NCBI RefSeq assembly: GCF_035593265.1
Contig: NZ_CP141614.1
Coordinates: 1,426,001 to 1,490,000, forward strand
Length of the DNA: 64,000 nt
Source of the DNA: Limnochorda sp. LNt
Lineage (GTDB): Bacteria; Bacillota; Limnochordia; Limnochordales; Geochordaceae
Direction: 5' to 3'
Shown piece by piece: positions 1 through 64,000 of this stretch. The position numbers and the translations under genes were made by a program. Positions within the stretch are counted from its first letter, which is position 1. Each line of letters starts with the position of its first letter. The notes under the pieces are model-generated. The model worked only from the letters and a program-made list of their open reading frames with translations. It searched no databases and had not been told where the DNA came from.

Positions 1-1
1 G

Positions 2-1972
2 GACCCGCGACGCGGCACCATCGTGGATCGAAACGGCAACAAGCTGGCCATCAGCGTCAGCGCCGACGCGGTCTACGCCATCCCCAGCGAGGTCGAGGAC
101 CCTGCCGCCACCGCCCAGGCACTGGCCGGGGTGCTGGGGATGCCGGCCGACGAGATCGAGGAGCGCCTGCGCAGCCGCCAGGCGGCGGTCTGGATCGCGC
201 GCCGCCTGGACACCGAGACGGCCCGGCGGGTGCGGGCGCTGCGCCTGCCCGGCATCGGGCTGGTCGAGCGTCCGCAGCGGGTCTACCCCAACGGTTCGCT
301 GGCGGCCCAGGTGCTGGGCATCACCGGTATCGACAACCAGGGGCTCGAGGGGCTCGAGTTCTACTACGAGGCGCACCTGCGGGGGGTGCCCGGGCGGGTC
401 GAGGCGGAGCGGGACGCGGCGGGCCGGGAGATCCCGGGCGGCATCAGCCGCTACGTGCCCGCCCAGGACGGGCACGAGCTGGTGCTGACCATCGACCAGG
501 TGATCCAGTACCGGGCCGAGCGGGAGCTGGAGCGGGTGGTCCGGGAGACCCAGGCGGAGCTGGGCATCTTCATCGGCATCGACCCGCAGACGGGCGAGAT
601 CCTGGCCATGGCCCAGTATCCCACCTTCGACCCCAACCGCTACGCCGACTACCCGCCCGAGCTCCGGCGCAACCGGGCCATCGCCGACCAGTTCGAGCCG
701 GGCTCCACCTTCAAGATCGTGACGGGCGCCGCCGCCCTGGAGGCGGGCGTCGTGCGACCCGACGAGCGCTTCTTCGACCCGGGCTTCGTGGCCATCGGGG
801 GCGGGCGGGTGAGCTGCTGGCTGCCTGGCGGCCACGGCAGCCAGACCTTCGTCGAGGCCACCGAGAACTCGTGCAACCCCGTCTTCGCCATCATCGGGGC
901 CCAGCGGCTGGGCCCCGAGACCTTCTATCGCTTCGCCCGGGCCTTCGGCTTCGGTCAGCCGCTGGGGCTCGACTTCCCCGGCGAGGCCAGCGGCTTCCTG
1001 CCGGCACCGGGCACCATCCAGCACGGCGAGCTGTTGCGCTGGGCCAACATCGGCTTCGGCCAGGGCGTGGCCGTCACGCCGCTGCAGCTGGCCATGGCCG
1101 CTGCCACCATCGCCAACGGCGGCGTGCTGATGAAGCCGCACCTGGTCAAGGAGATCCGCACCGCCGACGGCGAGGTGCTGGAGCGGGTACGCCCCGTGGC
1201 CCTGCGTCGGGTGCTCTCGCCGGGGACGGCGGCCGAGTTCGCTCGGATCCTGCGAAGTGTGGTGGTGAACGGGTCGGGCACCCGGGCGGAGATCCCCGGC
1301 TACCGGGTCGCGGGCAAGACCGGCACGGCGCAGGTGCCCAATCCGGGTGGGGGCTACGGTGACGACGCGATGGCGTCGTTCGTCGGCTTCGCCCCGGTGG
1401 ACGGCGCGCGCCTGGTGGGGCTCGTCATGATCTACAAGCTCGGCGTGCAGCCCCGGTGGGGCGGACTGTGGGCGGCCCCGGTCTTCCGGGCTATCATGGG
1501 AGATGCCCTGAGCTACCTGCGGGTGCCCCGCCGCGAGGAGACGCCACCGCAGCCGGGCACGGGCGAGGACGGCCGGCCGCTGGCGCTGGTGCCCAACGTG
1601 CTCTTCATGGAGGCGGCGCAGGCCGCGGCGAGGCTGGAGCAGGCCAGCCTGAGCGTGAGCGTCGAGGGCAGCGGCACGCTGGTGGCCGACCAGATCCCCC
1701 GGGGCGGGGCCCAGGTGCCGCAGGGCACCCGGGTGCGCCTGGTGCTGGACCAGGAGCTGCCCCGACCGTCGGCGCCCGAGGTGGAGGTGCCGTCGGTGCT
1801 GGGCAAGAGCCTGGCCGAGGCGGCCGCGATCCTGGCCGGGCGCGGCCTGTTGCTCAACGTGGAGGGGTCGGGCTTCGCGGTCTTCCAGTCGCCGGCGCCG
1901 GGCGAGCGGGTGCCGGCCGGGTCGGCGGTGGAGGTGCGCTTCGCCTTGCAGCGGGATGGAGGACGGCCATGA
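2..1972 (+). CDS. spoVD: Class B penicillin-binding protein / SpoVD, 5' partial
   Basis: Peptidoglycan transpeptidase that cross-links wall or spore cortex at the membrane. The window opens inside the gene: the frame is open from base 2 and reads the family's early RGTIVDRNG motif, so the N-terminal membrane anchor lies upstream. Numbering from GTG 23, the nucleophile motif STFK begins at Ser228, the SCN motif follows near 890 bp, and KTGTA begins at Lys432. Two PASTA repeats end the protein (about 1590-1760 and 1780-1960 bp). The stop overlaps the murE ATG (ATGA). The position directly before murE matches B. subtilis spoVD, although two PASTA repeats are more like PBP2B; a vegetative FtsI role cannot be excluded. 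Confidence 0.9.
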   Translation, partial: DPRRGTIVDRNGNKLAISVSADAVYAIPSEVEDPAATAQALAGVLGMPADEIEERLRSRQAAVWIARRLDTETARRVRALRLPGIGLVERPQRVYPNGSLAAQVLGITGIDNQGLEGLEFYYEAHLRGVPGRVEAERDAAGREIPGGISRYVPAQDGHELVLTIDQVIQYRAERELERVVRETQAELGIFIGIDPQTGEILAMAQYPTFDPNRYADYPPELRRNRAIADQFEPGSTFKIVTGAAALEAGVVRPDERFFDPGFVAIGGGRVSCWLPGGHGSQTFVEATENSCNPVFAIIGAQRLGPETFYRFARAFGFGQPLGLDFPGEASGFLPAPGTIQHGELLRWANIGFGQGVAVTPLQLAMAAATIANGGVLMKPHLVKEIRTADGEVLERVRPVALRRVLSPGTAAEFARILRSVVVNGSGTRAEIPGYRVAGKTGTAQVPNPGGGYGDDAMASFVGFAPVDGARLVGLVMIYKLGVQPRWGGLWAAPVFRAIMGDALSYLRVPRREETPPQPGTGEDGRPLALVPNVLFMEAAQAAARLEQASLSVSVEGSGTLVADQIPRGGAQVPQGTRVRLVLDQELPRPSAPEVEVPSVLGKSLAEAAAILAGRGLLLNVEGSGFAVFQSPAPGERVPAGSAVEVRFALQRDGGRP

Positions 1973-3518
1973 CGGTGCAGGAGCTGGCCGATGCCCTGGG
2001 CGGCGTCGGCCGGCCGGGGCGGGCGTGGGAGGATCCCGGGCGGCGGCGGGCGGCGCTGCGTGCGGTGCGCTACGACTCCCGGCGGTGCAGCCGGGCGACG
2101 CCTTCGTCTGCATCCGCGGCAGCCGCCTCGACGGGCACGACTTCGCCGGCGAGGCGGCCGAGCGGGGCGCTGTCCTGATCCTGGCCGAGCGGGCGCCGGG
2201 GCCGGTGGTGGACCGGGTGCCGACGTTGCTGGTGGCCGACAGCCGCGCGGCGCTGGGCCAGGCGGCCGCGGTGGTGCTGGGCCATCCGGACCGCCGGCTG
2301 CGCCTGGTCGGGGTCACCGGCACCAACGGCAAGACGACCACCACGTACCTGACCAAGGCGGTGCTGGAGGCGGCCGGGTACCGGGTAGGCCTCATCGGCA
2401 CCATCCAGCAGCTGGTGGGCGACCAGGTGCTGGGCGCGGAGCGGACGACCCCGGAGTCGGCCGACCTGCAGGATCTCTTCGCGCGCATGGTGGCCGTCGG
2501 CGCCAGCCACGCGGTGACGGAGGTCTCCTCCCACGCGGTGGTGCTCAAGCGGATCGAGGCCATCGAGTACGACGTGGGCATCTTCACCAACCTGACGCAG
2601 GATCACCTGGACTTCCACGGCACGATGGAGGCCTACCGGGAGGCCAAGGCGGGCTTCTTCGCCACCCTGAGCCCCGGCACCAAGGGCCGCAAGCTGGCCG
2701 TCATCAACGGCGACGACCCTTCGGGCGCCTACATGGCCGCCCGCTCGACAGCGCCGGCGCTCTTCTACGGGCTCGAGCCGGGGCGCGACGTGACCGCCGA
2801 GGCCATCGAGGCCCGGCCCGACGGGCTTCGCTTCACGGTGCGCACGCCCTGGGGGGCGTCGGCGGTGCGGCTGCAGCTCGGGGGCGCCTTCAACGTCTAC
2901 AATGCCCTGGGCGCGCTGGGGGCGGGCCTGCACGAGGGGGTGCCCCTGGCGGAAGCGGTGGCGGCCCTCGAGCGGGTACGAGGGGTGCCCGGGCGCTTCG
3001 AGGCGGTGCGGGAGGGGCAGCCCTTCGGCGTCATCGTCGACTACGCGCACACCCCCGACGGCCTCGACAACGTGCTGACCTCGGCCCGGGCCCTGGGGCC
3101 GCGGCGGCTGTGGGTGGTCTTCGGGTGCGGCGGGGACCGCGATCGCACCAAGCGGCCCAAGATGGGGGCCATCGCCGCCCGGCTGGCCGACTGGGTCATC
3201 ATCACCTCCGACAACCCACGCAGCGAGGACCCCGAGGCCATCTGCCGCGAGGTGGAGGCGGGGCTGCTGGCCCAGCGGGCCAGCAGCGGCCCCGTCGCGA
3301 TGCAAGGCTACGACGTGGTGGTGGACCGCCGGGAGGCCATCGCCCAGGCCGTGCGGCGGGCCCAGCCCGGCGACCTGGTGGTGGTGGCCGGCAAGGGCCA
3401 CGAGACCTACCAGATCCTCAAGGATCGCATCGTGCCCTTCGACGACCGGCAGGTCGTGCGGGAGGCGCTGCGCGAGCTGGGGTACGGCGCACCGGCGCCG
3501 GAGAGGAGCGGTCCGTGA
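1969..3518 (+). CDS. murE: UDP-MurNAc-tripeptide synthetase MurE, apparent frameshift
   Basis: Cytoplasmic Mur ligase that adds the third stem-peptide residue. ATG 1969 overlaps the previous stop. The first about 39 codons (to ...VRYDSRR) are in one frame and the rest (VQPGDAFV...) in another; one missing base near 2081-2087 explains the break. ATP-binding GTNGKTTT lies near 2325-2345, and DNPRSEDP near 3210-3235 is the signature of meso-diaminopimelate-adding MurE, so a DAP-type wall is predicted. With one base restored, length (about 515 aa) is normal. The gene is essential and all motifs are intact, so a sequence error is the likely cause. It overlaps murF by one base. Confidence 0.92.
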
Positions 3519-4978
3519 TGGAGCCCTTGACCGCCGGCGCCGTGGCCGAGGTGTGCGGCGCGACGGTGCAGTCCGGGTCTCCCGAGACGGTGGTCGAGCG
3601 GGTTTGCACCGACTCCCGGCAGGTGCAGCCGGGCGACCTCTTCATCGCCTTGCGAGGGCCCCGCTTCGACGGGCACGACTTCGTGGCCGACGCCCTCGAG
3701 CGAGGTGCCCGGGCCGTGGTGGTGGAGCGCGGCAGGGTCGGGGAGCTGCCCGCTCGGACGGGGGCGGTGCTGGGGGTCGACGACTCCCTGGCGGCCCTGC
3801 AGCGCCTGGCGGCCTGGTACCGCCGGCGGATGCGCGACCCGGCGGTGGTGGCCGTCACCGGCAGCGTGGGCAAGACCACCACCAAGGAGATGGTGGCGGC
3901 CGCCCTGAGCGGGCTGGGAGCCGTGGTCAAGGCACCGGCCAGCTTCAACAACGAGGTGGGGGTCCCGCTCGTCATCCTGGCGGCCGGCCCGGGCACCCGG
4001 GCGCTGGTGCTGGAGATCGGCATGCGCGGGCCCGGTCAGATCCGCCACCTGGCCGGGGTGGCCGCCCCCACCGTCGGCGTCGTGACCAACGTGGGCGAGT
4101 CCCACGTGGGGCTGCTCGGCAGCGTCGAGGCCATCGCCCGGGCCAAGGCCGAGCTGGTGGAGAGCCTGCAGCCCGGGGCCACGGCCGTGCTCAACGGCGA
4201 CGACGAGCGGGTGCGGGCCATGGCCCGCCTCACCCGAGACGGGGTGCGGGTGCTCACCTTCGGGTCGGGCGCCGGCTGTGACGTGCGGCTGCAGGCCGTC
4301 GAGGGCGGCGGGCTCGGGGGCACCCGGCTCGAGCTCGAGTATCGCGGGCAGCGGGCAGGGTGCCGGCTGGCCGTGCCGGGGCGCCACATGGCCATCAACG
4401 CGGCGGCGGCCGTGGCCGCGGCGCTGGCCTGCGGCGTCGAGCTGGAGGCGGCGGCCCGAGGGCTGGACGGCTTCGCGGGAGCCGCCATGCGCATGGAGGT
4501 GATCCGGACGGCCGACGACATCGTCCTGCTCAACGACGCCTACAACGCCAGCCCCACCTCCATGCGGGCGGCGCTGGAGACGCTGGGCCGCGTGGCGGCC
4601 GAGGAGCGCCGGCGCGCCGTCGCCATCCTGGGGGACATGCTGGAGCTGGGCGCCCTCGCCCCCCAGGCGCACCGCGGCATCGGCCGGGAGGCGGCCGAGC
4701 GGGGCGTCGATCTGCTGGTGGCGGTGGGAGAGATGGCCGGCGAGATGGCGGCCGGCGCGCGCGAGGGCGCGGCGGGCTCGGAGATGGCCATCGTCATGGC
4801 CCGTGACGCCGAGCATGCCGTCGCCGTCGCCTGCCGGCAGGTGCAGGCAGGCGACGCCGTGCTGGTCAAGGCATCCCGGGCCATGGGCCTGGACGGGGTG
4901 GTGCGGGCGCTGGTGCGGGCGCATCCCCCGGCGGACGGGGCCGGCGGCCGCGTGCCCGAGGAGGCGGAGCCGGCGTGA
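3518..4978 (+). CDS. murF: UDP-MurNAc-tripeptide-D-Ala-D-Ala ligase MurF
   Basis: Adds D-Ala-D-Ala to the UDP-MurNAc-tripeptide, the last cytoplasmic precursor step. 486 aa from ATG 3518, which shares a base with the murE stop; a GTG at 3515 is a weaker alternative. The N-terminal domain carries CTDSRQVQPGDLF, similar to the MurE N-domain; the central ligase domain has the P-loop TGSVGKTTTK near 3857-3886; the conserved NDAYNASP motif lies near 4534-4557. The GTG of mraY overlaps its stop, so translation is probably coupled. Confidence 0.95.
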   Translation: MEPLTAGAVAEVCGATVQSGSPETVVERVCTDSRQVQPGDLFIALRGPRFDGHDFVADALERGARAVVVERGRVGELPARTGAVLGVDDSLAALQRLAAWYRRRMRDPAVVAVTGSVGKTTTKEMVAAALSGLGAVVKAPASFNNEVGVPLVILAAGPGTRALVLEIGMRGPGQIRHLAGVAAPTVGVVTNVGESHVGLLGSVEAIARAKAELVESLQPGATAVLNGDDERVRAMARLTRDGVRVLTFGSGAGCDVRLQAVEGGGLGGTRLELEYRGQRAGCRLAVPGRHMAINAAAAVAAALACGVELEAAARGLDGFAGAAMRMEVIRTADDIVLLNDAYNASPTSMRAALETLGRVAAEERRRAVAILGDMLELGALAPQAHRGIGREAAERGVDLLVAVGEMAGEMAAGAREGAAGSEMAIVMARDAEHAVAVACRQVQAGDAVLVKASRAMGLDGVVRALVRAHPPADGAGGRVPEEAEPA

Positions 4979-5958
4979 CGGGCATCGGTGGCGCCCTGGC
5001 GGCGGCTCTCCTCAGCACCCTCGTGACGCTGGCGCTGCTGCCCGGCACCATCCGGATGCTGCGGCAGCTGGGCGCGGGCAAGAGCATCCGGGCCGAGGGG
5101 CCCGCCCGGCACGCGGCCAAGGCCGGCACGCCCACCATGGGCGGCGTGGTGATGGTGGGGGCGTCGGCGGCGGCGACGCTGGCGCTGGCGCCGGACCTGG
5201 ACGTCGCCCTGCCCCTGGTGGCGGGGGTGGCGGCCTTCGGGCTGCTGGGCAGTCTCGACGACCTGCGGGCGCTGGTGCGGCGGCGGGCCATGGGGCTGCG
5301 CGCCCGCGAGAAGCTGGCGGGACAGCTCTTGCTGGGCGCCGCGCTGGGCGCCTGGGCGTTGAGGGTGGCCCCCGAGGTGAGCCAGCTCTCGCTACCCTTC
5401 ACCCAGGCCAGGTGGGATCTCGCGCCCCTGCCCTTCGTGCTGCTGGCGGCGGTGGCCACGGCGGGGGCGACCAACGCCGTCAACCTCACCGACGGCCTCG
5501 ACGGGCTGGCGGCGGGTGCCGTGGCCCTCACCTCCGCGGTCTACGCGGGGGCCGCCTTGTTGATGGACAGGCCCTCCGTGGCCATCTTCGCGGCCAGCGT
5601 GGCAGGGGCTTGCCTCGGCTTCATCTGGTACAACGGCTACCCGGCCCAGGTCTTCATGGGTGACGCCGGCAGCCTGGCGCTGGGCGCGGCGCTGATGGGG
5701 ATGGCCATCTTCACCCAGACGCTGTTGGTGCTGCCCATCGTGGGCGGGCTCTTCGTGGCCGAGACGCTGTCGGTCATGGCGCAGGTCACCTACTTCCGCC
5801 TGACCGGCGGGCGGCGGCTGTTGCGCATGAGCCCGCTGCACCACCACCTGGAGTTGAGCGGCTGGAGCGAGCCCAAGGTGGTGGTGAGGCTCTGGCTGGC
5901 AGCGGCGCTGTGCGGGCTGCTGGGGCTGTGGGCGATGCTGCCGGGGTTGCGGGGGTGA
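4975..5958 (+). CDS. mraY: Phospho-MurNAc-pentapeptide transferase MraY
   Basis: Integral membrane enzyme that transfers phospho-MurNAc-pentapeptide to undecaprenyl phosphate to make lipid I. 327 aa, close to the family size, with about ten hydrophobic segments. Diagnostic motifs are NAVNLTDGLDGLAAG near 5475-5518, the catalytic FMGDAGSLALG near 5655-5685, and SPLHHHLE near 5830-5855. The start is GTG 4975 in a GTGA overlap with murF. ftsW follows after 4 bases, so murD, which often sits here, is absent from this position. Confidence 0.95.
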   Translation: MTGIGGALAAALLSTLVTLALLPGTIRMLRQLGAGKSIRAEGPARHAAKAGTPTMGGVVMVGASAAATLALAPDLDVALPLVAGVAAFGLLGSLDDLRALVRRRAMGLRAREKLAGQLLLGAALGAWALRVAPEVSQLSLPFTQARWDLAPLPFVLLAAVATAGATNAVNLTDGLDGLAAGAVALTSAVYAGAALLMDRPSVAIFAASVAGACLGFIWYNGYPAQVFMGDAGSLALGAALMGMAIFTQTLLVLPIVGGLFVAETLSVMAQVTYFRLTGGRRLLRMSPLHHHLELSGWSEPKVVVRLWLAAALCGLLGLWAMLPGLRG

Positions 5959-5962
5959 GGCC

Positions 5963-7156
5963 GTGATCGGGTGGGGACGCCGGCATCCGGTGGCCGGTGC
6001 GGCCGTGCGGGCCGGGCCGGCGAGAGGCGCGGTGCCGGCGGCGACGGCCTGGCCCCAGCGGTCGGCGGCAGGGGCCGCGCCGCCGGACGTGGTGCTGGTG
6101 CTGGCGGTCATGACGCTGGTGGGCATCGGCCTCGTCATGGTGCTGAGCGCCAGCTACACCCGCGCACTGTCGCAGTTCGGCGATCCCTACCACTTCTTCG
6201 AGCGGCAGGTGCTCTACGCCGCGGCGGGATGGATCCTGGTGGCCCTGCTGAGCCGGATCGAGCCGGACCGATTCAAGCCCCTGGCAGTGCCCCTGATGGC
6301 CATCAGCTACGTGCTGCTGGTGGTGGTGCTGCTGACGGGGCCGGAGATCGGCGGGTCGCGCCGGTGGATCACGCTGCCGCTCTTCAGCTTCCAGCCCTCG
6401 GAGCTGGCCAAGCTGGCGGCCATCAACTTCACCGCCTACTGGGTGGCCCAGCGGCCGGGAGAGATGGGGTCGCTGGTGCGGGGGTCGCTGGTGCCGCTGC
6501 TGGCGGCCGGTCTCGCCTTCGGGCTCATCATGCTGGAGCCCGACTTCGGCACGGCGGCCATGCTGCTGGGGGTCGTGGTCGTGCAGCTCTTCGCGGCCGG
6601 GATGCGCGTCGCCCACCTGGCCGGGCTGATGGCCCTGGCGGTGCCGGGCCTGGCGGCCCTCATCTGGCTCGAGCCGTACCGGTTGGCGCGGCTGTTGGCC
6701 TTCGTCGACCCGTGGGCCGATCCCGCCGGGCGCGGCTGGAGCGTCATCCAGGCGCTGCTGGCCCTGGGCTCGGGCGGGCCCTTCGGGCTGGGCCTGGGCC
6801 AGAGCCGCCAGAAGTTCGCCTACCTGCCCGAGCACCACACGGACTTCATCTTCGCCATCCTGGGCGAGGAGCTGGGCTGGGTCGGGGCGATGACGGTGGT
6901 GGTGCTCTTCTGCGTCGTCGCCTGGAGAGGCTATCGCATCGCCCTGGGCCTGCGGGATCCCTACCAGCAGGTGCTGGCCACCGGCCTGGTCGTCTTGCTG
7001 GTGGGCCAGGCCCTGATCAACATGGGCGTCGTCAGCGGGATCCTGCCCGTGACGGGCATCCCCCTGCCCTTCCTCTCCTACGGGGGCAGCTCCCTGATCG
7101 GCAGCCTGACGGTGGTGGGCGTTTTGCTGGCACTCTCCCGAAAGAGCGTGGTCTGA
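5963..7156 (+). CDS. ftsW: SEDS glycosyltransferase FtsW/SpoVE
   Basis: SEDS-family peptidoglycan glycosyltransferase that polymerises lipid II with a partner class B PBP, here plausibly the spoVD product at the cluster start. 397 aa from GTG 5963. A poorly conserved Ala/Arg/Pro-rich N-terminal tail of about 45 residues precedes the first membrane segment; about ten segments follow. The family motif around GQSRQKFAYLPEHHTDFIFA lies near 6800-6855, with a typical SYGGSS C-terminal motif. Sequence alone does not separate division FtsW from sporulation SpoVE. Confidence 0.92.
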   Translation: MIGWGRRHPVAGAAVRAGPARGAVPAATAWPQRSAAGAAPPDVVLVLAVMTLVGIGLVMVLSASYTRALSQFGDPYHFFERQVLYAAAGWILVALLSRIEPDRFKPLAVPLMAISYVLLVVVLLTGPEIGGSRRWITLPLFSFQPSELAKLAAINFTAYWVAQRPGEMGSLVRGSLVPLLAAGLAFGLIMLEPDFGTAAMLLGVVVVQLFAAGMRVAHLAGLMALAVPGLAALIWLEPYRLARLLAFVDPWADPAGRGWSVIQALLALGSGGPFGLGLGQSRQKFAYLPEHHTDFIFAILGEELGWVGAMTVVVLFCVVAWRGYRIALGLRDPYQQVLATGLVVLLVGQALINMGVVSGILPVTGIPLPFLSYGGSSLIGSLTVVGVLLALSRKSVV

Positions 7157-7157
7157 G

Positions 7158-8359
7158 GTGGGGCCGCACCGGGCGAGCGGAGCGGAGGCGGGACGGTCGG
7201 CGCCGCCCAGCGTCGCCATCGTCGCAGCCGGCACAGGCGGTCACATCTACCCGGCCCTGGCGGTGGCCGAGGCGCTGAGGCGGCTCGAGCCGGAGGTGGC
7301 CGTCTGGTTCTTGACGACGCGCCGGGGCCTGGGGCCCGAGATCCTGGCGCGGCACGGTCAGCGCTTCACGGTGGTGGTGGGCGAGCCGGCGCCGCGACGG
7401 CTGGCGGCGGGCGGGGCCTTCACGTTCGCCGCGGCCATGGCGCGGGCGCCTGGCAGGCCCGGGCGGCGCTGCGCCGGCACGGCGCCCGGGCGCTTCTGGC
7501 CACGGGCGGGTACGGGTCGGTGCCCGCCGTGGCCGCGGCCCGCAGCCTGGGGCTCCCATCGTCTGGCAGGAACAGAACGCCCTGCCGGACGCGCCACCGC
7601 CTGCTGGCCCGGCGGGCCCGGGTGGTGGCGCTGGGCTTCGAGGAGGCGGCCCGGGAGCTGCCCCCGGCGGTGCGCAGCCGGGTGCAGGTGACGGGCAACC
7701 CCATCCGCCGAGCCGTGGCCGAGGGCCTGCAACGGGCCGAGGCGGCGCGCCGGCTGGGGCTCGATCCGGCCCGCCGCACGGTGCTCATGGTGGGGGCGAG
7801 CCAGGGAGCCCGCCGCCTCAACGAGGCGCTGGTGCATGCGGTCCGGGAGCTGGCGGCCATCCCCGGCATGCAGGTGCTGGCCTCGACGGGGCGGGCCCAG
7901 TTCGAGGCGACGGTGGCGCTGCTGCGCCAGCATGCCCCCGAGGCCACCGTCGAGGGTCACCGGGCCCGGTTGGGCAGCGTGACGCTGGTGCCCTACCTGG
8001 AGGACATGGCGGCGGCCCTCTCGGTGGCCGACCTGGCCATCTCCAGGGCGGGGGCCATCTCGCTGGCGGAGCTGACGGCCCGCGGGCTGGCGCTGGTGCT
8101 GGTGCCGTACCCGCATGCGGCCGACCGCCACCAGGACGCCAACGCCCGGGTGCTGGAGCGGGCGGGGGCGGCGGTGGTGGTACCCGACGAGGCCCTGGAC
8201 GCCAGGCGTCTGGTGGAGGTGGTGAGGGAGCTCCTGGCGGATCCGGCCCGGCTGGCGGCCATGTCCAAGGCCAGCCGGGGCCTGGGGCGCCCGCAGGCGG
8301 CCGAGGAGGTGGCGCGACTGGTGCTGCGCTACGCCACGCAGAGCCGGGCCTCGGCGTGA
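7158..8359 (+). CDS. murG: UDP-GlcNAc:lipid I GlcNAc transferase MurG, frameshifts
   Basis: Membrane-associated GT28 enzyme that converts lipid I to lipid II. GTG 7158 follows ftsW by one base. The N-domain has GTGGHIYPALAVAEAL near 7230-7277; the C-domain has GASQGARRLNEAL and the SRAGAISLAELT donor-binding motif near 8044-8080. The reading frame changes near 7446 and is disturbed twice more near 7556 and 7588, where the conserved VWQEQNALP reads only in a shifted frame. Single missing bases restore a normal product of about 400 aa. As an essential gene, this is more likely a base-calling problem than decay. Confidence 0.9.
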
Positions 8360-8427
8360 GCCGAGCCCTGGCGCACCGGGCCCTTCCCCCCCGCATAGCA
8401 TGGAGCACCGGTGGGGGGAACGCTCCG

Positions 8428-9828
8428 GTGGATCGGCTCTCCGTCGTCGGTGGTGTGCCATTGGCCGGCACCATCCACGTCTCCGGCGCCAAGAACGCGG
8501 CCCTCAAGCTGATGGCGGCGGCCCTGCTCACCCGGCAGCCCTGCGTCATCCGCAACGTGCCCCGCATCCTCGACGTGGCCACCATGATGGGGCTCCTGGA
8601 GGGGATCGGCGCAAGGGTGAGGTGGACAGGGCCGGGCGAGGTGCGCGTCGAGGCACCCGGGTCCCTGGAGGGCGAGCCGCCACCGCAGCTGGTGCGCACC
8701 ATGCGGGCCAGCGTGCAGCTGATGGGCCCGCTGCTGGCGCGCACCGGGCGGGTGCGCATCAGCCAACCCGGCGGCTGCAACATCGGTGAGCGGCCGCTCG
8801 ATCTGCACCTGCAGGGGTTGCAGGCCATGGGCGCGACGGTGGTCCAGGAGGGTGGCTTCATCACGCTGCGAGCCCGGCGGCTGCACGGAGCCGAGATCGT
8901 CCTGGACTTCCCCTCGGTGGGGGCCACCGAGAACCTGATGATGTCGGCCACCCTGGCGGAGGGCACGACGGTCATCGCCAACGCGGCCCGGGAGCCCGAG
9001 GTGGTGGAGCTGCAAGGCTTCCTGCGGGCCATGGGCGCCCGGGTCGAGGGCGCCGGAGGCTCCACGGTGCGAGTGGAGGGCGTGCCGTCGCTGGGCGGGG
9101 CGACCTGGGAGCTGATGCCGGATCGCATCGAGACGGCGACCTGGATGGTGGCGGCCGCCATCACACGGGGGCACCTGCGGCTCGAGGGGGTGCGGCCCGA
9201 CCACGTGGCGGCGGTGATGGCCCGCCTCGAGGCGGCCGGCGCCCGGATCCAGGCCGACGGCTCGACCATGGAGGTGGTGGGGCCGGCGGAGCGGCCGGTG
9301 CCGGTCTCCATCCGGACGCAGCCGTATCCGGGCTTCCCCACCGACGTGCAGCCGCAGTGGGCCGCCTTGATGGCCATGGCCCTCGGCACCAGCGTCATCC
9401 GCGAGGAGATCTACTCGCACCGGTTCCAGTACGTGCGCGAGCTGTGGCGCATGGGCGCCGACATCACGGTCGAGTCGAGGGTGGCCATCATCCGCGGGGT
9501 GCCGGCCCTGACGGGCGCCAGCATCGAGGCGCCCGACCTGCGGGGCGGGGCGGCGCTGGTGCTGGCCGCGCTGGCCGCCGAGGGCGCGAGCCAGATCCGC
9601 GGGGTGCACCACCTCGACCGGGGCTACGAGGCCCTCGAGCGGAAGTTGAGGCAGGTGGGCGCACGCGTCGAGCGGGCGTCGACTGAGGGCGGGCCCGCCG
9701 GCCGGCCCGGCCGGTCGGCGCCGCGACGTCCGCGGCGAGCGGGCCCGGCGAGAGGGGCGCGACGTTGCCGACCGCAGCACCGAGCCCGCGGCGGCGGGAC
9801 GAGCTGGCGGCCCCGGCCGGGGCGCTGA
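8428..9828 (+). CDS. murA: UDP-GlcNAc 1-carboxyvinyltransferase MurA
   Basis: Catalyses the first committed step of peptidoglycan synthesis (PEP + UDP-GlcNAc). GTG 8428 gives the usual N-terminus (VDRLSVVGGVPLAG) and has a G-rich ribosome site 8-14 bases upstream; an in-frame GTG at 8356 would add 24 residues of no family likeness. SGAKNAALK near 8485 and the catalytic-Cys loop GGCNIGERP near 8770-8797 are present. The conserved end of MurA is reached near 9680 (RGYEALERKLRQVGARVER); the remaining about 45 Arg/Pro-rich codons overlap ftsQ and probably reflect a lost stop through a missing base near 9690. Confidence 0.93.
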   Translation: MDRLSVVGGVPLAGTIHVSGAKNAALKLMAAALLTRQPCVIRNVPRILDVATMMGLLEGIGARVRWTGPGEVRVEAPGSLEGEPPPQLVRTMRASVQLMGPLLARTGRVRISQPGGCNIGERPLDLHLQGLQAMGATVVQEGGFITLRARRLHGAEIVLDFPSVGATENLMMSATLAEGTTVIANAAREPEVVELQGFLRAMGARVEGAGGSTVRVEGVPSLGGATWELMPDRIETATWMVAAAITRGHLRLEGVRPDHVAAVMARLEAAGARIQADGSTMEVVGPAERPVPVSIRTQPYPGFPTDVQPQWAALMAMALGTSVIREEIYSHRFQYVRELWRMGADITVESRVAIIRGVPALTGASIEAPDLRGGAALVLAALAAEGASQIRGVHHLDRGYEALERKLRQVGARVERASTEGGPAGRPGRSAPRRPRRAGPARGARRCRPQHRARGGGTSWRPRPGR

Positions 9829-10517
9829 TGGCGATCGCGATGACGGTCGGCGCCTACGGGGTGCTGGCTTCGCCGCTGTTTCGGGTGCAGGAGGTGGTGG
9901 TCGTGGGCGCCGACGGCCCCACGGCTCAGCGCATCGCCGCTCGCCTGGCCCGGCAGCGTGGCGCCAATCTGCTGGCCGTGGAGGCGGCCGACGTCCAGGC
10001 GGCCACGGCCGGCGAGCCCCGGGTGGCACGCGCCTGGCTGGTACGCCGCCTGCCGTCGACGCTGGAGGTGGCGGTGCTGGCACGGGACCCGGTGGCGGAG
10101 GTGGCGGTGGCGGACCGCTTCTGGGAGGTGGACCGGCTCGGCGTGGTGCTGGGCCCGGCGGCCAGGCCCGGCGCGCATCCGACCCTGACCGGCGTGGTGC
10201 AGACGGGCGAGGGCCTGGCGGTGGCGAGGCCGGGCCCGCCCCGCCTAGTGCAGGCGGCGGCGCTGGTGAGCGAGCTGGGGCCGGTGCTGGGTGAGCGGCT
10301 GGCGGGGCTGCACGTCGACGAGGCGGGCGAGCGATGGGTCTACCTGACCGACGGCAGCGTCATCCGCTGGGGCGTCGCCCGCATCGGCCCCGACGAGGCG
10401 GCCCGGGACGCGCGGCGCGTGGAGGTGCTGGCCGCGCTGGTGGCCGAGCTGGGCTCCGCGCGGCCCTTCGAGGCCGACCTGCGCGACCCGCTGCGCGCCA
10501 CCTGGCGACCCCGCTAG
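9765..10517 (+). CDS. ftsQ: Cell division protein FtsQ/DivIB
   Basis: Bitopic divisome protein linking early and late division proteins. About 250 aa from TTG 9765, which has GAGAGGGG about 7 bases upstream. A short basic cytoplasmic tail precedes one membrane segment (about residues 18-38), then the POTRA-like region beginning FRVQEVVVVGADGPTAQ and the beta domain with LPSTLEVAVLARDPVAEV. The place between murA and ftsZ is the usual divIB/ftsQ place. ftsA, normally between ftsQ and ftsZ, is not here. Confidence 0.85.
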   Translation: MPTAAPSPRRRDELAAPAGALMAIAMTVGAYGVLASPLFRVQEVVVVGADGPTAQRIAARLARQRGANLLAVEAADVQAATAGEPRVARAWLVRRLPSTLEVAVLARDPVAEVAVADRFWEVDRLGVVLGPAARPGAHPTLTGVVQTGEGLAVARPGPPRLVQAAALVSELGPVLGERLAGLHVDEAGERWVYLTDGSVIRWGVARIGPDEAARDARRVEVLAALVAELGSARPFEADLRDPLRATWRPR

Positions 10518-10618
10518 GAAAAAGACAGGGCCCGTCCTGATGGTGCAGAGGATGACGGTTGACCCCGCGGAACTATCGTGCTGGCTGCGACCGGCTGGGA
10601 GTTGGGGGCGGTCTCGAC

Positions 10619-11710
10619 ATGGCCCGATTCGAGATGGACTCTGGTCCTTACGCCAACATCAAGGTCGTCGGCGTCGGCGGCGGCGGGCAGAACGCGGTCA
10701 ACCGCATGATCGAGGCCGAGCTGCGCGGCGTCGAGTTCATCGCCATCAACACCGATGCGCAGGCCCTGGCCCTCTCCAACGCCCCTCACAAGCTCCAGAT
10801 AGGCGAGAAGCTGACCAAGGGCCTGGGGGCCGGTTCCATGCCCGAGATCGGGCAGAAGGCGGCCGAGGAGAGCCGCGACCTGATCCGCGAGGCCCTGCAG
10901 GGCGCCGACATGGTCTTCATCACGGCCGGCATGGGCGGGGGCACGGGCACCGGCGGCGCGCCGGTGGTGGCCGAGATCGCCCGCGAGGTGGCGGCCCTGA
11001 CGGTGGCGGTGGTGACCCGGCCCTTCTCCTTCGAGGGGCGCCGCCGGATGCGGCAGGCGGAGGAGGGCATCGCCAACCTGCGGGGGCGGGTCGACACCCT
11101 CATCGTCATCCCCAACGATCGCCTGCTGCAGGTGGTCGACAAGAAGACCTCCATCGTCGACGCCTTCCGGCTGGCGGACGACGTGCTGCGCCAGGGCGTG
11201 CAGGGGATCTCGGACCTCATCACGGTACCGGGCCTCATCAACCTCGACTTCGCCGACGTGCGCACCATCATGTCCAACGCCGGGTCGGCGCTGATGGGCA
11301 TCGGGCGCGCCAGCGGCTCCGAGGACCGGGCCGTCAAGGCGGCTCGCGCCGCGGTCTCGAGCCCCCTGCTGGAGTCCAGCATCCAGGGCGCCAAGGGCGT
11401 GCTGCTCAACATCACGGGCAGCTCCAACCTGGGCCTCTTCGAGGTCAACGAGGCGGCCCAGGTCGTCATCGAGGCGGCCGACCCCGAGGCCAACGTCATC
11501 TTCGGGGCGGTCATCGACGACTCCCTCAACGACGAGGTGAAGGTGACGGTCATCGCGACGGGCTTCTCCGACGACCGCCGCGATGACCAGCGCCCCGGCC
11601 AGGCCACCCGCGTCCGCGGCGGCGTGCCGGCCAGGGAGGACCGCACCCTGGAGATCCGGCCCCTGGTCCAGGACGATCTGGACATCCCGCCCTTCCTGCG
11701 CCGCCGCTGA
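10619..11710 (+). CDS. ftsZ: Cell division GTPase FtsZ
   Basis: Tubulin-like GTPase that forms the Z ring. ATG 10619 (363 aa) is preferred over a GTG 60 bases earlier because family similarity begins just after it and a G-rich stretch lies 8-14 bases upstream. The tubulin signature GGGTGTG is near 10933-10953, with the T7-region residues [11 protein letters not shown] near 11239-11271. A variable linker (about 11575-11650) leads to a C-terminal peptide [12 protein letters not shown], the tail that binds FtsA/SepF/EzrA-type partners. It converges with sigE, 13 bases apart. Confidence 0.96.
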
Positions 11711-11723
11711 GGCGACGAGCCCG

Positions 11724-12446
11724 TCACGTGGCCACCATGGCGGCCAGCTCCTGGCGGAGCTTCTTGATGATGCGCTTCTCCAGTCGGGAGATATAGGATT
11801 GGGAGATGCCGAGCAGGTCGGCCACCTGCTTTTGCGTGCGCTCCTCGCCGTCGACCAGCCCGAAGCGCAGCTCCACGATGCGCCGCTCCCGGCCGCTGAG
11901 GCGCTCCATGGCCGAGTGGAGCATCTCCTTTTCGACGCTGTCCTCCAGATGGCGCACGACGTCGCTCTCGGTGCCCAGGATGTCGGAGAGCAGCAGCTCG
12001 TCGCCCTCCCGGTCCGTGTTGAGGGGCTCGTCCAGGGAGACCTCCGCCCGTGTCTTGGCGTGGCGGCGCAAGAACATCAGGATCTCGTTCTCGATGCAGC
12101 GGGAGGCGTAGGTGGCCAGCTTGATGCGCCGGCCGGGGTCGAAGGTGTGGACCGCCTTGATGAGGCCGATGGTGCCGATGGAGACCAGGTCTTCGATCGC
12201 GATGCCGGTGTTGTCGAATTTGCGGGCGATGTAGACCACCAGCCGCAGGTTGTGCTCGATGAGAGGCGAGCGCGCCGCCAGGTCGCCCACGGCCAGCTGA
12301 CCGATGAGGCGCGCCTCCTGCTCACCCGTCAGCGGCGGCGGCAGCACCTCGCCCGAGGCGGGGCCGACGTAGCCTGCCAGGTGCGCCATGGCGCGCCGCC
12401 CCCAGGTGGCGAGCCGCTGCCGCAGGCAGGTGGCCAGGACGCTCAT
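11724..12446 (-). CDS. sigE: Sporulation sigma factor SigE (pro-sigma-E)
   Basis: Mother-cell-specific sigma factor, made as an inactive membrane-bound precursor and cleaved by SpoIIGA. 240 aa from ATG at 12446, close to the B. subtilis length; an upstream in-frame ATG (12497) would overlap spoIIGA. Region 2 is almost textbook sigma-E ([17 protein letters not shown], then [21 protein letters not shown]), with region 4 [17 protein letters not shown]. The basic N-terminal pro-region runs to LAGYVGP, with Tyr26 close to the known cleavage site. Downstream of spoIIGA on the - strand, as the spoIIG operon requires. Confidence 0.95.
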
Positions 12447-12480
12447 CCACGCCACGACGCCTCGGCCCCGTCGCATGCAC

Positions 12481-13419
12481 TCACCCGGTCTCGACACCGA
12501 CGACTCCTCCTTCCCGCTCCCGGCCCGTCGACTCCGGCAGGTCCCCCTGGGACGACGGGCCCGGCGCCGTCACGTACTCGGCCGGTATCAAGGCCTGCGC
12601 CCCGTCCTGCTCCAGCGGCGTGGGCGACAGGGCGACCACCGCCGGCCCCAGCCGCGAAGGCGGGCCTCCGGCCCCGTGCAACACCAGCAGGTCGGCTCGA
12701 AAGGCGGCCATCACCCCCCGTTCGGTGCCGACGGCCCGGAAGGGCACCAGCCGGAAGCGCCGGGCCCATTGCGGTGCCAGCGCCGGCAGCCGCACGGCCA
12801 GCGACAGGGGCTCCCGGGCCAGCCGGTCCAGGCGGTCTCGCAGCGCCGGCTCCAGCAGGGACGCCAGCGCACCCGGGTCGATGAGGATGACGGGCAGCCC
12901 CTCCACCGGCTCCCGCAGGCGGTTGCCGGTGTCGACCAGGCCCTCCACCTCCAGGCGCTGGTGCTCGAAGCGCAGTACCACCCGCACCCGCAGCGCCCGG
13001 GCCAGGGCGGCGGCGGCCAGCCTGGGTCGCACCACCGTCGCCACGGCCGCCAGCGTCCCCAGCGAGACCAGTGGCCCCGTGGCGCGGGGCCCCGCCCCGC
13101 CCAGCAGGCTCTGGGCGGCCATGCCCGCTCCCGCCGCCACGCAGCCCACGGCCCACAACGTGGCCACCAGGGGGCCCAGGGCGCGCAGCCCGGGCACCCG
13201 GTAGGCCGCCGCGATCATGAGCCACGAGACGGCCAGGCATGACAAGACCAGCAGGGCCGGCGAGACGGTGGGCGGCAGCAGGGTAAAGGAGGCCGCCCCG
13301 ATCCAGGCGCCCAGCGCCAGGCGAGACGGCACGGCCGGCCGCCCGTGCAGACGTCCCGTCGCCCACAACAGCGCGTAGTCGAAAACCAGGTTGGCCACCA
13401 GGTAGGCGAGCCCAGCCAT
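12481..13419 (-). CDS. spoIIGA: Sigma-E processing protease SpoIIGA
   Basis: Membrane-embedded aspartic protease of the septum that cleaves pro-sigma-E after activation by SpoIIR. ATG 13419 (312 aa) follows a GAGGGG site; the frame is open further upstream but without family character. Five or six hydrophobic segments occupy the first half; the cytoplasmic half contains the catalytic motif [10 protein letters not shown]. It lies directly upstream of sigE on the same strand. The pair is inverted relative to sigG, unlike the co-directional spoIIGA-sigE-sigG of B. subtilis. Confidence 0.9.
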
Positions 13420-13509
13420 CCCCCAACCCCTCGGCGATGACCTGGCTGCGGGCCGTGCCCTCTGTCCTGGATGGCTATGAAGGGCCCCGCCGCGCCATGC
13501 GTGGTCACC

Positions 13510-13540
13510 CGAATAGCCCCCGCCCGGGCCGGCCATACTC
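13510..13540 (+). promoter_or_regulatory. Putative sigma-F/sigma-G promoter of sigG
   Basis: CGAATA (13510-13515), an 18-base spacer, then CATACTC (13534-13540). This closely matches the forespore consensus TGAATA-N17/18-CATACTA. It lies 28 bases before the chosen sigG start, where B. subtilis sigG also has a sigma-F/G promoter. Confidence 0.7.
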
Positions 13541-13568
13541 GCGATGAGGCTGCATCAAGGTGGGCGTC

Positions 13569-14351
13569 ATGGCACACAGCACGAAGGTCGAGATTTGTGG
13601 GGTCAACACGTCTCGGTTGCCGGTCCTGACCAACGCGCGCATGCGCGAGCTCTTGGTGCGCATGCGCAACGGCGATCCGACGGCCCGGGAGGAGCTGATC
13701 CGCGGCAACCTGCGGCTGGTGCTGAGCGTGATCCAGCGCTTCAACAGCCGGGGCGAGTACGTGGACGACCTGTTTCAGGTGGGCTGCATCGGCCTGATGA
13801 AGGCCATCGACAACTTCGACCTGAGCCAGAACGTGAAGTTTTCGACCTACGCGGTGCCGATGATCGTGGGCGAGATCCGGCGGTACCTGCGGGACAACAA
13901 CCCCATCCGGGTGAGCCGGTCCTTGCGCGACGTGGCCTACAAGGCGCTCCAGGTGCGCGATCAGCTCACCTCCAAGTATTCGCGCGAGCCGACCGTCGCG
14001 CAAATCGCGGAGGAGCTCGACGTCCCCCGGGAGGAGGTCGTCGCGGCCCTGGACGCCATCCAGGAGCCCGTCTCCCTCTTCGAGCCCATCTATCACGACG
14101 GCGGGGACCCCATCTACGTCATGGACCAGGTCAGCGACGACCCCAGCCCGGACAGCACCTGGCTCGAGGGCATCTCCATCCGGGAGGCCATCCACCGGCT
14201 GGGCCCCCGGGAGCAGCGGATCCTGAGCATGCGCTTCTTCGAGGGCAAGACGCAGATGGAGGTGGCAGAGGCCATCGGCATCTCCCAGGCGCAGGTCTCG
14301 CGGCTGGAGAAGGCGGCTCTCAAGCAGCTGCGCCGCCACATGACGAGCTGA
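13569..14351 (+). CDS. sigG: Forespore sigma factor SigG
   Basis: Late forespore-specific RNA polymerase sigma factor. 260 aa from ATG 13569, which has AAGGTGG at 5-base spacing; the GTG at 13560 overlaps that site. The N-terminus has the sigma-G tag KVEICGVNTSRLPVL; region 2 reads GEYVDDLFQVGCIGLMKAID and FSTYAVPMIVGEIRRYLRDN; the sigma-G mid-region SLFEPIYHDGGDPIYVMDQ and region 4 SQAQVSRLEKAALKQLRRH are present. It is divergent from spoIIGA and followed 19 bases later by spoIIR, so the two may form one forespore transcript. Confidence 0.96.
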   Translation: MAHSTKVEICGVNTSRLPVLTNARMRELLVRMRNGDPTAREELIRGNLRLVLSVIQRFNSRGEYVDDLFQVGCIGLMKAIDNFDLSQNVKFSTYAVPMIVGEIRRYLRDNNPIRVSRSLRDVAYKALQVRDQLTSKYSREPTVAQIAEELDVPREEVVAALDAIQEPVSLFEPIYHDGGDPIYVMDQVSDDPSPDSTWLEGISIREAIHRLGPREQRILSMRFFEGKTQMEVAEAIGISQAQVSRLEKAALKQLRRHMTS

Positions 14352-14370
14352 GCCGGAGTGCCGTGAGGCC

Positions 14371-15105
14371 GTGGGGACCGTGAGGAGGCATGGACGCGCA
14401 GCGAGCGTGGCCGTGGCGGCGGCGGTGGCCGCCCTGGTGGGATCGGTCCTGGCGGTGGCCGTCCCGGGCGGCGCCTCCGCGTCGGCGCTGCCGGGGGTGG
14501 CCGCCGGGGCGACGGGCGAGTGGGGCCTGCTGCGCCTGCACGTGGTGGCCCACTCGGACCGTCCCGAGGATCAGCAGACCAAGCGGCAGGCGGCCCAGGC
14601 CGTGCGAGAGGCGCTCGACTGGCTCACGCGCTCGGCTCCGCCGTCGGCCCTCGTCGACGCCGGGCAGATGGCTGCCTACCTGCGCGCCCGGGCGCCCGTG
14701 CTCGAGCAGGCGGCGGCTCGGGCTTCGGGCCAGCACCCGGTGCGGGTGACGGTGGGCCCCGCCTTCTATCCGGTCAGCGTCGACGACGCCGGGCGTCTCT
14801 ACCCGGCGGGCTGGTACCTCGGCGTGCGCGTCCTGATCGGGGCGGCTGCCGGCCGCAACTGGTGGTGCGTCGTCTTCCCGTCGCTGTGCCCTGCCGCGCG
14901 CCCCGACGGGACGCCGGCTGCCCAGGCGGCCGAGTCGGGCAGGTCGACCCCGGCACCCGAGCCCTCAGCCACGCCAGCGGGAGATGCGAGCGACGGGGCA
15001 CCGGCCACCCAAGGAGCGGCGCCCACCGGCGCCCTCACCGCCTCCTCCGGGCCCGCGCCGTCCCGGCCCTGGTGGGTGCGGTGGTTGCCCTGGCACTGGT
15101 GGTAG
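14371..15105 (+). CDS. spoIIR: Stage II sporulation protein R (SpoIIR)
   Basis: Secreted forespore signal that activates SpoIIGA across the septum so that pro-sigma-E is processed. 244 aa from GTG 14371 (GTG 14380 also possible; neither has a clear ribosome site). A signal-like hydrophobic segment (about residues 10-32) precedes the SpoIIR core LRLHVVAHSDRPEDQQTKRQ near 14530-14590 and the hallmark GRNWWCVVFPSLC near 14851-14889. The C-terminal about 70 residues are Pro/Ala/Ser-rich and Trp-rich at the very end, longer than in B. subtilis. Linkage to sigG and spoIIGA places the whole switch in one locus. Confidence 0.88.
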   Translation: MGTVRRHGRAASVAVAAAVAALVGSVLAVAVPGGASASALPGVAAGATGEWGLLRLHVVAHSDRPEDQQTKRQAAQAVREALDWLTRSAPPSALVDAGQMAAYLRARAPVLEQAAARASGQHPVRVTVGPAFYPVSVDDAGRLYPAGWYLGVRVLIGAAAGRNWWCVVFPSLCPAARPDGTPAAQAAESGRSTPAPEPSATPAGDASDGAPATQGAAPTGALTASSGPAPSRPWWVRWLPWHWW

Positions 15106-15198
15106 GGCCGGGCGCCGCCGCCATAAGATGAGGGAAGAGGAGACGGTCCGCCACCGCTCGATCCCATCCCGCAGGAGGGCCGTCCGGGGGGCGTCGGG

Positions 15199-15483
15199 GT
15201 GAGGGTGAGGGCGTCAGACCTGCGGGCCAAGGACGTCGTCAACGTCTCCGACGGGCGCAAGCTGGGCTACCTCTACGACCTCGACATCGACGTGGAGTCG
15301 GGGCGGATCCGCTCCCTGGTGCTGCCGGCCGGTGGACGCCCCGGGTGGTTTCGCGGGCGCGATCGGGACATCGAAGTGGCGTGGCACGACATCGTCAAGG
15401 TCGGCATCGACGTCATCCTGGTCGACCTCCCCGGCAGCGTCTCGCCCCGGCCGGGCCCCGACCCCCCCACCCAGGGCCTGTGA
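15199..15483 (+). CDS. YlmC/YmxH-family PRC-barrel protein
   Basis: Small (94 aa) PRC-barrel protein of the family annotated as YlmC/YmxH sporulation-associated. Typical beginning RASDLRAKDVVNVSDGRKLG, then DLDIDVESGRIRSLVLPAG and WHDIVKVGIDVILVDLP. The start is GTG 15199 or GTG 15205. Members commonly lie next to sigG/nrdR-type genes in spore formers, as here; the biochemical role is not known. The 93 bases upstream show no convincing promoter. Confidence 0.85.
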   Translation: MRVRASDLRAKDVVNVSDGRKLGYLYDLDIDVESGRIRSLVLPAGGRPGWFRGRDRDIEVAWHDIVKVGIDVILVDLPGSVSPRPGPDPPTQGL

Positions 15484-15510
15484 TAAGATGGGTCGCGGGG
15501 CGACTGCCCG

Positions 15511-15999
15511 GTGAGGTGTCCTTTCTGCTCGGAGCCCGACACCCGGGTCATCGACTCCCGCCTCACGGAAGAGGGGGCCGCCGTTCGCCGCCGTCGTGAG
15601 TGCCCCCGCTGCGGGCGGCGCTTCACCACCTACGAGCGAGTGGAGGAGATCCCCCTCATGGTCGTCAAGAAGGACGGCCGGCGGGAGCCCTTCTCGCGCC
15701 AGAAGGTGCTGGCGGGCGTCATGAAGGCCTGCGAGAAACGCCCCATCCCCGTGGCGCGCATCGAGGAGCTGGTCAGCCGCGTCGAGGAGGCGGTGCGCAC
15801 CCAGGGCGAGTACGAGGTGCCCTCCCGCCTCATCGGGGAGCGGGTGATGGAGGAGCTGCGGCAGCTGGATCCCGTCGCCTACGTCCGATTCGCCTCGGTC
15901 TACCGCGACTTCCAGGACGTGACGGGCTTCGTGGCCGAGGTGCGCCAGTTCCTGGACCGGGCCGGGCAGGGACCGGCCCCCGCTGCCGATGCGGAGTAG
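15511..15999 (+). CDS. nrdR: Transcriptional repressor NrdR
   Basis: Zinc-ribbon/ATP-cone repressor of ribonucleotide reductase genes. 162 aa from GTG 15511. The zinc ribbon is CPFC at residues 3-6 with [15 protein letters not shown] at about residues 31-45; the ATP-cone begins [20 protein letters not shown]. Length is usual for the family. It ends inside the first codons of pgeF, suggesting coupled translation. Confidence 0.95.
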
Positions 16000-16799
16000 C
16001 GGGCCGGCGAGCCCTGCCCGGAGGGTCGCCTGGCTGTTTACCGACCGGCGGGGCGGCGTCAGCCAGGGCCCCTACCGTTGGCTCAACCTGTCGGCCGCCG
16101 TCGGCGACGACCCGCACCGGGTCGCCGACAACCGCCGCCGGGCGACGGCCCGGCTGGGGCTCGGGGAGGCGCCGCAGGTCGGCGTCTGGGTGGCCAGCCA
16201 GGTGCACGGCCGCGACGTGCTGCGCGTGAGCTCGGCCGCCGCCGGGGAGCCGGGCCGGGCGGATGGAGGTGGCCGGCCGGGGCGACGCCCTGGTGGCGAC
16301 CGAGCCCGGCCAGGCCGTGGCCGTGCTGGTGGCCGACTGCGCGCCCGTCCTGCTGGCCGACCCCCGGGGTCGGGCCGTCGCTGCTGTCCACGCCGGGTGG
16401 AGAGGACTGGCCGCCGGTGTGGTGCCGGCGGCGGTCGAGGTGCTGGCCGGCGAGGCAGGGAGCCATCCCGCCGACCTGGAAGCGTGGGTGGGGCCCTGCA
16501 TCCGCGGCTGCTGCTACGAGGTGGGGCCCGAGGTGGCGGAGGCGTTGAGACGGGCCGTGGGGCCCGCGCCGTCGGCGCAGGGGCTGCCGGGGTACCTGCG
16601 GGCCGGGTGGGGGGATCGCTTCTGGCTCGACGTGGCCGAGGCGGCCCGGCAGGCTCTGCTGCGCAGCGGGCTCAGGCACGAGCACCTGTGGGTCGACGGG
16701 CGCTGCACGGCCTGCCACCCGTCGCTCTTCTTCTCGTATCGCCGTGACGGGGCTCGGAGCGGCCGCATGGCCGGGATGATCGCGCTCATGGAGGGGTAA
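15989..16799 (+). CDS. pgeF: Multicopper-oxidase-like purine nucleosidase/laccase-domain protein (PgeF/YfiH), frameshift
   Basis: Laccase-domain family (formerly DUF152), associated with peptidoglycan editing and purine nucleoside phosphorolysis/deamination. ATG 15989 overlaps the nrdR end. The first part has [19 protein letters not shown] and SQVHGRD; the second has [36 protein letters not shown] and [16 protein letters not shown], which include the Cys and His metal ligands. The two parts are in different frames, joined near 16250-16270 in a G-rich stretch; missing bases are the simplest explanation. Confidence 0.88.
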
Positions 16800-16803
16800 C
16801 GCG

Positions 16804-19142
16804 GTGAAGTCGCACCGCTGGCAAGCCGAGCTGGCCGGCCTGGCTGTCGTCTTCGGCGTCCTCTATGCGGGACTCGCCCTCTTCTGGGGCCAGGCGGGGC
16901 AGGCAGGCGCCTGGATCGCCGCCGCCCTGTGGCGCCACCTGGGGCTGGCCTCGGCTCTGGCCCTGCTGGCGACCCTGGGCGTCGGGTGGCGCCTGGTGCG
17001 CGGGCCCGAGCTGGCCGGCACCGTGCTGCGGCTCGGGGGGCCGTGGCGGCGGTCGCCGGCGTCTCGGCGGGGCTGGAGCTGGCGACGGGCGTCGGCCGGT
17101 GGACCAGCGCCTACCGGCCGGCCGGCGCGCCTTCCTCGCCAGCCCCGGCGGCGAGGCGGGCCGGTGGCTGGCGCGGTGGCTGGAGCAGGCGGTCGGCCTG
17201 AGCGGCGCCTATCTGGCCGTCGCGCTGATGCTCCTGGCCGCGGCCGCGCTCGCCTTCGAGGTGTCGCCCGCTCGCCTGCTGGAGGCGCCCGTGCGCGCCG
17301 GCGCGTCCGGGTGCGGCTGGCCCTGGCGCTGGCCTGGCGAGCGGGGCGCTGGCTGGGTAGGGCCGGCTGGCAGGCCGCCGTGGGCTGCTGCCGCGGCGCC
17401 GGGGGCGGCACCGGCTGTGGCGGCCGCCCGGACGCCGAGGGCGCCCCGAGGCGGTGCTGCCGGTGCCGCGACCCGGGGCCGCCGCCGGGGTGGGCGCGCC
17501 GACGGGAGATGGCGTTGGCGGAGGTGGCCGTGGACAGGCCCGGAGCTGGCGGCGCGCCCGCGCCGGCCTGGCTCCCGTGGCGGCCGACGGCGCGCGGCGA
17601 CGGAGACGCACCTGGAGCCGTCCCCGCCCGGGCAGCCGGGCGGGGTGCCCGTCACGCGGGGGGGCCGGGAGCGCCGGGCGGCCCGAGGAGGCGCCCGCCG
17701 TGCCGTTGACGGGCGGCGTACGGGGCCACTGGCGCCTGCCCTCCTCCAGCTTGCTGGCGCGACCGCCCGCGCGGCGCCGGGGGGGCGACGAGCAGGAGGT
17801 GGCCAGCCGCAGCCGCGTGCTGGAGCAGACCCTGGCCAGCTTCGGCATCGAGGCGCGGGTGGTGAGCCACACCCGCGGGCCCGTCGTCACCCGTTACGAG
17901 ATGGCGCTCGCCCCCGGCATCAAGCTGAGCCGGGTGGTCAGCCTGGCCGACGACCTGGCCCTGGCGCTGGCGTCGACCGGCGTGCGCATCGAGGCGCCGG
18001 TGCCGGGCAAGCCCGTCATCGGCATCGAGGTGCCCAATGCCACGGTGGAGACCGTCTACCTGCGGGAGGTGCTGGAGTCGCCGGCCTTCGCCCGCTCCCA
18101 GGCGCCGCTGGCCCTGGCGCTGGGCAAGGACGTGGCGGGTGAGCCCCTCATCGCCAACCTGGAGCGGCTCATCCACCTGCTCATCGCCGGGGCGACGGGT
18201 TCCGGCAAGAGCGTCTGCCTCGCCTCCATCATCATGAGCCTGCTCTACCGGCTGACGCCGGACCAGCTGCGGCTGCTGCTCATCGACCCCAAGCGGGTGG
18301 AGCTGACGGTCTACGAGGGCATCCCCCACCTGCTGGCCCCGGTGGTGACCGATGTGCGCCAGGCCGCCGCCGCGCTGCGATGGGCGGTGCGCGAGATGGA
18401 GGCGCGCTACCAGGTGCTGGCCCGGGCCGGCGCCCGCAACCTGGCGGCCTACAACCAGCTGGCGGCCCAGGGCCGGGTGAGCGAGCCGCTGCCCTACGTG
18501 GTGGTGGTCATCGACGAGCTGGCGGACCTGATGCTGGTGGCGGCCGCGGACGTGGAGGACAGCATCTGCCGGCTGGCCCAGATGGCGCGGGCGGCGGGCA
18601 TCCACCTGGTCATCGCCACCCAGCGGCCCTCCACCGACGTCATCACGGGGCTCATCAAGGCCAACATCCCGTCGCGCCTGGCCTTCGCCGTCTCCTCGCA
18701 GGTGGACTCGCGCACCATCCTCGATACGGGCGGCGCCGAGCGGCTGCTGGGCCGCGGCGACATGCTCTACCACCCCCTGGGGGAGCCCAAGCCGGTGAGG
18801 GCGCAAGGTTGCCTGGTGACCGACCGAGAGATCGAGCAGGTGGTGGCCTTCTGGAAGAGCCAGGGTGAGCCGGACTACCGGGTCGATCTCTTCGAGGAGG
18901 AAGAGAAGGGGGCCGAGGCCGAAGGGGACGTCGACGACGCGCTCTACGACGAGGCGGTCAAGCTGGTCGTGGAGGCCGGCCAGGCGTCGGTCTCCATGCT
19001 GCAGCGGCGGTTTCGCATCGGGTACGCCCGCGCCGCGCGCCTCATCGACCTGATGGAGCAGCGGGGGGTCGTGGGGCCGTATCAGGGCAGCAAGCCCCGG
19101 GAGGTGCTGCCGCCCTACCGCCGCCGGGAGCGGTCGGCCTGA
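16804..19142 (+). CDS. ftsK: DNA translocase FtsK/SpoIIIE, N-terminal frameshifts
   Basis: Septal hexameric DNA pump that clears chromosomes from the division or sporulation septum. GTG 16804 opens a frame with two membrane segments (to about 17035); hydrophobic sequence continues in a second frame (17038-17130) and a third (17130-17310, including LSGAYLAVALMLLAAAALAF). The linker to about 17700 is Arg/Pro/Gly-rich and unreliable. The motor from about 17700 is intact: Walker A GATGSGKS near 18192-18215, Walker B YVVVVIDELADL near 18499-18534, and a C-terminal winged-helix gamma domain (SMLQRRFRIGYARAARLIDLMEQ-type) near 18990-19070. The frame changes fit successive single-base deletions. Confidence 0.9.
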
Positions 19143-19166
19143 CGCCGGGCTCAGGCGCCCGTCGAA

Positions 19167-20198
19167 GTGAGGTCGTATGCCCAGATGGAGTCGAGACCCA
19201 ACGTAGCCGGCGACGAGCGTGGGGCGGCCGGGCCCGAGCCCGTCGAGCGCCCCGAGGCGCGCGGCCGCCTCGGGGCCATGCTGCGCGAGGCCCGGGAGGC
19301 GCGTGGCCTCAGCCTGCAGGCCGTCTCGGAGCGGACACGGGTCCGCGCCCCGTTCCTCGAGGCCATCGAGGAGGGGCGCTACGAGGAGCTGCCGGGACCG
19401 GTCTACACGCGTGGCTTCCTCAAGCTCTATGCCCGGGCGGTCGGGCTGGACCCGGCGCGGGTGCTGGCGGCCTGGGAGCGGGAGGCGCCCCAGGCGGCAC
19501 GTCCCGAGCCCGTCGAGAGCGGCCCTCCCCGGCGGGAGCGGGCGCGGCCCTGGTGGATGCCCGATCCGCTGCTGCGCGCCATCGAGCCCCGCGAGCGGGT
19601 GCGGGCCGCCGTCTCGGCCACCCTGGTCGTGGTGGTGGCGGCGGTGGCGGGCACTTGGCTGCTGTCGACGGCGACCCGCCCGCGCCCCTCCGACGTGGCG
19701 CGGACGCCGGTGCCTCTGGAGCCGCTGCCGTCCGGCGAGACGCCGGAGCCGCGCGTGCTGGCCCTGGGCGTACCGGGCCTCGACGAAGGCTCCCCGAGTC
19801 GCCTGCCGGAGCCGCACCGGCCACCTCGGGGTCCGGGCGGCTCCGGACGCCGCACGACGGCGCCCGAGCCCGCTCCGACGGCGTCTCCTCGGCCGAGCCG
19901 CGCCGGGATGAGTCCGCGCGACCTGCCTCGGCCGGGCGGCATCGCCGGCCCATCGGCCGCCGCGACGGCGCCGGCGGGTGCCGAGCGGGCCGGTGCGGGC
20001 GTCGAGGTGGTGGCCGTGGTGCGGGAGGCGGGCTGGCTGGAGGCCTACGTCGACGGGCGCCGGGCCTTCTCCGGCACCGCGCAGGCCGGCGAGACGCTGC
20101 GGTGGCGGGGCCAGCAGCTGATCTCGCTCCGCCTGAGCCGTGCCGAGGGCGTCGATCCGGTCGTCGATGGCCGGGCTCGGCCCGGCCGGCCGCGGTGA
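19167..20198 (+). CDS. RodZ/YmfM-like HTH membrane protein
   Basis: Probable cell-shape factor that ties MreB-type filaments to the membrane. 343 aa from GTG 19167, or 337 from ATG 19185. An HTH_25-type domain (LREAREARGLSLQAVSERT, then YTRGFLKLYARAVGLDP) is followed by a basic stretch, one membrane segment near residues 145-168, a long low-complexity Pro/Ser/Gly region, and a C-terminal domain resembling DUF4115 (GWLEAYVDGRRAFSGTAQAGE). Position after ftsK/spoIIIE matches ymfM/rodZ of other Bacillota. Confidence 0.8.
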   Translation: MRSYAQMESRPNVAGDERGAAGPEPVERPEARGRLGAMLREAREARGLSLQAVSERTRVRAPFLEAIEEGRYEELPGPVYTRGFLKLYARAVGLDPARVLAAWEREAPQAARPEPVESGPPRRERARPWWMPDPLLRAIEPRERVRAAVSATLVVVVAAVAGTWLLSTATRPRPSDVARTPVPLEPLPSGETPEPRVLALGVPGLDEGSPSRLPEPHRPPRGPGGSGRRTTAPEPAPTASPRPSRAGMSPRDLPRPGGIAGPSAAATAPAGAERAGAGVEVVAVVREAGWLEAYVDGRRAFSGTAQAGETLRWRGQQLISLRLSRAEGVDPVVDGRARPGRPR

Positions 20199-20234
20199 CG
20201 ACCCGGCACTTCTTCGCGCAGGAGCCGGCGCACG

Positions 20235-21191
20235 ATGAGCGCCCGAGCGGCCCGGCCCCGGGCCGAGCGGCAGGGGCGTCTCGTGCGCCTGATGGCGGCC
20301 GATGGCCACCTGCGCGTCGTCTCGGCCGTCACCACGCCGGTCGTGGAGGAGGCGCGCCGGCGCCACGGGCTCTGGCCCACGGCGGCAGCGGCTGTGGGCC
20401 GGCTGATGACGGCCGCGGTGCTGATGGCCTCCATCCTCAAGGACGAGGACCGGATCATGCTGCAGCTGGTGGGCGACGGGCCGCTGCGGCACGTCGTCGC
20501 CGAGGCGACCGCCAGCCTGCGCGTCAGGGCCTACGCGGCGGAGCCCCGGGTGCACCTGCCCCTCAACGACCACGGCAAGCTGGACGTGGCCGGGGCGGTG
20601 GGCAAGGGGAGCCTGCACGTCATCCGGGACCTGGGCCTCAAGGAGCCCTACCGCGGCGCCGTGCCCCTGGTCAGCGGCGAGATCGCCGAGGACGTGGTCC
20701 ACTACCTGACCGTCTCCGAGCAGTCTCCCTCGTCGGTGGCGCTGGGCGTGCTGGTCGGCCTCGACGGCCACATCCAGGCGGCCGGCGGCTTCTGGCTCAT
20801 GCCGATGCCGGGGACGCCCGATGAGCTGATCGGGGAGATGGAGCAGCGCCTGAGGCGCATGCCACCCGTGAGCCAGCGCATCGACGAGCTGGGGGTGCCG
20901 GCGGATCCCGCAGCCCTGGTGGCGCCCCTGCTCGAGGGCCTGGATGTGCGGGTGTTGCAGGCGGCGCCCGTCGAGTTTCACTGCCCGTGCAATCGAGGGC
21001 GATTCGAGGCGGGGCTGGTGGCGCTGGGCGCGCAGGAGTTGCGCGCCATCGCGGCCGAGCAGGATCCGGTCGAGCTTCGCTGCCGCTTCTGCAACCGGCG
21101 CTACCTCTTCCCGGCCCGCCGGCTGCTGGAGCTGGCCCGCCGGGCCGAGCGACCGTCGTTGCGGCTGGTGGAGAAGCCGGAGCCCTCGTGA
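20235..21191 (+). CDS. hslO: Redox-regulated chaperone Hsp33
   Basis: Cytoplasmic holdase activated when oxidative stress releases zinc from its C-terminal cysteines. 318 aa from ATG 20235 with AGGAG about 10 bases upstream. The N-domain carries GLWPTAAAAVGRLMTAAVLMAS; the C-domain has the zinc motif CPC near 20983-20991 and CRFC near 21081-21092, all four cysteines present. Length is normal. The UPF0182 gene follows after 15 bases. Confidence 0.95.
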   Translation: MSARAARPRAERQGRLVRLMAADGHLRVVSAVTTPVVEEARRRHGLWPTAAAAVGRLMTAAVLMASILKDEDRIMLQLVGDGPLRHVVAEATASLRVRAYAAEPRVHLPLNDHGKLDVAGAVGKGSLHVIRDLGLKEPYRGAVPLVSGEIAEDVVHYLTVSEQSPSSVALGVLVGLDGHIQAAGGFWLMPMPGTPDELIGEMEQRLRRMPPVSQRIDELGVPADPAALVAPLLEGLDVRVLQAAPVEFHCPCNRGRFEAGLVALGAQELRAIAAEQDPVELRCRFCNRRYLFPARRLLELARRAERPSLRLVEKPEPS

Positions 21192-21206
21192 GGTGGTCAT
21201 GCTAGC

Positions 21207-23903
21207 GTGATTCGTCGCATCATCGGGGCCCTGGTCGGGCTGCTCGCGATCTCGCTGCTCTTCTCCCACGCGATCACCGACTGGCAGTGGTTCGCGTCGT
21301 TGGGCTACCTCCCGCTGATGGTGACGCCCTGGCTCTGGCGGCTCGCGGTGGGCGCGGGGGCGGGGCTGCTCAGCCTGGTGGTGCTCTACACGAGTCTCCT
21401 GGCGGCACGTCCCGTGCTGGCGAGGGCCTACCTGCGGCCCGACCTGCCCCGGCCCCTCTCGGGGCGGTCGTGGCAATGGGTGCGGCGGTGGAGCGCCCTG
21501 CTGGTGGTCGGGCTGGCGGCGGCGCTGGGCGTCTCGGCGGCGAGCCGGTGGATGGACGTCGCCCTCTTCTTCCATCGGCGTCCCTTCGGCATCGAGGACC
21601 CCGTCTTCGGGCGCGACGTGGCCTTCTACGTCTTCGCGCTGCCGGCGGTGCAGCTCGTCACCTCGACGCTGCTGGCGGCCGTCTTGCTGGCCGGCGTCCT
21701 GAGCCTGCTGGTCTACGCGCTGGCGGGGCTGCTCGACTGGCGCCACCAGGGCGAGGGGCTGGCCGGCCGTCCCCGGCTGCACCTGATGCTGCTGCTGGCG
21801 ATGCTGGCCCTGCTGTGGGGGGTGGAGAGCTGGCTCGCCCGCTACGATCTGCTCTTCTCGCCCCGGGGGGTCTTCTTCGGGGCGTCGTACGCCGACGTCC
21901 ACGTACGGATGCCGGCCCGGGCGGTGGCCGCCGTGCTGGCCGGGGCCGCCGCCATGCTGACGGCCTGGGCTGCCCTGGGAGGGCGGGCTCGCTGGGCCGC
22001 GGGGGCCGCCGTCGCCGCGCTGGTGGCCACCGTCGGGGGCGGACTGCTGGCGGAGGCGGTCCAGCAGGTGGTGGTGCGCCCCAACGAGCTGGCCCGCGAG
22101 GAGCCCTACCTGCGCCATCACATCGAGATGACCCGGCGGGCCTACGCCCTGGACCGGGTGCAGGAGGTGGCCTTCGAGCCGGCCCCGGCGCTGGACGCCG
22201 CGGGGGTCACGGCCGCCGAGGCGCTGCTGCGCGAGGTGCGCCTGTGGGACTGGCGGCCCCTGCTGACGGTCTACGCCCAGCTCCAGGCCTTTCGCCCGTA
22301 CTACAGCTTCCTGGAGGTGGACGTGGACCGCTACCTGGTCAACGGGCGGCTGCGGCAGGTGATGCTGGCCGTACGCGAGCTCGACACCAGCCGGCTGCAA
22401 AACCCGAGCTGGGTCAACTTGCGCCTGCAATACACCCACGGCTACGGGGTCGTGATGAGCCCCGTCGCCGAGGTGACAGCGCAAGGGCTGCCCCGGCTGG
22501 CGGTGGCCAACCTGCCGCCCCGCTCCGAACCCGGGTGGCCCGAGCTTCGACGCCCCGAGGTCTATTTCGGAGAGCTCCTGTCGGGGTGGGTGGTGGTGGG
22601 CGGGCGGCGGCCCGAGTTCGACTACCCGGCCGGCGAGGAGAACGTCTTCACCCGCTACGAGGGACGCGATGGGGTGCGCCTGGGCTGGTGGAACCGCCTG
22701 CTCTTCGCCACCCGCTTCGGAAGCCCCGAGCTCTTGCTGTCGCGTGAGGTGGGGCCCGACAGCCGTGTCTTGATGTACCGCAACGTGATGGAACGCATCC
22801 AGCGGCTGGTGCCGTACCTGCGCTACGACCGCGATCCCTACCCCGTCGTCACCGACGACGGGCGGCTGGTCTGGATGGTGGACGCCTACACCGCCACCGA
22901 CCGCTTCCCCTACGCCCGTCCGGTGGCGGGCTGGGGCAACTACGTGCGGGCCTCGGTCAAGGTGACCGTCGACGCCTACGACGGCACGGTGGACTTCTAC
23001 CTCGTCGACCCTGCCGAGCCCCTGGCCGCCGCGCTGTCGTCGCTCTTGGGCGGCTTCATGAAGCCCTTGTCGGAGATGCCGGAGGATCTGCGCCGGCACA
23101 TCCGGTATCCCCAGGATTTCTTCATGGTGCAGGCCGTCATGCTGGCCTCCTACCACATGGAAAACCCCGTCGTCTTCTACAACCAGGAGGACCGCTGGGA
23201 CATCGGCCGCGAGATCTACGGCGAGGCCGAGGTGACCATGGAGCCCTACTACGCCATGGTCGACCTGGGCGAGGGGCCTGAGTTCGCGCTCCTCTTGCCC
23301 TTTACGGCCACCGGCCGGCAAAACATGGTGGCCTGGATGGCGGCCCGGTGCGACGGGGAGCGCTACGGCGAGGTCCAGCTCTACGTGCTGCCCAAGCAGG
23401 AGCTGACCTACGGCCCCATGCAGCTCGAGGCGCGCATCAACCAGGATCCCGACATCTCCCGGGAGCTGACCCTGTGGGGCCAGCGCGGCTCGCGGGTGCT
23501 GCGGGGCAACCTCATCGTCGTGCCCGTGGCGGGCACCATCCTGTACGTGGAGCCCCTCTTCCTGGTCTCCGAGCAGAGCCAGCTCCCCGAGCTGCGCCGG
23601 ATCGTGGCGGGCACCCAGACGCAGCTGGCCATGGCCACCGACCTGTCGTCGGCCCTGCGGGCGCTGACCGGTCAGGGCCTCTTGACCTCGCCCGAGCCGG
23701 GCGGGCAGCCGCCGCAGGAGGCTGGAGCGCCCGTGGCGGGGCTGCCCTCCTCCGTCCAGCAGGCCGTGCGGGAGGCGCTCCAGGCGCTGGAGTCGGCCCG
23801 GCAGCGGCTTGCGCAGGGCGACTGGGGAGGTTTCGGCCGGTCGATGCAGGAGCTGCAGCGCCTGCTCGAGCGTCTGGCGGGCGACGAGGCCGGCGATTCG
23901 TGA
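21207..23903 (+). CDS. UPF0182/COG1615 family membrane protein
   Basis: Large membrane protein of unknown function, common in Actinobacteria and some Bacillota. 898 aa from GTG 21207. The first about 300 residues contain seven hydrophobic segments (for example near 21210-21265 and 21320-21380); the rest is a long soluble, presumably extracytoplasmic region with the conserved stretches FRPYYSFLEVDVDRYL, YTHGYGVVMSPV and DPYPVVTDDGRLVWM. The C-terminus is Pro/Gln-rich and then helical. Frame and length are intact. No function can be inferred beyond the family name. Confidence 0.9.
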   Translation: MIRRIIGALVGLLAISLLFSHAITDWQWFASLGYLPLMVTPWLWRLAVGAGAGLLSLVVLYTSLLAARPVLARAYLRPDLPRPLSGRSWQWVRRWSALLVVGLAAALGVSAASRWMDVALFFHRRPFGIEDPVFGRDVAFYVFALPAVQLVTSTLLAAVLLAGVLSLLVYALAGLLDWRHQGEGLAGRPRLHLMLLLAMLALLWGVESWLARYDLLFSPRGVFFGASYADVHVRMPARAVAAVLAGAAAMLTAWAALGGRARWAAGAAVAALVATVGGGLLAEAVQQVVVRPNELAREEPYLRHHIEMTRRAYALDRVQEVAFEPAPALDAAGVTAAEALLREVRLWDWRPLLTVYAQLQAFRPYYSFLEVDVDRYLVNGRLRQVMLAVRELDTSRLQNPSWVNLRLQYTHGYGVVMSPVAEVTAQGLPRLAVANLPPRSEPGWPELRRPEVYFGELLSGWVVVGGRRPEFDYPAGEENVFTRYEGRDGVRLGWWNRLLFATRFGSPELLLSREVGPDSRVLMYRNVMERIQRLVPYLRYDRDPYPVVTDDGRLVWMVDAYTATDRFPYARPVAGWGNYVRASVKVTVDAYDGTVDFYLVDPAEPLAAALSSLLGGFMKPLSEMPEDLRRHIRYPQDFFMVQAVMLASYHMENPVVFYNQEDRWDIGREIYGEAEVTMEPYYAMVDLGEGPEFALLLPFTATGRQNMVAWMAARCDGERYGEVQLYVLPKQELTYGPMQLEARINQDPDISRELTLWGQRGSRVLRGNLIVVPVAGTILYVEPLFLVSEQSQLPELRRIVAGTQTQLAMATDLSSALRALTGQGLLTSPEPGGQPPQEAGAPVAGLPSSVQQAVREALQALESARQRLAQGDWGGFGRSMQELQRLLERLAGDEAGDS

Positions 23904-23934
23904 GGGGCCGCTGCGAAGGCTTGTCATAGGGTCG

Positions 23935-23967
23935 CCCCCTTCGCCCATAGACCTGGGGCGAAGGGGG
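23935..23967 (+). promoter_or_regulatory. 12-bp perfect hairpin covering the spoIIP ribosome-binding site
   Basis: CCCCCTTCGCCC (23935-23946) and GGGCGAAGGGGG (23956-23967) pair perfectly around a 9-base loop. The 3' arm contains the AAGGGGG ribosome site of spoIIP and ends 3 bases before GTG 23971. No T-run follows, so it looks less like a terminator than a structure that hides the ribosome site; that role is inference. Confidence 0.6.
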
Positions 23968-23970
23968 TCG

Positions 23971-24813
23971 GTGCTGGTGGCGGCCGGTCAGGGGAGGACG
24001 TCACAGCGCGCCGGCGGGCCAGGGCTGCTCTTCGTGCTGGTCGCGCTGTTGGTGGTGGCCGTGGTGGGCGCCCGGTTTCTGGGCCTGGTGCCCGGACAGC
24101 GGGAGGGTACGCCGTCGAGGCCGCCGTCACAGCAGCAGGGCCAGCCGCAGGCACGAAGCACGCCGGCCGTGCTGATCTACCACGCGCACACGACGGAAAA
24201 CTACCAGCCGGCTCAGACGCACGAGAAGGGCCGGCCCGGTGGCGTGTCGGAGGTGGGAGCCGAGCTGGCGGCGGTGCTGGAGCAAAACGGCATCCGCGCC
24301 ATCCACGACAAGACTGTGCACGATTACCCCAACTACAGCGAGGCCTTCGTGCACTCGGTCAACACGATCAACAACCTGTTGCGAAGCAATCCCGACGTGA
24401 TGGTGGTGCTGGACGTCCACCGAGACGCCCTGTCGGACGAGTATCCCGACGGCTACACCACCGCGGACATCGACGGCCAGAAGGTGGCCAAGATCCTGCT
24501 GGTGGTGGGCGACGTGGCCAACCCGTACGCGGATCAAAACCTGGCCTTCGCCGAGGCGCTTCGCTCCAAGATGAACGACCTCTACCCGGGCCTCTCGCGG
24601 GGGATCAAGGTGCAGCACGCCGCGCTCAACGGGCACGTCCACCCCAACTCGGTGACGGTCTTCATCGGCGACTACCGTGACAACACGCTGGACGAGGCCC
24701 GGGCGGCCGCGAGGATGCTGGGACATGCGCTGGCGCGGCTGTTTGAGGAGCAGGCGGCCCGCATGACCCCGCCCGCCGCCCGGCCCGACACGGCCACGTC
24801 GCCGCAACGCTAG
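23971..24813 (+). CDS. spoIIP: Stage II sporulation protein P (SpoIIP)-type amidase/endopeptidase
   Basis: Cell-wall hydrolase that works with SpoIID/M during engulfment. 280 aa from GTG 23971, preceded by AAGGGGG at 3-base spacing; the open frame before it overlaps the UPF0182 gene. One membrane segment (about residues 15-38) anchors the protein. The catalytic domain has the family motifs VLIYHAHTTENYQP near 24166-24210, a conserved VLDVHRDAL near 24408-24434, and ADQNLAFAEAL near 24530-24560; the His/Glu/His residues expected for zinc are present. It is shorter than B. subtilis SpoIIP but keeps the core. Confidence 0.88.
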   Translation: MLVAAGQGRTSQRAGGPGLLFVLVALLVVAVVGARFLGLVPGQREGTPSRPPSQQQGQPQARSTPAVLIYHAHTTENYQPAQTHEKGRPGGVSEVGAELAAVLEQNGIRAIHDKTVHDYPNYSEAFVHSVNTINNLLRSNPDVMVVLDVHRDALSDEYPDGYTTADIDGQKVAKILLVVGDVANPYADQNLAFAEALRSKMNDLYPGLSRGIKVQHAALNGHVHPNSVTVFIGDYRDNTLDEARAAARMLGHALARLFEEQAARMTPPAARPDTATSPQR

Positions 24814-24841
24814 ACGGCAAGGAGAAGCGTGGCGACCACGG

Positions 24842-26290
24842 ATGCAGCGATCGACGCACTACCACCTGATGGGCATCGGCGGCACGGGCATGAGCGCCCT
24901 GGCCGAGCTGCTGCACGGCGCCGGCGCCAGGGTGAGCGGATGCGATCTGGACGTGGCCGGGCCGGCGGCCCGGCACCTGGCCTCGCTGGGCGTCGAGGTG
25001 CACCCGGGCCACGACCCGGCCCACCTCGACGACGTGGATGTGCTGGTGGTCTCCAGCGCCATCGCCGCCGACCACCCCGAGCGACAGGCGGCGGAGCGCC
25101 GGGGGATCCCGGTGCGCCACCGGGCCCGGGTGCTGGCCGAGACCCTGGCGGGCCGGCGCCTGGTGGCGGTGGCCGGGGCGCACGGAAAGACCACCACCAC
25201 GGGGCTCATCGCCCACATGCTGACCCAGGCCGGGGTGGATCCGGTGGTGGCCGTGGGCTACGCGCTGCCGGGGGTGCCGACGGGGGCCCGTTGGGGCCGC
25301 GGCGAGTGGGCCGTCGCGGAGGTGGACGAGAGCGACGGCTCGTTCCTCTGCTTCTGGCCCGACGTGGCGGTCATCACCACCGTCGAGCCCGATCACCTGG
25401 AGAACTGGGGCCACTCGTTCGAGCGGCTGGTGGAGGGGTACGTGCGCTTCGCGGGCCAGACGAGGCCCGACGGGGCGTGGGTGCTGGGCGTCGACAGCCC
25501 CGTGGTGCGGCGGCTGCTGGATGGCGAGGGGGGAGAGCCGGCGCGCCTGGAGGCGGCGGGGCGGCGGGTGGAGCGCTACGCGGTGGAAGCGGAGGCCGCA
25601 CGCCTGGGCGCGGCCCGCTGGACGGCGGCCGACGTGCGGCTGGAGGGGCGGGGCTCGAGCTGGACCGCGTTGCGAGACGGCCGCCCGGTGGCGCCGGTGC
25701 GCCTGTCCATCCCGGGCCTCCACAACGTGGCCAACGCCCTGGCCGCGCTGGCCGTGGCCGAGGCCGTGGGCGTCGATCTCCAGCAGGCGGCCCGGAGCCT
25801 GGCCGGGTTTACGGGGGCGCGCCGGCGCTTCGAGGTGCTGGCCGACCGGCTCGGCGTGATGGTGGTGGATGACTACGCCCACCACCCCACCGAGATCGCC
25901 GCCACCATCCGGGCCGCCCGCCAGGGCTACCCGGATCGGCGGGTGGTGGCGGTCTTCCAGCCCCACCGCTACCATCGCACCGCTGAGCTGATGGAGCCGC
26001 TGGCGGGAGCCTTCGACGAGGCCGACGCGGTGGTGCTGACCGAGATCTACGCCCCCCCGCCCGAGCGGCCCATCCCCGGCGTCGACGGGCAGGCGCTCTT
26101 CCACCGCATGGTGGAGCGGCCTGCCTGGCAGGGGAGGGCGAGTCGGGCGGCCTTTTGCCCCACGCTGGAGGAGGCCTACGCCCGGGCCCTCGAGGAGGCG
26201 ACGCCCGGCACGCTGCTGCTGGTGATGGGTGCCGGCAGCGTGACCCGACTGGCTCACCGGCTGGCGCAGAGCCTGCAGGCACGCGGGTAA
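24842..26290 (+). CDS. murC: UDP-MurNAc-L-alanine ligase MurC
   Basis: Adds L-Ala to UDP-MurNAc, the first Mur ligase step. 482 aa from ATG 24842; AAGGAG lies 17 bases upstream, rather far, and a nearer GTG (24829) is out of frame. The N-domain has HLMGIGGTGMSALAELL; P-loop AGAHGKTTTTG near 25174-25206; then EVDESDGSF and DDYAHHPTEI near 25867-25896. The gene is separated from the dcw cluster by 13 kb and follows spoIIP by 28 bases. Confidence 0.95.
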   Translation: MQRSTHYHLMGIGGTGMSALAELLHGAGARVSGCDLDVAGPAARHLASLGVEVHPGHDPAHLDDVDVLVVSSAIAADHPERQAAERRGIPVRHRARVLAETLAGRRLVAVAGAHGKTTTTGLIAHMLTQAGVDPVVAVGYALPGVPTGARWGRGEWAVAEVDESDGSFLCFWPDVAVITTVEPDHLENWGHSFERLVEGYVRFAGQTRPDGAWVLGVDSPVVRRLLDGEGGEPARLEAAGRRVERYAVEAEAARLGAARWTAADVRLEGRGSSWTALRDGRPVAPVRLSIPGLHNVANALAALAVAEAVGVDLQQAARSLAGFTGARRRFEVLADRLGVMVVDDYAHHPTEIAATIRAARQGYPDRRVVAVFQPHRYHRTAELMEPLAGAFDEADAVVLTEIYAPPPERPIPGVDGQALFHRMVERPAWQGRASRAAFCPTLEEAYARALEEATPGTLLLVMGAGSVTRLAHRLAQSLQARG

Positions 26291-26302
26291 ACTACCTCCC
26301 GC

Positions 26303-28070
26303 ATGGTGCGGCCTACCCCCATCCGGCTGTCGGCCCGGTGGCGCCGGACGCTCTTGCAATGGGCCGGAGACGGCCCGGAGCCGGATGCCCGGGCCTTCTT
26401 GCTGTGGCCGCGGCTGGTCGAGCGACTCGACGCCGCGCAGCCGGCCGAGCTCTTGTGTGCCACGGCCATGCCCGTCCGCCTCTACCCCCACCAGCGCGCC
26501 GCGGTCCTGCGCATCGTGGGGCCCCTCGGGGGGCGCGCCCTCCTGGCCGACGAGGTGGGCATGGGCAAGACCATCGAGGCGGGCGCGGTGCTCAAGGAGC
26601 TGTGGCTGCGGGGGCGACTGCGCCGGGCCCTGGTGCTGGTGCCGGCCGCACTGGTCGCACAGTGGCGGTGGGAGCTGGCCCATCGCTGCGACTTGCGGGT
26701 CTGCGTGCATCCCCACCACGAGCACGGCTGGGACCGTGACGAGATCGTCCTGGCGTCGTTGGAGACGGTGCGGCTGGAGCCTCACGCGTCGGCGGTGCAG
26801 GCGGCGCCCTGGGACCTGGTGGTGGTCGACGAGGCTCACCGGCTCAAGGATCGCCAATCGGCCGGGTTCCGGCTGGTGGCGGGGCTGCGCAAGCAGGGGC
26901 TGCTCTTGCTGACGGCCACGCCCGTGCAAAACAGCCTGGAGGAGCTCTACAATCTGGTGAGCCTGCTGCGCCCGGGCCAGCTGGGCACCCCGCGCCTCTT
27001 CCGGGCCGAGTTCACCCAGGGCCCCCGGACGCCTCGCGATCCCGCCCGGCTGCGGCGCCTCGTGGGCGAGGTGATGGTGCGCACCCGCCGGCACGATGCC
27101 GGCATCGTCCTGCCGCCTCGGGAGGTGAGGAGCGTCGCGGTGCCGTTCACCGAGACGGAGCGTCGCCTCTACGAGCGGCTGCTGGCGTTGCTGCGGGAGG
27201 TGGGGCGGCGGGGCGGACGGGGGCCCGACGCGCTGCTGGCCGCGACGCTGCTGCGGGAGGCCACCAGCAGCCCGACGGCCCTGGCCGGACCTGCGGCGCC
27301 TGGCGACGTCGCCGCCGGGCGAGGCGTGGAGGCGCTGCGCGAGGCCCTCGTGCGCCTGGCGTGCCTGGCCGCCCGGGCCGCGGCCGACGGGGCGGCCCCA
27401 AGGTGCGATGGCTGGTGGCCCACGTCCGGAGCGGGGTGCGCCCGCCGGCAGCCTGGTGGCCTTCACGCAGTTCGCCGCGACGGCCCGCCGGGCGGCCCGG
27501 GCGCTGCAGGAGGCAGACGTCGAGGTGGCCCTGATCTGCGGGGCGCAGGAGCCGGCCCAGCGCGAACGGCAGCTGATGCGCTTCCGCAGCCGGGCTCCGG
27601 TGCTGGTCAGCACCGACGTCGGCAGCGAGGGCCACAACCTCCAGCATGCCTGGCGGCTGGTCAACCTCGATCTCCCCTGGAACCCCATGCGGGTGGAGCA
27701 GCGCATCGGCCGGCTGCATCGGCTGGGCCAGAGCCGGCCCGTGGAGGTGGTCCACCTACTGGTGCCCGGCACCATCGAGGAGGACCTGATGGCGCGCATC
27801 TACGAGAAGCTGGGGATGTTTCGCGAGGTGATCGGCGACCTCGACCAGGTCGTGGCCGCGCTGCCGGGCGGGCTGGCCGGGCAGGTGCGCGACATCGTGC
27901 TGGCCTCGCCCGACGACGAGACCATGCGGCAGCGCCTCGAGGCCGTGGGCTCCTTCCTGGAGCGGCAGTGGCGGCGCTGGCAGCGGGCCCGGCGCCTCAC
28001 CGAGGCGGTGCTCGACGAGGCTCCAGTACTGCAGGAGGCGACGGTCGCCCCCGCGACGGGTTCGGGATGA
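26303..28070 (+). CDS. SNF2-family helicase (YqhH-like), frameshift
   Basis: SF2 DNA-dependent ATPase of the RapA/SNF2 kind. ATG 26303 starts 12 bases after murC. The first RecA lobe has LLADEVGMGKTIEAG near 26540-26584, DEAH box VVVDEAHRLKD near 26819-26851 and LLTATPVQNSLEELYNL. The second lobe, in another frame, has LVAFTQFAATARRAAR, LVSTDVGSEGHNLQ and NPMRVEQRIGRLHRLGQ. The join lies at 27395-27450, where two single-base losses fit. Restored length is about 590 aa, like B. subtilis YqhH. Its stop overlaps the next gene by ATGA. Confidence 0.85.
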
Positions 28071-28990
28071 CGCAGGACCGCGAGCCGCAGCCGCTGCCGG
28101 GGCTTGTCGCGCAGGCCCTCGAGGCGCTGGGGTACCGCGTCGGCTGGGTGGCGCCCGAACTGCTGCGGGCCGAGCCGCCGGGGGAGGGGACACGGCGGGC
28201 GCTGCTGGTGGCGTGCGACCCGGCGTGGCTTGCGCGGGCGCCGGGCGTGACGCTGGCGGCGCCCGGCAGCGACGGCGCGCGGCGGCTGTGGCAGGCCGTG
28301 GCCGAGCGAGGCCGGCGAGCGGTCTTCGTGGAGGGGCTGCCGGGCCATGCCGGGCGGCTGCAACGTTCGTTGTGGTTTCGATGGCTGCTGGTGGTGACGG
28401 GCTTCGCCCTGGCGGAGGGGGCCCGGCGATTCGTCATCGACGTGCGCGTCACGACCGAGCCGGAGCGGGCCGAGCCCATGGAGCCTCACCAGGCGGCCGC
28501 CAGGGCCACGCCGGGCCGGTCGCAGGAGGCGAGACGCGCGGCCGCCGCCCTGGGCTGGGTCGCCCCTTACGAGGCAGAGCGACTGGGCCGCCTGGCGGCG
28601 CGGGTGGCGCTGCGAGTCGCCCGCACGCACGTCGAGGCCATGGAGCGGGAGCTCACCCCGGTCCACGAGGCGGAGCGGCGACGCCTCGAGCGCTACTTCG
28701 ACGACCGCCGGGCGGAGGAGACGGCCCGCATGGGCCGCTGGCTGCACCGGGCGCTGGCCGCGGAGCTGTACGCGCGGCTGGCGGCGGATCCGGAGCTGGC
28801 CCGCCAGCTCCAGACCCGGGCAGGGGAGATGGCGCGCCTGGCCCGGCTCCAGCAACAGACGCTCGAGTCCCGGCTCGCTTCGCTGGAGCGCGAGCGGGCC
28901 GCCGCCCTGGCCGAGGCGGAGGCGCGCTTCGCCCTGAGAGCCGAGCTGGTGCCGGCCGGGATGGCGGTGGTCTGGCACCCGGCGTCGTGA
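28067..28990 (+). CDS. Hypothetical helicase-partner protein, YqhG-like?
   Basis: 307 aa from ATG 28067, overlapping the helicase stop (ATGA), so translation is coupled. The N-terminal half is an alpha/beta-looking region with no motif I recognise (RALLVACDPAWLARAPG, LWFRWLLVVTGFALAEG). The C-terminal half (about residues 185-290) is rich in Arg, Glu, Ala and Leu heptads and is probably a long coiled coil, ending VVWHPAS. In B. subtilis yqhH is adjacent to yqhG, whose product also has a charged helical C-terminus; the likeness is suggestive only. Probable partner of the upstream helicase. Confidence 0.6.
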   Translation: MTQDREPQPLPGLVAQALEALGYRVGWVAPELLRAEPPGEGTRRALLVACDPAWLARAPGVTLAAPGSDGARRLWQAVAERGRRAVFVEGLPGHAGRLQRSLWFRWLLVVTGFALAEGARRFVIDVRVTTEPERAEPMEPHQAAARATPGRSQEARRAAAALGWVAPYEAERLGRLAARVALRVARTHVEAMERELTPVHEAERRRLERYFDDRRAEETARMGRWLHRALAAELYARLAADPELARQLQTRAGEMARLARLQQQTLESRLASLERERAAALAEAEARFALRAELVPAGMAVVWHPAS

Positions 28991-29048
28991 GGCGCTCGTG
29001 GGCGGCTCGCAGGAAGGCGGGCTCCGGGCCGGGAAGCATCCGCTCGCC

Positions 29049-31432
29049 ATGGAGACCCGAGCCTTCGTCGAGCGTCTCACGCAGGATCCGGAGTACCGCA
29101 CGCGGGTGCAAGCGCTGCGGTGGTTTCCCGCCCGCCCGGCCCGCTTCGCCGAGCTCTCGCCCCCGCCACCGCCCCCGCTGGCCCAGGCCCTGGCCCGCCG
29201 GGGCATCCAGCGCCTCTACACCCACCAGGCGGCCGCCGTCGCCCATGCCCGGGCCGGCCGGCACGTGGCCGTCGTGACGGGCACCGCCAGCGGCAAGAGC
29301 CTGGCCTATCACATCCCGGCGCTGGAGGCGCTGCTGGCGGATCCGTCGGCCACCGTGCTGTACCTCTTCCCGACCAAGGCGCTGGCCCAGGACCAGCTGC
29401 GCTTCGTGCTGGAGCTGACGCGGGGCGAGGACGGCCGGGAGGATCCCTGGCGGCTGATGCCGGGCACCTACGACGGCGACACGCCGCCCGACCGGCGCCG
29501 GCGGCTGCGCCAGTCGTCGCGCCTTCTCATCACCAACCCCGACATGCTCCACGCGGGGCTCCTGGGCCACCACGTGGCCTGGGGGCGCTTCTGGCGGGGG
29601 CTGCGCTACGTCGTCGTCGACGAGATGCACGTCTACCGGGGGCTCTTCGGCTCGCACGTGGCCAACGTGCTGCGGCGCCTGCGCCGCATCGCCCGGCAGT
29701 GGGGGCGGGAGCCCACCTTCATCTTGGCCTCGGCCACCATCCGCAACCCTCAGGAGATGGCCGAGGCCCTGGCGGGCGGGCCCGTGGAGGTGGTGGAGGA
29801 CGACGGGGCGCCCCGGCCCGAGCGTTGCCTGCTCCTGTGGAACCCGCCCCGGGTGGGGCACCCGCCGGCACGCCGGTCGGCCAACCTCGAGGCCGCGGAG
29901 CTGATGGCCGAGCTCGTGGCGGAGGGGGTGCCCACCATCGCCTTCGGGCGGGCCCGGGTGGTGGCGGAGCTGTTGTACCGCTACACCCGGGAGCGGCTGG
30001 AGCGCATCGCCCCCTCCCGGGCGAACCGCATCGCCCCCTACCGGGGCGGCTACCTGCCCGAGGAGCGGCGGGCCATCGAGCGGCGGCTCTTCGAGGGGGA
30101 GCTGCTGGGGGTCTGCAGCACCAACGCCCTGGAGCTCGGCATCGACGTGGGCCAGCTGGGGGCGGCCCTGCTGGTGGGCTATCCGGGCTCGGTGGCGTCG
30201 ATGTGGCAGCAGGCGGGGCGGGCGGGGCGCAAGGAGGGGCCCGGCCTGGCGGTCCTGCTGGCGCACGACGCCCCGGTGGACCAGTACCTGATGCACCACC
30301 CCGACTACCTCTTCGCCCAGAGCCCCGAGCCGGGGTTGCTCAACCCCGACAACCCCCAGGTGGTGCTGGGGCACCTGCGTGCCGCCGTCTACGAGCTGCC
30401 CCTCAAGCCGGCCGAGCTCGAGGCCTTCGGACGCTGGGCCGAGGCGCTGATGCGCCTCCTGCTGGATGCCGGCGAGGTCTGGTGGGACGGCACCTACTGG
30501 CGCTGGAAGGGGCGCTTCTACCCGGCCGGGCAGTTCGGCTTGCGCACGGCCTCCGACGCCACCTACACCATCATGGAGATGGAGAGCGGACGGGTCATCG
30601 GCAGCCTCGACGAGGCCAGCGCCTTCTTCCAGCTCCATCCCGAGGCGGTCTACCTGCACGGGGGCGAGACGTACCTGGTGCACCGGCTGGACCTGGAAGG
30701 CCGGGTGGCCTGGGTGCGCAAGGAGCCCCTCGACTACTTCACCCAGGCCGTTGCCGAGCAGCGGGTGCGGATGGTGGAGGATCCGGCGGCGCCGGTGCTG
30801 GAGCGGGCCGTCGGACCCGGGTCCGTGCGTTTCGGCGACGCGGTCGTGACCCAGATGGTCTACATGTTCAAGAAGATCCGGTTCGAGAGCCGCGACAGCC
30901 TGGGCTGGGGCCGGGTGGAGCTGCCGCCCACCGAGATCTACACCCACGCCCTGGCGCTGGCCCCGACACCCGAGGCGCTGGCGGCTGTGGCGGCGACGGG
31001 GCGCAATCCCCTGGAGGGGATGTGGGGAGCGGCCAACGCGGTGCTGGGCGTGCTCCCGCTCTTCGCCGGCTGCGACGGCTCCGACGTGGGTGCGGTGGTC
31101 GACTCGGGGCCGCACGCCGCCCCGGCCATCTTCGTCTATGACCGGCATCCGGGCGGGGCGGGCTTCGCCAGACGCGCCTTCGACGAGCTGGAGTCCGTGC
31201 TGGAGGCGGCCCGGGAGCTGGTGGCACGCTGCCCCTGCGAGTCGGGCTGCCCGTCGTGCGTGGGAGCGCCGGTACCGCCGTCCTCGCAGGTGGACCCCGA
31301 GCAGGCGACCCGCGGGCGGGTGCCCGACAAGGCGGCGGCGCTGCACCTGCTGATGTTGCTGACGGGGGCCGCTCCCCTGCCCGAGGCGGTGTCGGGTGCA
31401 GCCCGGGGCGGCCCTCGGCGGGTGCCGGCTGA
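29049..31432 (+). CDS. mrfA: MrfA/YprA-type DEAD/DEAH helicase with DUF1998 zinc region
   Basis: SF2 3'-5' helicase; the B. subtilis homologue repairs mitomycin C damage. ATG 29049 is chosen; GTG 28998 is in frame. Motifs: YTHQAAAVAHARAG (Q region), GTASGKSLAYH near 29281-29313, DEMH box VVVDEMHVYRG near 29611-29643, LASATIRNPQEM, then ALELGIDVG and WQQAGRAGRKEG in lobe 2. The C-terminal cysteine cluster CPCESGCPSC near 31231-31260 matches DUF1998. The open frame continues to 31682, but family-like sequence ends near 31375; one missing base would give a stop at 31430-31432, used here. mrfB is not seen downstream. Confidence 0.9.
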
Positions 31433-31669
31433 CGGGCGCTGCCGGCGGGCGGAGGTGGAGCCCCGGCCCGACGGGAGCCCTCCGCGGTGCCCGATCGGGA
31501 CGCGCAGGCGGCCCGGCCGGCGCGACCCGTCGAGCCTCCGCCGCTCAAGGGCCCGTCGTTGCCGCGGGATCTGGAGGTGCGGCTGCGGGCCCAGCTGCAG
31601 CGGATGGCCCAGCGGCCGACCGACCCCGAGGCAGCGGAGCGAGACGGGGCGGCGGGGGCCAGGCGCGTC
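31433..31669. other. Convergent gap with unconvincing open frames
   Basis: Region between the + strand mrfA and the - strand helicase operon. A + strand frame from GTG 31487 to 31945 begins with a helical stretch (LPRDLEVRLRAQLQRMAQRP) after a GGAGG-like site but then overlaps the - strand gene and becomes low complexity. I see no RNase H-like mrfB domain, no terminator with a T-run, and no RNA gene. Confidence 0.4.
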
Positions 31670-32440
31670 CCGGTCCACGTAGATGATGGCCGCCATGGTG
31701 GTGAAGAGCCGGAGCCGGGGCCCGGGCGGTCCCGGCCGTCTCCGGGGCGTCGAGCCGCCGCCGCTGCAGGGCGGGCAGGGAGGCGTAGGTGCGCGCGGCC
31801 GCCAGGGCGGCCAGCTCCAGGCATCGCCCAGCCGGGCGCGCGCGCGGCCGAAGCCGCGGAGCCCGGGTGGCGACCCCAGCGGACGGGCAGGGCCTCGCGG
31901 GCGCGCGAGCCGCGCGGCGGGCCGTGCCGGGCCACCGGCCAGTAGACGGGCCGTTGCCGGCGGGGCGGCGGGTGAGGGCTCCAGCGGCGCCCAGGCGACG
32001 ATGGGAGCCGATGGGGGCAGGGAGCCGGGTGTGCCGGGGTCGTCGGCGACGGCCTCCAGCCACGTCCAAAGCGCCGGCCGGTGGCGCTCGGCGGGCTGGT
32101 GCAGCATGCCCAGCCACCCCAGATCCAGAGCCAGCGCCCGCAACTCCCACCAGCGGCGCGAGCAGGCGTCGACCGGCTCGAAGGGGGCGGGGGGCCCGTC
32201 CGGCTGCCCGGCCGCGGGGGTGGCCCCGCCCTCCTCCTCGAAGGTGAGCCAGAGCTCGGGGCAGGGGCGCCCGGGCCGGCCCCAGTGCCAGGCCAGCGAG
32301 TCGGGGAGCACGACGCGGTAGCCCATCCGGCCGCTGGCATCGACGGACTGCACCTGGGCGCCCGCCGAGCGCAGGAGATCCAGGCCGAGCCGGGCGAGCC
32401 GGCCCTGCGGCGTCCCGTTGGCCACGGCCCGCTCAGTCAC
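31670..32440 (-). CDS. Hypothetical protein downstream of the second SNF2 helicase, probably frameshifted
   Basis: Starts at ATG 32440, overlapping the helicase end by 8 bases. The N-terminal about 140 residues look like real protein (YRVVLPDSLAWHWGRPGRP, ELWLTFEEEG, WWELRALALDLGWLGMLHQP). From about 31950 leftwards the plausible sequence (LELAALAAARTYASLPALQ) is in another frame, and the end is unclear; the 31670 limit is a guess from the size of YqhG-type partners (about 260 aa). The N-terminal region loosely resembles YqhG. Function unknown; likely partner of the helicase. Confidence 0.4.
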
Positions 32441-34271
32441 GGGCGTCGCCCCCCTCCAGGTCCACGAGCAGCCGCTGCCACTCCTCCGCCAGCTCCTGCA
32501 GCGCCTGGCGAATCCGATGGCCGGCGTCGGGCTCCCGCTCCGGGCGAGCCAAGAGGCGCGCCAGCCGCCGCTCGAGCCGGCCCAGCTCGCGGGGCTGGCC
32601 CACCACCGCGTCCAGCGGCCCCACGAAGCGCCGGAAGAGATCCAGCTTGCGGTGGAGCAGGTAGACCACGTACTCCTCGATGGTGCCGGCGGCCACCAGG
32701 TTCCAGACGTGTACGTCCCGGCGCTGGCCCAGGCGGTGCAGGCGGCCGATGCGCTGCTCGATGCGCATGGGGTTCCAGGGGAGGTCGACGTCGATCAGGT
32801 GCCGGCAAAACTGCAGGTTGACCCCCTCGGCGCCGGCATCGGTGGAGACCATGATGGGAGCCTGGCTCTCGAAGACGGCCCGGGCCCAGTCCCGCTGCAT
32901 GGCGGACAGCCCCCCGTGGAAGAGCACCACCGGCCGCCCCAGCTCGGCCAGGCGCTCGGCCAGGGCCCGCTGGGTGGCCACGTACTCGGTGAAGACCAGC
33001 ACGTGCTCGTCGCCCAGGCGCCGCACCAGGCGCACGGCGGCGTCGGCCTTGGCCCAGCTCTGGACCCCTCGGCCTCGGCCACCAGCGGCCCGGGATCCAG
33101 GGTCCCTCGGCGCACCATGCGCTGCAGGCTGGCCGCCAGGGCCTGGGGACTGGAGCAGAGCTCCCGCTTGAGGGTGAGGAAGACCAGGCTCTGCCCGCCG
33201 CCGCGCCCGCCAGGCCGGCCGGAGTCGAGGATGTAGCTGTCGAGGGCGGCGTAGAGCCGTCGCTCCGCCTCGCCCGGGCGCACCATGATGGTGTGGACGT
33301 GGCGCCGGGTGAAGGGGATGGGGGTGTCCGTGCGCCGGTGGCGCACCATGACCCGCCGCACGCCCTCCCGCAGCCGGTGGGCGGCCCCCAGGTCGACGGG
33401 CGCGTCGAGGCGGCTCGGCATCTCGGGGGCCTGCCCCGGCCGGACCAGATCGATGAGGGCCCGCAGCTCGCCCAGGTGGTTGTGGACGGGGGTCGCGGTC
33501 ACCAGCAGCAGGTAGCGGCTGCGGATGGCCGCCGCCAGCTCGTAGGCGCGGGTGCGGGCGTTCTTGAGGCGGTGGGCCTCGTCGACGATGACGAGGTCAT
33601 AGGGGCGCGCCAGCACCTGCTCCCGGTGGGGCGGCCGCTTGGCGGTGTCGATGGAGGCCACCAGCAGGGGCACCCTTTGCCAGTCGCGCTCGCTGCCCTG
33701 CAACTCGACGGGCAGCTCGAACTTGTCCCGCAGCTCCCGATACCACTGCCAGCACAGCCCCGACGGCACCAGCACCAGCGCTCGCAGCACAAGCCCCCGC
33801 AGCATCAGCTCGTGCAGCACGATCCCCGCCTCGACGGTCTTGCCGAGCCCCACCTCGTCAGCCAGGATGGCCCGGCCCCCGAGCTCGAAGAGCACCCGGC
33901 GGGCCGTGGCCAGCTGGTGCTCGAAGGGGATGACGCCGGCCTGCTGCCAGCGCCAGCGCAGGAATCGAGGCGTCCAGAGCTCCTGCGGGCCGGGCCGCTC
34001 GGCCAGCTCCAGGGCATGCAGGGCGGCCTCGAAGCGCGCCGCGGCCTCGTGGCGGCGGCGGGCGCCCAACAGGGCCCGCACCCAACGCGGGCGCTCGGGG
34101 CCCAGCAGCTCCACCGTCAGCGAGCCGCCCCCGGCAGCGGGAGCGCTCGCTCGAGCCGCGACCCCGGCGGGCCAGCAGCCGCCGCAAGGCGGAGTCGGAC
34201 CGGCCCGGCCCCCGCAGCAGCGCCGGGTCGATGCGGGGAAAGGCGAAGGCCAGGCTCTGCTCCTCGGGCAT
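32433..34271 (-). CDS. SNF2-family helicase, second copy, frameshifts
   Basis: Paralogue of the 26.3 kb helicase on the opposite strand. ATG 34271 gives MPEEQSLAFAFPRIDPALL; the frame changes near 34150 and again near 33065, both in G/C runs. Motif I is ILADEVGLGKTVEAG near 33830-33875, motif II LVIVDEAHRLKN near 33570-33605, motif III LLVTATPVHNHLGELRAL; lobe 2 has LVFTEYVATQRALAERL, MVSTDAGAEGVNLQ and NPMRIEQRIGRLHRLGQ. Restored length is about 610 aa. It is divergent from the tRNA-Ala gene and overlaps the hypothetical gene downstream. Confidence 0.85.
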
Positions 34272-34301
34272 GGCACCGGTAGTTTTCCCGGCCCGGGGCC
34301 T

Positions 34302-34329
34302 TTTGCGGGGACGGGGAGTCGTGTATAAT
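34302..34329 (+). promoter_or_regulatory. Putative sigma-A promoter of tRNA-Ala
   Basis: TTTGCG (34302-34307), 16-base spacer, perfect TATAAT (34324-34329), ending 14 bases before the tRNA. The -35 is weak; the -10 is convincing. Confidence 0.65.
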
Positions 34330-34343
34330 CGACTGCGGCCGGT

Positions 34344-34418
34344 GGGCCTGTAGCTCAGCGGGAGAGCGCTGGAATCGCACTCCAGAGGTCGGGGGTTCAA
34401 GTCCCCTCAGGTCCACCA
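34344..34418 (+). tRNA. tRNA-Ala(CGC)
   Basis: Cloverleaf built by hand: acceptor GGGCCTG (34344-34350) pairs with CAGGTCC (34408-34414) with the alanine identity pair G3-U70; D-arm GCTC/GAGC; anticodon stem CTGGA/TCCAG around loop ATCGCAC, anticodon CGC (GCG codons); T-loop TTCAAGT; encoded CCA at 34416-34418. The accessory region begins just after it. Confidence 0.95.
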
Positions 34419-34507
34419 TCCACGACGTCCGCCACGACGGCAATCGTGAGCGGGCTTCTTGGTCGGGAGCCCACAGCCTGCCCCCGCTACCACAGCCGAG
34501 CGGCAGC

Positions 34508-34682
34508 CTAACGGGAGACTTGGGCCGCGAACCGCGCCATGGCGGCCGCCGCCTCCTCGTCGGGTCAGACAAGAAGCGGCCGTAGAGGTCCAGGGTGATC
34601 TACGTTCTCGTGGCCCAGGCGGAGGGACACCGCGGGTGCTGAACCCGCCAACGCCCGCAAAGACGTGGGCTTCGCCTCGTCA
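34508..34682 (-). pseudogene. Decayed C-terminus of a tyrosine integrase
   Basis: Read leftwards, three short segments in different frames reconstruct an integrase end: SLRLGHENV (34602-34628), ITLDLYGRFLSDP (34564-34602), and PDEEAAAAMARFAAQVSR with stop TAG at 34510-34508. LGH followed by ITLDLY is the His-to-Tyr catalytic spacing of tyrosine recombinases. It ends 90 bases from the tRNA-Ala 3' end, where integrases of tRNA-targeting elements sit. At least two frame breaks and no N-terminal part are visible, so it is a remnant. In the rest of the gap (34419-34507 and 34683-34854) I see nothing. Confidence 0.6.
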
Positions 34683-34854
34683 ACCCTCGTCGGTATCCCA
34701 CGTCTGGCGAATATCCGTTCGTCGAAAACGGGCCTGGACCGCTGGATTCGCTGGGGCTCGTGCAGGAGGCCCCATGCAGGCTGCGGGAACGCGGTGTCAA
34801 AGCGCGACGAACTGGCCGACGGTAAGGTATCATCGTGACCACGGGAGGCGTGAT

Positions 34855-35121
34855 GTGGTGGAGCGCGTGGGAATCCGCCAGTTTCGGGACCAGCTGACCG
34901 CCTATCTGCGCCGGGTGCGGGCGGGCGAGTCGCTGCTGATTGTGGACCGCGACACACCGATCGCGCACCTCACTCCTGCGATGCCGGAGCTGCGAGCCGT
35001 GTCCAACCTGGTGGTGGAGGGCCTAGCGGAGTGGGGAGGCGGCAAGCCTCGCGGCGCAGCCCAGCCGCCGAAGGTGCACGGGGAGCCCATCTCCGACCTG
35101 CTGGTTGAGGTACGGCGATGA
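34855..35121 (+). CDS. Phd/YefM-family antitoxin
   Basis: 88-aa antitoxin expected to bind its toxin and repress its own promoter. GTG 34855 has GGGAGG 6 bases upstream; the frame is open earlier without family character. The N-terminus VGIRQFRDQLTAYLRRVRAG, then LLIVDRDTPIAHLTP, is the classic Phd/YefM fold. The C-terminal tail is the toxin-binding part. ATGA-type overlap with the following gene shows the usual antitoxin-toxin order. Confidence 0.88.
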   Translation: MVERVGIRQFRDQLTAYLRRVRAGESLLIVDRDTPIAHLTPAMPELRAVSNLVVEGLAEWGGGKPRGAAQPPKVHGEPISDLLVEVRR

Positions 35122-35447
35122 TCCTCTACCTGGACACCAGTACCCTGGTCGAGCTCTACGTCGATAAGGAAGGGTCGCCCCAAGCTCGGGCAGCCGTAGA
35201 GGCGGCGGACGTGGTGGCCAGATCGCGGCTGGCGTTCGCCGAGGCCCATGCCCCGTTCACCGCGGCGGCAAGGCCGGTGGCTGAGGCACTGGCGTATCTT
35301 GCTAGCATCAAGCTCCCGCCGCACCAATTGCAGAAGCTCGGGCTGCCGGACGACTGGAACAAGAACGTCTCCTGCGATTTCGTGCGACGGGTGTGTGAGC
35401 TCATTGAGCGCTATCGACCCCTGCTGGAGGAACTAGCCAAGTATTAG
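35118..35447 (+). CDS. VapC-type PIN-domain protein, shortened or chimeric
   Basis: 109 aa from ATG 35118, overlapping the antitoxin stop. The start MILYLDTSTLVELYVDKEGS and the following RSRLAFAEAHAPFTAA carry the first PIN Asp and the conserved Glu. After about residue 55 the usual PIN continuation, including the DALHLA motif with its acidic residues, is absent; instead there is an unrelated-looking helical tail (LPPHQLQKLGLPDDW...). Family members are about 130-140 aa. It is probably an inactive or recombined toxin. The next 160 bases (35448-35609) hold nothing I recognise. Confidence 0.6.
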   Translation: MILYLDTSTLVELYVDKEGSPQARAAVEAADVVARSRLAFAEAHAPFTAAARPVAEALAYLASIKLPPHQLQKLGLPDDWNKNVSCDFVRRVCELIERYRPLLEELAKY

Positions 35448-35609
35448 AGGGCGTGGCGGCACACCGCACGATACATGACAAGGCTGCAGCCCTTCTCAGC
35501 GCACGCGAGAGTACCGACAGCCTCGCCCCTAAACCCTGCGGGGATGGTTGAGTCAGCTGCTGGGCGCGAGGAGACCATAGCGTATCGGCTCGGTCAATCC
35601 ACCATTGCT

Positions 35610-36416
35610 TCACGGATAGCGGGCGACCAAACGGCCCGACGCGTCCCGTAGTTCGGCCGGGTCGCCCTGGTTGTTCCAGACGTTGGCGCTCGTCCAGATG
35701 AGTACGCCGGGCCCTGGCGACGCGGAGGGCCCCGAGCGGACGACCAGCCGGGCGCCTGGCTCCAGTACTGTCCCCGCCGGGAACGTGAACCGCTGGTTGC
35801 CCGCCACGCTGACGAGCACCCACCCCGAGAGGTCCACCGGCCCATCTCCGTCGTTGACCAGCACCACCTCCTCGCCGGCGAGGTCCACGCTCACGATGAG
35901 ACCACCGCCGCCGGCAATTGCCGGCGCCACCTCTCCCCACAGGCCGCGGCCAGCTTCGCGAGCTTCCCGTTGCAGGCGGACGAACAGGTCGACGTAGCGC
36001 ACGTTGGGCGGGATGGTCAGGAGATGAGCCAACCCCGCCCGCAGAAGCTCGGCGTTGAGCATCCGGCCGTCAGGCAGGTAGACGTACGCCAGCAGCCGGC
36101 CATACCGGTCGCGCTGCTGGACGTCAAGCTCCAGCGTCACGCGCGTGCCGGCCGGGAGCAAGTGCTTGGTGAAGGCGCTGGCCTCGGGCCCGCCGGGTTG
36201 GGCGCCAATCGTGGGGTGGACGGTCTCCGGCGTATCGACGCCGATGAGCCGTACCGTCTCCTGGCGGCCCTCGACCTGCACGACCAGGGTATCGCCGTCG
36301 ACGACCCGCACCACGGTGGCGGGCAGGCTGGCGGAGCCGGCGTGGGCTGGCAGAAAGGCGGCGACCAGGATGACGAGCAGGACGGTCAGGCACGTAGCGA
36401 CGCGTCGGAGCAACAT
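35610..36416 (-). CDS. Secreted thermonuclease with C-terminal lamin-tail domain
   Basis: Staphylococcal-nuclease-like enzyme, expected to be calcium-dependent and to cut DNA/RNA outside the cell. ATG 36416 (268 aa) is preferred over GTG 36425. A signal peptide (about residues 1-29, ending AHAGSA) is followed by the TNase domain: VRVVDGDTLVVQV, RLIGVDTPET, and RDRYGRLLAYVYLPDG, which supply the Asp, Arg and Glu catalytic set. Residues about 170-268 form a lamin-tail (LTD) domain (VVLVNDGDGPVDLSGWVLVS, FPAGTVLEPGARLVV). It is divergent from the putative defence operon; it may be a passenger of the island. Confidence 0.88.
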   Translation of the reverse strand: MLLRRVATCLTVLLVILVAAFLPAHAGSASLPATVVRVVDGDTLVVQVEGRQETVRLIGVDTPETVHPTIGAQPGGPEASAFTKHLLPAGTRVTLELDVQQRDRYGRLLAYVYLPDGRMLNAELLRAGLAHLLTIPPNVRYVDLFVRLQREAREAGRGLWGEVAPAIAGGGGLIVSVDLAGEEVVLVNDGDGPVDLSGWVLVSVAGNQRFTFPAGTVLEPGARLVVRSGPSASPGPGVLIWTSANVWNNQGDPAELRDASGRLVARYP

Positions 36417-36435
36417 GGCCCCCACTCCAACGGTC

Positions 36436-36465
36436 GATATAGTGCGGCCAGGGTATTCGAGGCAA
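36436..36465 (-). promoter_or_regulatory. Putative promoter of the thermonuclease gene
   Basis: On the - strand TTGCCT (36465-36460), an 18-base spacer, and TATATC (36441-36436), 20 bases before the gene start. A moderate sigma-A match. Confidence 0.45.
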
Positions 36466-36468
36466 GCC

Positions 36469-36484
36469 TACCAGGATCCTGGTA
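36469..36484. promoter_or_regulatory. 16-bp perfect palindrome, candidate operator
   Basis: TACCAGGATCCTGGTA reads the same on both strands. It lies in the 248-base divergent region between the thermonuclease and the DUF499 gene, 4 bases upstream of the putative thermonuclease -35 element. The rest of this gap shows no gene or structure I can support. Confidence 0.5.
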
Positions 36485-36664
36485 ACAGGAACGGCCATCC
36501 TCTGCCCGTTGTCCGGCGACGTCGCGGTACTTGCGACGCCAGTCGACGAGATCCAGGTTGCCGACGCTCGCCGTTTGGGGTGCTCGCTGCCCTTCGGGCA
36601 GGATTGGCCAGACCTTTGTCGGATTAGGACGTGTGCGCTCTGGCAAGGGATGGGGGGCACGGGC

Positions 36665-39600
36665 GTGCGTACCATCTTCGACACCTGCCAGCCGCGTCAG
36701 GACGTCCTGACGGGGCAGCTCACCGAGGACAAGTTCGCGGCGGACCTGCACGGCGTGGCCCTGAAAGAGCGGGGCATCGATCCCATCTACCGGGACGCAC
36801 GCGTCTTCTTCACTTACACGTACCCTACGCGCGGCCTTCGGGATCTCGTGCGCCATGTCTTCGGGCGATTCGTAGGGGTCCCCGGCGCGAGCCCGGTGGT
36901 ACGGCTGGAGACTTCCGTGGGCGGGGGAAAGACCCACAACCTCATCGCGCTGTGGCATCTGGCCAGCTCGCCCGGCGTTGCCATGGAGGCGGCGCGAGAT
37001 TGGCTGCCGGCGCGCTCGTTGCCGGATCACCCGCTGCGCCCCGTGGCGCTGGTGGGCGACCGGTACGGCGGCAGCGAGGCCGCGCTGCACGACGGAGTCG
37101 TCACGCGTACCCTTTGGGGGGAGATGGCCTGGCAGCTGGACCGATACGAGGTCATGCGGGAGGTCGACGAGACCCGCCAGGTTCCCTCCGAGAGCCGGCT
37201 CAAAGAGGTCCTGGCGGGTCGCAAGGTGGTCGTCTTACTGGACGAGCTGGCCCGCTACCTCCGGACGGCCAAGGGACAGAAAGTCGGGTCCTCCAACCTC
37301 GCCAACCAGACGCTGACCTTCTTCCACATGCTGCTAGCCTACGCAGTCAGCCACGATGACCTGGTAGTGGTCTACACCCTGACCGGCGCCGACGATGCCT
37401 ACGCGGTGGAGCGCGACGAGATCGTGGAGCAAGAGCAAGAGGTGCTCGCCATCTCTGCCAAGTTCGCCCGGGTGATGACCCCCGTGGCCGAGGACGAGCT
37501 CGCGTCCGTGCTGCGCCGCCGTCTGTTCGAGCGGATCGACATGGGTGCGGCCGAGGAGATCGCGCAATCTTACGTGCAACACCTGCGCCTCATCCGGCGA
37601 CAGGGAGCTCCGATGCCCGCCGAGGTGGACGAGCCGACGTTCGCGGACCGGTTCCGGGAGGCGTATCCCTTTCACCCGGAGCTCCTGACAACCCTGTTTC
37701 GCAAGACCGCGAGTTATCCCACCTTCCATCGCACGCGAGGCGCTCTGCGGCTCCTGGCGGCCGTCGTGCGTCAGCTCTGGCGAGAGCGGCCCGCCGATGC
37801 CTACCTGATTCAGAGCACCGACATCGACCTGAGCCACCCGGTCGTTCGCGAGGAGCTGACCAGCCGCCTCGACCGGGCGCATCTGACTACGGCCATCGCT
37901 GAGGACATTTGGAGCGAGCATGGTGACGCGCACGCTCAGGAGCTGGACCGTGAGTGGGCATCCAGGGGCATGCGCCAGCTGTCGCAGCGTGTCGCCCAGG
38001 TCGTCTTCCTGCACAGCCTCGTCCACACGTCGCGCCTGGGCGTAGCGGGGGCCGAGCCGGCTGAGGTGCACCTAGCCTGTGCTCGACCGGGACTACCCTT
38101 CGACCTGGTCGACAAGGCGCTGGCCCAGATCGACGAGCTGTTCTGGTACGCCGACTTCGATGGGCGGCGCTACCTGTTTCACGACGAGGCCACCATCAAG
38201 AAGGTGATCGCCCAGGCTACCAGCCGTACCGGGCTCGTCGCGGCCAAGGACGCCATCCGGCTCAAGGTGCGGGAGCAGTACGGGGGGACCATCTTCCGCC
38301 TCGTGCCTTTCCCGCCGGGTCCCGAGGGAGTGGACGACGAGGCTGGTCGGCCCCAACTGGTGGTGCTCGACTTCGACCACGTGACGGTGGAGACGGGCTC
38401 CACCGAGGTGCCGGCCGTGGTGCAGGAGATCTTCGAGCGGGCCGGCGAGGGGCGTGACTTTCGCCACTACCAGAACAACCTCATCCTTCTCGTCTGCGAC
38501 ACGACCAAGAAGGATGCCATGGTCGACGCTGCCCGCCGGTTCAAGGGCATCGAGAGCCTGCTCGAGTCGGAGGAGCTGCGCCAACGGCTGGCAGACGCCG
38601 ACCGGCGCAAGCTGCAGGAAGCCCACGGCAAGGCCGCCCTCGACTTCGTGGTGGCTATCCGCAATGCCTACTCGCACCTGTACTACCGCTCTTTGCACGA
38701 CGGCCTCATGGCACACTACGAGCTCCTGCCCCAGGAGTCCGCGGACGTCAAGCGGCCGGCCCAGGTCGTGCTGCGCAGCGTGCTCGAGGCCCAGAGCAAG
38801 GTGCTCACCCGCGACCTAGCGCCGCAGTGGGTCCTCGATCGGATCTGGCCGGAGGGCAAGGGCCACGAGGCCCAGCTCTCCCTCGCCGACCTCGTGGACC
38901 GGTTCGCACGCCGTCCGCGTGCCTACATGCTGCTGGACGAGGGCTTGCAGCGCCTTCGGGTGACCATCCAGCAGGGTGTGAAGCAGGAGCTCTGGGTCTA
39001 CCGCGACGAAAGCACCGAGCGCACCTACCGCAAGGACCGGCCGCCTTCGACCGAGCAGGTGAGGTTCGGCCAGGATGCGCTGCTGCTGACGCCGGCCCTG
39101 GCTGACCGCCTCTATCCGCAAGAGCGACCCCAGCCTGTCGCCGTCGTGCCCGCGGGCGACGGTCAGCCTCAGGCGTCGGATGGTGCTGCGGGGACCAGGC
39201 CCCCGGTTCGGCCCGCCCCTCCGGTCGTCGAGGTCGAATGGGTCGAAGCCGAGGGCCCTGCTCCCCAGGCTTTCACGGCAGTGGCGGATCGACTTCGCGA
39301 GCGAGGTCGCGTAGCCTTGTCGGAGCTCCGCCTCGACGTGGTGGGAGCCCCGGGCGTCCGCCGCCTGGCGGACGGCTGGAGCGCCGTCGACAATGCACTG
39401 GCAGGAGCGGACGTGATGGTCATGCATGAGCTCGAGGCGTCCGACAGCCAGGGTCAGCGCATCTCTCTCCGCTTCGAGGGGCCAGGGCGGCTCTTCGCCC
39501 GCCTGCATGGGTGGCTGCGAGCCACGCTGGACGGGCTGTCGTCGGACCCCCACGTTCTGACTCGGATTCACGCACGATTCCCGGGGCCCGTGGCGCTCTC

Positions 39601-39679
39601 CGACCCGCGTCTGGCGCGCTTGGCACGGGACCTTGAGGAGACTTACCGGTGCGGGCCGGTTGGAGTGCGGGGCCGATGA
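36665..39679 (+). CDS. DUF499-family P-loop ATPase (predicted anti-phage system)
   Basis: First gene of the four-gene putative defence operon. GTG 36665 (1004 aa) has GGGGGG about 9 bases upstream and gives the DUF499 beginning TIFDTCQPRQDVLTGQL; the frame is open from 36509 but lacks family likeness there. P-loop ETSVGGGKTHNLIALWHLA near 36912-36965 (GGGKTH variant), Walker B VVLLDELARYL near 37228-37263, arginine-rich ATPase body, and a separate C-terminal domain after a Pro-rich linker near 39150-39235. Family members occur with DUF1156 methylases and PLD-helicases in anti-phage islands; the biochemical role is unknown. ATGA overlap with the next gene. Confidence 0.85.
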   Translation: MRTIFDTCQPRQDVLTGQLTEDKFAADLHGVALKERGIDPIYRDARVFFTYTYPTRGLRDLVRHVFGRFVGVPGASPVVRLETSVGGGKTHNLIALWHLASSPGVAMEAARDWLPARSLPDHPLRPVALVGDRYGGSEAALHDGVVTRTLWGEMAWQLDRYEVMREVDETRQVPSESRLKEVLAGRKVVVLLDELARYLRTAKGQKVGSSNLANQTLTFFHMLLAYAVSHDDLVVVYTLTGADDAYAVERDEIVEQEQEVLAISAKFARVMTPVAEDELASVLRRRLFERIDMGAAEEIAQSYVQHLRLIRRQGAPMPAEVDEPTFADRFREAYPFHPELLTTLFRKTASYPTFHRTRGALRLLAAVVRQLWRERPADAYLIQSTDIDLSHPVVREELTSRLDRAHLTTAIAEDIWSEHGDAHAQELDREWASRGMRQLSQRVAQVVFLHSLVHTSRLGVAGAEPAEVHLACARPGLPFDLVDKALAQIDELFWYADFDGRRYLFHDEATIKKVIAQATSRTGLVAAKDAIRLKVREQYGGTIFRLVPFPPGPEGVDDEAGRPQLVVLDFDHVTVETGSTEVPAVVQEIFERAGEGRDFRHYQNNLILLVCDTTKKDAMVDAARRFKGIESLLESEELRQRLADADRRKLQEAHGKAALDFVVAIRNAYSHLYYRSLHDGLMAHYELLPQESADVKRPAQVVLRSVLEAQSKVLTRDLAPQWVLDRIWPEGKGHEAQLSLADLVDRFARRPRAYMLLDEGLQRLRVTIQQGVKQELWVYRDESTERTYRKDRPPSTEQVRFGQDALLLTPALADRLYPQERPQPVAVVPAGDGQPQASDGAAGTRPPVRPAPPVVEVEWVEAEGPAPQAFTAVADRLRERGRVALSELRLDVVGAPGVRRLADGWSAVDNALAGADVMVMHELEASDSQGQRISLRFEGPGRLFARLHGWLRATLDGLSSDPHVLTRIHARFPGPVALSDPRLARLARDLEETYRCGPVGVRGR

Positions 39680-40155
39680 AGCGCCAAGCTAGCCCCCCCG
39701 TTGCAGGGAGCAACCGCCGATTCGCCTTGCGGATGGAACAGATCCGGAACACCGAGCCTCGTCTGGTCGTTCTCGAGGAACGCTCCGGCCTGCGCAAGGC
39801 GGCTGGCCCAACGCCGGAGTTGCGATGCGTGGCCTGGGCGTCGGGACTTCCGCTCGAGGTCGCTCGACCGCTGGTGGTCGAGGCCCTTCGAACCATCCAC
39901 CTCAGCCCGGAGCATCTCGCCTGCTCGGGGGTCGACGGAGCCCCTCCGTTGCTCGTGGACGAGGCGACAGGCGCCCGCATCGCGTTGGCCCTACTGGCGG
40001 TACAGCCCCTTCGCAAGCTGGAGCGCATGCAAGAAGTGATCGGTGGCGTCGCCTCGATGAGCCCTGAAGAGTCGCTCTACTGGTTCGCCCGGGTGATGCA
40101 AGGGCCCAAGACGCGTACGCTCCGGGCTCTCCGGATCTTGCTGGCGAGGGAGTGA
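39676..40155 (+). CDS. Small unknown protein of the predicted defence operon
   Basis: 159 aa from ATG 39676, which overlaps the DUF499 stop (ATGA); its own stop overlaps the methylase GTG (GTGA), so it is translationally coupled on both sides and surely a real gene. There is no catalytic motif I recognise. Middle region: RLVVLEERSGLRKAAGPTP and VARPLVVEALRTIHLSPEHL; the C-terminus is a basic helix ending YWFARVMQGPKTRTLRALRILLARE. Small conserved partners (for example DUF3780 proteins) are reported in related operons, but I cannot assign this one. A DNA-binding or adaptor role is a guess. Confidence 0.75.
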   Translation: MKRQASPPVAGSNRRFALRMEQIRNTEPRLVVLEERSGLRKAAGPTPELRCVAWASGLPLEVARPLVVEALRTIHLSPEHLACSGVDGAPPLLVDEATGARIALALLAVQPLRKLERMQEVIGGVASMSPEESLYWFARVMQGPKTRTLRALRILLARE

Positions 40156-43031
40156 GCCTGCCCGTGAAGGAGCGTCCGCGGGTCCTTATCGAGTCACATC
40201 TGCCGGCTGAGACCATCGGAGCAGAGAGCCTGAGGGAGCGCAGCGCCAGCAGTGCGCTTCCACCGCCCTACTACCTTCACGTATGGTGGGCGCGCCGACC
40301 TCTCGTGCTTTCCCGAGCCGCTGTGCTGGGAAGCCTGCTACCTCCGGAGTGTGACCGTGAGTGGTTCTTGCAGACAATGGGCATCTTCGGGGATCCGGTG
40401 GAAACAAGAGCGGAGCTGCTCGAAGCGAAGCGCACGGGCAAAGACCTGGGGGATGACCCCTACGGGTATGACCGGGCGTTCACTTTCACTCCTCCGCCAT
40501 CTCGGCGCCAGGAGATTGGTGCCAAGCTCCGCGAGTTGTGGGGTACCGCCCGGCCCATAGTGCTTGACCTATTCGCCGGCGGAGGCAGTATTCCCCTTGA
40601 AGCGTTGCGGTTGGGCTTGGAAGTTCATGCGAGCGAGCTCAATCCGCTAGCAGCTGTCATCTTGAAGGCAACGTTGGAGTACCCTGCCCGCTTCGGTGAG
40701 TCCATGGCGAAGGAGATTGAATACTGGGGTGGGGAGTGGGCAGGACGTGTAAGGGCAGAGCTTGAGCAGTACTTCCCGACGCGCCCACGAGAGACCGTCC
40801 TAGCGTACGCCTGGGCCCGGACCGTGCGCTGTCCCGAATGCGGTTTGATTGTTCCACTTTCACCAAACTGGTGGCTTGACAAGACTAAGTGCTCCCCGAT
40901 AGCAGCGCGTTTGGTCGTGCCAAGCGACCGTAACGAACGCGCGTGTGGGTTTGAAGTGCCGGTGAAGATCGAACGAGGTAGCTCTTATGATCCTTCCGCT
41001 GGCACGTGGCGTGGTGGGGACGCTCAGTGTCCGAGGTGCCGGCTCACCATCGATGGCGAGTACATCAAGACCGAGGCGCAAGCGGGGCGCATGGGTAGCC
41101 AGATGTATGCCGTTGTGGTCAGCTACGGTCGGGGACGGCAGTACCGTAGCGTCACCGAGGCCGACATCGAGGCAGCGAGGCGCGCCCAAGAGGTCTATGA
41201 CCAGAATGTTGACTCGTGGTTAGTCGAAGGGTTCTTGCCAGGGCAAGAGTATCCGACGAGCACATCCGACCCTCGGCCGTGGCAGTATGGGATGACCCAC
41301 TGGTACAAGATGTTCTCGCCTCGCCAAGCGTTGGTTCTGGCAACTTGCGTCAAACACCTGAGGCAGTTGAAATACGAGATCAGAAGCCGAGTTGGGCGGG
41401 ACCGTGCTGATGCCATCATCACATATCTGTCTCTTGTGCTGGATAAGTGCGCTGACTACAACTCTCAGATGACTCGGTGGGAAGCTACCCGGCTCAAGAT
41501 TGCGAACACCTTCGACCGCCACGACTTTGCATTCAAGCCGAGCCACGGCGAGTTCGACGGGGCCCGTCAGCTGTTGCCGTGGGCCATCGAGCAGGTTGTG
41601 GATGCCTACAAGGGGATTGCGAGGCTGTTTCCGTCGGAGTGGAAAATACCAGGCGATTCGGAGACAGACGGTGCTCCGAGGCAGGTCTTCCTGGAAGAGC
41701 GGTCTCCAGTCGCCGATCATATCCGAATCACGCAAGGAAACGCAGCGGACTTGACCTCCGTGCCGGATGGCTCGGTGCACCTCATCTGCACCGACCCACC
41801 CTACTATGACAACGTCATGTACGGCGAGCTGTCGGATTTCTTCTACGTCTGGCAACGGCTGGTGTTGGACGACATCTACCCCGACTGGTTCCGGGACGAG
41901 CTGGTGCCCAAGGCGGAGGAGGCGGTGGCCAACCCAGCTCGCTTCGTCCGGGAGGGGCAGCGCCGGTCTCGGGAGCTGGCCCGGCGAGACTACGAGGCCA
42001 AGATGCAGGCAGCCTTCCGGGAGGCGTACCGGGTGCTCCATCCTCGGGGCGTCTTCACCCTGATGTTCACCCACAAGAGCGTGGAGGCATGGGATGCCCT
42101 GGCGTCGGCCCTCATCGAGGCGGGCTTCGAGATCACAGCCTCCTGGCCCGTCCATACCGAGAGCGACAAGAGCCTCCACCAGGCGAAGAAGAACGCCGTG
42201 AGGAGCACGGTCCTGCTGGTCTGCCGCAAGCGAGAGGAGACGGATGGAGAAGGGGTCTGGTTCGACGACATCCTGGCGGAGCTACGTGAGACCGCTCGGG
42301 CCAAGGCCCTCGAGTTTCACGAGCAGGGGATGCGAGGCGTCGACCTGATGATCGCCGCCTTCGGCCCCGCGCTGCAGGTGGTCTCCCGCCGGTGGCCGGT
42401 GCGAAACAGCGACGGCTCACTGTTGCGCCCGGAGCAGGCCCTCGACGAGGTGCGTCGCGAGGTGACGAGCCTGCGCCTGCGCCAGCTCCTCAAAGGGCGG
42501 GACAGCCGGTTCGATCCCGAGACGCAGTTCGTCGTGCTGGCGTGGGATCAGTACCAGGCGGTGGAGTTTCCGTACGACGAAGCGCGCAAGCTGGCGCTCA
42601 GCGTCGGGGTCGACGTGGAGAGCCTCAAGCGTGACCGGGCGCTCCTGCAGTCGCGCCAGGACGCCGTCCGCCTGCTAACGCCGGCCGAGCGTCGCCGCAT
42701 CCGGGAGCAGGTGCTCGATCCGGCAGCGGAGACCTTCTCGTCAACCATCGATGCCATCCACACGGCGGTCTTCGTGCACCAGCAGGAGGGGCCTCTGGCT
42801 CTAGACCGATTCGTACGGCGCACCGGCGTGCTATCGGATCCTGCCTTCCTCCTGGCGGTCGAGACGCTGCTGCACGTCATCCCGCAGACCAAAGCGACTG
42901 AAGCGCACTTCGACCCTCTGTACGCGATGGCGCAGAGCGCCCTGCAGGCCCATGTGAACCTGCCCCAGCGGCACATGTTCGAGGAGGAAGAGGGCCTCAC
43001 CACGGACGACGAGGAGGCGGGGGTGCTCTGA
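40152..43031 (+). CDS. DUF1156-type DNA adenine/cytosine-N4 methyltransferase
   Basis: Large amino-methyltransferase, predicted to mark host DNA in an anti-phage system. 959 aa from GTG 40152. The DUF1156 beginning (VLIESHLPAETIGAESLRER, then YYLHVWWARRPLVLSR) is followed by SAM motif I VLDLFAGGGSIPLEALRLG near 40559-40616, a zinc-ribbon-like insert with CPEC (near 40830) and CPRC (near 41028), and catalytic motif IV TDPPYYDNVMYGEL near 41791-41830. Order I then IV. The first part (about 40.2-41.75 kb) is visibly less GC-rich than the rest. It ends against the helicase start. Confidence 0.9.
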   Translation: MSLPVKERPRVLIESHLPAETIGAESLRERSASSALPPPYYLHVWWARRPLVLSRAAVLGSLLPPECDREWFLQTMGIFGDPVETRAELLEAKRTGKDLGDDPYGYDRAFTFTPPPSRRQEIGAKLRELWGTARPIVLDLFAGGGSIPLEALRLGLEVHASELNPLAAVILKATLEYPARFGESMAKEIEYWGGEWAGRVRAELEQYFPTRPRETVLAYAWARTVRCPECGLIVPLSPNWWLDKTKCSPIAARLVVPSDRNERACGFEVPVKIERGSSYDPSAGTWRGGDAQCPRCRLTIDGEYIKTEAQAGRMGSQMYAVVVSYGRGRQYRSVTEADIEAARRAQEVYDQNVDSWLVEGFLPGQEYPTSTSDPRPWQYGMTHWYKMFSPRQALVLATCVKHLRQLKYEIRSRVGRDRADAIITYLSLVLDKCADYNSQMTRWEATRLKIANTFDRHDFAFKPSHGEFDGARQLLPWAIEQVVDAYKGIARLFPSEWKIPGDSETDGAPRQVFLEERSPVADHIRITQGNAADLTSVPDGSVHLICTDPPYYDNVMYGELSDFFYVWQRLVLDDIYPDWFRDELVPKAEEAVANPARFVREGQRRSRELARRDYEAKMQAAFREAYRVLHPRGVFTLMFTHKSVEAWDALASALIEAGFEITASWPVHTESDKSLHQAKKNAVRSTVLLVCRKREETDGEGVWFDDILAELRETARAKALEFHEQGMRGVDLMIAAFGPALQVVSRRWPVRNSDGSLLRPEQALDEVRREVTSLRLRQLLKGRDSRFDPETQFVVLAWDQYQAVEFPYDEARKLALSVGVDVESLKRDRALLQSRQDAVRLLTPAERRRIREQVLDPAAETFSSTIDAIHTAVFVHQQEGPLALDRFVRRTGVLSDPAFLLAVETLLHVIPQTKATEAHFDPLYAMAQSALQAHVNLPQRHMFEEEEGLTTDDEEAGVL

Positions 43032-46000
43032 AGACGGCCCAGCCGCTCGTCGAGGACTTCCGGTCCTATCCACACTGGCGGTGGACCCTAGAGCCGGGCA
43101 ACGACCTGGTGCAGGAGTTCCTACTGCCGGCGTTGTTGCGGGCTCGGCGGTACGACCGACAGGCCGGCTTCTTCTCGAGCTCGTCGCTGCTGGTCTCGGC
43201 CAAAGGGGTCGAATACCTGCTGCGCCGCGTGCCGCGCCCGCAGTGGCCGGCGTATCGGCTCGTCGTCTGCGAGCGGCTGGATCCGGCGGACGTAGAGGCC
43301 ATCGAACACGGCGAGCGGATCCGCCAGCTCCAGGAGCAGCTCACCGGCCGCATGCTGCGGGCATTGGATGCGCCCGTCGACGCCGCGGCCCGGGATCGGC
43401 TCGCCCTGCTCGCGGCCATGGTGGCGGTGGGCTTCGCCGAGATACGCGTGGTGGTGCCAGCGGGGCCCGACGGCCGTCCCAGGCCGGGTGCCATCGAGCA
43501 TGCCAAGGTAGCCATCCTGCACGACGCCGGTGGCAACACCTTGGTGGCCTTTGGAAGCGCCAACGAGAGCTGGCAAGGCTGGGTGCACAACAACGAGCAG
43601 ATGGACCTGTACGCCTCATGGGATGAGCCCACGTGGAGCCGATACGGGCGCCCCAAGGTCGAGCGTTTCGAGCGGTTATGGGGGGGGAGGGACCCCCACT
43701 CGCTGACGGTGGAGCTCCCGCGGGCCGTCCGGGAGCGTCTGGTAGCGCTGGCCCCCGAGGAGCTGCCCGAAGAGCTCGTGGAGCCGCTAGACTCGGACAC
43801 CCGTCTCCTCACGCCCCAGCAAGAGAGGGTGGCCCTGCAGTTCGTGCGAGACGCCCCGAGGATGAGCGGCGGCCGATGGGTTGCCTTGACGACGGCGGCC
43901 GTGAGGCCGTGGCCGCATCACGTGGGCGTGCTTCGCACGGCGCTCGAGGCGGACGCGCCCCGGTACTTGCTGTGTGACGAGGTGGGGCTGGGCAAGACCA
44001 TCGAGGCGGCCTTCCTGATACGGGCCTGGCAACTGGCGGGTCTGGCGCAGCGGACTCTGGTGCTGGCACCACGTGCGCTGTGCGAGCAGTGGCAGGAGGA
44101 GTTGATCGGCAAGTTTTCGTTGCCGGCCTGGCTGTACGACGGTGCAACGTTGGTGGGGCCTAGCCTCGGCCATGGCCGGGGCCGCGAGCAGCGTCCCGTC
44201 GAGCGCCAGGAAGTCTTCCGAATCAGCCCCGTCGTCCTCATCGTCGGCACGGAGCTGGCCCGCCGCCAGGAGCGTCAGGGAGACCTGCTGCAGGCGCCGC
44301 CGTGGGACCTGATCATCGTCGACGAGGCCCACCACGCGCGGCGCACCGGGTATGATCAGCCAGATCGTCAGCCCAACCAGCTGCTCAGGCTCCTTCAACG
44401 CCTCAAGGACCGTACCCGTGCCTTGTTGCTCCTGACCGCGACCCCCATGCAGATCCATCCCCGGGAGGTCTGGGACCTCTTGAGATTGCTGGGGGTGGAT
44501 GGGCCGCTGGGCACCTCCTTCGAGCGTTTCGAGAGCTTCTACCGGGCATTGGCGGACATGGAGCAGGACTCCACGCTGCAGCGACCCGTGCTGGACCTCC
44601 TCTTCGAGACCGTGCGAGCTGGGGCGAGGGGAGAGCCCTCGCTGCTGGCGTCGCTCGAGCGGACGGCGCCCATGCTCTACCGCAGGTGCGCCACCGCGGT
44701 CGACACGCCGATCGCCAGGGAGGGCCTGATCCGTCTCGGACCGGCGGAGCGCGCCCATCTGCGCGACTTCTTCCTCGCCCACGCCCCGACCCGCCAGCGC
44801 CTGTTCCGGACGACCCGAAAGAGGCTACGGGAGTACCGGCACCAGGGGCTCATCAGCGACCCGATCCCCGAACGCAGGGTGTCTAGCGAACGCATCCCCC
44901 TCTCGATGGAGGAGCAAGCGGTCTACCTCGACGTAGAGCGGTATCTGGCGCGTCATTACCGCAACGCGATGACAGGAGGCCAGCGCGGGCTCGGGTTTGT
45001 GCTGACGTGCTACCGCCAGCGCCTGGCCAGCAGCCCGTATGCCCTTCGGCGCAGCCTGGAGCGCCTGCGGGAGCGCATCGGGGCCGGCTCTGCTCGTCTC
45101 GACGACCTGGTCGACGACGACGACCTGGCCGGGGTGGGGACGGTGCGCGAGGAGGAGCTATCCGACGGCGGTCCCTTCGCGCTGGGAGACACCGCTCTGG
45201 CCGAGCTCGACGCCCTGCTCGCCCAGGTGCGATCCCTCGGGGTCGACAGCAAACGGGCCCGTCTGCACGAGGTACTGGACCGGCTGGCGGCCGAGTACCA
45301 CCGGGTGATCATCTTTACGCAGTACACCGATACGATGGACTACGTGCGCAACGCGCTGCTCGAGCGCACGCGCCAGGTCGGCTGCTTCTCGGGGCGGGGG
45401 GGCGAGGTCTACGACCCCGAGGCCAACGCTTTCGTTCCCGTCTCCAAGGAGGAGTTGCAGGAGCGATTCCGGCAGGACGGCGGCATCACCCTCCTGGTCT
45501 GCACCAACGCGGCAGCCGAAGGGCTCAACCTCCAGGTATGCGGCGCGATGGTTAACTACGACCTGCCCTGGAACCCGATGCGACTGGAGCAGCGTATCGG
45601 ACGCATCGACCGCATCGGTCAGGACCACAAGGAGGTACGGGTCTACAACTTCTTCTCCACGCCCAGCGTCGAGGATGACGTCTACCACGCGCTCGACGAG
45701 CGGATCGGGCTGTTCGAGCGCTTTGTCGGGCCCCTGCAGCCTCTCATCTCGTCGACGGAGAAGACCATCCGCGACCTCGCCATGCTGTCGCCCGACGAAC
45801 GTCCGGCCGTACAGGAGCGGCGCCTGGAGGACCTCAAGGCAGAGATCGCGGAGCTACAGCGGCGATCCCCGGCGCTGCCCGTGGCCGAAGGCTTCGAGCG
45901 GCCGATTGTCATCGACGCAAAGCCTCTGCGGGAGAGCCCCGTCACGGTGGAGGCCCTGCGCAGGCTCTGGTTGCGAAGTCCCACGCTGCTTCGCAGCGGG

Positions 46001-46318
46001 GCGCTCAGGCCCGTGGGGGATGGCGTCTACGAGCTACGGGACCGGGGCCGGCTGGTGCGTATCACCTTCGACCCAGATGTGGCCCAGCGCCGGCGAGGGG
46101 ATGCGGTGCTGCTGACCTACGGCCACCCTTACCTCGAGCGCTGGTTGGCCGAGGCCTCCCTCGAACCTGCGGCGCTCGAAGCAGCCGGTGTCTGGCGTCG
46201 TGTCGACGAGGCGGGTCACGTCATCTACGGGGTGAGGGAGCGGGTCATCGCCGCCCTGGACGAGCTGCTCGACCATTTCGAGACCGCCTCGGGATACGGG
46301 CGGCCGCCAGAAGGATAG
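43028..46318 (+). CDS. PLD-like nuclease domain fused to SNF2 helicase (predicted anti-phage system)
   Basis: Fourth gene of the putative defence operon. Family-like sequence (LVEDFRSYPHWRWTLEPGND) starts well before the first GTG at 43109; the only usable upstream codon is CTG 43028, overlapping the methylase stop and about 9 bases after GGAGG, giving 1096 aa. The N-terminal PLD-like domain has HAKVAILHDAGGNTLVAFG and SANES near 43498-43570. The helicase has LLCDEVGLGKTIEAA near 43969-44010, IIVDEAHHARR near 44314-44344, LLTATPMQIHPREVWDLL, VIIFTQYTDTMDYVRNAL and NPMRLEQRIGRIDRIGQ near 45575-45625. No frame breaks. Confidence 0.9.
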   Translation: MKTAQPLVEDFRSYPHWRWTLEPGNDLVQEFLLPALLRARRYDRQAGFFSSSSLLVSAKGVEYLLRRVPRPQWPAYRLVVCERLDPADVEAIEHGERIRQLQEQLTGRMLRALDAPVDAAARDRLALLAAMVAVGFAEIRVVVPAGPDGRPRPGAIEHAKVAILHDAGGNTLVAFGSANESWQGWVHNNEQMDLYASWDEPTWSRYGRPKVERFERLWGGRDPHSLTVELPRAVRERLVALAPEELPEELVEPLDSDTRLLTPQQERVALQFVRDAPRMSGGRWVALTTAAVRPWPHHVGVLRTALEADAPRYLLCDEVGLGKTIEAAFLIRAWQLAGLAQRTLVLAPRALCEQWQEELIGKFSLPAWLYDGATLVGPSLGHGRGREQRPVERQEVFRISPVVLIVGTELARRQERQGDLLQAPPWDLIIVDEAHHARRTGYDQPDRQPNQLLRLLQRLKDRTRALLLLTATPMQIHPREVWDLLRLLGVDGPLGTSFERFESFYRALADMEQDSTLQRPVLDLLFETVRAGARGEPSLLASLERTAPMLYRRCATAVDTPIAREGLIRLGPAERAHLRDFFLAHAPTRQRLFRTTRKRLREYRHQGLISDPIPERRVSSERIPLSMEEQAVYLDVERYLARHYRNAMTGGQRGLGFVLTCYRQRLASSPYALRRSLERLRERIGAGSARLDDLVDDDDLAGVGTVREEELSDGGPFALGDTALAELDALLAQVRSLGVDSKRARLHEVLDRLAAEYHRVIIFTQYTDTMDYVRNALLERTRQVGCFSGRGGEVYDPEANAFVPVSKEELQERFRQDGGITLLVCTNAAAEGLNLQVCGAMVNYDLPWNPMRLEQRIGRIDRIGQDHKEVRVYNFFSTPSVEDDVYHALDERIGLFERFVGPLQPLISSTEKTIRDLAMLSPDERPAVQERRLEDLKAEIAELQRRSPALPVAEGFERPIVIDAKPLRESPVTVEALRRLWLRSPTLLRSGALRPVGDGVYELRDRGRLVRITFDPDVAQRRRGDAVLLTYGHPYLERWLAEASLEPAALEAAGVWRRVDEAGHVIYGVRERVIAALDELLDHFETASGYGRPPEG

Positions 46319-46322
46319 CAAG

Positions 46323-46352
46323 ACGCCCGGCGAGTCCTGGCCCGCCGGGCGT
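46323..46352. terminator. GC hairpin between convergent helicase and nuoN
   Basis: ACGCCCGGCG (46323-46332) pairs with CGCCGGGCGT (46343-46352), 10 perfect pairs and a 10-base loop, 4 bases after the helicase stop. No T-run on either side, so it is a presumed two-way terminator rather than a certain one. Confidence 0.55.
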
Positions 46353-46417
46353 CGTCGCGTCTCCGATGTAGCCCTGGGCCGAGCGAATGGCGAGGCTCGC
46401 CCCCGCCACCGCCCCCG

Positions 46418-47842
46418 CTACCGCAGCAGCGCCACCACCTGCTGGGCCGAGCCCAGCCACTCGATGATGGGCTGCGGGAAGAGCATCAGCAGCACCGTCG
46501 CCGCCGCGGCCAGCCCCACCACCAGCGACGTGCCGGGCGGCAGTGCCGCCACCGTCGCCGAGCGGTCGGTCAGGTACATGCGCCGCACGATGCTGTAGTA
46601 GTAGCCGGCCGAGATGGCGCTGTTGACGACCATCACCACGGCCAGCCAGACCATGTCCGCGCTGACGGCCGCCCGGATCAGGTAAAACTTGCCGAGGAAG
46701 CCCGCGGTGGGCGGGATCCCGATGAACGAGATCATGAAGATGACCACCGCGGCCGCCACCCACGGCACGCTGCGCCCCAGCCCCTCGAAGTCGTCCAGCA
46801 TCTCCTCGGGCCTGGCCAGCGACAGCCACGCGATGACCGCGAACGTGCCGACCACCATGAAGAGGTAGGCCAGCAGGTAGTAGAGCATCGCGCCGAAGCC
46901 CTCGGGCGTGCCCACCGCCAGCCCCACCAGCACGTAGCCCGCCTGGGCGATGGCCGAGTAGGCCATCATCCGCTTGGCGCTGGTCTGCACCAGGGCCGCC
47001 GCGTTGCCGTAGGTCATGGTGGCCACGGCCAGCACCGCGAAGACGGCCTGCCAGTAGTTGGCCAGGGGGCCGAAGCCGGTGGTGAAGACCCGCAGGATGG
47101 CCGAGAAGGCGGCCGCCTCCGATCCGGCGATGAGCAGGGCGGCCACGGGCGTCGGCGCCCCGTGGTAGACGTCGGGCGCCCACATGTGGAAGGGCACCGC
47201 CGCCACCTTGAAGCCGAACCCGGCCAGCATGAACCACATGCCAGCCACGGCCACGCCCCGCCAGCCGTCACCGGCCGACACGGCCCGGCGGATGGCCTCC
47301 ACGTGGGTGCTGCCGCTGATGCCGTAGACCAGCGACAGCCCAAACAGGAGCAGGGCCGACGTCATGGCCCCCACCAGGAAGTACTTGAGCGAGGCCTCCA
47401 GCGACCGGTCGTCGTCCTTGAGCATGCCGGCCAGCACGTAGGAGCCGATGGAGAGCAGCTCGAGCCCGAGATAGATCATCAGCAGGTCCCGGGAGCTGGC
47501 CATCATCGACATGCCCAGCACGGCGAAGACGATGAGCGCGTAGAACTCCCCGGCGTGGATGCCCCGCCGCTCGACGTAGGCGTGGGCCAGCGGCACCACC
47601 AAAAGCCCCGTCAGCGCGAACAGCGCCTTGAAGAACAGGGCGAACGAGTCGACGACCAGCATGCCCCACCAGGCCTCGGCGGTGATCCCCCGCAGGGGCC
47701 ACAGCGCCACCAGGGCCGCCACGAACGTGGCCGCCGCGAGGGCGGCGGGTGTCTCCCGCCGCCGCCCCATCACCCCCGCGGCCACCACCGCCAGGCCGCC
47801 GGCCGCCAGCAGGATCTCAGGGAGGATCATCAGCCACTGCAT
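46418..47842 (-). CDS. nuoN: NADH-quinone oxidoreductase subunit N
   Basis: Antiporter-like membrane subunit of complex I that takes part in proton pumping. 474 aa from ATG 47842, last gene of the nuo operon. About 14 hydrophobic segments; the conserved proton-antiporter core has FKVAAVPFHMWAPDVYHGAPT with its Lys, and KRMMAYSAIAQAGYVLVG. Length normal. The GC hairpin at 46323-46352 follows. Confidence 0.95.
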   Translation of the reverse strand: MQWLMILPEILLAAGGLAVVAAGVMGRRRETPAALAAATFVAALVALWPLRGITAEAWWGMLVVDSFALFFKALFALTGLLVVPLAHAYVERRGIHAGEFYALIVFAVLGMSMMASSRDLLMIYLGLELLSIGSYVLAGMLKDDDRSLEASLKYFLVGAMTSALLLFGLSLVYGISGSTHVEAIRRAVSAGDGWRGVAVAGMWFMLAGFGFKVAAVPFHMWAPDVYHGAPTPVAALLIAGSEAAAFSAILRVFTTGFGPLANYWQAVFAVLAVATMTYGNAAALVQTSAKRMMAYSAIAQAGYVLVGLAVGTPEGFGAMLYYLLAYLFMVVGTFAVIAWLSLARPEEMLDDFEGLGRSVPWVAAAVVIFMISFIGIPPTAGFLGKFYLIRAAVSADMVWLAVVMVVNSAISAGYYYSIVRRMYLTDRSATVAALPPGTSLVVGLAAAATVLLMLFPQPIIEWLGSAQQVVALLR

Positions 47843-47848
47843 GGCGGC

Positions 47849-49372
47849 TCACAGCCCTCCCATGCGGCTCAAGAGGGCCTGGATGGAGGGGTTGAAGATC
47901 CGCAGCAGGAGGGAGGGCGCCACGCCGAAGAGCACGATGGAGACCATGAGCGGGGCGCTGACGATGGCCTCCCGCAGCGTCAGGTCGGGCAGGCGCACCG
48001 CCGCTGCGGCCCCATGGCCGGCCGCCCCGTGGCCGTGGGCGAGGGCCGCCGCATGGCCCGCCGCCTCCGCCGTGGCGTCGCCCATCAGGATCTGCCGCAT
48101 CATCATCAGGTGGTAGGCCGCCGTCAGCACCATGCCCAGGACGGCCACCGCCACCAGGCTCGTCAGGGGCTCGAAGGCGCCGGTCAGGGTGAAGAACTCA
48201 CCCGCGAACCCCGACAGCCCCGGCAGCCCCAGGTTGGCGAAGGCCGCGAAGGCCAGCAGCGTGGCCGCCACCGGCATCTTGGTAAAGAGGGCGCTCATCT
48301 CCGGCAGCATGCGGGTGTGGGTGCGCTCGTAGATGACCGTGCCGGCGAAGAAGAACATCATGGGCGAGATGAGCCCGTGCGAGATCATGACGAAGAGCCC
48401 GCCCGCCATCGACATCGGCGTCATGGCCGCCAGGCCCAGCAGGACGAAGCCCATGTGGCTGATGCTGGAGTAGGCCACCATCTTCTTGAAGTCCTTCTGG
48501 GCCATGGCCACCAGGGCGCCGTAGATGATGTTGATGACGCCCAGCACGCCCATGACGATGGCGAAGGCCTTGGCCGCATCGGGCAGCGTCGGGTAGCTGA
48601 TGCGGTAGAAGCCGTACGTGCCCATCTTGAGCAGCACGCCGGCCAGCAGCATGGAGCCGCCCGTCGGGGCCTCCACGTGCGCGTCAGGCAGCCACGTGTG
48701 GAAGGGGAAGATGGGCACCTTCACCGCGAACCCGAAGAACAGCAGCAGGAAGATCCAGTACTGGGCGGTCGGGTTGAGCCGCGCCTGCTCGGCGATGGCC
48801 AGCATGTCGAAGGTGCCGAGCCCGCTCTGGAAGTAGAGGGCCAGGATGCCCACCAGCATCACGACGGAACCCAGCAGCGTGTAGATGAAGAACTTGATGG
48901 CCGCGTACTCCCGGCGAGGGCCGCCCCAGATGCCGATGATGAAGTACATCGGCACCAGCACGACTTCCCAGAAGATGTAGAACAGGAAGTAGTCCAGCGC
49001 CACGAAGACGCCCAGCATCCCGGTCTCCAGGAGCAGCATCAGGGCCATGAACTCCTTGACGCGCTCCTGGATGTTGAAGGACGCCAGGATGGCCAGCGTC
49101 GTGACGAGGGCCGTCACCGCCAGCATGGGAAAGCTGATGCCGTCGACGCCGAGGAAGTACTGGATGCCCACGGCCGGGATCCAGGGGATCCGCTCGACGA
49201 ACTGCATCCCCTCGGCGGCGGTGTCGTAGCGGGCCCACATGATGGCCACCAACGCCACCGGCACCAGGGAGAAGAGCAGGGCCACCCGTCGCAGGAGGTC
49301 CTTGTTCTCCCTTGGCAAGAGGGCGATGACCAGCGACCCTATGAGGGGCGTGAAGATGAGCAAGCTCAGCAT
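47849..49372 (-). CDS. nuoM: NADH-quinone oxidoreductase subunit M
   Basis: Second antiporter-like subunit of complex I. 507 aa from ATG 49372. Conserved KVPIFPFHTWLPDAHVEAPT near 48660-48720 and KKMVAYSSISHMGFVLLG near 48430-48490 supply the channel Lys/Glu residues. An unusual His/Ala/Gly-rich loop with five histidines lies near 48000-48065 towards the C-terminus, between the last transmembrane segments. 6 bases separate it from nuoN and 9 from nuoL. Confidence 0.95.
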   Translation of the reverse strand: MLSLLIFTPLIGSLVIALLPRENKDLLRRVALLFSLVPVALVAIMWARYDTAAEGMQFVERIPWIPAVGIQYFLGVDGISFPMLAVTALVTTLAILASFNIQERVKEFMALMLLLETGMLGVFVALDYFLFYIFWEVVLVPMYFIIGIWGGPRREYAAIKFFIYTLLGSVVMLVGILALYFQSGLGTFDMLAIAEQARLNPTAQYWIFLLLFFGFAVKVPIFPFHTWLPDAHVEAPTGGSMLLAGVLLKMGTYGFYRISYPTLPDAAKAFAIVMGVLGVINIIYGALVAMAQKDFKKMVAYSSISHMGFVLLGLAAMTPMSMAGGLFVMISHGLISPMMFFFAGTVIYERTHTRMLPEMSALFTKMPVAATLLAFAAFANLGLPGLSGFAGEFFTLTGAFEPLTSLVAVAVLGMVLTAAYHLMMMRQILMGDATAEAAGHAAALAHGHGAAGHGAAAAVRLPDLTLREAIVSAPLMVSIVLFGVAPSLLLRIFNPSIQALLSRMGGL

Positions 49373-49381
49373 GTCGAGGCC

Positions 49382-51334
49382 TTAGCCTCCTATCGTGAAG
49401 ATGATGAGTCCGACCACGACCGAGGCAAACAGCGTCAGAGCGTAAGCCTGGACGTAGCCCACCTGCGCCCTGCGCAACTGGTTGCCGGCCGCCACCGTGC
49501 CCGAGGCGGTCAGGTTGACGGCCCCGTCGATGACTTGCTGATCCACCAGATGGCTGCCCTCGGCCACGCCCTGCGTGAAGCGGGCCACGCCGTTGACCAC
49601 CCCGTCGACCACCACCTGATCGAGCCAGGCGCAGAGCCTGGCCAGCGCCATCGTGCCCCTGACGAAGACCCAGTGGTACAGCTCATCGACGAAGTACTTG
49701 CGCTTGAGCAGCGTGTAGAGGGGGCCGGCCAGCCGGATCACCGTGGCGGCCGGCACGATCCGCCAGGCGTAGATGGCCAGGGCGGCCAGCACGCCCAACA
49801 GCGCCCCGCCGATGGCCAGCGCCGTCACCGTCATGCTGGGCTCGGCCTCGTGCACCTCGTGGAAGAAGATGAGGTGCCCGAAGGCGAAGCCGGACAGCGG
49901 CGAGTTCCAGAAGCCGATGAGCGCCGCCGGCACCGCCAGCGCCACCAGCGGCCCGGTCATGACCGCCGGCGACTCGTGGGCGTGCTCGTACAGGTGCCGG
50001 TCCCGGGGCTGCCCGAAGAAGACCAGCCAGGTCGCCCGAGTGACGTAGAAGGCCGTCAGCACCGCGGCGACGGTGCCGATCCAGTACAGGGCCGGCGTCG
50101 ACGAGTGATAGGCGGCCAGCAGGATCTCGTCCTTGCTCCAGAAGCCCGCGAACGGCGGGATGCCCGCCAGGGCCGCCGCCCCTATCAGCCAGGTCAGGCC
50201 GGTCACGGGCATCTTGCGCAACAGCCCGCCCATGCGGTGCATGTCCTGCACGTGATGCATCGCGTGGATGACGCTACCCGAGGCCAGGAAGAGCAACGCC
50301 TTGAAGAAGGCGTGCGTCGTCAGGTGGAAGAAGCCCGCCGTGTAGGCCCCGAGCCCAAGACCCATCATCATGTAGCCGAGCTGGCTCACGGTGGAGTAGG
50401 CCAGCACCTGCTTGATGTCCTCGCGCACCAGCGCGATGGTGGCCGCGAAGATGGCCGTCAGGCCGCCGATCCAGGCCACCACCTGCATGGCGTCGGCCGA
50501 CGGGGCGAAGATGCCGTAGGCTCGCGCCACCAGGTAGACGCCCGCCGCCACCATGGTGGCCGCGTGGATGAGGGCGCTGACGGGCGTCGGGCCGGCCATG
50601 GCGTCGGGCAGCCAGACGTGGAGCGGCAGCTGCGCCGACTTGCCCACCGCGCCGCCGAAGAGGAGCACGGCCGCCAGCGTCAGCACATGGGGCGCCACCG
50701 CGCCGTGCTCGATGGCCTCGACGATCTCCGCGAAGCGGAAGGTGCCCAGCTCACGGAAGAGGAGCAGGATGCCGACGAACATGGCCACGTCGCCGACCCG
50801 GGTCGTCAGGAAGGCCTTCATGGAGGCGTAGCGGGCCTCGGGTCGCTCGTAGTAGTGGCCGATCAGGGCGTAGGATGCCAGCCCCACCAGCTCCCAGAAG
50901 ATGAACAGGAGCAGCAGGTTGTCGGCCAGCACCAGCCCCAGCATGGAGAACGTGAAGAAGGAGAGCATGGTGTAGTAGCGCTTGTAGCGGGCGTCGCCCT
51001 CCATGTAGCCCATGGAGAAGACGTGCACCGCCAGGCTGACCGACGTCACCACCACCAGCATGACGGCGGCCAGCGCATCGACCTGCAGCCCCAGGCCCAG
51101 GCTCTGGATGGCCTGCCCGGGGGCCTCGGCGAAGCGGGCCCACTCGAAGCGGAGGGCCGACGTCGAGCCGTTGACCATCACATCGGCCAGGATCCCCAGG
51201 GAGAGGAGCCAGGACGCCGCGATGGCCCCCGTGCCCAGCCAGTCCCCCTGTCGCGCCAGTCGCTTGCCCCAGAAGGCCAGCACCAGCGCGCTGAGGGCGG
51301 GCAAGAGCGGTACCAGCCAGCCGAGTTGTGCCAT
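49382..51334 (-). CDS. nuoL: NADH-quinone oxidoreductase subunit L
   Basis: Largest antiporter-like subunit, with the C-terminal lateral helix that spans the membrane arm. 650 aa from ATG 51334. GKSAQLPLHVWLPDAMAGPT near 50590-50650 and SALIHAATMVAAGVYLVAR near 50525-50580 are diagnostic. C-terminal part: KRKYFVDELYHWVFVRG, typical of NuoL. Normal length; 10 bases from nuoK. Confidence 0.95.
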   Translation of the reverse strand: MAQLGWLVPLLPALSALVLAFWGKRLARQGDWLGTGAIAASWLLSLGILADVMVNGSTSALRFEWARFAEAPGQAIQSLGLGLQVDALAAVMLVVVTSVSLAVHVFSMGYMEGDARYKRYYTMLSFFTFSMLGLVLADNLLLLFIFWELVGLASYALIGHYYERPEARYASMKAFLTTRVGDVAMFVGILLLFRELGTFRFAEIVEAIEHGAVAPHVLTLAAVLLFGGAVGKSAQLPLHVWLPDAMAGPTPVSALIHAATMVAAGVYLVARAYGIFAPSADAMQVVAWIGGLTAIFAATIALVREDIKQVLAYSTVSQLGYMMMGLGLGAYTAGFFHLTTHAFFKALLFLASGSVIHAMHHVQDMHRMGGLLRKMPVTGLTWLIGAAALAGIPPFAGFWSKDEILLAAYHSSTPALYWIGTVAAVLTAFYVTRATWLVFFGQPRDRHLYEHAHESPAVMTGPLVALAVPAALIGFWNSPLSGFAFGHLIFFHEVHEAEPSMTVTALAIGGALLGVLAALAIYAWRIVPAATVIRLAGPLYTLLKRKYFVDELYHWVFVRGTMALARLCAWLDQVVVDGVVNGVARFTQGVAEGSHLVDQQVIDGAVNLTASGTVAAGNQLRRAQVGYVQAYALTLFASVVVGLIIFTIGG

Positions 51335-51344
51335 AGGACGCTCG

Positions 51345-51653
51345 CTACCCCTTCAACAGCTGGATCTTGTCGACGTCGATGTCCGTGCGGTTGCGCGCGA
51401 TGGTCAGGAAGATGGCCAGCCCCACCGCTGCCTCCGCGGCGGCCACCGTCATGATGAAGATGGCCAGCACCAGTCCCCGGGGCTGATCCGGGTGCAGGTA
51501 GCGGGAGAAGGCCACCAGGTTGAGGTTGACGGAGTTGAGCATCAGCTCGATGCACATCAGGATGCGCACGGCGTTGCGCAAGCTGAGGGCACCGTAGAGC
51601 CCCAACCCGAAGAGGATCGCGCTGGTCGCCACCACCCAGCTCAGGGGGATCAC
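51345..51653 (-). CDS. nuoK: NADH-quinone oxidoreductase subunit K
   Basis: Small three-helix membrane subunit of complex I. 102 aa from GTG 51653, which overlaps the nuoJ stop (GTGA). The segment RILMCIELMLNSVNLNLVAF carries the buried channel Glu, and AAAEAAVGLAIFL the second one. Length is standard. Confidence 0.95.
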   Translation of the reverse strand: MIPLSWVVATSAILFGLGLYGALSLRNAVRILMCIELMLNSVNLNLVAFSRYLHPDQPRGLVLAIFIMTVAAAEAAVGLAIFLTIARNRTDIDVDKIQLLKG

Positions 51654-52192
51654 CGGTTGTCGACTCCTTCCCGCATGGCCAGCACCACAGCCCCCACCAG
51701 CGCCACCAGCAGCAGCACGGAGGCCAGCTCGAAGGGCAGCGCGTACTCGGTGAAGAGGACCCGGCCGATGGAGCTCGTCACGTCAGATGTGGCCGGGGGC
51801 GCCGAGGCCGGCCAGGGCGCCTGCCAGGCGATGCCCCACAGCACCACGGCGAAGCCGAGCGCGGCCAACAGCGGCAACAGCCCTCGCCGGGGCGAGAGCA
51901 CCAGCCGAGCGAAGCGCCGCCACCAGGGGCCCTCGCCGGGGGCGCGCAGATCTCGGATGTCGGAGAGCATGATGCCGAAGAGGATCATGGTGGTGATGGC
52001 CCCGACGTAGATGAGGATCTGGGCCGCCGCCAAAAAGTCGGCGTCCAGCAAGACGTACAGCGCCGCCATGCCCACGAAGGTGGCGCCCAGCCACAGCGCC
52101 GAGTGCATCAGCTTGGGCGCGACGACCACCCCGTAGGCGCAGGCCAGGGTCACCACCGCGAGCAGCGCGTAGATGATCTGAACGGCGTTCAT
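51650..52192 (-). CDS. nuoJ: NADH-quinone oxidoreductase subunit J
   Basis: Five-helix membrane subunit of complex I. 180 aa from ATG 52192 (the open frame extends upstream into nuoI without meaning). Conserved LMHSALWLGATFVGMAALYVL and AAQILIYVGAITTMILFGIML. It is coupled by GTGA overlap to nuoK. Confidence 0.93.
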   Translation of the reverse strand: MNAVQIIYALLAVVTLACAYGVVVAPKLMHSALWLGATFVGMAALYVLLDADFLAAAQILIYVGAITTMILFGIMLSDIRDLRAPGEGPWWRRFARLVLSPRRGLLPLLAALGFAVVLWGIAWQAPWPASAPPATSDVTSSIGRVLFTEYALPFELASVLLLVALVGAVVLAMREGVDNR

Positions 52193-52202
52193 CGTCCGGC
52201 CA

Positions 52203-52685
52203 TTACCCTTCCGTCTTGATGGCGAAGTTGACGATGGGCGTCTTCTGTGGCAGGCCCAGCTGCTGGAGCTTCTCCTTGTCGTAGACCAAAGACGGCAGGT
52301 CGAAGGAGGCCAGCTCGTAATGGTCGGACATGGCGATGGCCTCAGCCGGGCAGACCTCCGCGCACAGCCCGCAGAGCATGCACCGGCTCGCGTCCAGGTT
52401 GAACTCGTCCAGCACCTTCTTGCGGGTCTGGTCGTCCCGGTGCCACTTGATCTCGATGATGCGCACCGGGCAGATCTTCTCGCACAGCTCGCAGACGATG
52501 CACTTGAGCTCGCCCTGCTCGTCGGAGAGCAGCACGGGGATGCCCCGGGAGCCGATGGGCAGGCTGTGCCGCTCATCGGGATACTGCAGCGTGATGCGGG
52601 GCCGCAAGAGCATGTTCTTGATGGTGATGCCCATGCCCACCAGGGTGTTCCACAGGGCCAGGGCCATCGTCGTCAGCGTCCGCAC
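52203..52685 (-). CDS. nuoI: NADH-quinone oxidoreductase subunit I
   Basis: Ferredoxin-like peripheral subunit holding two [4Fe-4S] clusters that pass electrons to NuoB. 160 aa from GTG 52685; ATG 52667 is an alternative. Both cluster motifs are complete: CIVCELCEKICP near 52470-52505 and CMLCGLCAEVCP near 52345-52382. Normal length. Confidence 0.95.
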   Translation of the reverse strand: MRTLTTMALALWNTLVGMGITIKNMLLRPRITLQYPDERHSLPIGSRGIPVLLSDEQGELKCIVCELCEKICPVRIIEIKWHRDDQTRKKVLDEFNLDASRCMLCGLCAEVCPAEAIAMSDHYELASFDLPSLVYDKEKLQQLGLPQKTPIVNFAIKTEG

Positions 52686-52705
52686 GCCGGCTCACCCCCA
52701 CCGTC

Positions 52706-53743
52706 TCAGCGCACCAGCACGTAGATCCCGGTGATGCCCAGATTGACCAGCGCCAGCGGCAGCAGCACCTTCCAGCCCAGGTTCATGAGCTGGTCCACCC
52801 GGATGCGGGGGACCGTCCACCGGATCCACATGGCCACGAAGATGAGCAAGTAGGTCTTGAGCAGGAACCAGACCACGGGCGGAAGCCACGGCCCGCTCCA
52901 GCCGCCCAGGTAGAGCGTCGCGGCGATGGCGGAGCCCGACAGCAAGTTGGCGTACTCGGCCAGGAAGAAGATGGCCCACCGGATGCCGCTGTACTCGGTG
53001 TTGAAGCCCGCCACCAGCTCCGACTCGGCCTCGATGAGATCGAAGGGCGCCCGGTTGGCCTCCGCCAGGGCCGCGATGTAGTAGACCAAAAAGCCCAGCG
53101 GCTGCAGCAGGATGAACCAGCCGGAGCGCCGCTGCGCCTCCACGATGTCGTTGAGGCTCAGGCTGCCGGCCAGCAGCACCACCGCCACGGCCGCGAGCAC
53201 CAGGGGTACCTCGTAGCTGACCAGCTGGGCCGCCGAGCGCAGGGCCCCGAAGACGGACCACTTGTTGTTGGAGCCCCACCCGGCCATCAGGAAGGAGGGC
53301 ACCACCATGGAGGTCATGGCGGCGACGAAGAGGATGCCGATGTTGAGATCCTGAACGACCCATCGGTCGCTGAAGGGCAGCACCACGAAGATGAGCACCG
53401 CCGGCGTGAAGGTGACGATGGGCGCGATCGCGAAGACCCAGCGATCCGCGGCCGACGGCACCACGTCCTCCTTGAGCAGCAGCTTGAGGGCGTCGGCCAG
53501 GGTCTGCAGCAGACCGTAGGGCCCCGTGCGCATGGGACCCAGCCGGTTTTGGATCCAGGCGCTGATCTTGCGCTCGAGCCAGATGAGGAAGAGCACGTTG
53601 AGCGCGATGAAGACCAGGATGACGGCCGCCTTGAGCAGGGCCGTCAGCACGGCCAGCAGGCCCAGGGGCCACCCGTTGCGCTCGAAGTACTGCGTCGTGA
53701 GATCGTACCACTGCGACGGAGGGGCGATGACCCCCGGCACCAT
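52706..53743 (-). CDS. nuoH: NADH-quinone oxidoreductase subunit H
   Basis: Eight-helix membrane subunit forming the quinone chamber entrance. 345 aa from ATG 53743, two bases after the nuoCD stop. Motifs: LERKISAWIQNRLGPMRTGP near 53515-53575, AEANRAPFDLIEAESELVAG near 53005-53065, and the C-terminal RWTVPRIRVDQLMNLGWK. Confidence 0.95.
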   Translation of the reverse strand: MVPGVIAPPSQWYDLTTQYFERNGWPLGLLAVLTALLKAAVILVFIALNVLFLIWLERKISAWIQNRLGPMRTGPYGLLQTLADALKLLLKEDVVPSAADRWVFAIAPIVTFTPAVLIFVVLPFSDRWVVQDLNIGILFVAAMTSMVVPSFLMAGWGSNNKWSVFGALRSAAQLVSYEVPLVLAAVAVVLLAGSLSLNDIVEAQRRSGWFILLQPLGFLVYYIAALAEANRAPFDLIEAESELVAGFNTEYSGIRWAIFFLAEYANLLSGSAIAATLYLGGWSGPWLPPVVWFLLKTYLLIFVAMWIRWTVPRIRVDQLMNLGWKVLLPLALVNLGITGIYVLVR

Positions 53744-53745
53744 GC

Positions 53746-55473
53746 TCACCGGTCCACCTCTCCCAGCACGATGTCGATGGAGCCGATGACGGCCACGACG
53801 TCGGCCACCAGCAGCCCCGGCCCCAGCACCGGCAGGAGCTGCAGGTGCACGAAGGAGGGGGCCCGCCAGTGGACCCTCCACGGCCGGTCGTTTTGGCCGT
53901 CGCCCACGACGTAGACGCCCACCTCGCCCCGGGGGCCCTCGACCCGGCTGTAGGCGTCGGCGGCGGGCGCCTTCCAGCGGCGGGGGACCTTGCCCATGAA
54001 GTCGCCCTCGGGGAGCCCCTCCAGGGCCTGGCGGGCGATGCGGGCGCTCTGGCGCATCTCCTCCATGCGGACGTTGTAGCGATCCAGGATGTCGCCCGTC
54101 TCGCCCACGGGTACGGCGAAGTCGTAGCGCTCGTACCCGCAGTAGGGGTGGACCTTGCGCAGGTCGTAGGCCACGCCCGAGCCCCGCAGGGTGGGCCCGC
54201 TGGCCCCGTAGGCGATGGCGTCCTGCCGCGAGAGGACAGCCACGTTGCGCGTGCGGGCCTGGAAAATGGGGTTGGCCGTCAGCAGCGCGTGGAACTCGTC
54301 GAGGTTGGCGTCGAAGCCGTCGAGGAATGTCCGGACCTGGCGATCGACGCCGGCCGGCAGGTCGTTGCGCACCCCGCCGATGCGCACGTAGTGGTACATC
54401 ATCCGGGCGCCCGAGACGGTCTCGAAGACGTCCAGCAGCTTCTCACGCTCCCGCCAGGCGTAGAGGAACGGCGTCACGGCCCCCAGGTCCAGCGCGAACG
54501 TGCCGAACCAGAGCAGGTGGCTGGCGATGCGCTGCAGCTCGGCCATCAGCACGCGAATGGCCGAGGCCCGCTCGGGCACCTCGATGCCGAAGAGCTGCTC
54601 CACCGCCAGGCAGTAGGCCAGCTCGTTGGTCATGCCGGCCAGGTAGTCGGTGCGGTCCGTGTACGGGATGACGCTGGGGAAGGGCAGGCCCTCGGCGATC
54701 TTCTCGAAGCAGCGGTGCAGGAAGCCGATGTCGGCCTCGCACTGGAGGATGCGCTCGCCGTCGATCTCGGCCAGCACCCGCAACACCCCGTGGGTGCTCG
54801 GATGCTGGGGCCCCATGTTGACGACCACGCCGGACCGCGGCGTGTAGGCGTCGGGCACCTCCAGCACCCGGCGCACCGGCCCTCCGCTCTGCCCGTCGGC
54901 AGGGGCCTGCCCGTCGGCAGGGGCCGCCGACTCGCTCACGTCGAAGGTCGTGGTGTTGACCCCGTCCGGCCGGTACGACTCCCGGGTCTGGCGCTGGCGG
55001 GGCAGCCGCCGGTCGATGTAATCCTTGCGCAGCGGATGGCCCACCCAGCTCTCCTTGAGCAGGATGCGACGCAGATCCGGGTGCCCCTCGAAGCGCACCC
55101 CCATCAGATCCCACGCCTCGCGCTCGTGCCAGTTGGCGGTGGGCCAGACGGGCGTCACGCTGGGGACCCGGGCGTCGTCGCGGGGGCAGCGCGTGTAGAC
55201 CGCCATCTGGTGGCCGGCACCGATGCTGACCAGGTGGAGCACCACCTCGAAGCCCTCGGCCTGCCGGTCCACCGCGGAGAGATTGGACAGGTAATCGAAG
55301 CCCAGCTCGTCACGAGCGAATCGGGCGAAGTCGGCCAGGCGCTCCCGGTCGATCCGCACCCGAATCCAGCCCGAGGGCAGCGCCTCCGCCTCCACGCCGG
55401 CGAAGGCCGAGCCGACTCGCTCGACCACCTCCTGCGGCGTCCCCACCGTCACCGTCGACGTCGAAGATGCCAT
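53746..55473 (-). CDS. nuoCD: Fused NADH-quinone oxidoreductase subunits C and D
   Basis: One 575-aa protein. Residues about 1-160 are NuoC (WHEREAWDLMGVRFEGHPDL, then LLKESWVGHPLRKDY); about 215-575 are NuoD (MGPQHPSTHGVLRVLAEIDG, GFLHRCFEKIAEGLPF, and LRKVHPYCGYERYDF), which lines the quinone site with NuoB. The linker near residues 185-200 contains a perfect tandem repeat of an 18-base unit. Fusion of C and D is known in several bacteria. ATG 55473; 63 bases after nuoB. Confidence 0.95.
   Translation of the reverse strand: MASSTSTVTVGTPQEVVERVGSAFAGVEAEALPSGWIRVRIDRERLADFARFARDELGFDYLSNLSAVDRQAEGFEVVLHLVSIGAGHQMAVYTRCPRDDARVPSVTPVWPTANWHEREAWDLMGVRFEGHPDLRRILLKESWVGHPLRKDYIDRRLPRQRQTRESYRPDGVNTTTFDVSESAAPADGQAPADGQSGGPVRRVLEVPDAYTPRSGVVVNMGPQHPSTHGVLRVLAEIDGERILQCEADIGFLHRCFEKIAEGLPFPSVIPYTDRTDYLAGMTNELAYCLAVEQLFGIEVPERASAIRVLMAELQRIASHLLWFGTFALDLGAVTPFLYAWREREKLLDVFETVSGARMMYHYVRIGGVRNDLPAGVDRQVRTFLDGFDANLDEFHALLTANPIFQARTRNVAVLSRQDAIAYGASGPTLRGSGVAYDLRKVHPYCGYERYDFAVPVGETGDILDRYNVRMEEMRQSARIARQALEGLPEGDFMGKVPRRWKAPAADAYSRVEGPRGEVGVYVVGDGQNDRPWRVHWRAPSFVHLQLLPVLGPGLLVADVVAVIGSIDIVLGEVDR
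54890..54925. repeat. Tandem duplication of an 18-bp unit in the nuoCD linker
   Basis: Two perfect copies of an 18-base unit (54890-54907 and 54908-54925) encode APADGQ twice in the flexible linker between the C and D parts. In-frame, so harmless; a slippage product. Confidence 0.9.
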
Positions 55474-55536
55474 CGTCTCTGCAACCCCCCGTGCCGCGCG
55501 CTGTCACCCGGAGCCGGGACCCGACCCATCGGGCCC

Positions 55537-56040
55537 TCAGCGGACGGGGAGCGCCAGCCCCTCCCGTTGAATCTTCTCCTGGAGCTTGAGTACGCCGTGC
55601 AAGAGGGCCTCGGGCCTGGGCGGGCAGCCGGGGACGTAGACGTCGACGGGCACCACCAGGTCCACGCCGTCGACCACGTTGTACGAGCCCCAGTAGGGCC
55701 CGCCGTTGACCGCGCAGACACCCATGGCGATGACCCAGCGGGGCTCCGCCATCTGGTCGTACAGGCGCTTGACCACGTCCGCCATCTTCTCGTTGACGGT
55801 GCCCGCCACGATCATGAGATCGGCCTGCCGGGGGGAGGCCCGGAAGATCATGCCGAAGCGGTCGAAGTCGTAGCGCGAAGCGCCCGTGGCCATCATCTCG
55901 ATGGCGCAGCAGGCGATGCCGAAGAGCATGTACCACAGCGACGACTTGCGGCTCCAGTTGATCACCTTGCGCAAGTTGGTCAGCACGATCCCCGGCATGG
56001 GGCCGGTCTCGGTGGCGACCGCTGCCGGGGCGCCGCTCAC
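55537..56040 (-). CDS. nuoB: NADH-quinone oxidoreductase subunit B
   Basis: Carries the terminal [4Fe-4S] cluster N2 that reduces quinone. 167 aa from GTG 56040 in a GTGA overlap with nuoA. The four ligand cysteines are present: the CC pair in [12 protein letters not shown], Cys in MGVCAVNGG, and Cys in [16 protein letters not shown]. Length normal. Confidence 0.95.
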
Positions 56041-56390
56041 ACCCACTGCAACACCCTCCTCTTCCAGGCGTAGAGGAGCCCGACCACCAGGACGAAGATG
56101 AAGATGGCCATCTCCGCCAGCGCGAACCAGCCGAGGCTCTCGAAGACCACGCCCCATGGGTACAAGAAGATGGTCTCGACGTCGAATATGACGAAGACCA
56201 GGGCGAAGATGTAATAGCGGATGTGGAAGCGGGTCTGGGCCTCACCGACCGGGGGAGCGCCGCACTCGTAGACGGCCAGCTTTTGCGGGTAGGGGTTGTG
56301 GGGTCGTAACAGTGACGACATTCCCCAAGTGACCAACACAAAAAGGACCGCGGCGATCGCGAAGACCGCGACGTCGATGTAAGCGCCCAC
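56037..56390 (-). CDS. nuoA: NADH-quinone oxidoreductase subunit A
   Basis: Three-helix membrane subunit at the junction of the two arms. 117 aa from GTG 56390, first gene of the operon; the open frame upstream is a shadow. Conserved [20 protein letters not shown] and [16 protein letters not shown] with the acidic residues expected in NuoA. Confidence 0.95.
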
Positions 56391-56449
56391 TGCCGACCCC
56401 CCGTGCCCACCGTTGCCAGCGTGGCGCTCGCTCGCGCCAGGCCGTAGTA

Positions 56450-56479
56450 AGTATAGTCGCGACGAAAAAGCAGCGTCAA
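56450..56479 (-). promoter_or_regulatory. Sigma-A promoter of the nuo operon
   Basis: On the - strand TTGACG (56479-56474), 18-base spacer, TATACT (56455-56450), 60 bases before nuoA. Five of six consensus bases in the -35 and in the -10; the strongest - strand promoter I found here. Confidence 0.75.
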
Positions 56480-56505
56480 GGAAAGGCCGGACGGGCCCCG
56501 TCGCG

Positions 56506-56534
56506 TTGCCGGCCCGTCCCGAGCGGGGTATAAT
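56506..56534 (+). promoter_or_regulatory. Sigma-A promoter of rimO
   Basis: TTGCCG (56506-56511), exactly 17 bases, perfect TATAAT (56529-56534), 45 bases before the rimO GTG. It is back to back with the nuo promoter. Confidence 0.75.
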
Positions 56535-56579
56535 TCGCCTGCCTCTGCTCGACTCCTGCGCGCCGAAGGAGCGGATACG

Positions 56580-57989
56580 GTGAGCGATCGATCCCCCGGG
56601 ACCCAGGTCGCGATCGTCTCGCTGGGCTGCGCCAAGAACCTGGTGGACAGCGAGGTGATGGCCGGCCTGCTGCAGGAGGCCGGCTTCGGTCTGACCGTCG
56701 AGGCCGACGAGGCCGACGTCGTGGTCGTCAACACCTGCGGATTCATCGAGCCGGCGCAGCGCGAGGCCATCACCACCATCCTGGAGCTGGCGAGGGCCAA
56801 GCAGGCCGGGCGGCTGCGGGGCCTGGTGGTGGCGGGTTGCCTGCCGAGGCGCTTCTCGGCGCAGGAGGTGGCACGGGAGCTGCCCGAGGCCGACGCGGTC
56901 ATCGGCACGGCCGAGCTGCCCCTCATCGCCGACGTGGTGCGGGGGGTGCTGCGCGGCGAGCGCTTCGTGCTCGCGGAGCAGGCGCCCTCCTTCCTCTACC
57001 ACGACCGCATGCCCCGGATGCGCTCGACGCCGGGGCATCTGGCCTACGTCAAGGTGTCGGAGGGGTGCGACCACCCCTGCACCTTCTGCACCATCCCCCG
57101 CATCCGGGGGCCGTACCGCAGCCGCCCGATGGAGTCCATCGTGGAGGAGGTGGAGCGGCTCGCCGACGAGGGCGTGCAGGAGGTGGTGCTCATCGGTCAG
57201 GACACCACCATGTACGGGGCGGACCTCTACGGGCGGCTGATGCTGCCGGAGCTGCTGCGGCGCCTGGGCCGCACGGGTGTGGCCTGGGTGCGGTTGCTCT
57301 ATGCCTACCCGGCGCACGTGACGCCCGAGCTGGTGGCGGCCATGGCCGAGGCGCCCAACGTCTGCCACTACCTGGACATGCCCCTCCAGCACGCCTCGGA
57401 CCGCATCCTGCGGGCCATGCGCCGGTGGGGCAACCGGCGGGCCTACGAGACGCTGCTGGCGCGGGTGCGGGAGGCGATGCCCGACGTGGCCCTGCGCACC
57501 ACGTTCATCGTGGGCTTCCCCGGGGAGCGGGAGTCGGACCTCCAGGCCCTGCTGGACTTCATGGAGGCGGTGGAGTTCGACCACGTGGGGGTCTTCGCCT
57601 ACGCCCGGGAGGAGGGGACGCCCTCGGCCGCGATGGAGGAGCACGTGCCGGCCCGGGAGCGGCGGCGCCGGCGCGCCACGGTCATGGCCCACCAGCAGCG
57701 GCTGCTCGATCGGGTGGCGGCGCGGCGCATGCAGGCGCCGGTGGAGCTCCTGCTGGAGCGCCCCGGTCGCCAGCCCGGGGAGTGGGTGGCGCGCAGCGCC
57801 TACCAGGCTCCCGAGGTCGACGGCGTGACCTGGGTGCGCGGGGAGCACGGGACGGCCGGCCAGCGGATCCGGGGCCGCATCACCGGGCGCCAGGGGCCCT
57901 ACGACTTCCTGGCCGTGCCAGACCCATCGGACTTGGGTGGGGATCGGGCCCCGTGGTATAATCGGCCCACGAGCGCGTCGGTGCGTTAG
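56580..57989 (+). CDS. rimO: Ribosomal protein S12 methylthiotransferase RimO
   Basis: Radical-SAM enzyme that methylthiolates Asp in ribosomal protein S12. 469 aa from GTG 56580 with AAGGAG 8 bases upstream. The N-terminal MTTase domain has VSLGCAKNLVDSEVMAGLL, VNTCGFIEPA and GCLPRRF with the three cluster cysteines; the radical-SAM motif is CDHPCTFC near 57067-57090; the C-terminal TRAM domain follows from about 57740. The rimO-specific CDHPCTFC spacing distinguishes it from MiaB. A promoter-like element and a strong terminator occupy its 3' end. Confidence 0.95.
   Translation: MSDRSPGTQVAIVSLGCAKNLVDSEVMAGLLQEAGFGLTVEADEADVVVVNTCGFIEPAQREAITTILELARAKQAGRLRGLVVAGCLPRRFSAQEVARELPEADAVIGTAELPLIADVVRGVLRGERFVLAEQAPSFLYHDRMPRMRSTPGHLAYVKVSEGCDHPCTFCTIPRIRGPYRSRPMESIVEEVERLADEGVQEVVLIGQDTTMYGADLYGRLMLPELLRRLGRTGVAWVRLLYAYPAHVTPELVAAMAEAPNVCHYLDMPLQHASDRILRAMRRWGNRRAYETLLARVREAMPDVALRTTFIVGFPGERESDLQALLDFMEAVEFDHVGVFAYAREEGTPSAAMEEHVPARERRRRRATVMAHQQRLLDRVAARRMQAPVELLLERPGRQPGEWVARSAYQAPEVDGVTWVRGEHGTAGQRIRGRITGRQGPYDFLAVPDPSDLGGDRAPWYNRPTSASVR
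57933..57962 (+). promoter_or_regulatory. Promoter-like element inside the rimO 3' end
   Basis: TTGGGT (57933-57938), 18-base spacer, perfect TATAAT (57957-57962). It would start a transcript near 57970, which then meets the hairpin at 58013-58048. Confidence 0.55.
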
Positions 57990-58012
57990 GTTGGGGGTTC
58001 GTCGAGACTACG

Positions 58013-58048
58013 GAGGGGCCGCATTCTGACAGGAGGCGGCCCCTCTTT
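58013..58048 (+). terminator. Intrinsic terminator after rimO / possible attenuator
   Basis: GAGGGGCCGC (58013-58022) pairs perfectly with GCGGCCCCTC (58036-58045), 13-base loop, followed by TTT. It is the best terminator shape in the window. It lies 24 bases after the rimO stop and 9 bases before the next ATG. Confidence 0.75.
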
Positions 58049-58056
58049 CAGTTGCC

Positions 58057-58677
58057 ATGCACAAGCAGCTTCGGTGGCGGTGGCCCGTCGTGGCCGTCGC
58101 CTTCGTCTTGAGCCTCACCGCGCTGGTCGCGGCCCAGCGGGTCGTGGTCGAGCGCCGTCAGCAGCCGCTGTTGGCGCAGCTCGAGCAGATGCCCGGCGTC
58201 GAGCGGGTCTGGCTCGAGAGCGAGGGTGGCCGGCGGGGCCTGTGGGTGCGCGTCGGCCCCACCGACGACCTGCCGGGCCTGGTGACGGCCCTGGAGCGGC
58301 TGGCCTTATCGGGGCGGGTGGGGAGCGTCGACGAGGTGGTGCTGGTCGACAGCCGCACGCCGGCCTTGGTGCGCGCCCATCACGCCCTGGCGCTGGTGCT
58401 CCAGGAGGGCAGCGCCTCCGGGGCCTTCACCGAGATGGCGGCCCGCGTGGAGCAGCAGGCCCGCGAGCTGGGCCTGCAGACGGGCCGGGTATGGGTCGAC
58501 TCCCGGCGGGTGTACGCGCTGCTCCAGGGCGACGGCGGCCATCTCGTCGACGTCATCCCGCGCCCCTCCGGCTCCGACGGCATGGAGCCCGGCCTGCCGG
58601 TGCGGGTCGCGGTGGACGCGCCCTATCGCTCCGCGGCCACGGGCGGCTCACCGGAGGGGGGAGGGGGGCAGCCGTGA
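58057..58677 (+). CDS. Hypothetical membrane-anchored protein, coupled to FtsH-like protease
   Basis: 206 aa from ATG 58057; no ribosome site is obvious because the preceding AGGAGG (58031-58036) is 20 bases away and inside the hairpin. One membrane segment (about residues 8-28) is followed by a soluble alpha/beta domain (VERVWLESEGGRRGLWVRVG, then EVVLVDSRTPALVRAHHALAL) with no motif I know. Its stop overlaps the next GTG (GTGA), so the two proteins probably act together; it may supply the extracytoplasmic part that the protease lacks. Confidence 0.7.
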   Translation: MHKQLRWRWPVVAVAFVLSLTALVAAQRVVVERRQQPLLAQLEQMPGVERVWLESEGGRRGLWVRVGPTDDLPGLVTALERLALSGRVGSVDEVVLVDSRTPALVRAHHALALVLQEGSASGAFTEMAARVEQQARELGLQTGRVWVDSRRVYALLQGDGGHLVDVIPRPSGSDGMEPGLPVRVAVDAPYRSAATGGSPEGGGGQP

Positions 58678-60173
58678 TCCGGGAGATCCTGGCGGGCGTC
58701 ATGGCGGCGGCCATCGTCTTCGCCAGCCTCAACGGACTCAACCTCTGGCCCCTGCTGGTGGTGGCCGCCGGCCTCGTCGCGGTGCGCTACCTGGCGGTGG
58801 AGGGGCGCGTGCCGGGCAGCCGTCGCTTCGAGGTGGTGCAGAGCGAGGGCGGGGGGCCGGCCTCCATCACCTTCGACGACATCGGCGGCCAGGAGATGGC
58901 CAAGCGCGAGCTGATCGAGGCCCTCGACTTCGTGCGTCAGCCGGAGAGGGCCCGCCGCCTGGGCATCCGGCCCCTGCGGGGCATCCTGCTGGCGGGGCCG
59001 CCGGGCACGGGCAAGACCATGATGGCGCGGGCGGCCGCCGGCTACACCGACGCGGCCTTCCTGGTGGCCAGCGGTTCGCAGTTCGTCGAGATGTACGCCG
59101 GTGTCGGGGCTCAGCGCGTGCGGGAGCTGTTTCGGCGCGCCCGCCAGCTGGCCCGCCAGCGCAAGAGCCGCACCGCCATCATCTTCATCGACGAGCTGGA
59201 GGTGCTGGGAGGCCAGCGGGGCCGCCACACCAGCCACCTGGAGTACGACCAGACCCTCAACCAGCTCCTGGTCGAGATGGACGGCATGAGCAGCCGCGTC
59301 GAGGACGTCCAGGTGCTGGTCATCGGCGCCACCAACCGGGTCGACCTGCTGGACTCGGCGCTGATGCGGCCGGGGCGGTTCGACCGGGTGGTGCGGGTGG
59401 ATCTGCCGGACCGGGAGGCACGGCTGCAGATCCTGCGGCTCCACGCGCGCAACCGCCCGCTGGCCGAGGACGTGGACCTGGACGCCATCGCGCGGGAGAC
59501 CTTCGGCTTCTCGGGGGCTCACCTGGAGGCAGTGATCAACGAGGCGGCCATCGCCGCCCTGCGGGCCGGCCGCGACCGCATCGGGGCCGCCGACCTGCGG
59601 GAGGCGGTCGACAAGGTGATGCTGGGCGAACGCCTGGACCGGCGCCCGACGCCCGAGGAGATGCATCGCGTGGCGGTGCACGAGGCGGGGCACGCCCTGG
59701 TGGCGGAGATGCTGCGGCCCGGCTCGGTGGCGCAGGTGACCGTCACCTCCAGGGGGCAGGCCCTGGGGTACGTGCGCCAGGCCGAGGTCGACGACCGCTA
59801 CCTCTACACCGCCCGCCAGCTGGAGGACCAGATCGCGGTGGCCCTGGGCGGCGCCGTGGCGGAGGACCTGGAGCTGGGCGGGCGCAGCACGGGAGCCACC
59901 AGCGACTTCGAAAAGGCCGCCGACCTCGCGCGCCGGATGGTCTACGCCGGGATGTCGCCGCTGGGCGTGGTCTCACGCGAGCACCTGCCGGCCCGCCTGC
60001 TGCACGAGGCGGTGGCGGCCATCCTGTCGGCCCAGGAGAGCCGGGTGAGGCAGCTTTTGGGCCGGCAGCGTGACGTGCTGGCTCGGGCCGCCTCCGTGCT
60101 GGCCGAGATGGAGCGGCTCAGCGGCGACGAGCTGCGAGCCTGGTTGAGGGGCGAGCTGGCCCAGTCCGCCTGA
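58674..60173 (+). CDS. FtsH-like membrane AAA zinc protease, short form
   Basis: ATP-dependent membrane metalloprotease. 499 aa from GTG 58674, shorter than usual FtsH (about 600 or more). Only a tight hydrophobic pair (about residues 5-42) with no extracytoplasmic domain precedes the AAA module: GGQEMAKRELIEALDF, Walker A GPPGTGKT near 58996-59019, Walker B IIFIDELEVLGG near 59180-59215, SRH region ATNRVDLLDSALMRPGRFDR. The peptidase motif HEAGH is near 59680-59694, with the distal zinc-ligand region near 59890. It is probably a special-purpose FtsH paralogue. Confidence 0.88.
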   Translation: MIREILAGVMAAAIVFASLNGLNLWPLLVVAAGLVAVRYLAVEGRVPGSRRFEVVQSEGGGPASITFDDIGGQEMAKRELIEALDFVRQPERARRLGIRPLRGILLAGPPGTGKTMMARAAAGYTDAAFLVASGSQFVEMYAGVGAQRVRELFRRARQLARQRKSRTAIIFIDELEVLGGQRGRHTSHLEYDQTLNQLLVEMDGMSSRVEDVQVLVIGATNRVDLLDSALMRPGRFDRVVRVDLPDREARLQILRLHARNRPLAEDVDLDAIARETFGFSGAHLEAVINEAAIAALRAGRDRIGAADLREAVDKVMLGERLDRRPTPEEMHRVAVHEAGHALVAEMLRPGSVAQVTVTSRGQALGYVRQAEVDDRYLYTARQLEDQIAVALGGAVAEDLELGGRSTGATSDFEKAADLARRMVYAGMSPLGVVSREHLPARLLHEAVAAILSAQESRVRQLLGRQRDVLARAASVLAEMERLSGDELRAWLRGELAQSA

Positions 60174-60211
60174 CGGGGGCGGCTGGAGAAGAGGGCAGGG
60201 GGAGGGTCGCC

Positions 60212-61465
60212 ATGCGGGCCGAGATCGTCACCATCGGTACCGAGTTGCTCTTGGGGCAGGTCGTCGACACCAACTCGGCCTACCTGGCCCGCAAGCTGGG
60301 GCAACTGGGCTACGACACCTACTTCCGCCAGACGGTGGGCGACAACCACCGCCGCGCCGTCCTGGCCGTCTCCCTGGCCATGGAGCGGGCCGACGTGGTC
60401 ATCGTCTCGGGAGGGCTGGGGCCGACGGAGGACGACGTGACCCGCGACGTGGTGGCCGCGGCCGTGGGGGTCCCGTTGGAGGAGTCGGAGGAGGCCCTGG
60501 CGCAGGTGACGGCCTACTTCGAGCGGGTGGGCCGGCCCATGCGGCCCAGCCAGCGCCGTCAGGCCCTGGTGCCCAGGGGGGCCAGGGTCATCCCCGACCC
60601 GGTCGGCACGGCCCCCGGCTTCGTCTGGGAGGGGGCCGACCGGGCCGTGGTGGCCCTGCCCGGGGTGCCCGGCGAGCTCAAGGCCATGATGGAGAGCTGG
60701 GTCGGGCCTTACCTGGCCGAGCGGGCCCGCTCGCGTGGCCAGGCCGGCGTCATCGTCTCGCGGCTGCTGCACTTCGTGGGCATCGGCGAGGCAGACCTGG
60801 AGCAGGCGCTGCTCGACCTCCTGCACGGCCGGGCCAACCCCACCCTGGCCACCTACGCCGGCACGGGCCAGGTCAGCGTGCGCATCACGGCCCGCGCCGC
60901 CGACAAGGCGACGGCCCGGGGCATGATCGAGCCGGTCGAGCAGGAGGTCCGGGCGCGCGTCGGCGCCTACTGCTACGGCTTCGACGACGAGACGCTGGAG
61001 GCCGTGGTGGTGCGAGGACTGGCGCGCAGGGGCTGGAAGCTGGCGGTGGCCGAGTCGTGCACGGGCGGCCTGGTGGGGGACCGTCTCACCAACGTGCCGG
61101 GGGCGTCGGAAGTCCTGCTGGAGGACGTCGTGGCGTACTCCAACGAGGCCAAGCAGCGCCGCCTCGGCGTCGAGGCGGCGCTGATCCGGGAGCACGGGGC
61201 GGTCAGCGAGGCCTGCGCCCGGGCCATGGCCGAGGGCGTGCGCCGGTCGGCCGGCGCCGACGTGGGCCTGGCCATCACCGGCATCGCCGGGCCCGGCGGC
61301 GGCTCCCCCGAGAAGCCCGTGGGGCTGGTCTACATGGCGGTGGCGACGCCCGCGGGGACCGTGGCCGAGCGTCACCGGTTCGGCGGCGACCGGCTTCACA
61401 TCAAGGCGCGGGCGGCGACGGCCGGCCTGGCGCTGTTGAGGCGATGCCTGCTTGAGGCTGGCTGA
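60212..61465 (+). CDS. cinA: CinA family protein (nicotinamide-nucleotide amidase)
   Basis: Two-domain protein. The N-terminal MoCF/COG1058 domain (EIVTIGTELLLGQVVDTNSA, SGGLGPTEDDVTRD) is associated with ADP-ribose/NADH hydrolysis; the C-terminal domain (VAESCTGGLVGDRLTNVPGA, GIAGPGGGSPEKPVGLVY) is the NMN deamidase. 417 aa from ATG 60212 with GGGGGAGGG about 5 bases upstream. Neighbouring recA 2.2 kb downstream matches the common cinA-recA arrangement. Confidence 0.95.
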   Translation: MRAEIVTIGTELLLGQVVDTNSAYLARKLGQLGYDTYFRQTVGDNHRRAVLAVSLAMERADVVIVSGGLGPTEDDVTRDVVAAAVGVPLEESEEALAQVTAYFERVGRPMRPSQRRQALVPRGARVIPDPVGTAPGFVWEGADRAVVALPGVPGELKAMMESWVGPYLAERARSRGQAGVIVSRLLHFVGIGEADLEQALLDLLHGRANPTLATYAGTGQVSVRITARAADKATARGMIEPVEQEVRARVGAYCYGFDDETLEAVVVRGLARRGWKLAVAESCTGGLVGDRLTNVPGASEVLLEDVVAYSNEAKQRRLGVEAALIREHGAVSEACARAMAEGVRRSAGADVGLAITGIAGPGGGSPEKPVGLVYMAVATPAGTVAERHRFGGDRLHIKARAATAGLALLRRCLLEAG

Positions 61466-62979
61466 CGCCGCCCGGGCCGTGCTGCGGGCCCTGCGTCCGG
61501 CCGTGGTCGCCGTGTTGGGCGGGTTGCTGCTGGTCAACGCGGCGCCGGCCCGCTACTCCGACCCGGCCGGGGTGAGCCTCACGCTCTCGGTGCAGCTGCC
61601 CGCCCGGCAGGGGCGCACGGTGCTGGATCTGCCGCCCCTGGGCGAGGTGGACGCCGCGACCCACCGCCTCCCCCTCGAGCTGCGCGTGCGCCTGGACCGG
61701 GTGGAGTCCGTCTCGTTGCAGGCCCTGGCCCGGAGCCCCACGCGTGAGAGCCTGTCGGCGCTGCAGGAGCGGGTCGAGGGCTTCGTGCGGTCGACGGTCG
61801 TGCGCTTCGCGGCGCGACAGGTCTTGCTGGCGGGCCTGGGGGCGGCGGGGCCCTCTACGTCGCGGGGTCCGGCCAGCGCGGCACCTGGCGGCGGGCGCCC
61901 TGGCCGTGGCGGTGGCCGTGGCCGGTGCGGGGCTGGCGGTGGCCGGCCAGTACGACCTGGACGCCTTCGCCGCTCCCCGGTACCGGGGCGCGCTGCAGGC
62001 GGCCCCGCAGGTGGTGGAGGCCGCCCGGATGGGCGTCGAGGCCCTGGGGGGCGTGGGCGAGCGGCTGCAGCGGAGCGCGGGGCAGCTGGCGCAGATCTAC
62101 CAGCGCCTGCAGACGGCCACGCCCGTGACGCCGTCGGGAGACGAGCTGGTGGTGGCGCACGTCAGCGACCTCCACAACAACCCTGCCGGCTTCGACCTGC
62201 TGGAGGCGGTGGTGCGGCAGTTCGGCGTGCGCTTCGTCATCGACACGGGTGACATGCTGGACCTGGGCTCGGACCTGGAGCCCGTGCTGACGGACCGGAT
62301 CCGGGCCCTGGAGGTCCCGTACCTGTACGTGGCCGGCAACCACGACACCCCCCGGTTGCTGGCCCTGCTGCGCTCCATCCCCGGGGTGATCGTCCTCGAG
62401 GGGCAGGTGGTGGAGGTGGCCGGGGTGCGCGTGCTGGGGAGGCCCGATCCGCGGTCGGCCACCGATCGCCCGGAGGCGCTCTCCGAGGAAGAGGTGGCCG
62501 AGGTGCGAGCGGCCGTCCTGGAGGCCGCCCGGGACGCTGCGGCACCGCTGGACGTCATCGCCGTCCACAACCACCGGGTGGGGCGCTCGCTGCCCCCCGG
62601 GCTGGCGCAAGCCGTCCTCTTCGGACACGACCATCGCCTGGCGCTGGAGGTGCGCGACGGGACGGCCTACGTCGACGCCGGCAGCACGGGGGCCGAGGGC
62701 CTGCGTGGACTGGAGCGGGAGGCGTTGCGTCCCTTCACGCTGGCCCTGTTGCGCTTCGACGTGCGGGAGGGCCAACCCCGGCTATGGGCCGTCGACGTGC
62801 TGGCGCTGGATGCGCTCAGCGGCCAGCTGTCGCTGGAGCGGCGCCTGGTGGGGGCGGCGCACGCCGGTGGGGCACCGGCCTCGGAGGAAGGCGGTCGCGA
62901 CGAGGCGGCCGGATCGCAAGGACAAGTCGAGTCCCATGTGGAACCCAAGGGGCCGGATGCCCCACGACCGACCGGGTGA
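61452..62979 (+). CDS. Membrane metallophosphoesterase, frameshifts
   Basis: Calcineurin-like phosphoesterase with an N-terminal membrane part. TTG 61452 overlaps the cinA end. The N-terminal region (LADAARAVLRALRPAVVAVL...) reads in one frame to about 61845, a short stretch (GALYVAGSGQRGTW) in a second, and the rest from about 61895 in a third, consistent with two single-base losses in G runs. Metal-binding motifs: VSDLHNNPAG near 62163-62192, DTGDMLDLG near 62241-62268, VAGNHD near 62330-62347, HNH near 62566-62574 and GHDH near 62623-62637. Substrate unknown. Confidence 0.8.
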
Positions 62980-62989
62980 TGGGAGCCAG

Positions 62990-63616
62990 GTGAAGGCGGA
63001 CGAGGACGGCCTCGTGCGCACCTTCGTCGCGGTCTGGCTGGACGAGCCGGCCCGCCGGTGCGTCGAGGCCTTCGTGGCCGATCTGCGCAGGCCCGTGGAG
63101 CAGAGCGTCGGGGCCGTACGGTGGGTGGCTCCGGCGCAGTACCACTTCACCCTGCGGTTCCTGGGCGACCTGGACCGTGAGCAGCGGGCTCGGGTCTTCG
63201 GGGCCGTCTCGGAGGCCTGCCGGTCGACGGCGAGATTCTCGCTGCGGCTGGGGGCCCTGGGAGCCTTCCCGGATCTGGCGCGTCCCCGGGTCCTGTGGGT
63301 GGGCGTCGAGCCGCCGGCCGACCGGCTCCTGATGGATCTGGCGGGCCGGGTGGAGCGAGCCCTGGTGCAGCGAGGCTTCGGGCCGGCCGATCGCCCCTTC
63401 GCGGCCCACCTGACCATCGGTCGGGTCAGCCAGCCGCCGGGCCGACGGCGAGGGCAGCCCGATCTCGACGCCTGGCGGGACCGGGCCCCGCAGGAGGGCT
63501 GCGGCGGCACGGAGGTGCGGGAGGTGGTGGTGATGGCCAGCCGGCTGACACCCGCCGGCCCCATCTACACGCCGCTGATGACCGCCCCGCTCCTGGACGG
63601 CACGGAGGCCCCATGA
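62990..63616 (+). CDS. thpR: RNA 2',3'-cyclic phosphodiesterase ThpR
   Basis: 2H-phosphoesterase (LigT-like) acting on 2',3'-cyclic phosphate RNA ends. GTG 62990 (208 aa) has GGGAG just upstream and begins at the family's [12 protein letters not shown] 62957 is in frame but overlaps the previous gene. The two catalytic motifs are HFTLRFLG near 63143-63166 and HLTIGRV near 63408-63428. The cinA-thpR-recA neighbourhood is common in Bacillota. Confidence 0.92.
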
Positions 63617-63668
63617 GGCCCGGAGCCGGGCCACGGTCCGGGCTCCGGGGGAGGAGGCGCGACAGACC

Positions 63669-64000
63669 ATGAGCGCGACGGCACCCGACAGCGAGCGCCA
63701 GAAGGCGCTCGAGGCCACGCTCTCGCAGATCGAGAAGCAGTACGGCAAGGGCTCCATCATGCGGATGGGGGAGACCCAGACCGAGCACGTCGAGGTGATC
63801 CCGACGGGCTCGCTGGCCCTCGACATCGCCCTGGGCATCGGTGGCGTCCCCCGGGGCCGGGTGGTGGAGATCTACGGGCCGGAGTCGTCGGGCAAGACGA
63901 CGCTGGCGCTGCACATCATGGCCGAGGCGCAGAGGCTGGGCGGCATCGCGGCCTTCATCGACGCCGAGCATGCCCAGGATCCCCGCTACGCCCGTCGGCT
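63669..64000 (+). CDS. recA: Recombinase RecA, 3' partial
   Basis: Homologous recombination and SOS ATPase; the window ends inside it after about 110 codons. ATG 63669 follows GGGGAGGAGG by about 11 bases. Typical start [20 protein letters not shown], Walker [14 protein letters not shown] near 63877-63915 and IDAEHA near 63958-63975. An SOS box was not recognised in the 52 bases upstream. Confidence 0.97.

Follow-up and report, generated by a model that had tools for sequence, protein, structure and literature searches.

The window analysed here is a 64,000-nt stretch of Limnochorda sp. LNt (NZ_CP141614.1, positions 1,426,001-1,490,000, forward strand), and all coordinates are positions within it. 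Between 36665 and 46318 four genes lie head to tail, encoding a DUF499 AAA+ ATPase, a DUF7680 protein, a DUF1156 DNA methylase and an HKD/PLD-SNF2 helicase (Table 1), and their stop and start codons overlap as ATGA (39676), GTGA (40152) and CTGA (43028). The original prediction had claimed these coordinates, this gene order and these overlaps, and all were borne out in the sequence. It had also held that the operon genes were unique in the window in having no frame break; the four frames are indeed open and their catalytic motifs intact, but nuoL, nuoM and nuoN are likewise uninterrupted. The adjoining SNF2 gene (32.4-34.3 kb) is frame-broken.

Table 1. Features of the operon and of the block that carries it, in window positions
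Feature	Position	Strand	Evidence
tRNA-Ala (CGC), left edge of block	34344..34418	+	ARAGORN
12-kb acquired block with operon, between tRNA-Ala and nuoN	34419..46417	.	near-adjacent flanks in relatives; GC3
Phd/VapB antitoxin-like gene remnant and short PIN-like ORF, block cargo	34858..35447	+	
SNase and lamin-tail-domain protein, block cargo, divergent from operon	35610..36425	-	SNase 8.5e-24, LTD 4.5e-16
DUF499 (BrxC-like) AAA+ ATPase, 1004 aa, GTG start	36665..39679	+	Pfam DUF499 2.2e-37; PADLOC HmaC 5e-87
DUF7680 protein, 159 aa, ATG start overlapping ATPase stop (ATGA)	39676..40155	+	Pfam DUF7680 1.5e-26
DUF1156 N6-adenine-type DNA methylase, 959 aa, GTG start (GTGA overlap)	40152..43031	+	DUF1156 5.8e-15; HmaB 2.9e-100
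HKD/PLD nuclease-SNF2 helicase fusion, 1096 aa, inferred CTG start (CTGA overlap)	43028..46318	+	SNF2-rel 3.3e-17, Helicase_C 4.6e-18, PLDc_2 0.011

The operon proteins and the acquired block

The DUF499, DUF1156 and SNF2 domains named in the original prediction all have Pfam matches (the last at about 1e-17), and the PLD domain, weakly matched by PLDc_2, is present as an HxK...D...GSxN motif. The second protein, which had been left unassigned, proved to belong to Pfam DUF7680. The ATPase ORF starts with GTG at 36665 (MRTIFDTCQPRQDVL), in agreement with the start of its relatives (MRTIFDACEPRSEVL), and carries a Walker A motif (GGGKT at residue 86) and a Walker B motif (VVLLDE at 189), while the methylase has FAGGG at 141, DPPYY at 548 and CxxC pairs at 227 and 293. 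In the helicase the HKD motif spans residues 158-179 (HAKVAILHD at 158, GSAN at 176) and the motor motifs are GLGKT at 320, DEAH at 432 and RIGRIDRIGQ at 856. The CTG of this fourth gene is preceded by GGAGG and is the only in-frame upstream start-like codon that retains the N-terminal stretch common to its relatives, a stretch that the first GTG (43109) would remove. The helicase has no PD-(D/E)XK Pfam match, its C-terminus having been examined by Pfam profile alone. Among solved structures its relatives are RapA and SNF2 remodellers only, and neither the ATPase nor the methylase has a sequence relative there.

The operon is horizontally acquired, inserted in the chromosome as part of a block whose site is unoccupied in relatives. 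In two members of the same family the tRNA-Ala gene and the end of nuoN lie about 0.1 kb apart, with no operon between them, and GC3 is 0.77-0.86 in the operon vs 0.95-0.98 in the nuo genes. The antitoxin-like remnant of the block matches Phd_YefM at E 7.6e-4, under the Pfam cut-off, and the short ORF is without Pfam match and PIN-like by eye only. A check for tRNA-mediated integration, with duplication of an att site, revealed no copy of the tRNA end at the distal edge of the block, and we noticed no integrase inside it. The original prediction had named homologues set mostly outside defence islands, beside conserved housekeeping genes, as evidence against it, and on this point the answer is mixed. 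The locus does adjoin housekeeping genes (the nuo operon and tRNA-Ala) and not a defence island, but the operons of relatives contain other defence genes, and in close relatives that share these housekeeping genes the site is without the operon.

BREX-related systems and the spread of DUF7680 loci

The DUF499-centred 'BREX-related' (BR) systems are described as anti-phage and comprise Type-1 (= Hma), which has no small gene, Type-2 with DUF3780 and Type-3 with PglZ (PMC12839542). A standalone DUF3780 gene is found in 98% of BR Type-2 taxa and a C-terminal PD-(D/E)XK nuclease on the helicase in 79% of BR Type-1 taxa, and BR Type-3 loci carry PglZ and iSTAND genes (PMC12839542). The window's operon belongs to the BR systems as a whole, with a DUF499 ATPase, a DUF1156-type N6-MTase and an SNF2 helicase in one locus, but it fits none of the three types fully; no PglZ was found among the operon genes or the flanking genes tested.

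Related loci were sought with the methylase alignment; an alignment of all DUF7680 sequences was too diverse. We counted 92 loci with DUF7680 as the second gene, whose hosts span over a dozen phyla of bacteria and archaea, and the order ATPase-DUF7680-MTase-helicase holds in every complete locus (83/83). When loci were searched by methylase and the small gene was ignored, 74 of 80 contained DUF7680. DUF7680 systems occur in 19/398 genomes of the host's phylum, vs 18/398 for DUF3780 Type-2. A single locus from an archaeon (L156) combines the Hma order with a helicase of the window's type and lacks DUF7680, and the HKD motif is unmatched in the Bacillota sub-branch of DUF7680 systems.

Inserts longer than 300 bp are present at 23/89 DUF7680-MTase junctions and 14/82 MTase-helicase junctions, whereas no genuine insert of this size was found at the ATPase-DUF7680 junction, where the two cases that were flagged look like ATPase ORFs that have been split. 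The inserted genes include GmrSD, OLD-TOPRIM, Schlafen-AlbA, AbiEii-like AAA and Abi_2. Their presence bears on whether the operon serves, instead of phage defence, to stabilise its block or to exclude plasmids or competing mobile elements, as might be suspected since the block adjoins a tRNA gene and carries a nuclease gene as well as a toxin-antitoxin remnant, and since methylase relatives occur on plasmids. We consider this improbable, given the GmrSD, OLD-TOPRIM, Schlafen and Abi genes embedded in relatives and the homology to systems with a described anti-phage role (PMC12839542). The methylase found no match in phage records. Anti-plasmid and anti-phage roles are compatible with each other.

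Relationship to Type-2, Hma and other systems

The original prediction had likened the operon to Hma, and this holds in part. HmaC and HmaB are the best PADLOC profiles for the ATPase and the methylase, and other defence genes lie within the operons of relatives, as in Hma-embedded candidates. However, an Hma operon comprises three genes, for helicase, methylase and ATPase, and lacks a small gene (PMC8565338). The Type-1 loci that we fetched have the order Hel-MTase-ATPase with no small gene and no matched N-terminal HKD, and the window's helicase scores best with PLD_Helicase in PADLOC and phospholipD_antiphage in NCBIfam. A reading as Hma (BR Type-1), with one gene added and the order rearranged, would agree with the two PADLOC profiles and with the midpoint-rooted ATPase tree, in which DUF7680 and Hma-type systems group apart from DUF3780. 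We regard it as very unlikely, as the gene order differs in every complete locus, Type-1 helicases have no matched HKD motif and the Hma-type falls outside in the helicase tree.

With BR Type-2 (NCBIfam NF042961-NF042964) the operon shares the four-slot order, the HKD domain at the helicase N-terminus, helicase ancestry and a small protein that is probably homologous. The AlphaFold2 model of DUF7680 (pLDDT 90) has the element order b-b-b-a-b-a-a-a-a, and the predicted order is the same in DUF3780. The hhalign probability between the two families is 4-11%, and for the joint profile the similarity exceeds that of 100/100 column permutations. We conclude that the families are probably homologous because they combine a common predicted topology with weak profile similarity. 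In the helicase tree (BREX outgroup) DUF7680 and DUF3780 systems form a joint clade with support 100 and the Hma-type lies outside, although DUF7680 monophyly is not resolved.

It could thus be argued that the operon is a divergent BR Type-2, with DUF7680 being DUF3780 under another Pfam name and a new subtype unneeded; the identical gene order and slot, the joint helicase clade against the Hma-type, the same predicted topology and the best helicase scores to PLD-type models would all agree. We find this possible but unlikely. DUF7680 fills the DUF3780 slot in the window, and in the window's genome Pfam DUF7680 matches whereas Pfam DUF3780 does not. The methylase tree (Type-3 BREX outgroup) separates DUF7680 (support 97), DUF3780 (100) and Hma-type (95). 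The ATPase tree (mixture model, midpoint-rooted, with Type-2 represented by 5 DUF3780 loci) also has three groups (DUF7680 88, DUF3780 100, Hma-type 99) and leaves the window's ATPase outside the Type-2 clade. A grouping of the Bacillota sub-branch with DUF3780 in a quick LG tree, a suspected long-branch effect, was gone under the mixture model. Furthermore, the window's proteins fall 3-5-fold short of the NCBIfam equivalog cut-offs for the DUF3780-linked set (241.8/1200, 250.3/1000 and 353.8/1100 bits), and one genome (G132) carries DUF7680 and DUF3780 systems as separate loci.

Type-3 BREX (BrxC, BrxXI, BrxHII, PglZ) has a homologous helicase and methylase core, but the window is without PglZ, and in the loci fetched the protein of ~1230 aa that occupies the BrxC position is unmatched by the ATPase profile. 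The proposed likeness in logic to DISARM (DrmA/DrmB (DUF1998) and the DrmD helicase) comes down to a loose functional analogy: the DrmD model scores 265/610 bits, and neither the operon genes nor the flanking genes tested gave a DrmB-like match. In the part of PMC7641849 on EVE-linked archaeal COG1743-DUF499-SWI2/SNF2-nuclease operons, PLDc is an alternative nuclease and the three core kinds are the same, but a small gene is not described in that part, and no EVE protein was seen in the window.

Both the trees and the gene order lend good support to the suggestion of a possible distinct subtype. DUF7680 has no mention in the published BR classification or other literature searched, and its systems are apparently an undescribed BR subtype, although these loci may already count as Type-1/Type-2 in the supplementary tables of PMC12839542.

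Proposed mechanism and significance

The operon is likely an RM-like phage defence system of the DUF499-centred BR kind, in a lineage of its own that DUF7680 marks. The gene content, the intact motifs, the strict order, the acquisition and the separate lineage are established computationally, and a role in phage defence is, we infer, most likely. Counting against are the nuo housekeeping neighbours, the weak sequence likeness of DUF7680 to DUF3780, the support of 88 for DUF7680 monophyly in the ATPase tree and its lack of resolution in the helicase tree, and the Bacillota sub-branch with no HKD motif matched. Judging from its intact motifs and its family, the DUF1156 methylase would mark host DNA at a sequence-specific site. 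The BrxC-like DUF499 ATPase and its constant partner DUF7680 would assemble on unmarked incoming DNA, a step we propose because their junction is never interrupted and DUF7680 sits in the DUF3780 slot. The motifs of the helicase suggest that this assembly could license the SNF2 motor, which would draw the DNA to the HKD nuclease at its own N-terminus to be cut; since there is one HKD motif per chain, the nuclease is probably paired as a dimer.

When the DUF7680 model was used for fold searches of PDB and BFVD, neither yielded a match with E <0.001. Borrelia Pur-alpha is a weak match (Foldseek probability 0.3-0.4, VIA Z 4.6, profile E 0.12) and did not appear in the list of matches for DUF3780; we treat this likeness as a lead only. 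Further fold matches (Z up to 6.3) are partial helical overlaps and were taken as noise. It is conceivable, if doubtful, that these systems make up a fourth type of BR, where the small protein, bound to the ATPase from translation on, reads the state of the DNA and gates the helicase-nuclease, its N-terminal b-b-b-a maybe being a PUR-like ssDNA-binding fold. In that case the system would be triggered by an intermediate in which the DNA is single-stranded or remodelled, and not by the methylation mark alone.

For the likely reading, a BR system of a separate DUF7680 lineage, DUF7680 is a second, distantly related small-subunit family, and its loci point to an obligate pair of ATPase and small protein. 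The branch extends over archaea and many bacterial phyla, is as frequent as the named Type-2 in the host's phylum, and supplies loci with further, partly unknown, embedded defence genes.

Operon anatomy and affiliation

The gene positions of the original prediction and its stop/start overlaps, ATGA (39676), GTGA (40152) and CTGA (43028), were confirmed in the sequence, and the DUF499 ATPase start (GTG 36665) is consistent with those of its relatives. The helicase, fourth in the operon, very probably starts at CTG 43028, judging from the sequence, since this is the sole start-like codon that retains the N-terminal region common to its relatives. Motif inspection found every catalytic motif sought: the ATPase has Walker A and B, the methylase has FAGGG, DPPYY and two CxxC pairs, and the helicase has HxK-D-GSxN, GLGKT, DEAH and the arginines of motif VI. 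The four frames are indeed unbroken, but calling them uniquely so was too strong, nuoL, nuoM and nuoN being likewise intact, and the second protein, previously left unassigned, is Pfam DUF7680.

According to the main text of a 2026 NAR survey (PMC12839542), DUF499-centred BREX-related (BR) systems comprise three types: Type-1, the Hma of PADLOC (PMC8565338, PMC12839542), Type-2, with an HKD-helicase and DUF3780, and Type-3, with PglZ and iSTAND. DUF7680 is mentioned neither in that main text nor in the main texts of the other literature searched. An Hma assignment, as first suggested, agrees with the best PADLOC profiles of the ATPase (HmaC) and methylase (HmaB); however, the helicase is closest to PLD_Helicase, and Hma-type loci run helicase-methylase-ATPase, whereas DUF7680 loci run ATPase-DUF7680-methylase-helicase. 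DUF3780 loci share the latter order, DUF3780 filling the small-gene slot; the DUF3780-linked NCBIfam set was matched, but well under cut-off.

In the methylase tree (Type-3 BREX outgroup) the DUF7680, DUF3780 and Hma-type groups had supports of 97, 100 and 95 (SH-aLRT from quick searches, as throughout), the order among the three not being resolved, and in the ATPase tree (mixture model, no outgroup) 88, 100 and 99. The suggestion of a distinct subtype is well supported by trees and gene order, the DUF7680 lineage being separate in both of these trees. In the helicase tree DUF7680 and DUF3780 form a joint group (100), within which the placement of DUF3780 among DUF7680 branches is not resolved, with the Hma-type (99) outside. 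The operon belongs to a DUF7680-marked BR lineage, a variant of known BR systems, nearest to Type-2 by helicase, gene order and small protein and apart from it by methylase and ATPase.

Distribution, gene order and the small protein

Among 398 genomes of the phylum, 19 contain DUF7680 (a count that includes the genome of the window; 17 loci outside the window were examined), 18 contain DUF3780 above its cut-off and 66 contain DUF499 at E <= 0.001. A methylase-only search of species-representative genomes gave 80 loci, 74 with DUF7680; of the other six, three are truncated by the end of the contig and do not reach the slot, two extend just ~1.4 kb upstream, and one is a true exception, the archaeal locus L156 (Sigynarchaeum, 5656-15879), which carries the lineage's HKD helicase in the reversed, Hma order without DUF7680 and is possibly an intermediate. 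DUF7680 accompanies the methylase in 92 loci (3 of them duplicates or near-duplicates), and all 83 complete ones keep the same order. By pattern search, most DUF7680 helicases carry an N-terminal HKD motif and none of the Hma-type helicases does; the pattern fails in a Bacillota sub-branch, with longer DUF7680 (~200 aa) and helicases of ~1300 aa, and in most DUF3780 helicases, which is not evidence of absence. Loci L137, L151 and the Bacillota loci L021-L033 form long divergent branches among DUF7680 systems.

Inserts >300 bp interrupt the DUF7680-methylase junction in 23/89 loci, the methylase-helicase junction in 14/82 and the ATPase-DUF7680 junction in 2/85, both of the last appearing to be split ATPase ORFs. 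Mainly because this junction stays intact, we propose that ATPase and DUF7680 are a permanent pair. Many inserted proteins scanned in DUF7680 loci are of defence types (GmrSD, OLD-TOPRIM, Schlafen-AlbA, AbiEii-like AAA, Abi_2), the remainder being helicases, other enzymes or without match; embedded genes were already known in Hma operons.

AlphaFold2 models of DUF7680 (pLDDT 90) and DUF3780 (pLDDT 85), compared without superposition, share the order of main elements: three strands, helix, fourth strand, four helices. Their profiles align co-linearly but weakly in hhalign (E 0.0007-0.009, probability 4-11%), and column permutations of the DUF3780 profile reached the real score in 0/100 (joint profile), 1/100 (window-like set) and 2/100 (long form) cases. 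Together with the common slot and common helicase ancestry, these predicted folds and weak profile similarity make the two proteins probable distant homologues.

Genomic setting and copies in contigs classed as viral

Features around the operon in the window
Feature	Position	Strand	Remark
SNF2/RapA-like helicase gene	32433-34276	-	adjoins tRNA-Ala; split across two frames
tRNA-Ala	34344-34418		upstream of operon
Degraded Phd/VapB-like antitoxin and short PIN-like ORF (toxin-antitoxin remnant)	34858-35447	+	between tRNA-Ala and operon
SNase-LTD gene			upstream of operon
Four-gene operon	36665-46318		
nuo operon			downstream, facing the four-gene operon

The distance from tRNA-Ala to the nuoN end is 12.0 kb in the window versus ~0.1 kb in two same-family genomes, and GC3 is 0.77-0.86 in the operon versus 0.95-0.98 in the nuo genes, which makes the operon very probably an acquired one. 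In a same-genus genome (L210, 3555-4385), the tRNA-Ala/nuoN site is occupied instead by a 0.8-kb stretch that reads, by eye, like an inorganic pyrophosphatase gene. No integrase was noticed around the operon, a duplicated tRNA end was looked for and not found, and the methylase search indicates a single copy in the genome. The split of the SNF2/RapA-like gene is likely a frameshift or sequencing error, since the frame in which relatives match differs between its two parts.

Four IMG/VR contigs classed as viral (L186, L187, L188, L189) carry complete four-gene DUF7680 operons; the methylase was absent from GenBank phage records of the collection searched. Three others so classed, L192 (6893-8426), L193 (7337-8354) and L194 (5119-5924), have an intact DUF7680 ORF and a methylase reduced to its N-terminal 115-140 aa (the DUF1156 part), with neither ATPase nor methylase core found within the stretch examined; they are truncated modules or, possibly, phage-borne decoys.

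Proposed mechanism

The analysis shows the anatomy, gene order, ancestry and very probable acquisition of the operon; its activity, methylation motif and complex are inferred. The methylase would mark self DNA, and the ATPase-DUF7680 pair would recognise foreign DNA, unmarked or actively processed, and would then license the SNF2 motor carrying the HKD nuclease, a mechanism of the same type as the model of BR systems in the text of PMC12839542.
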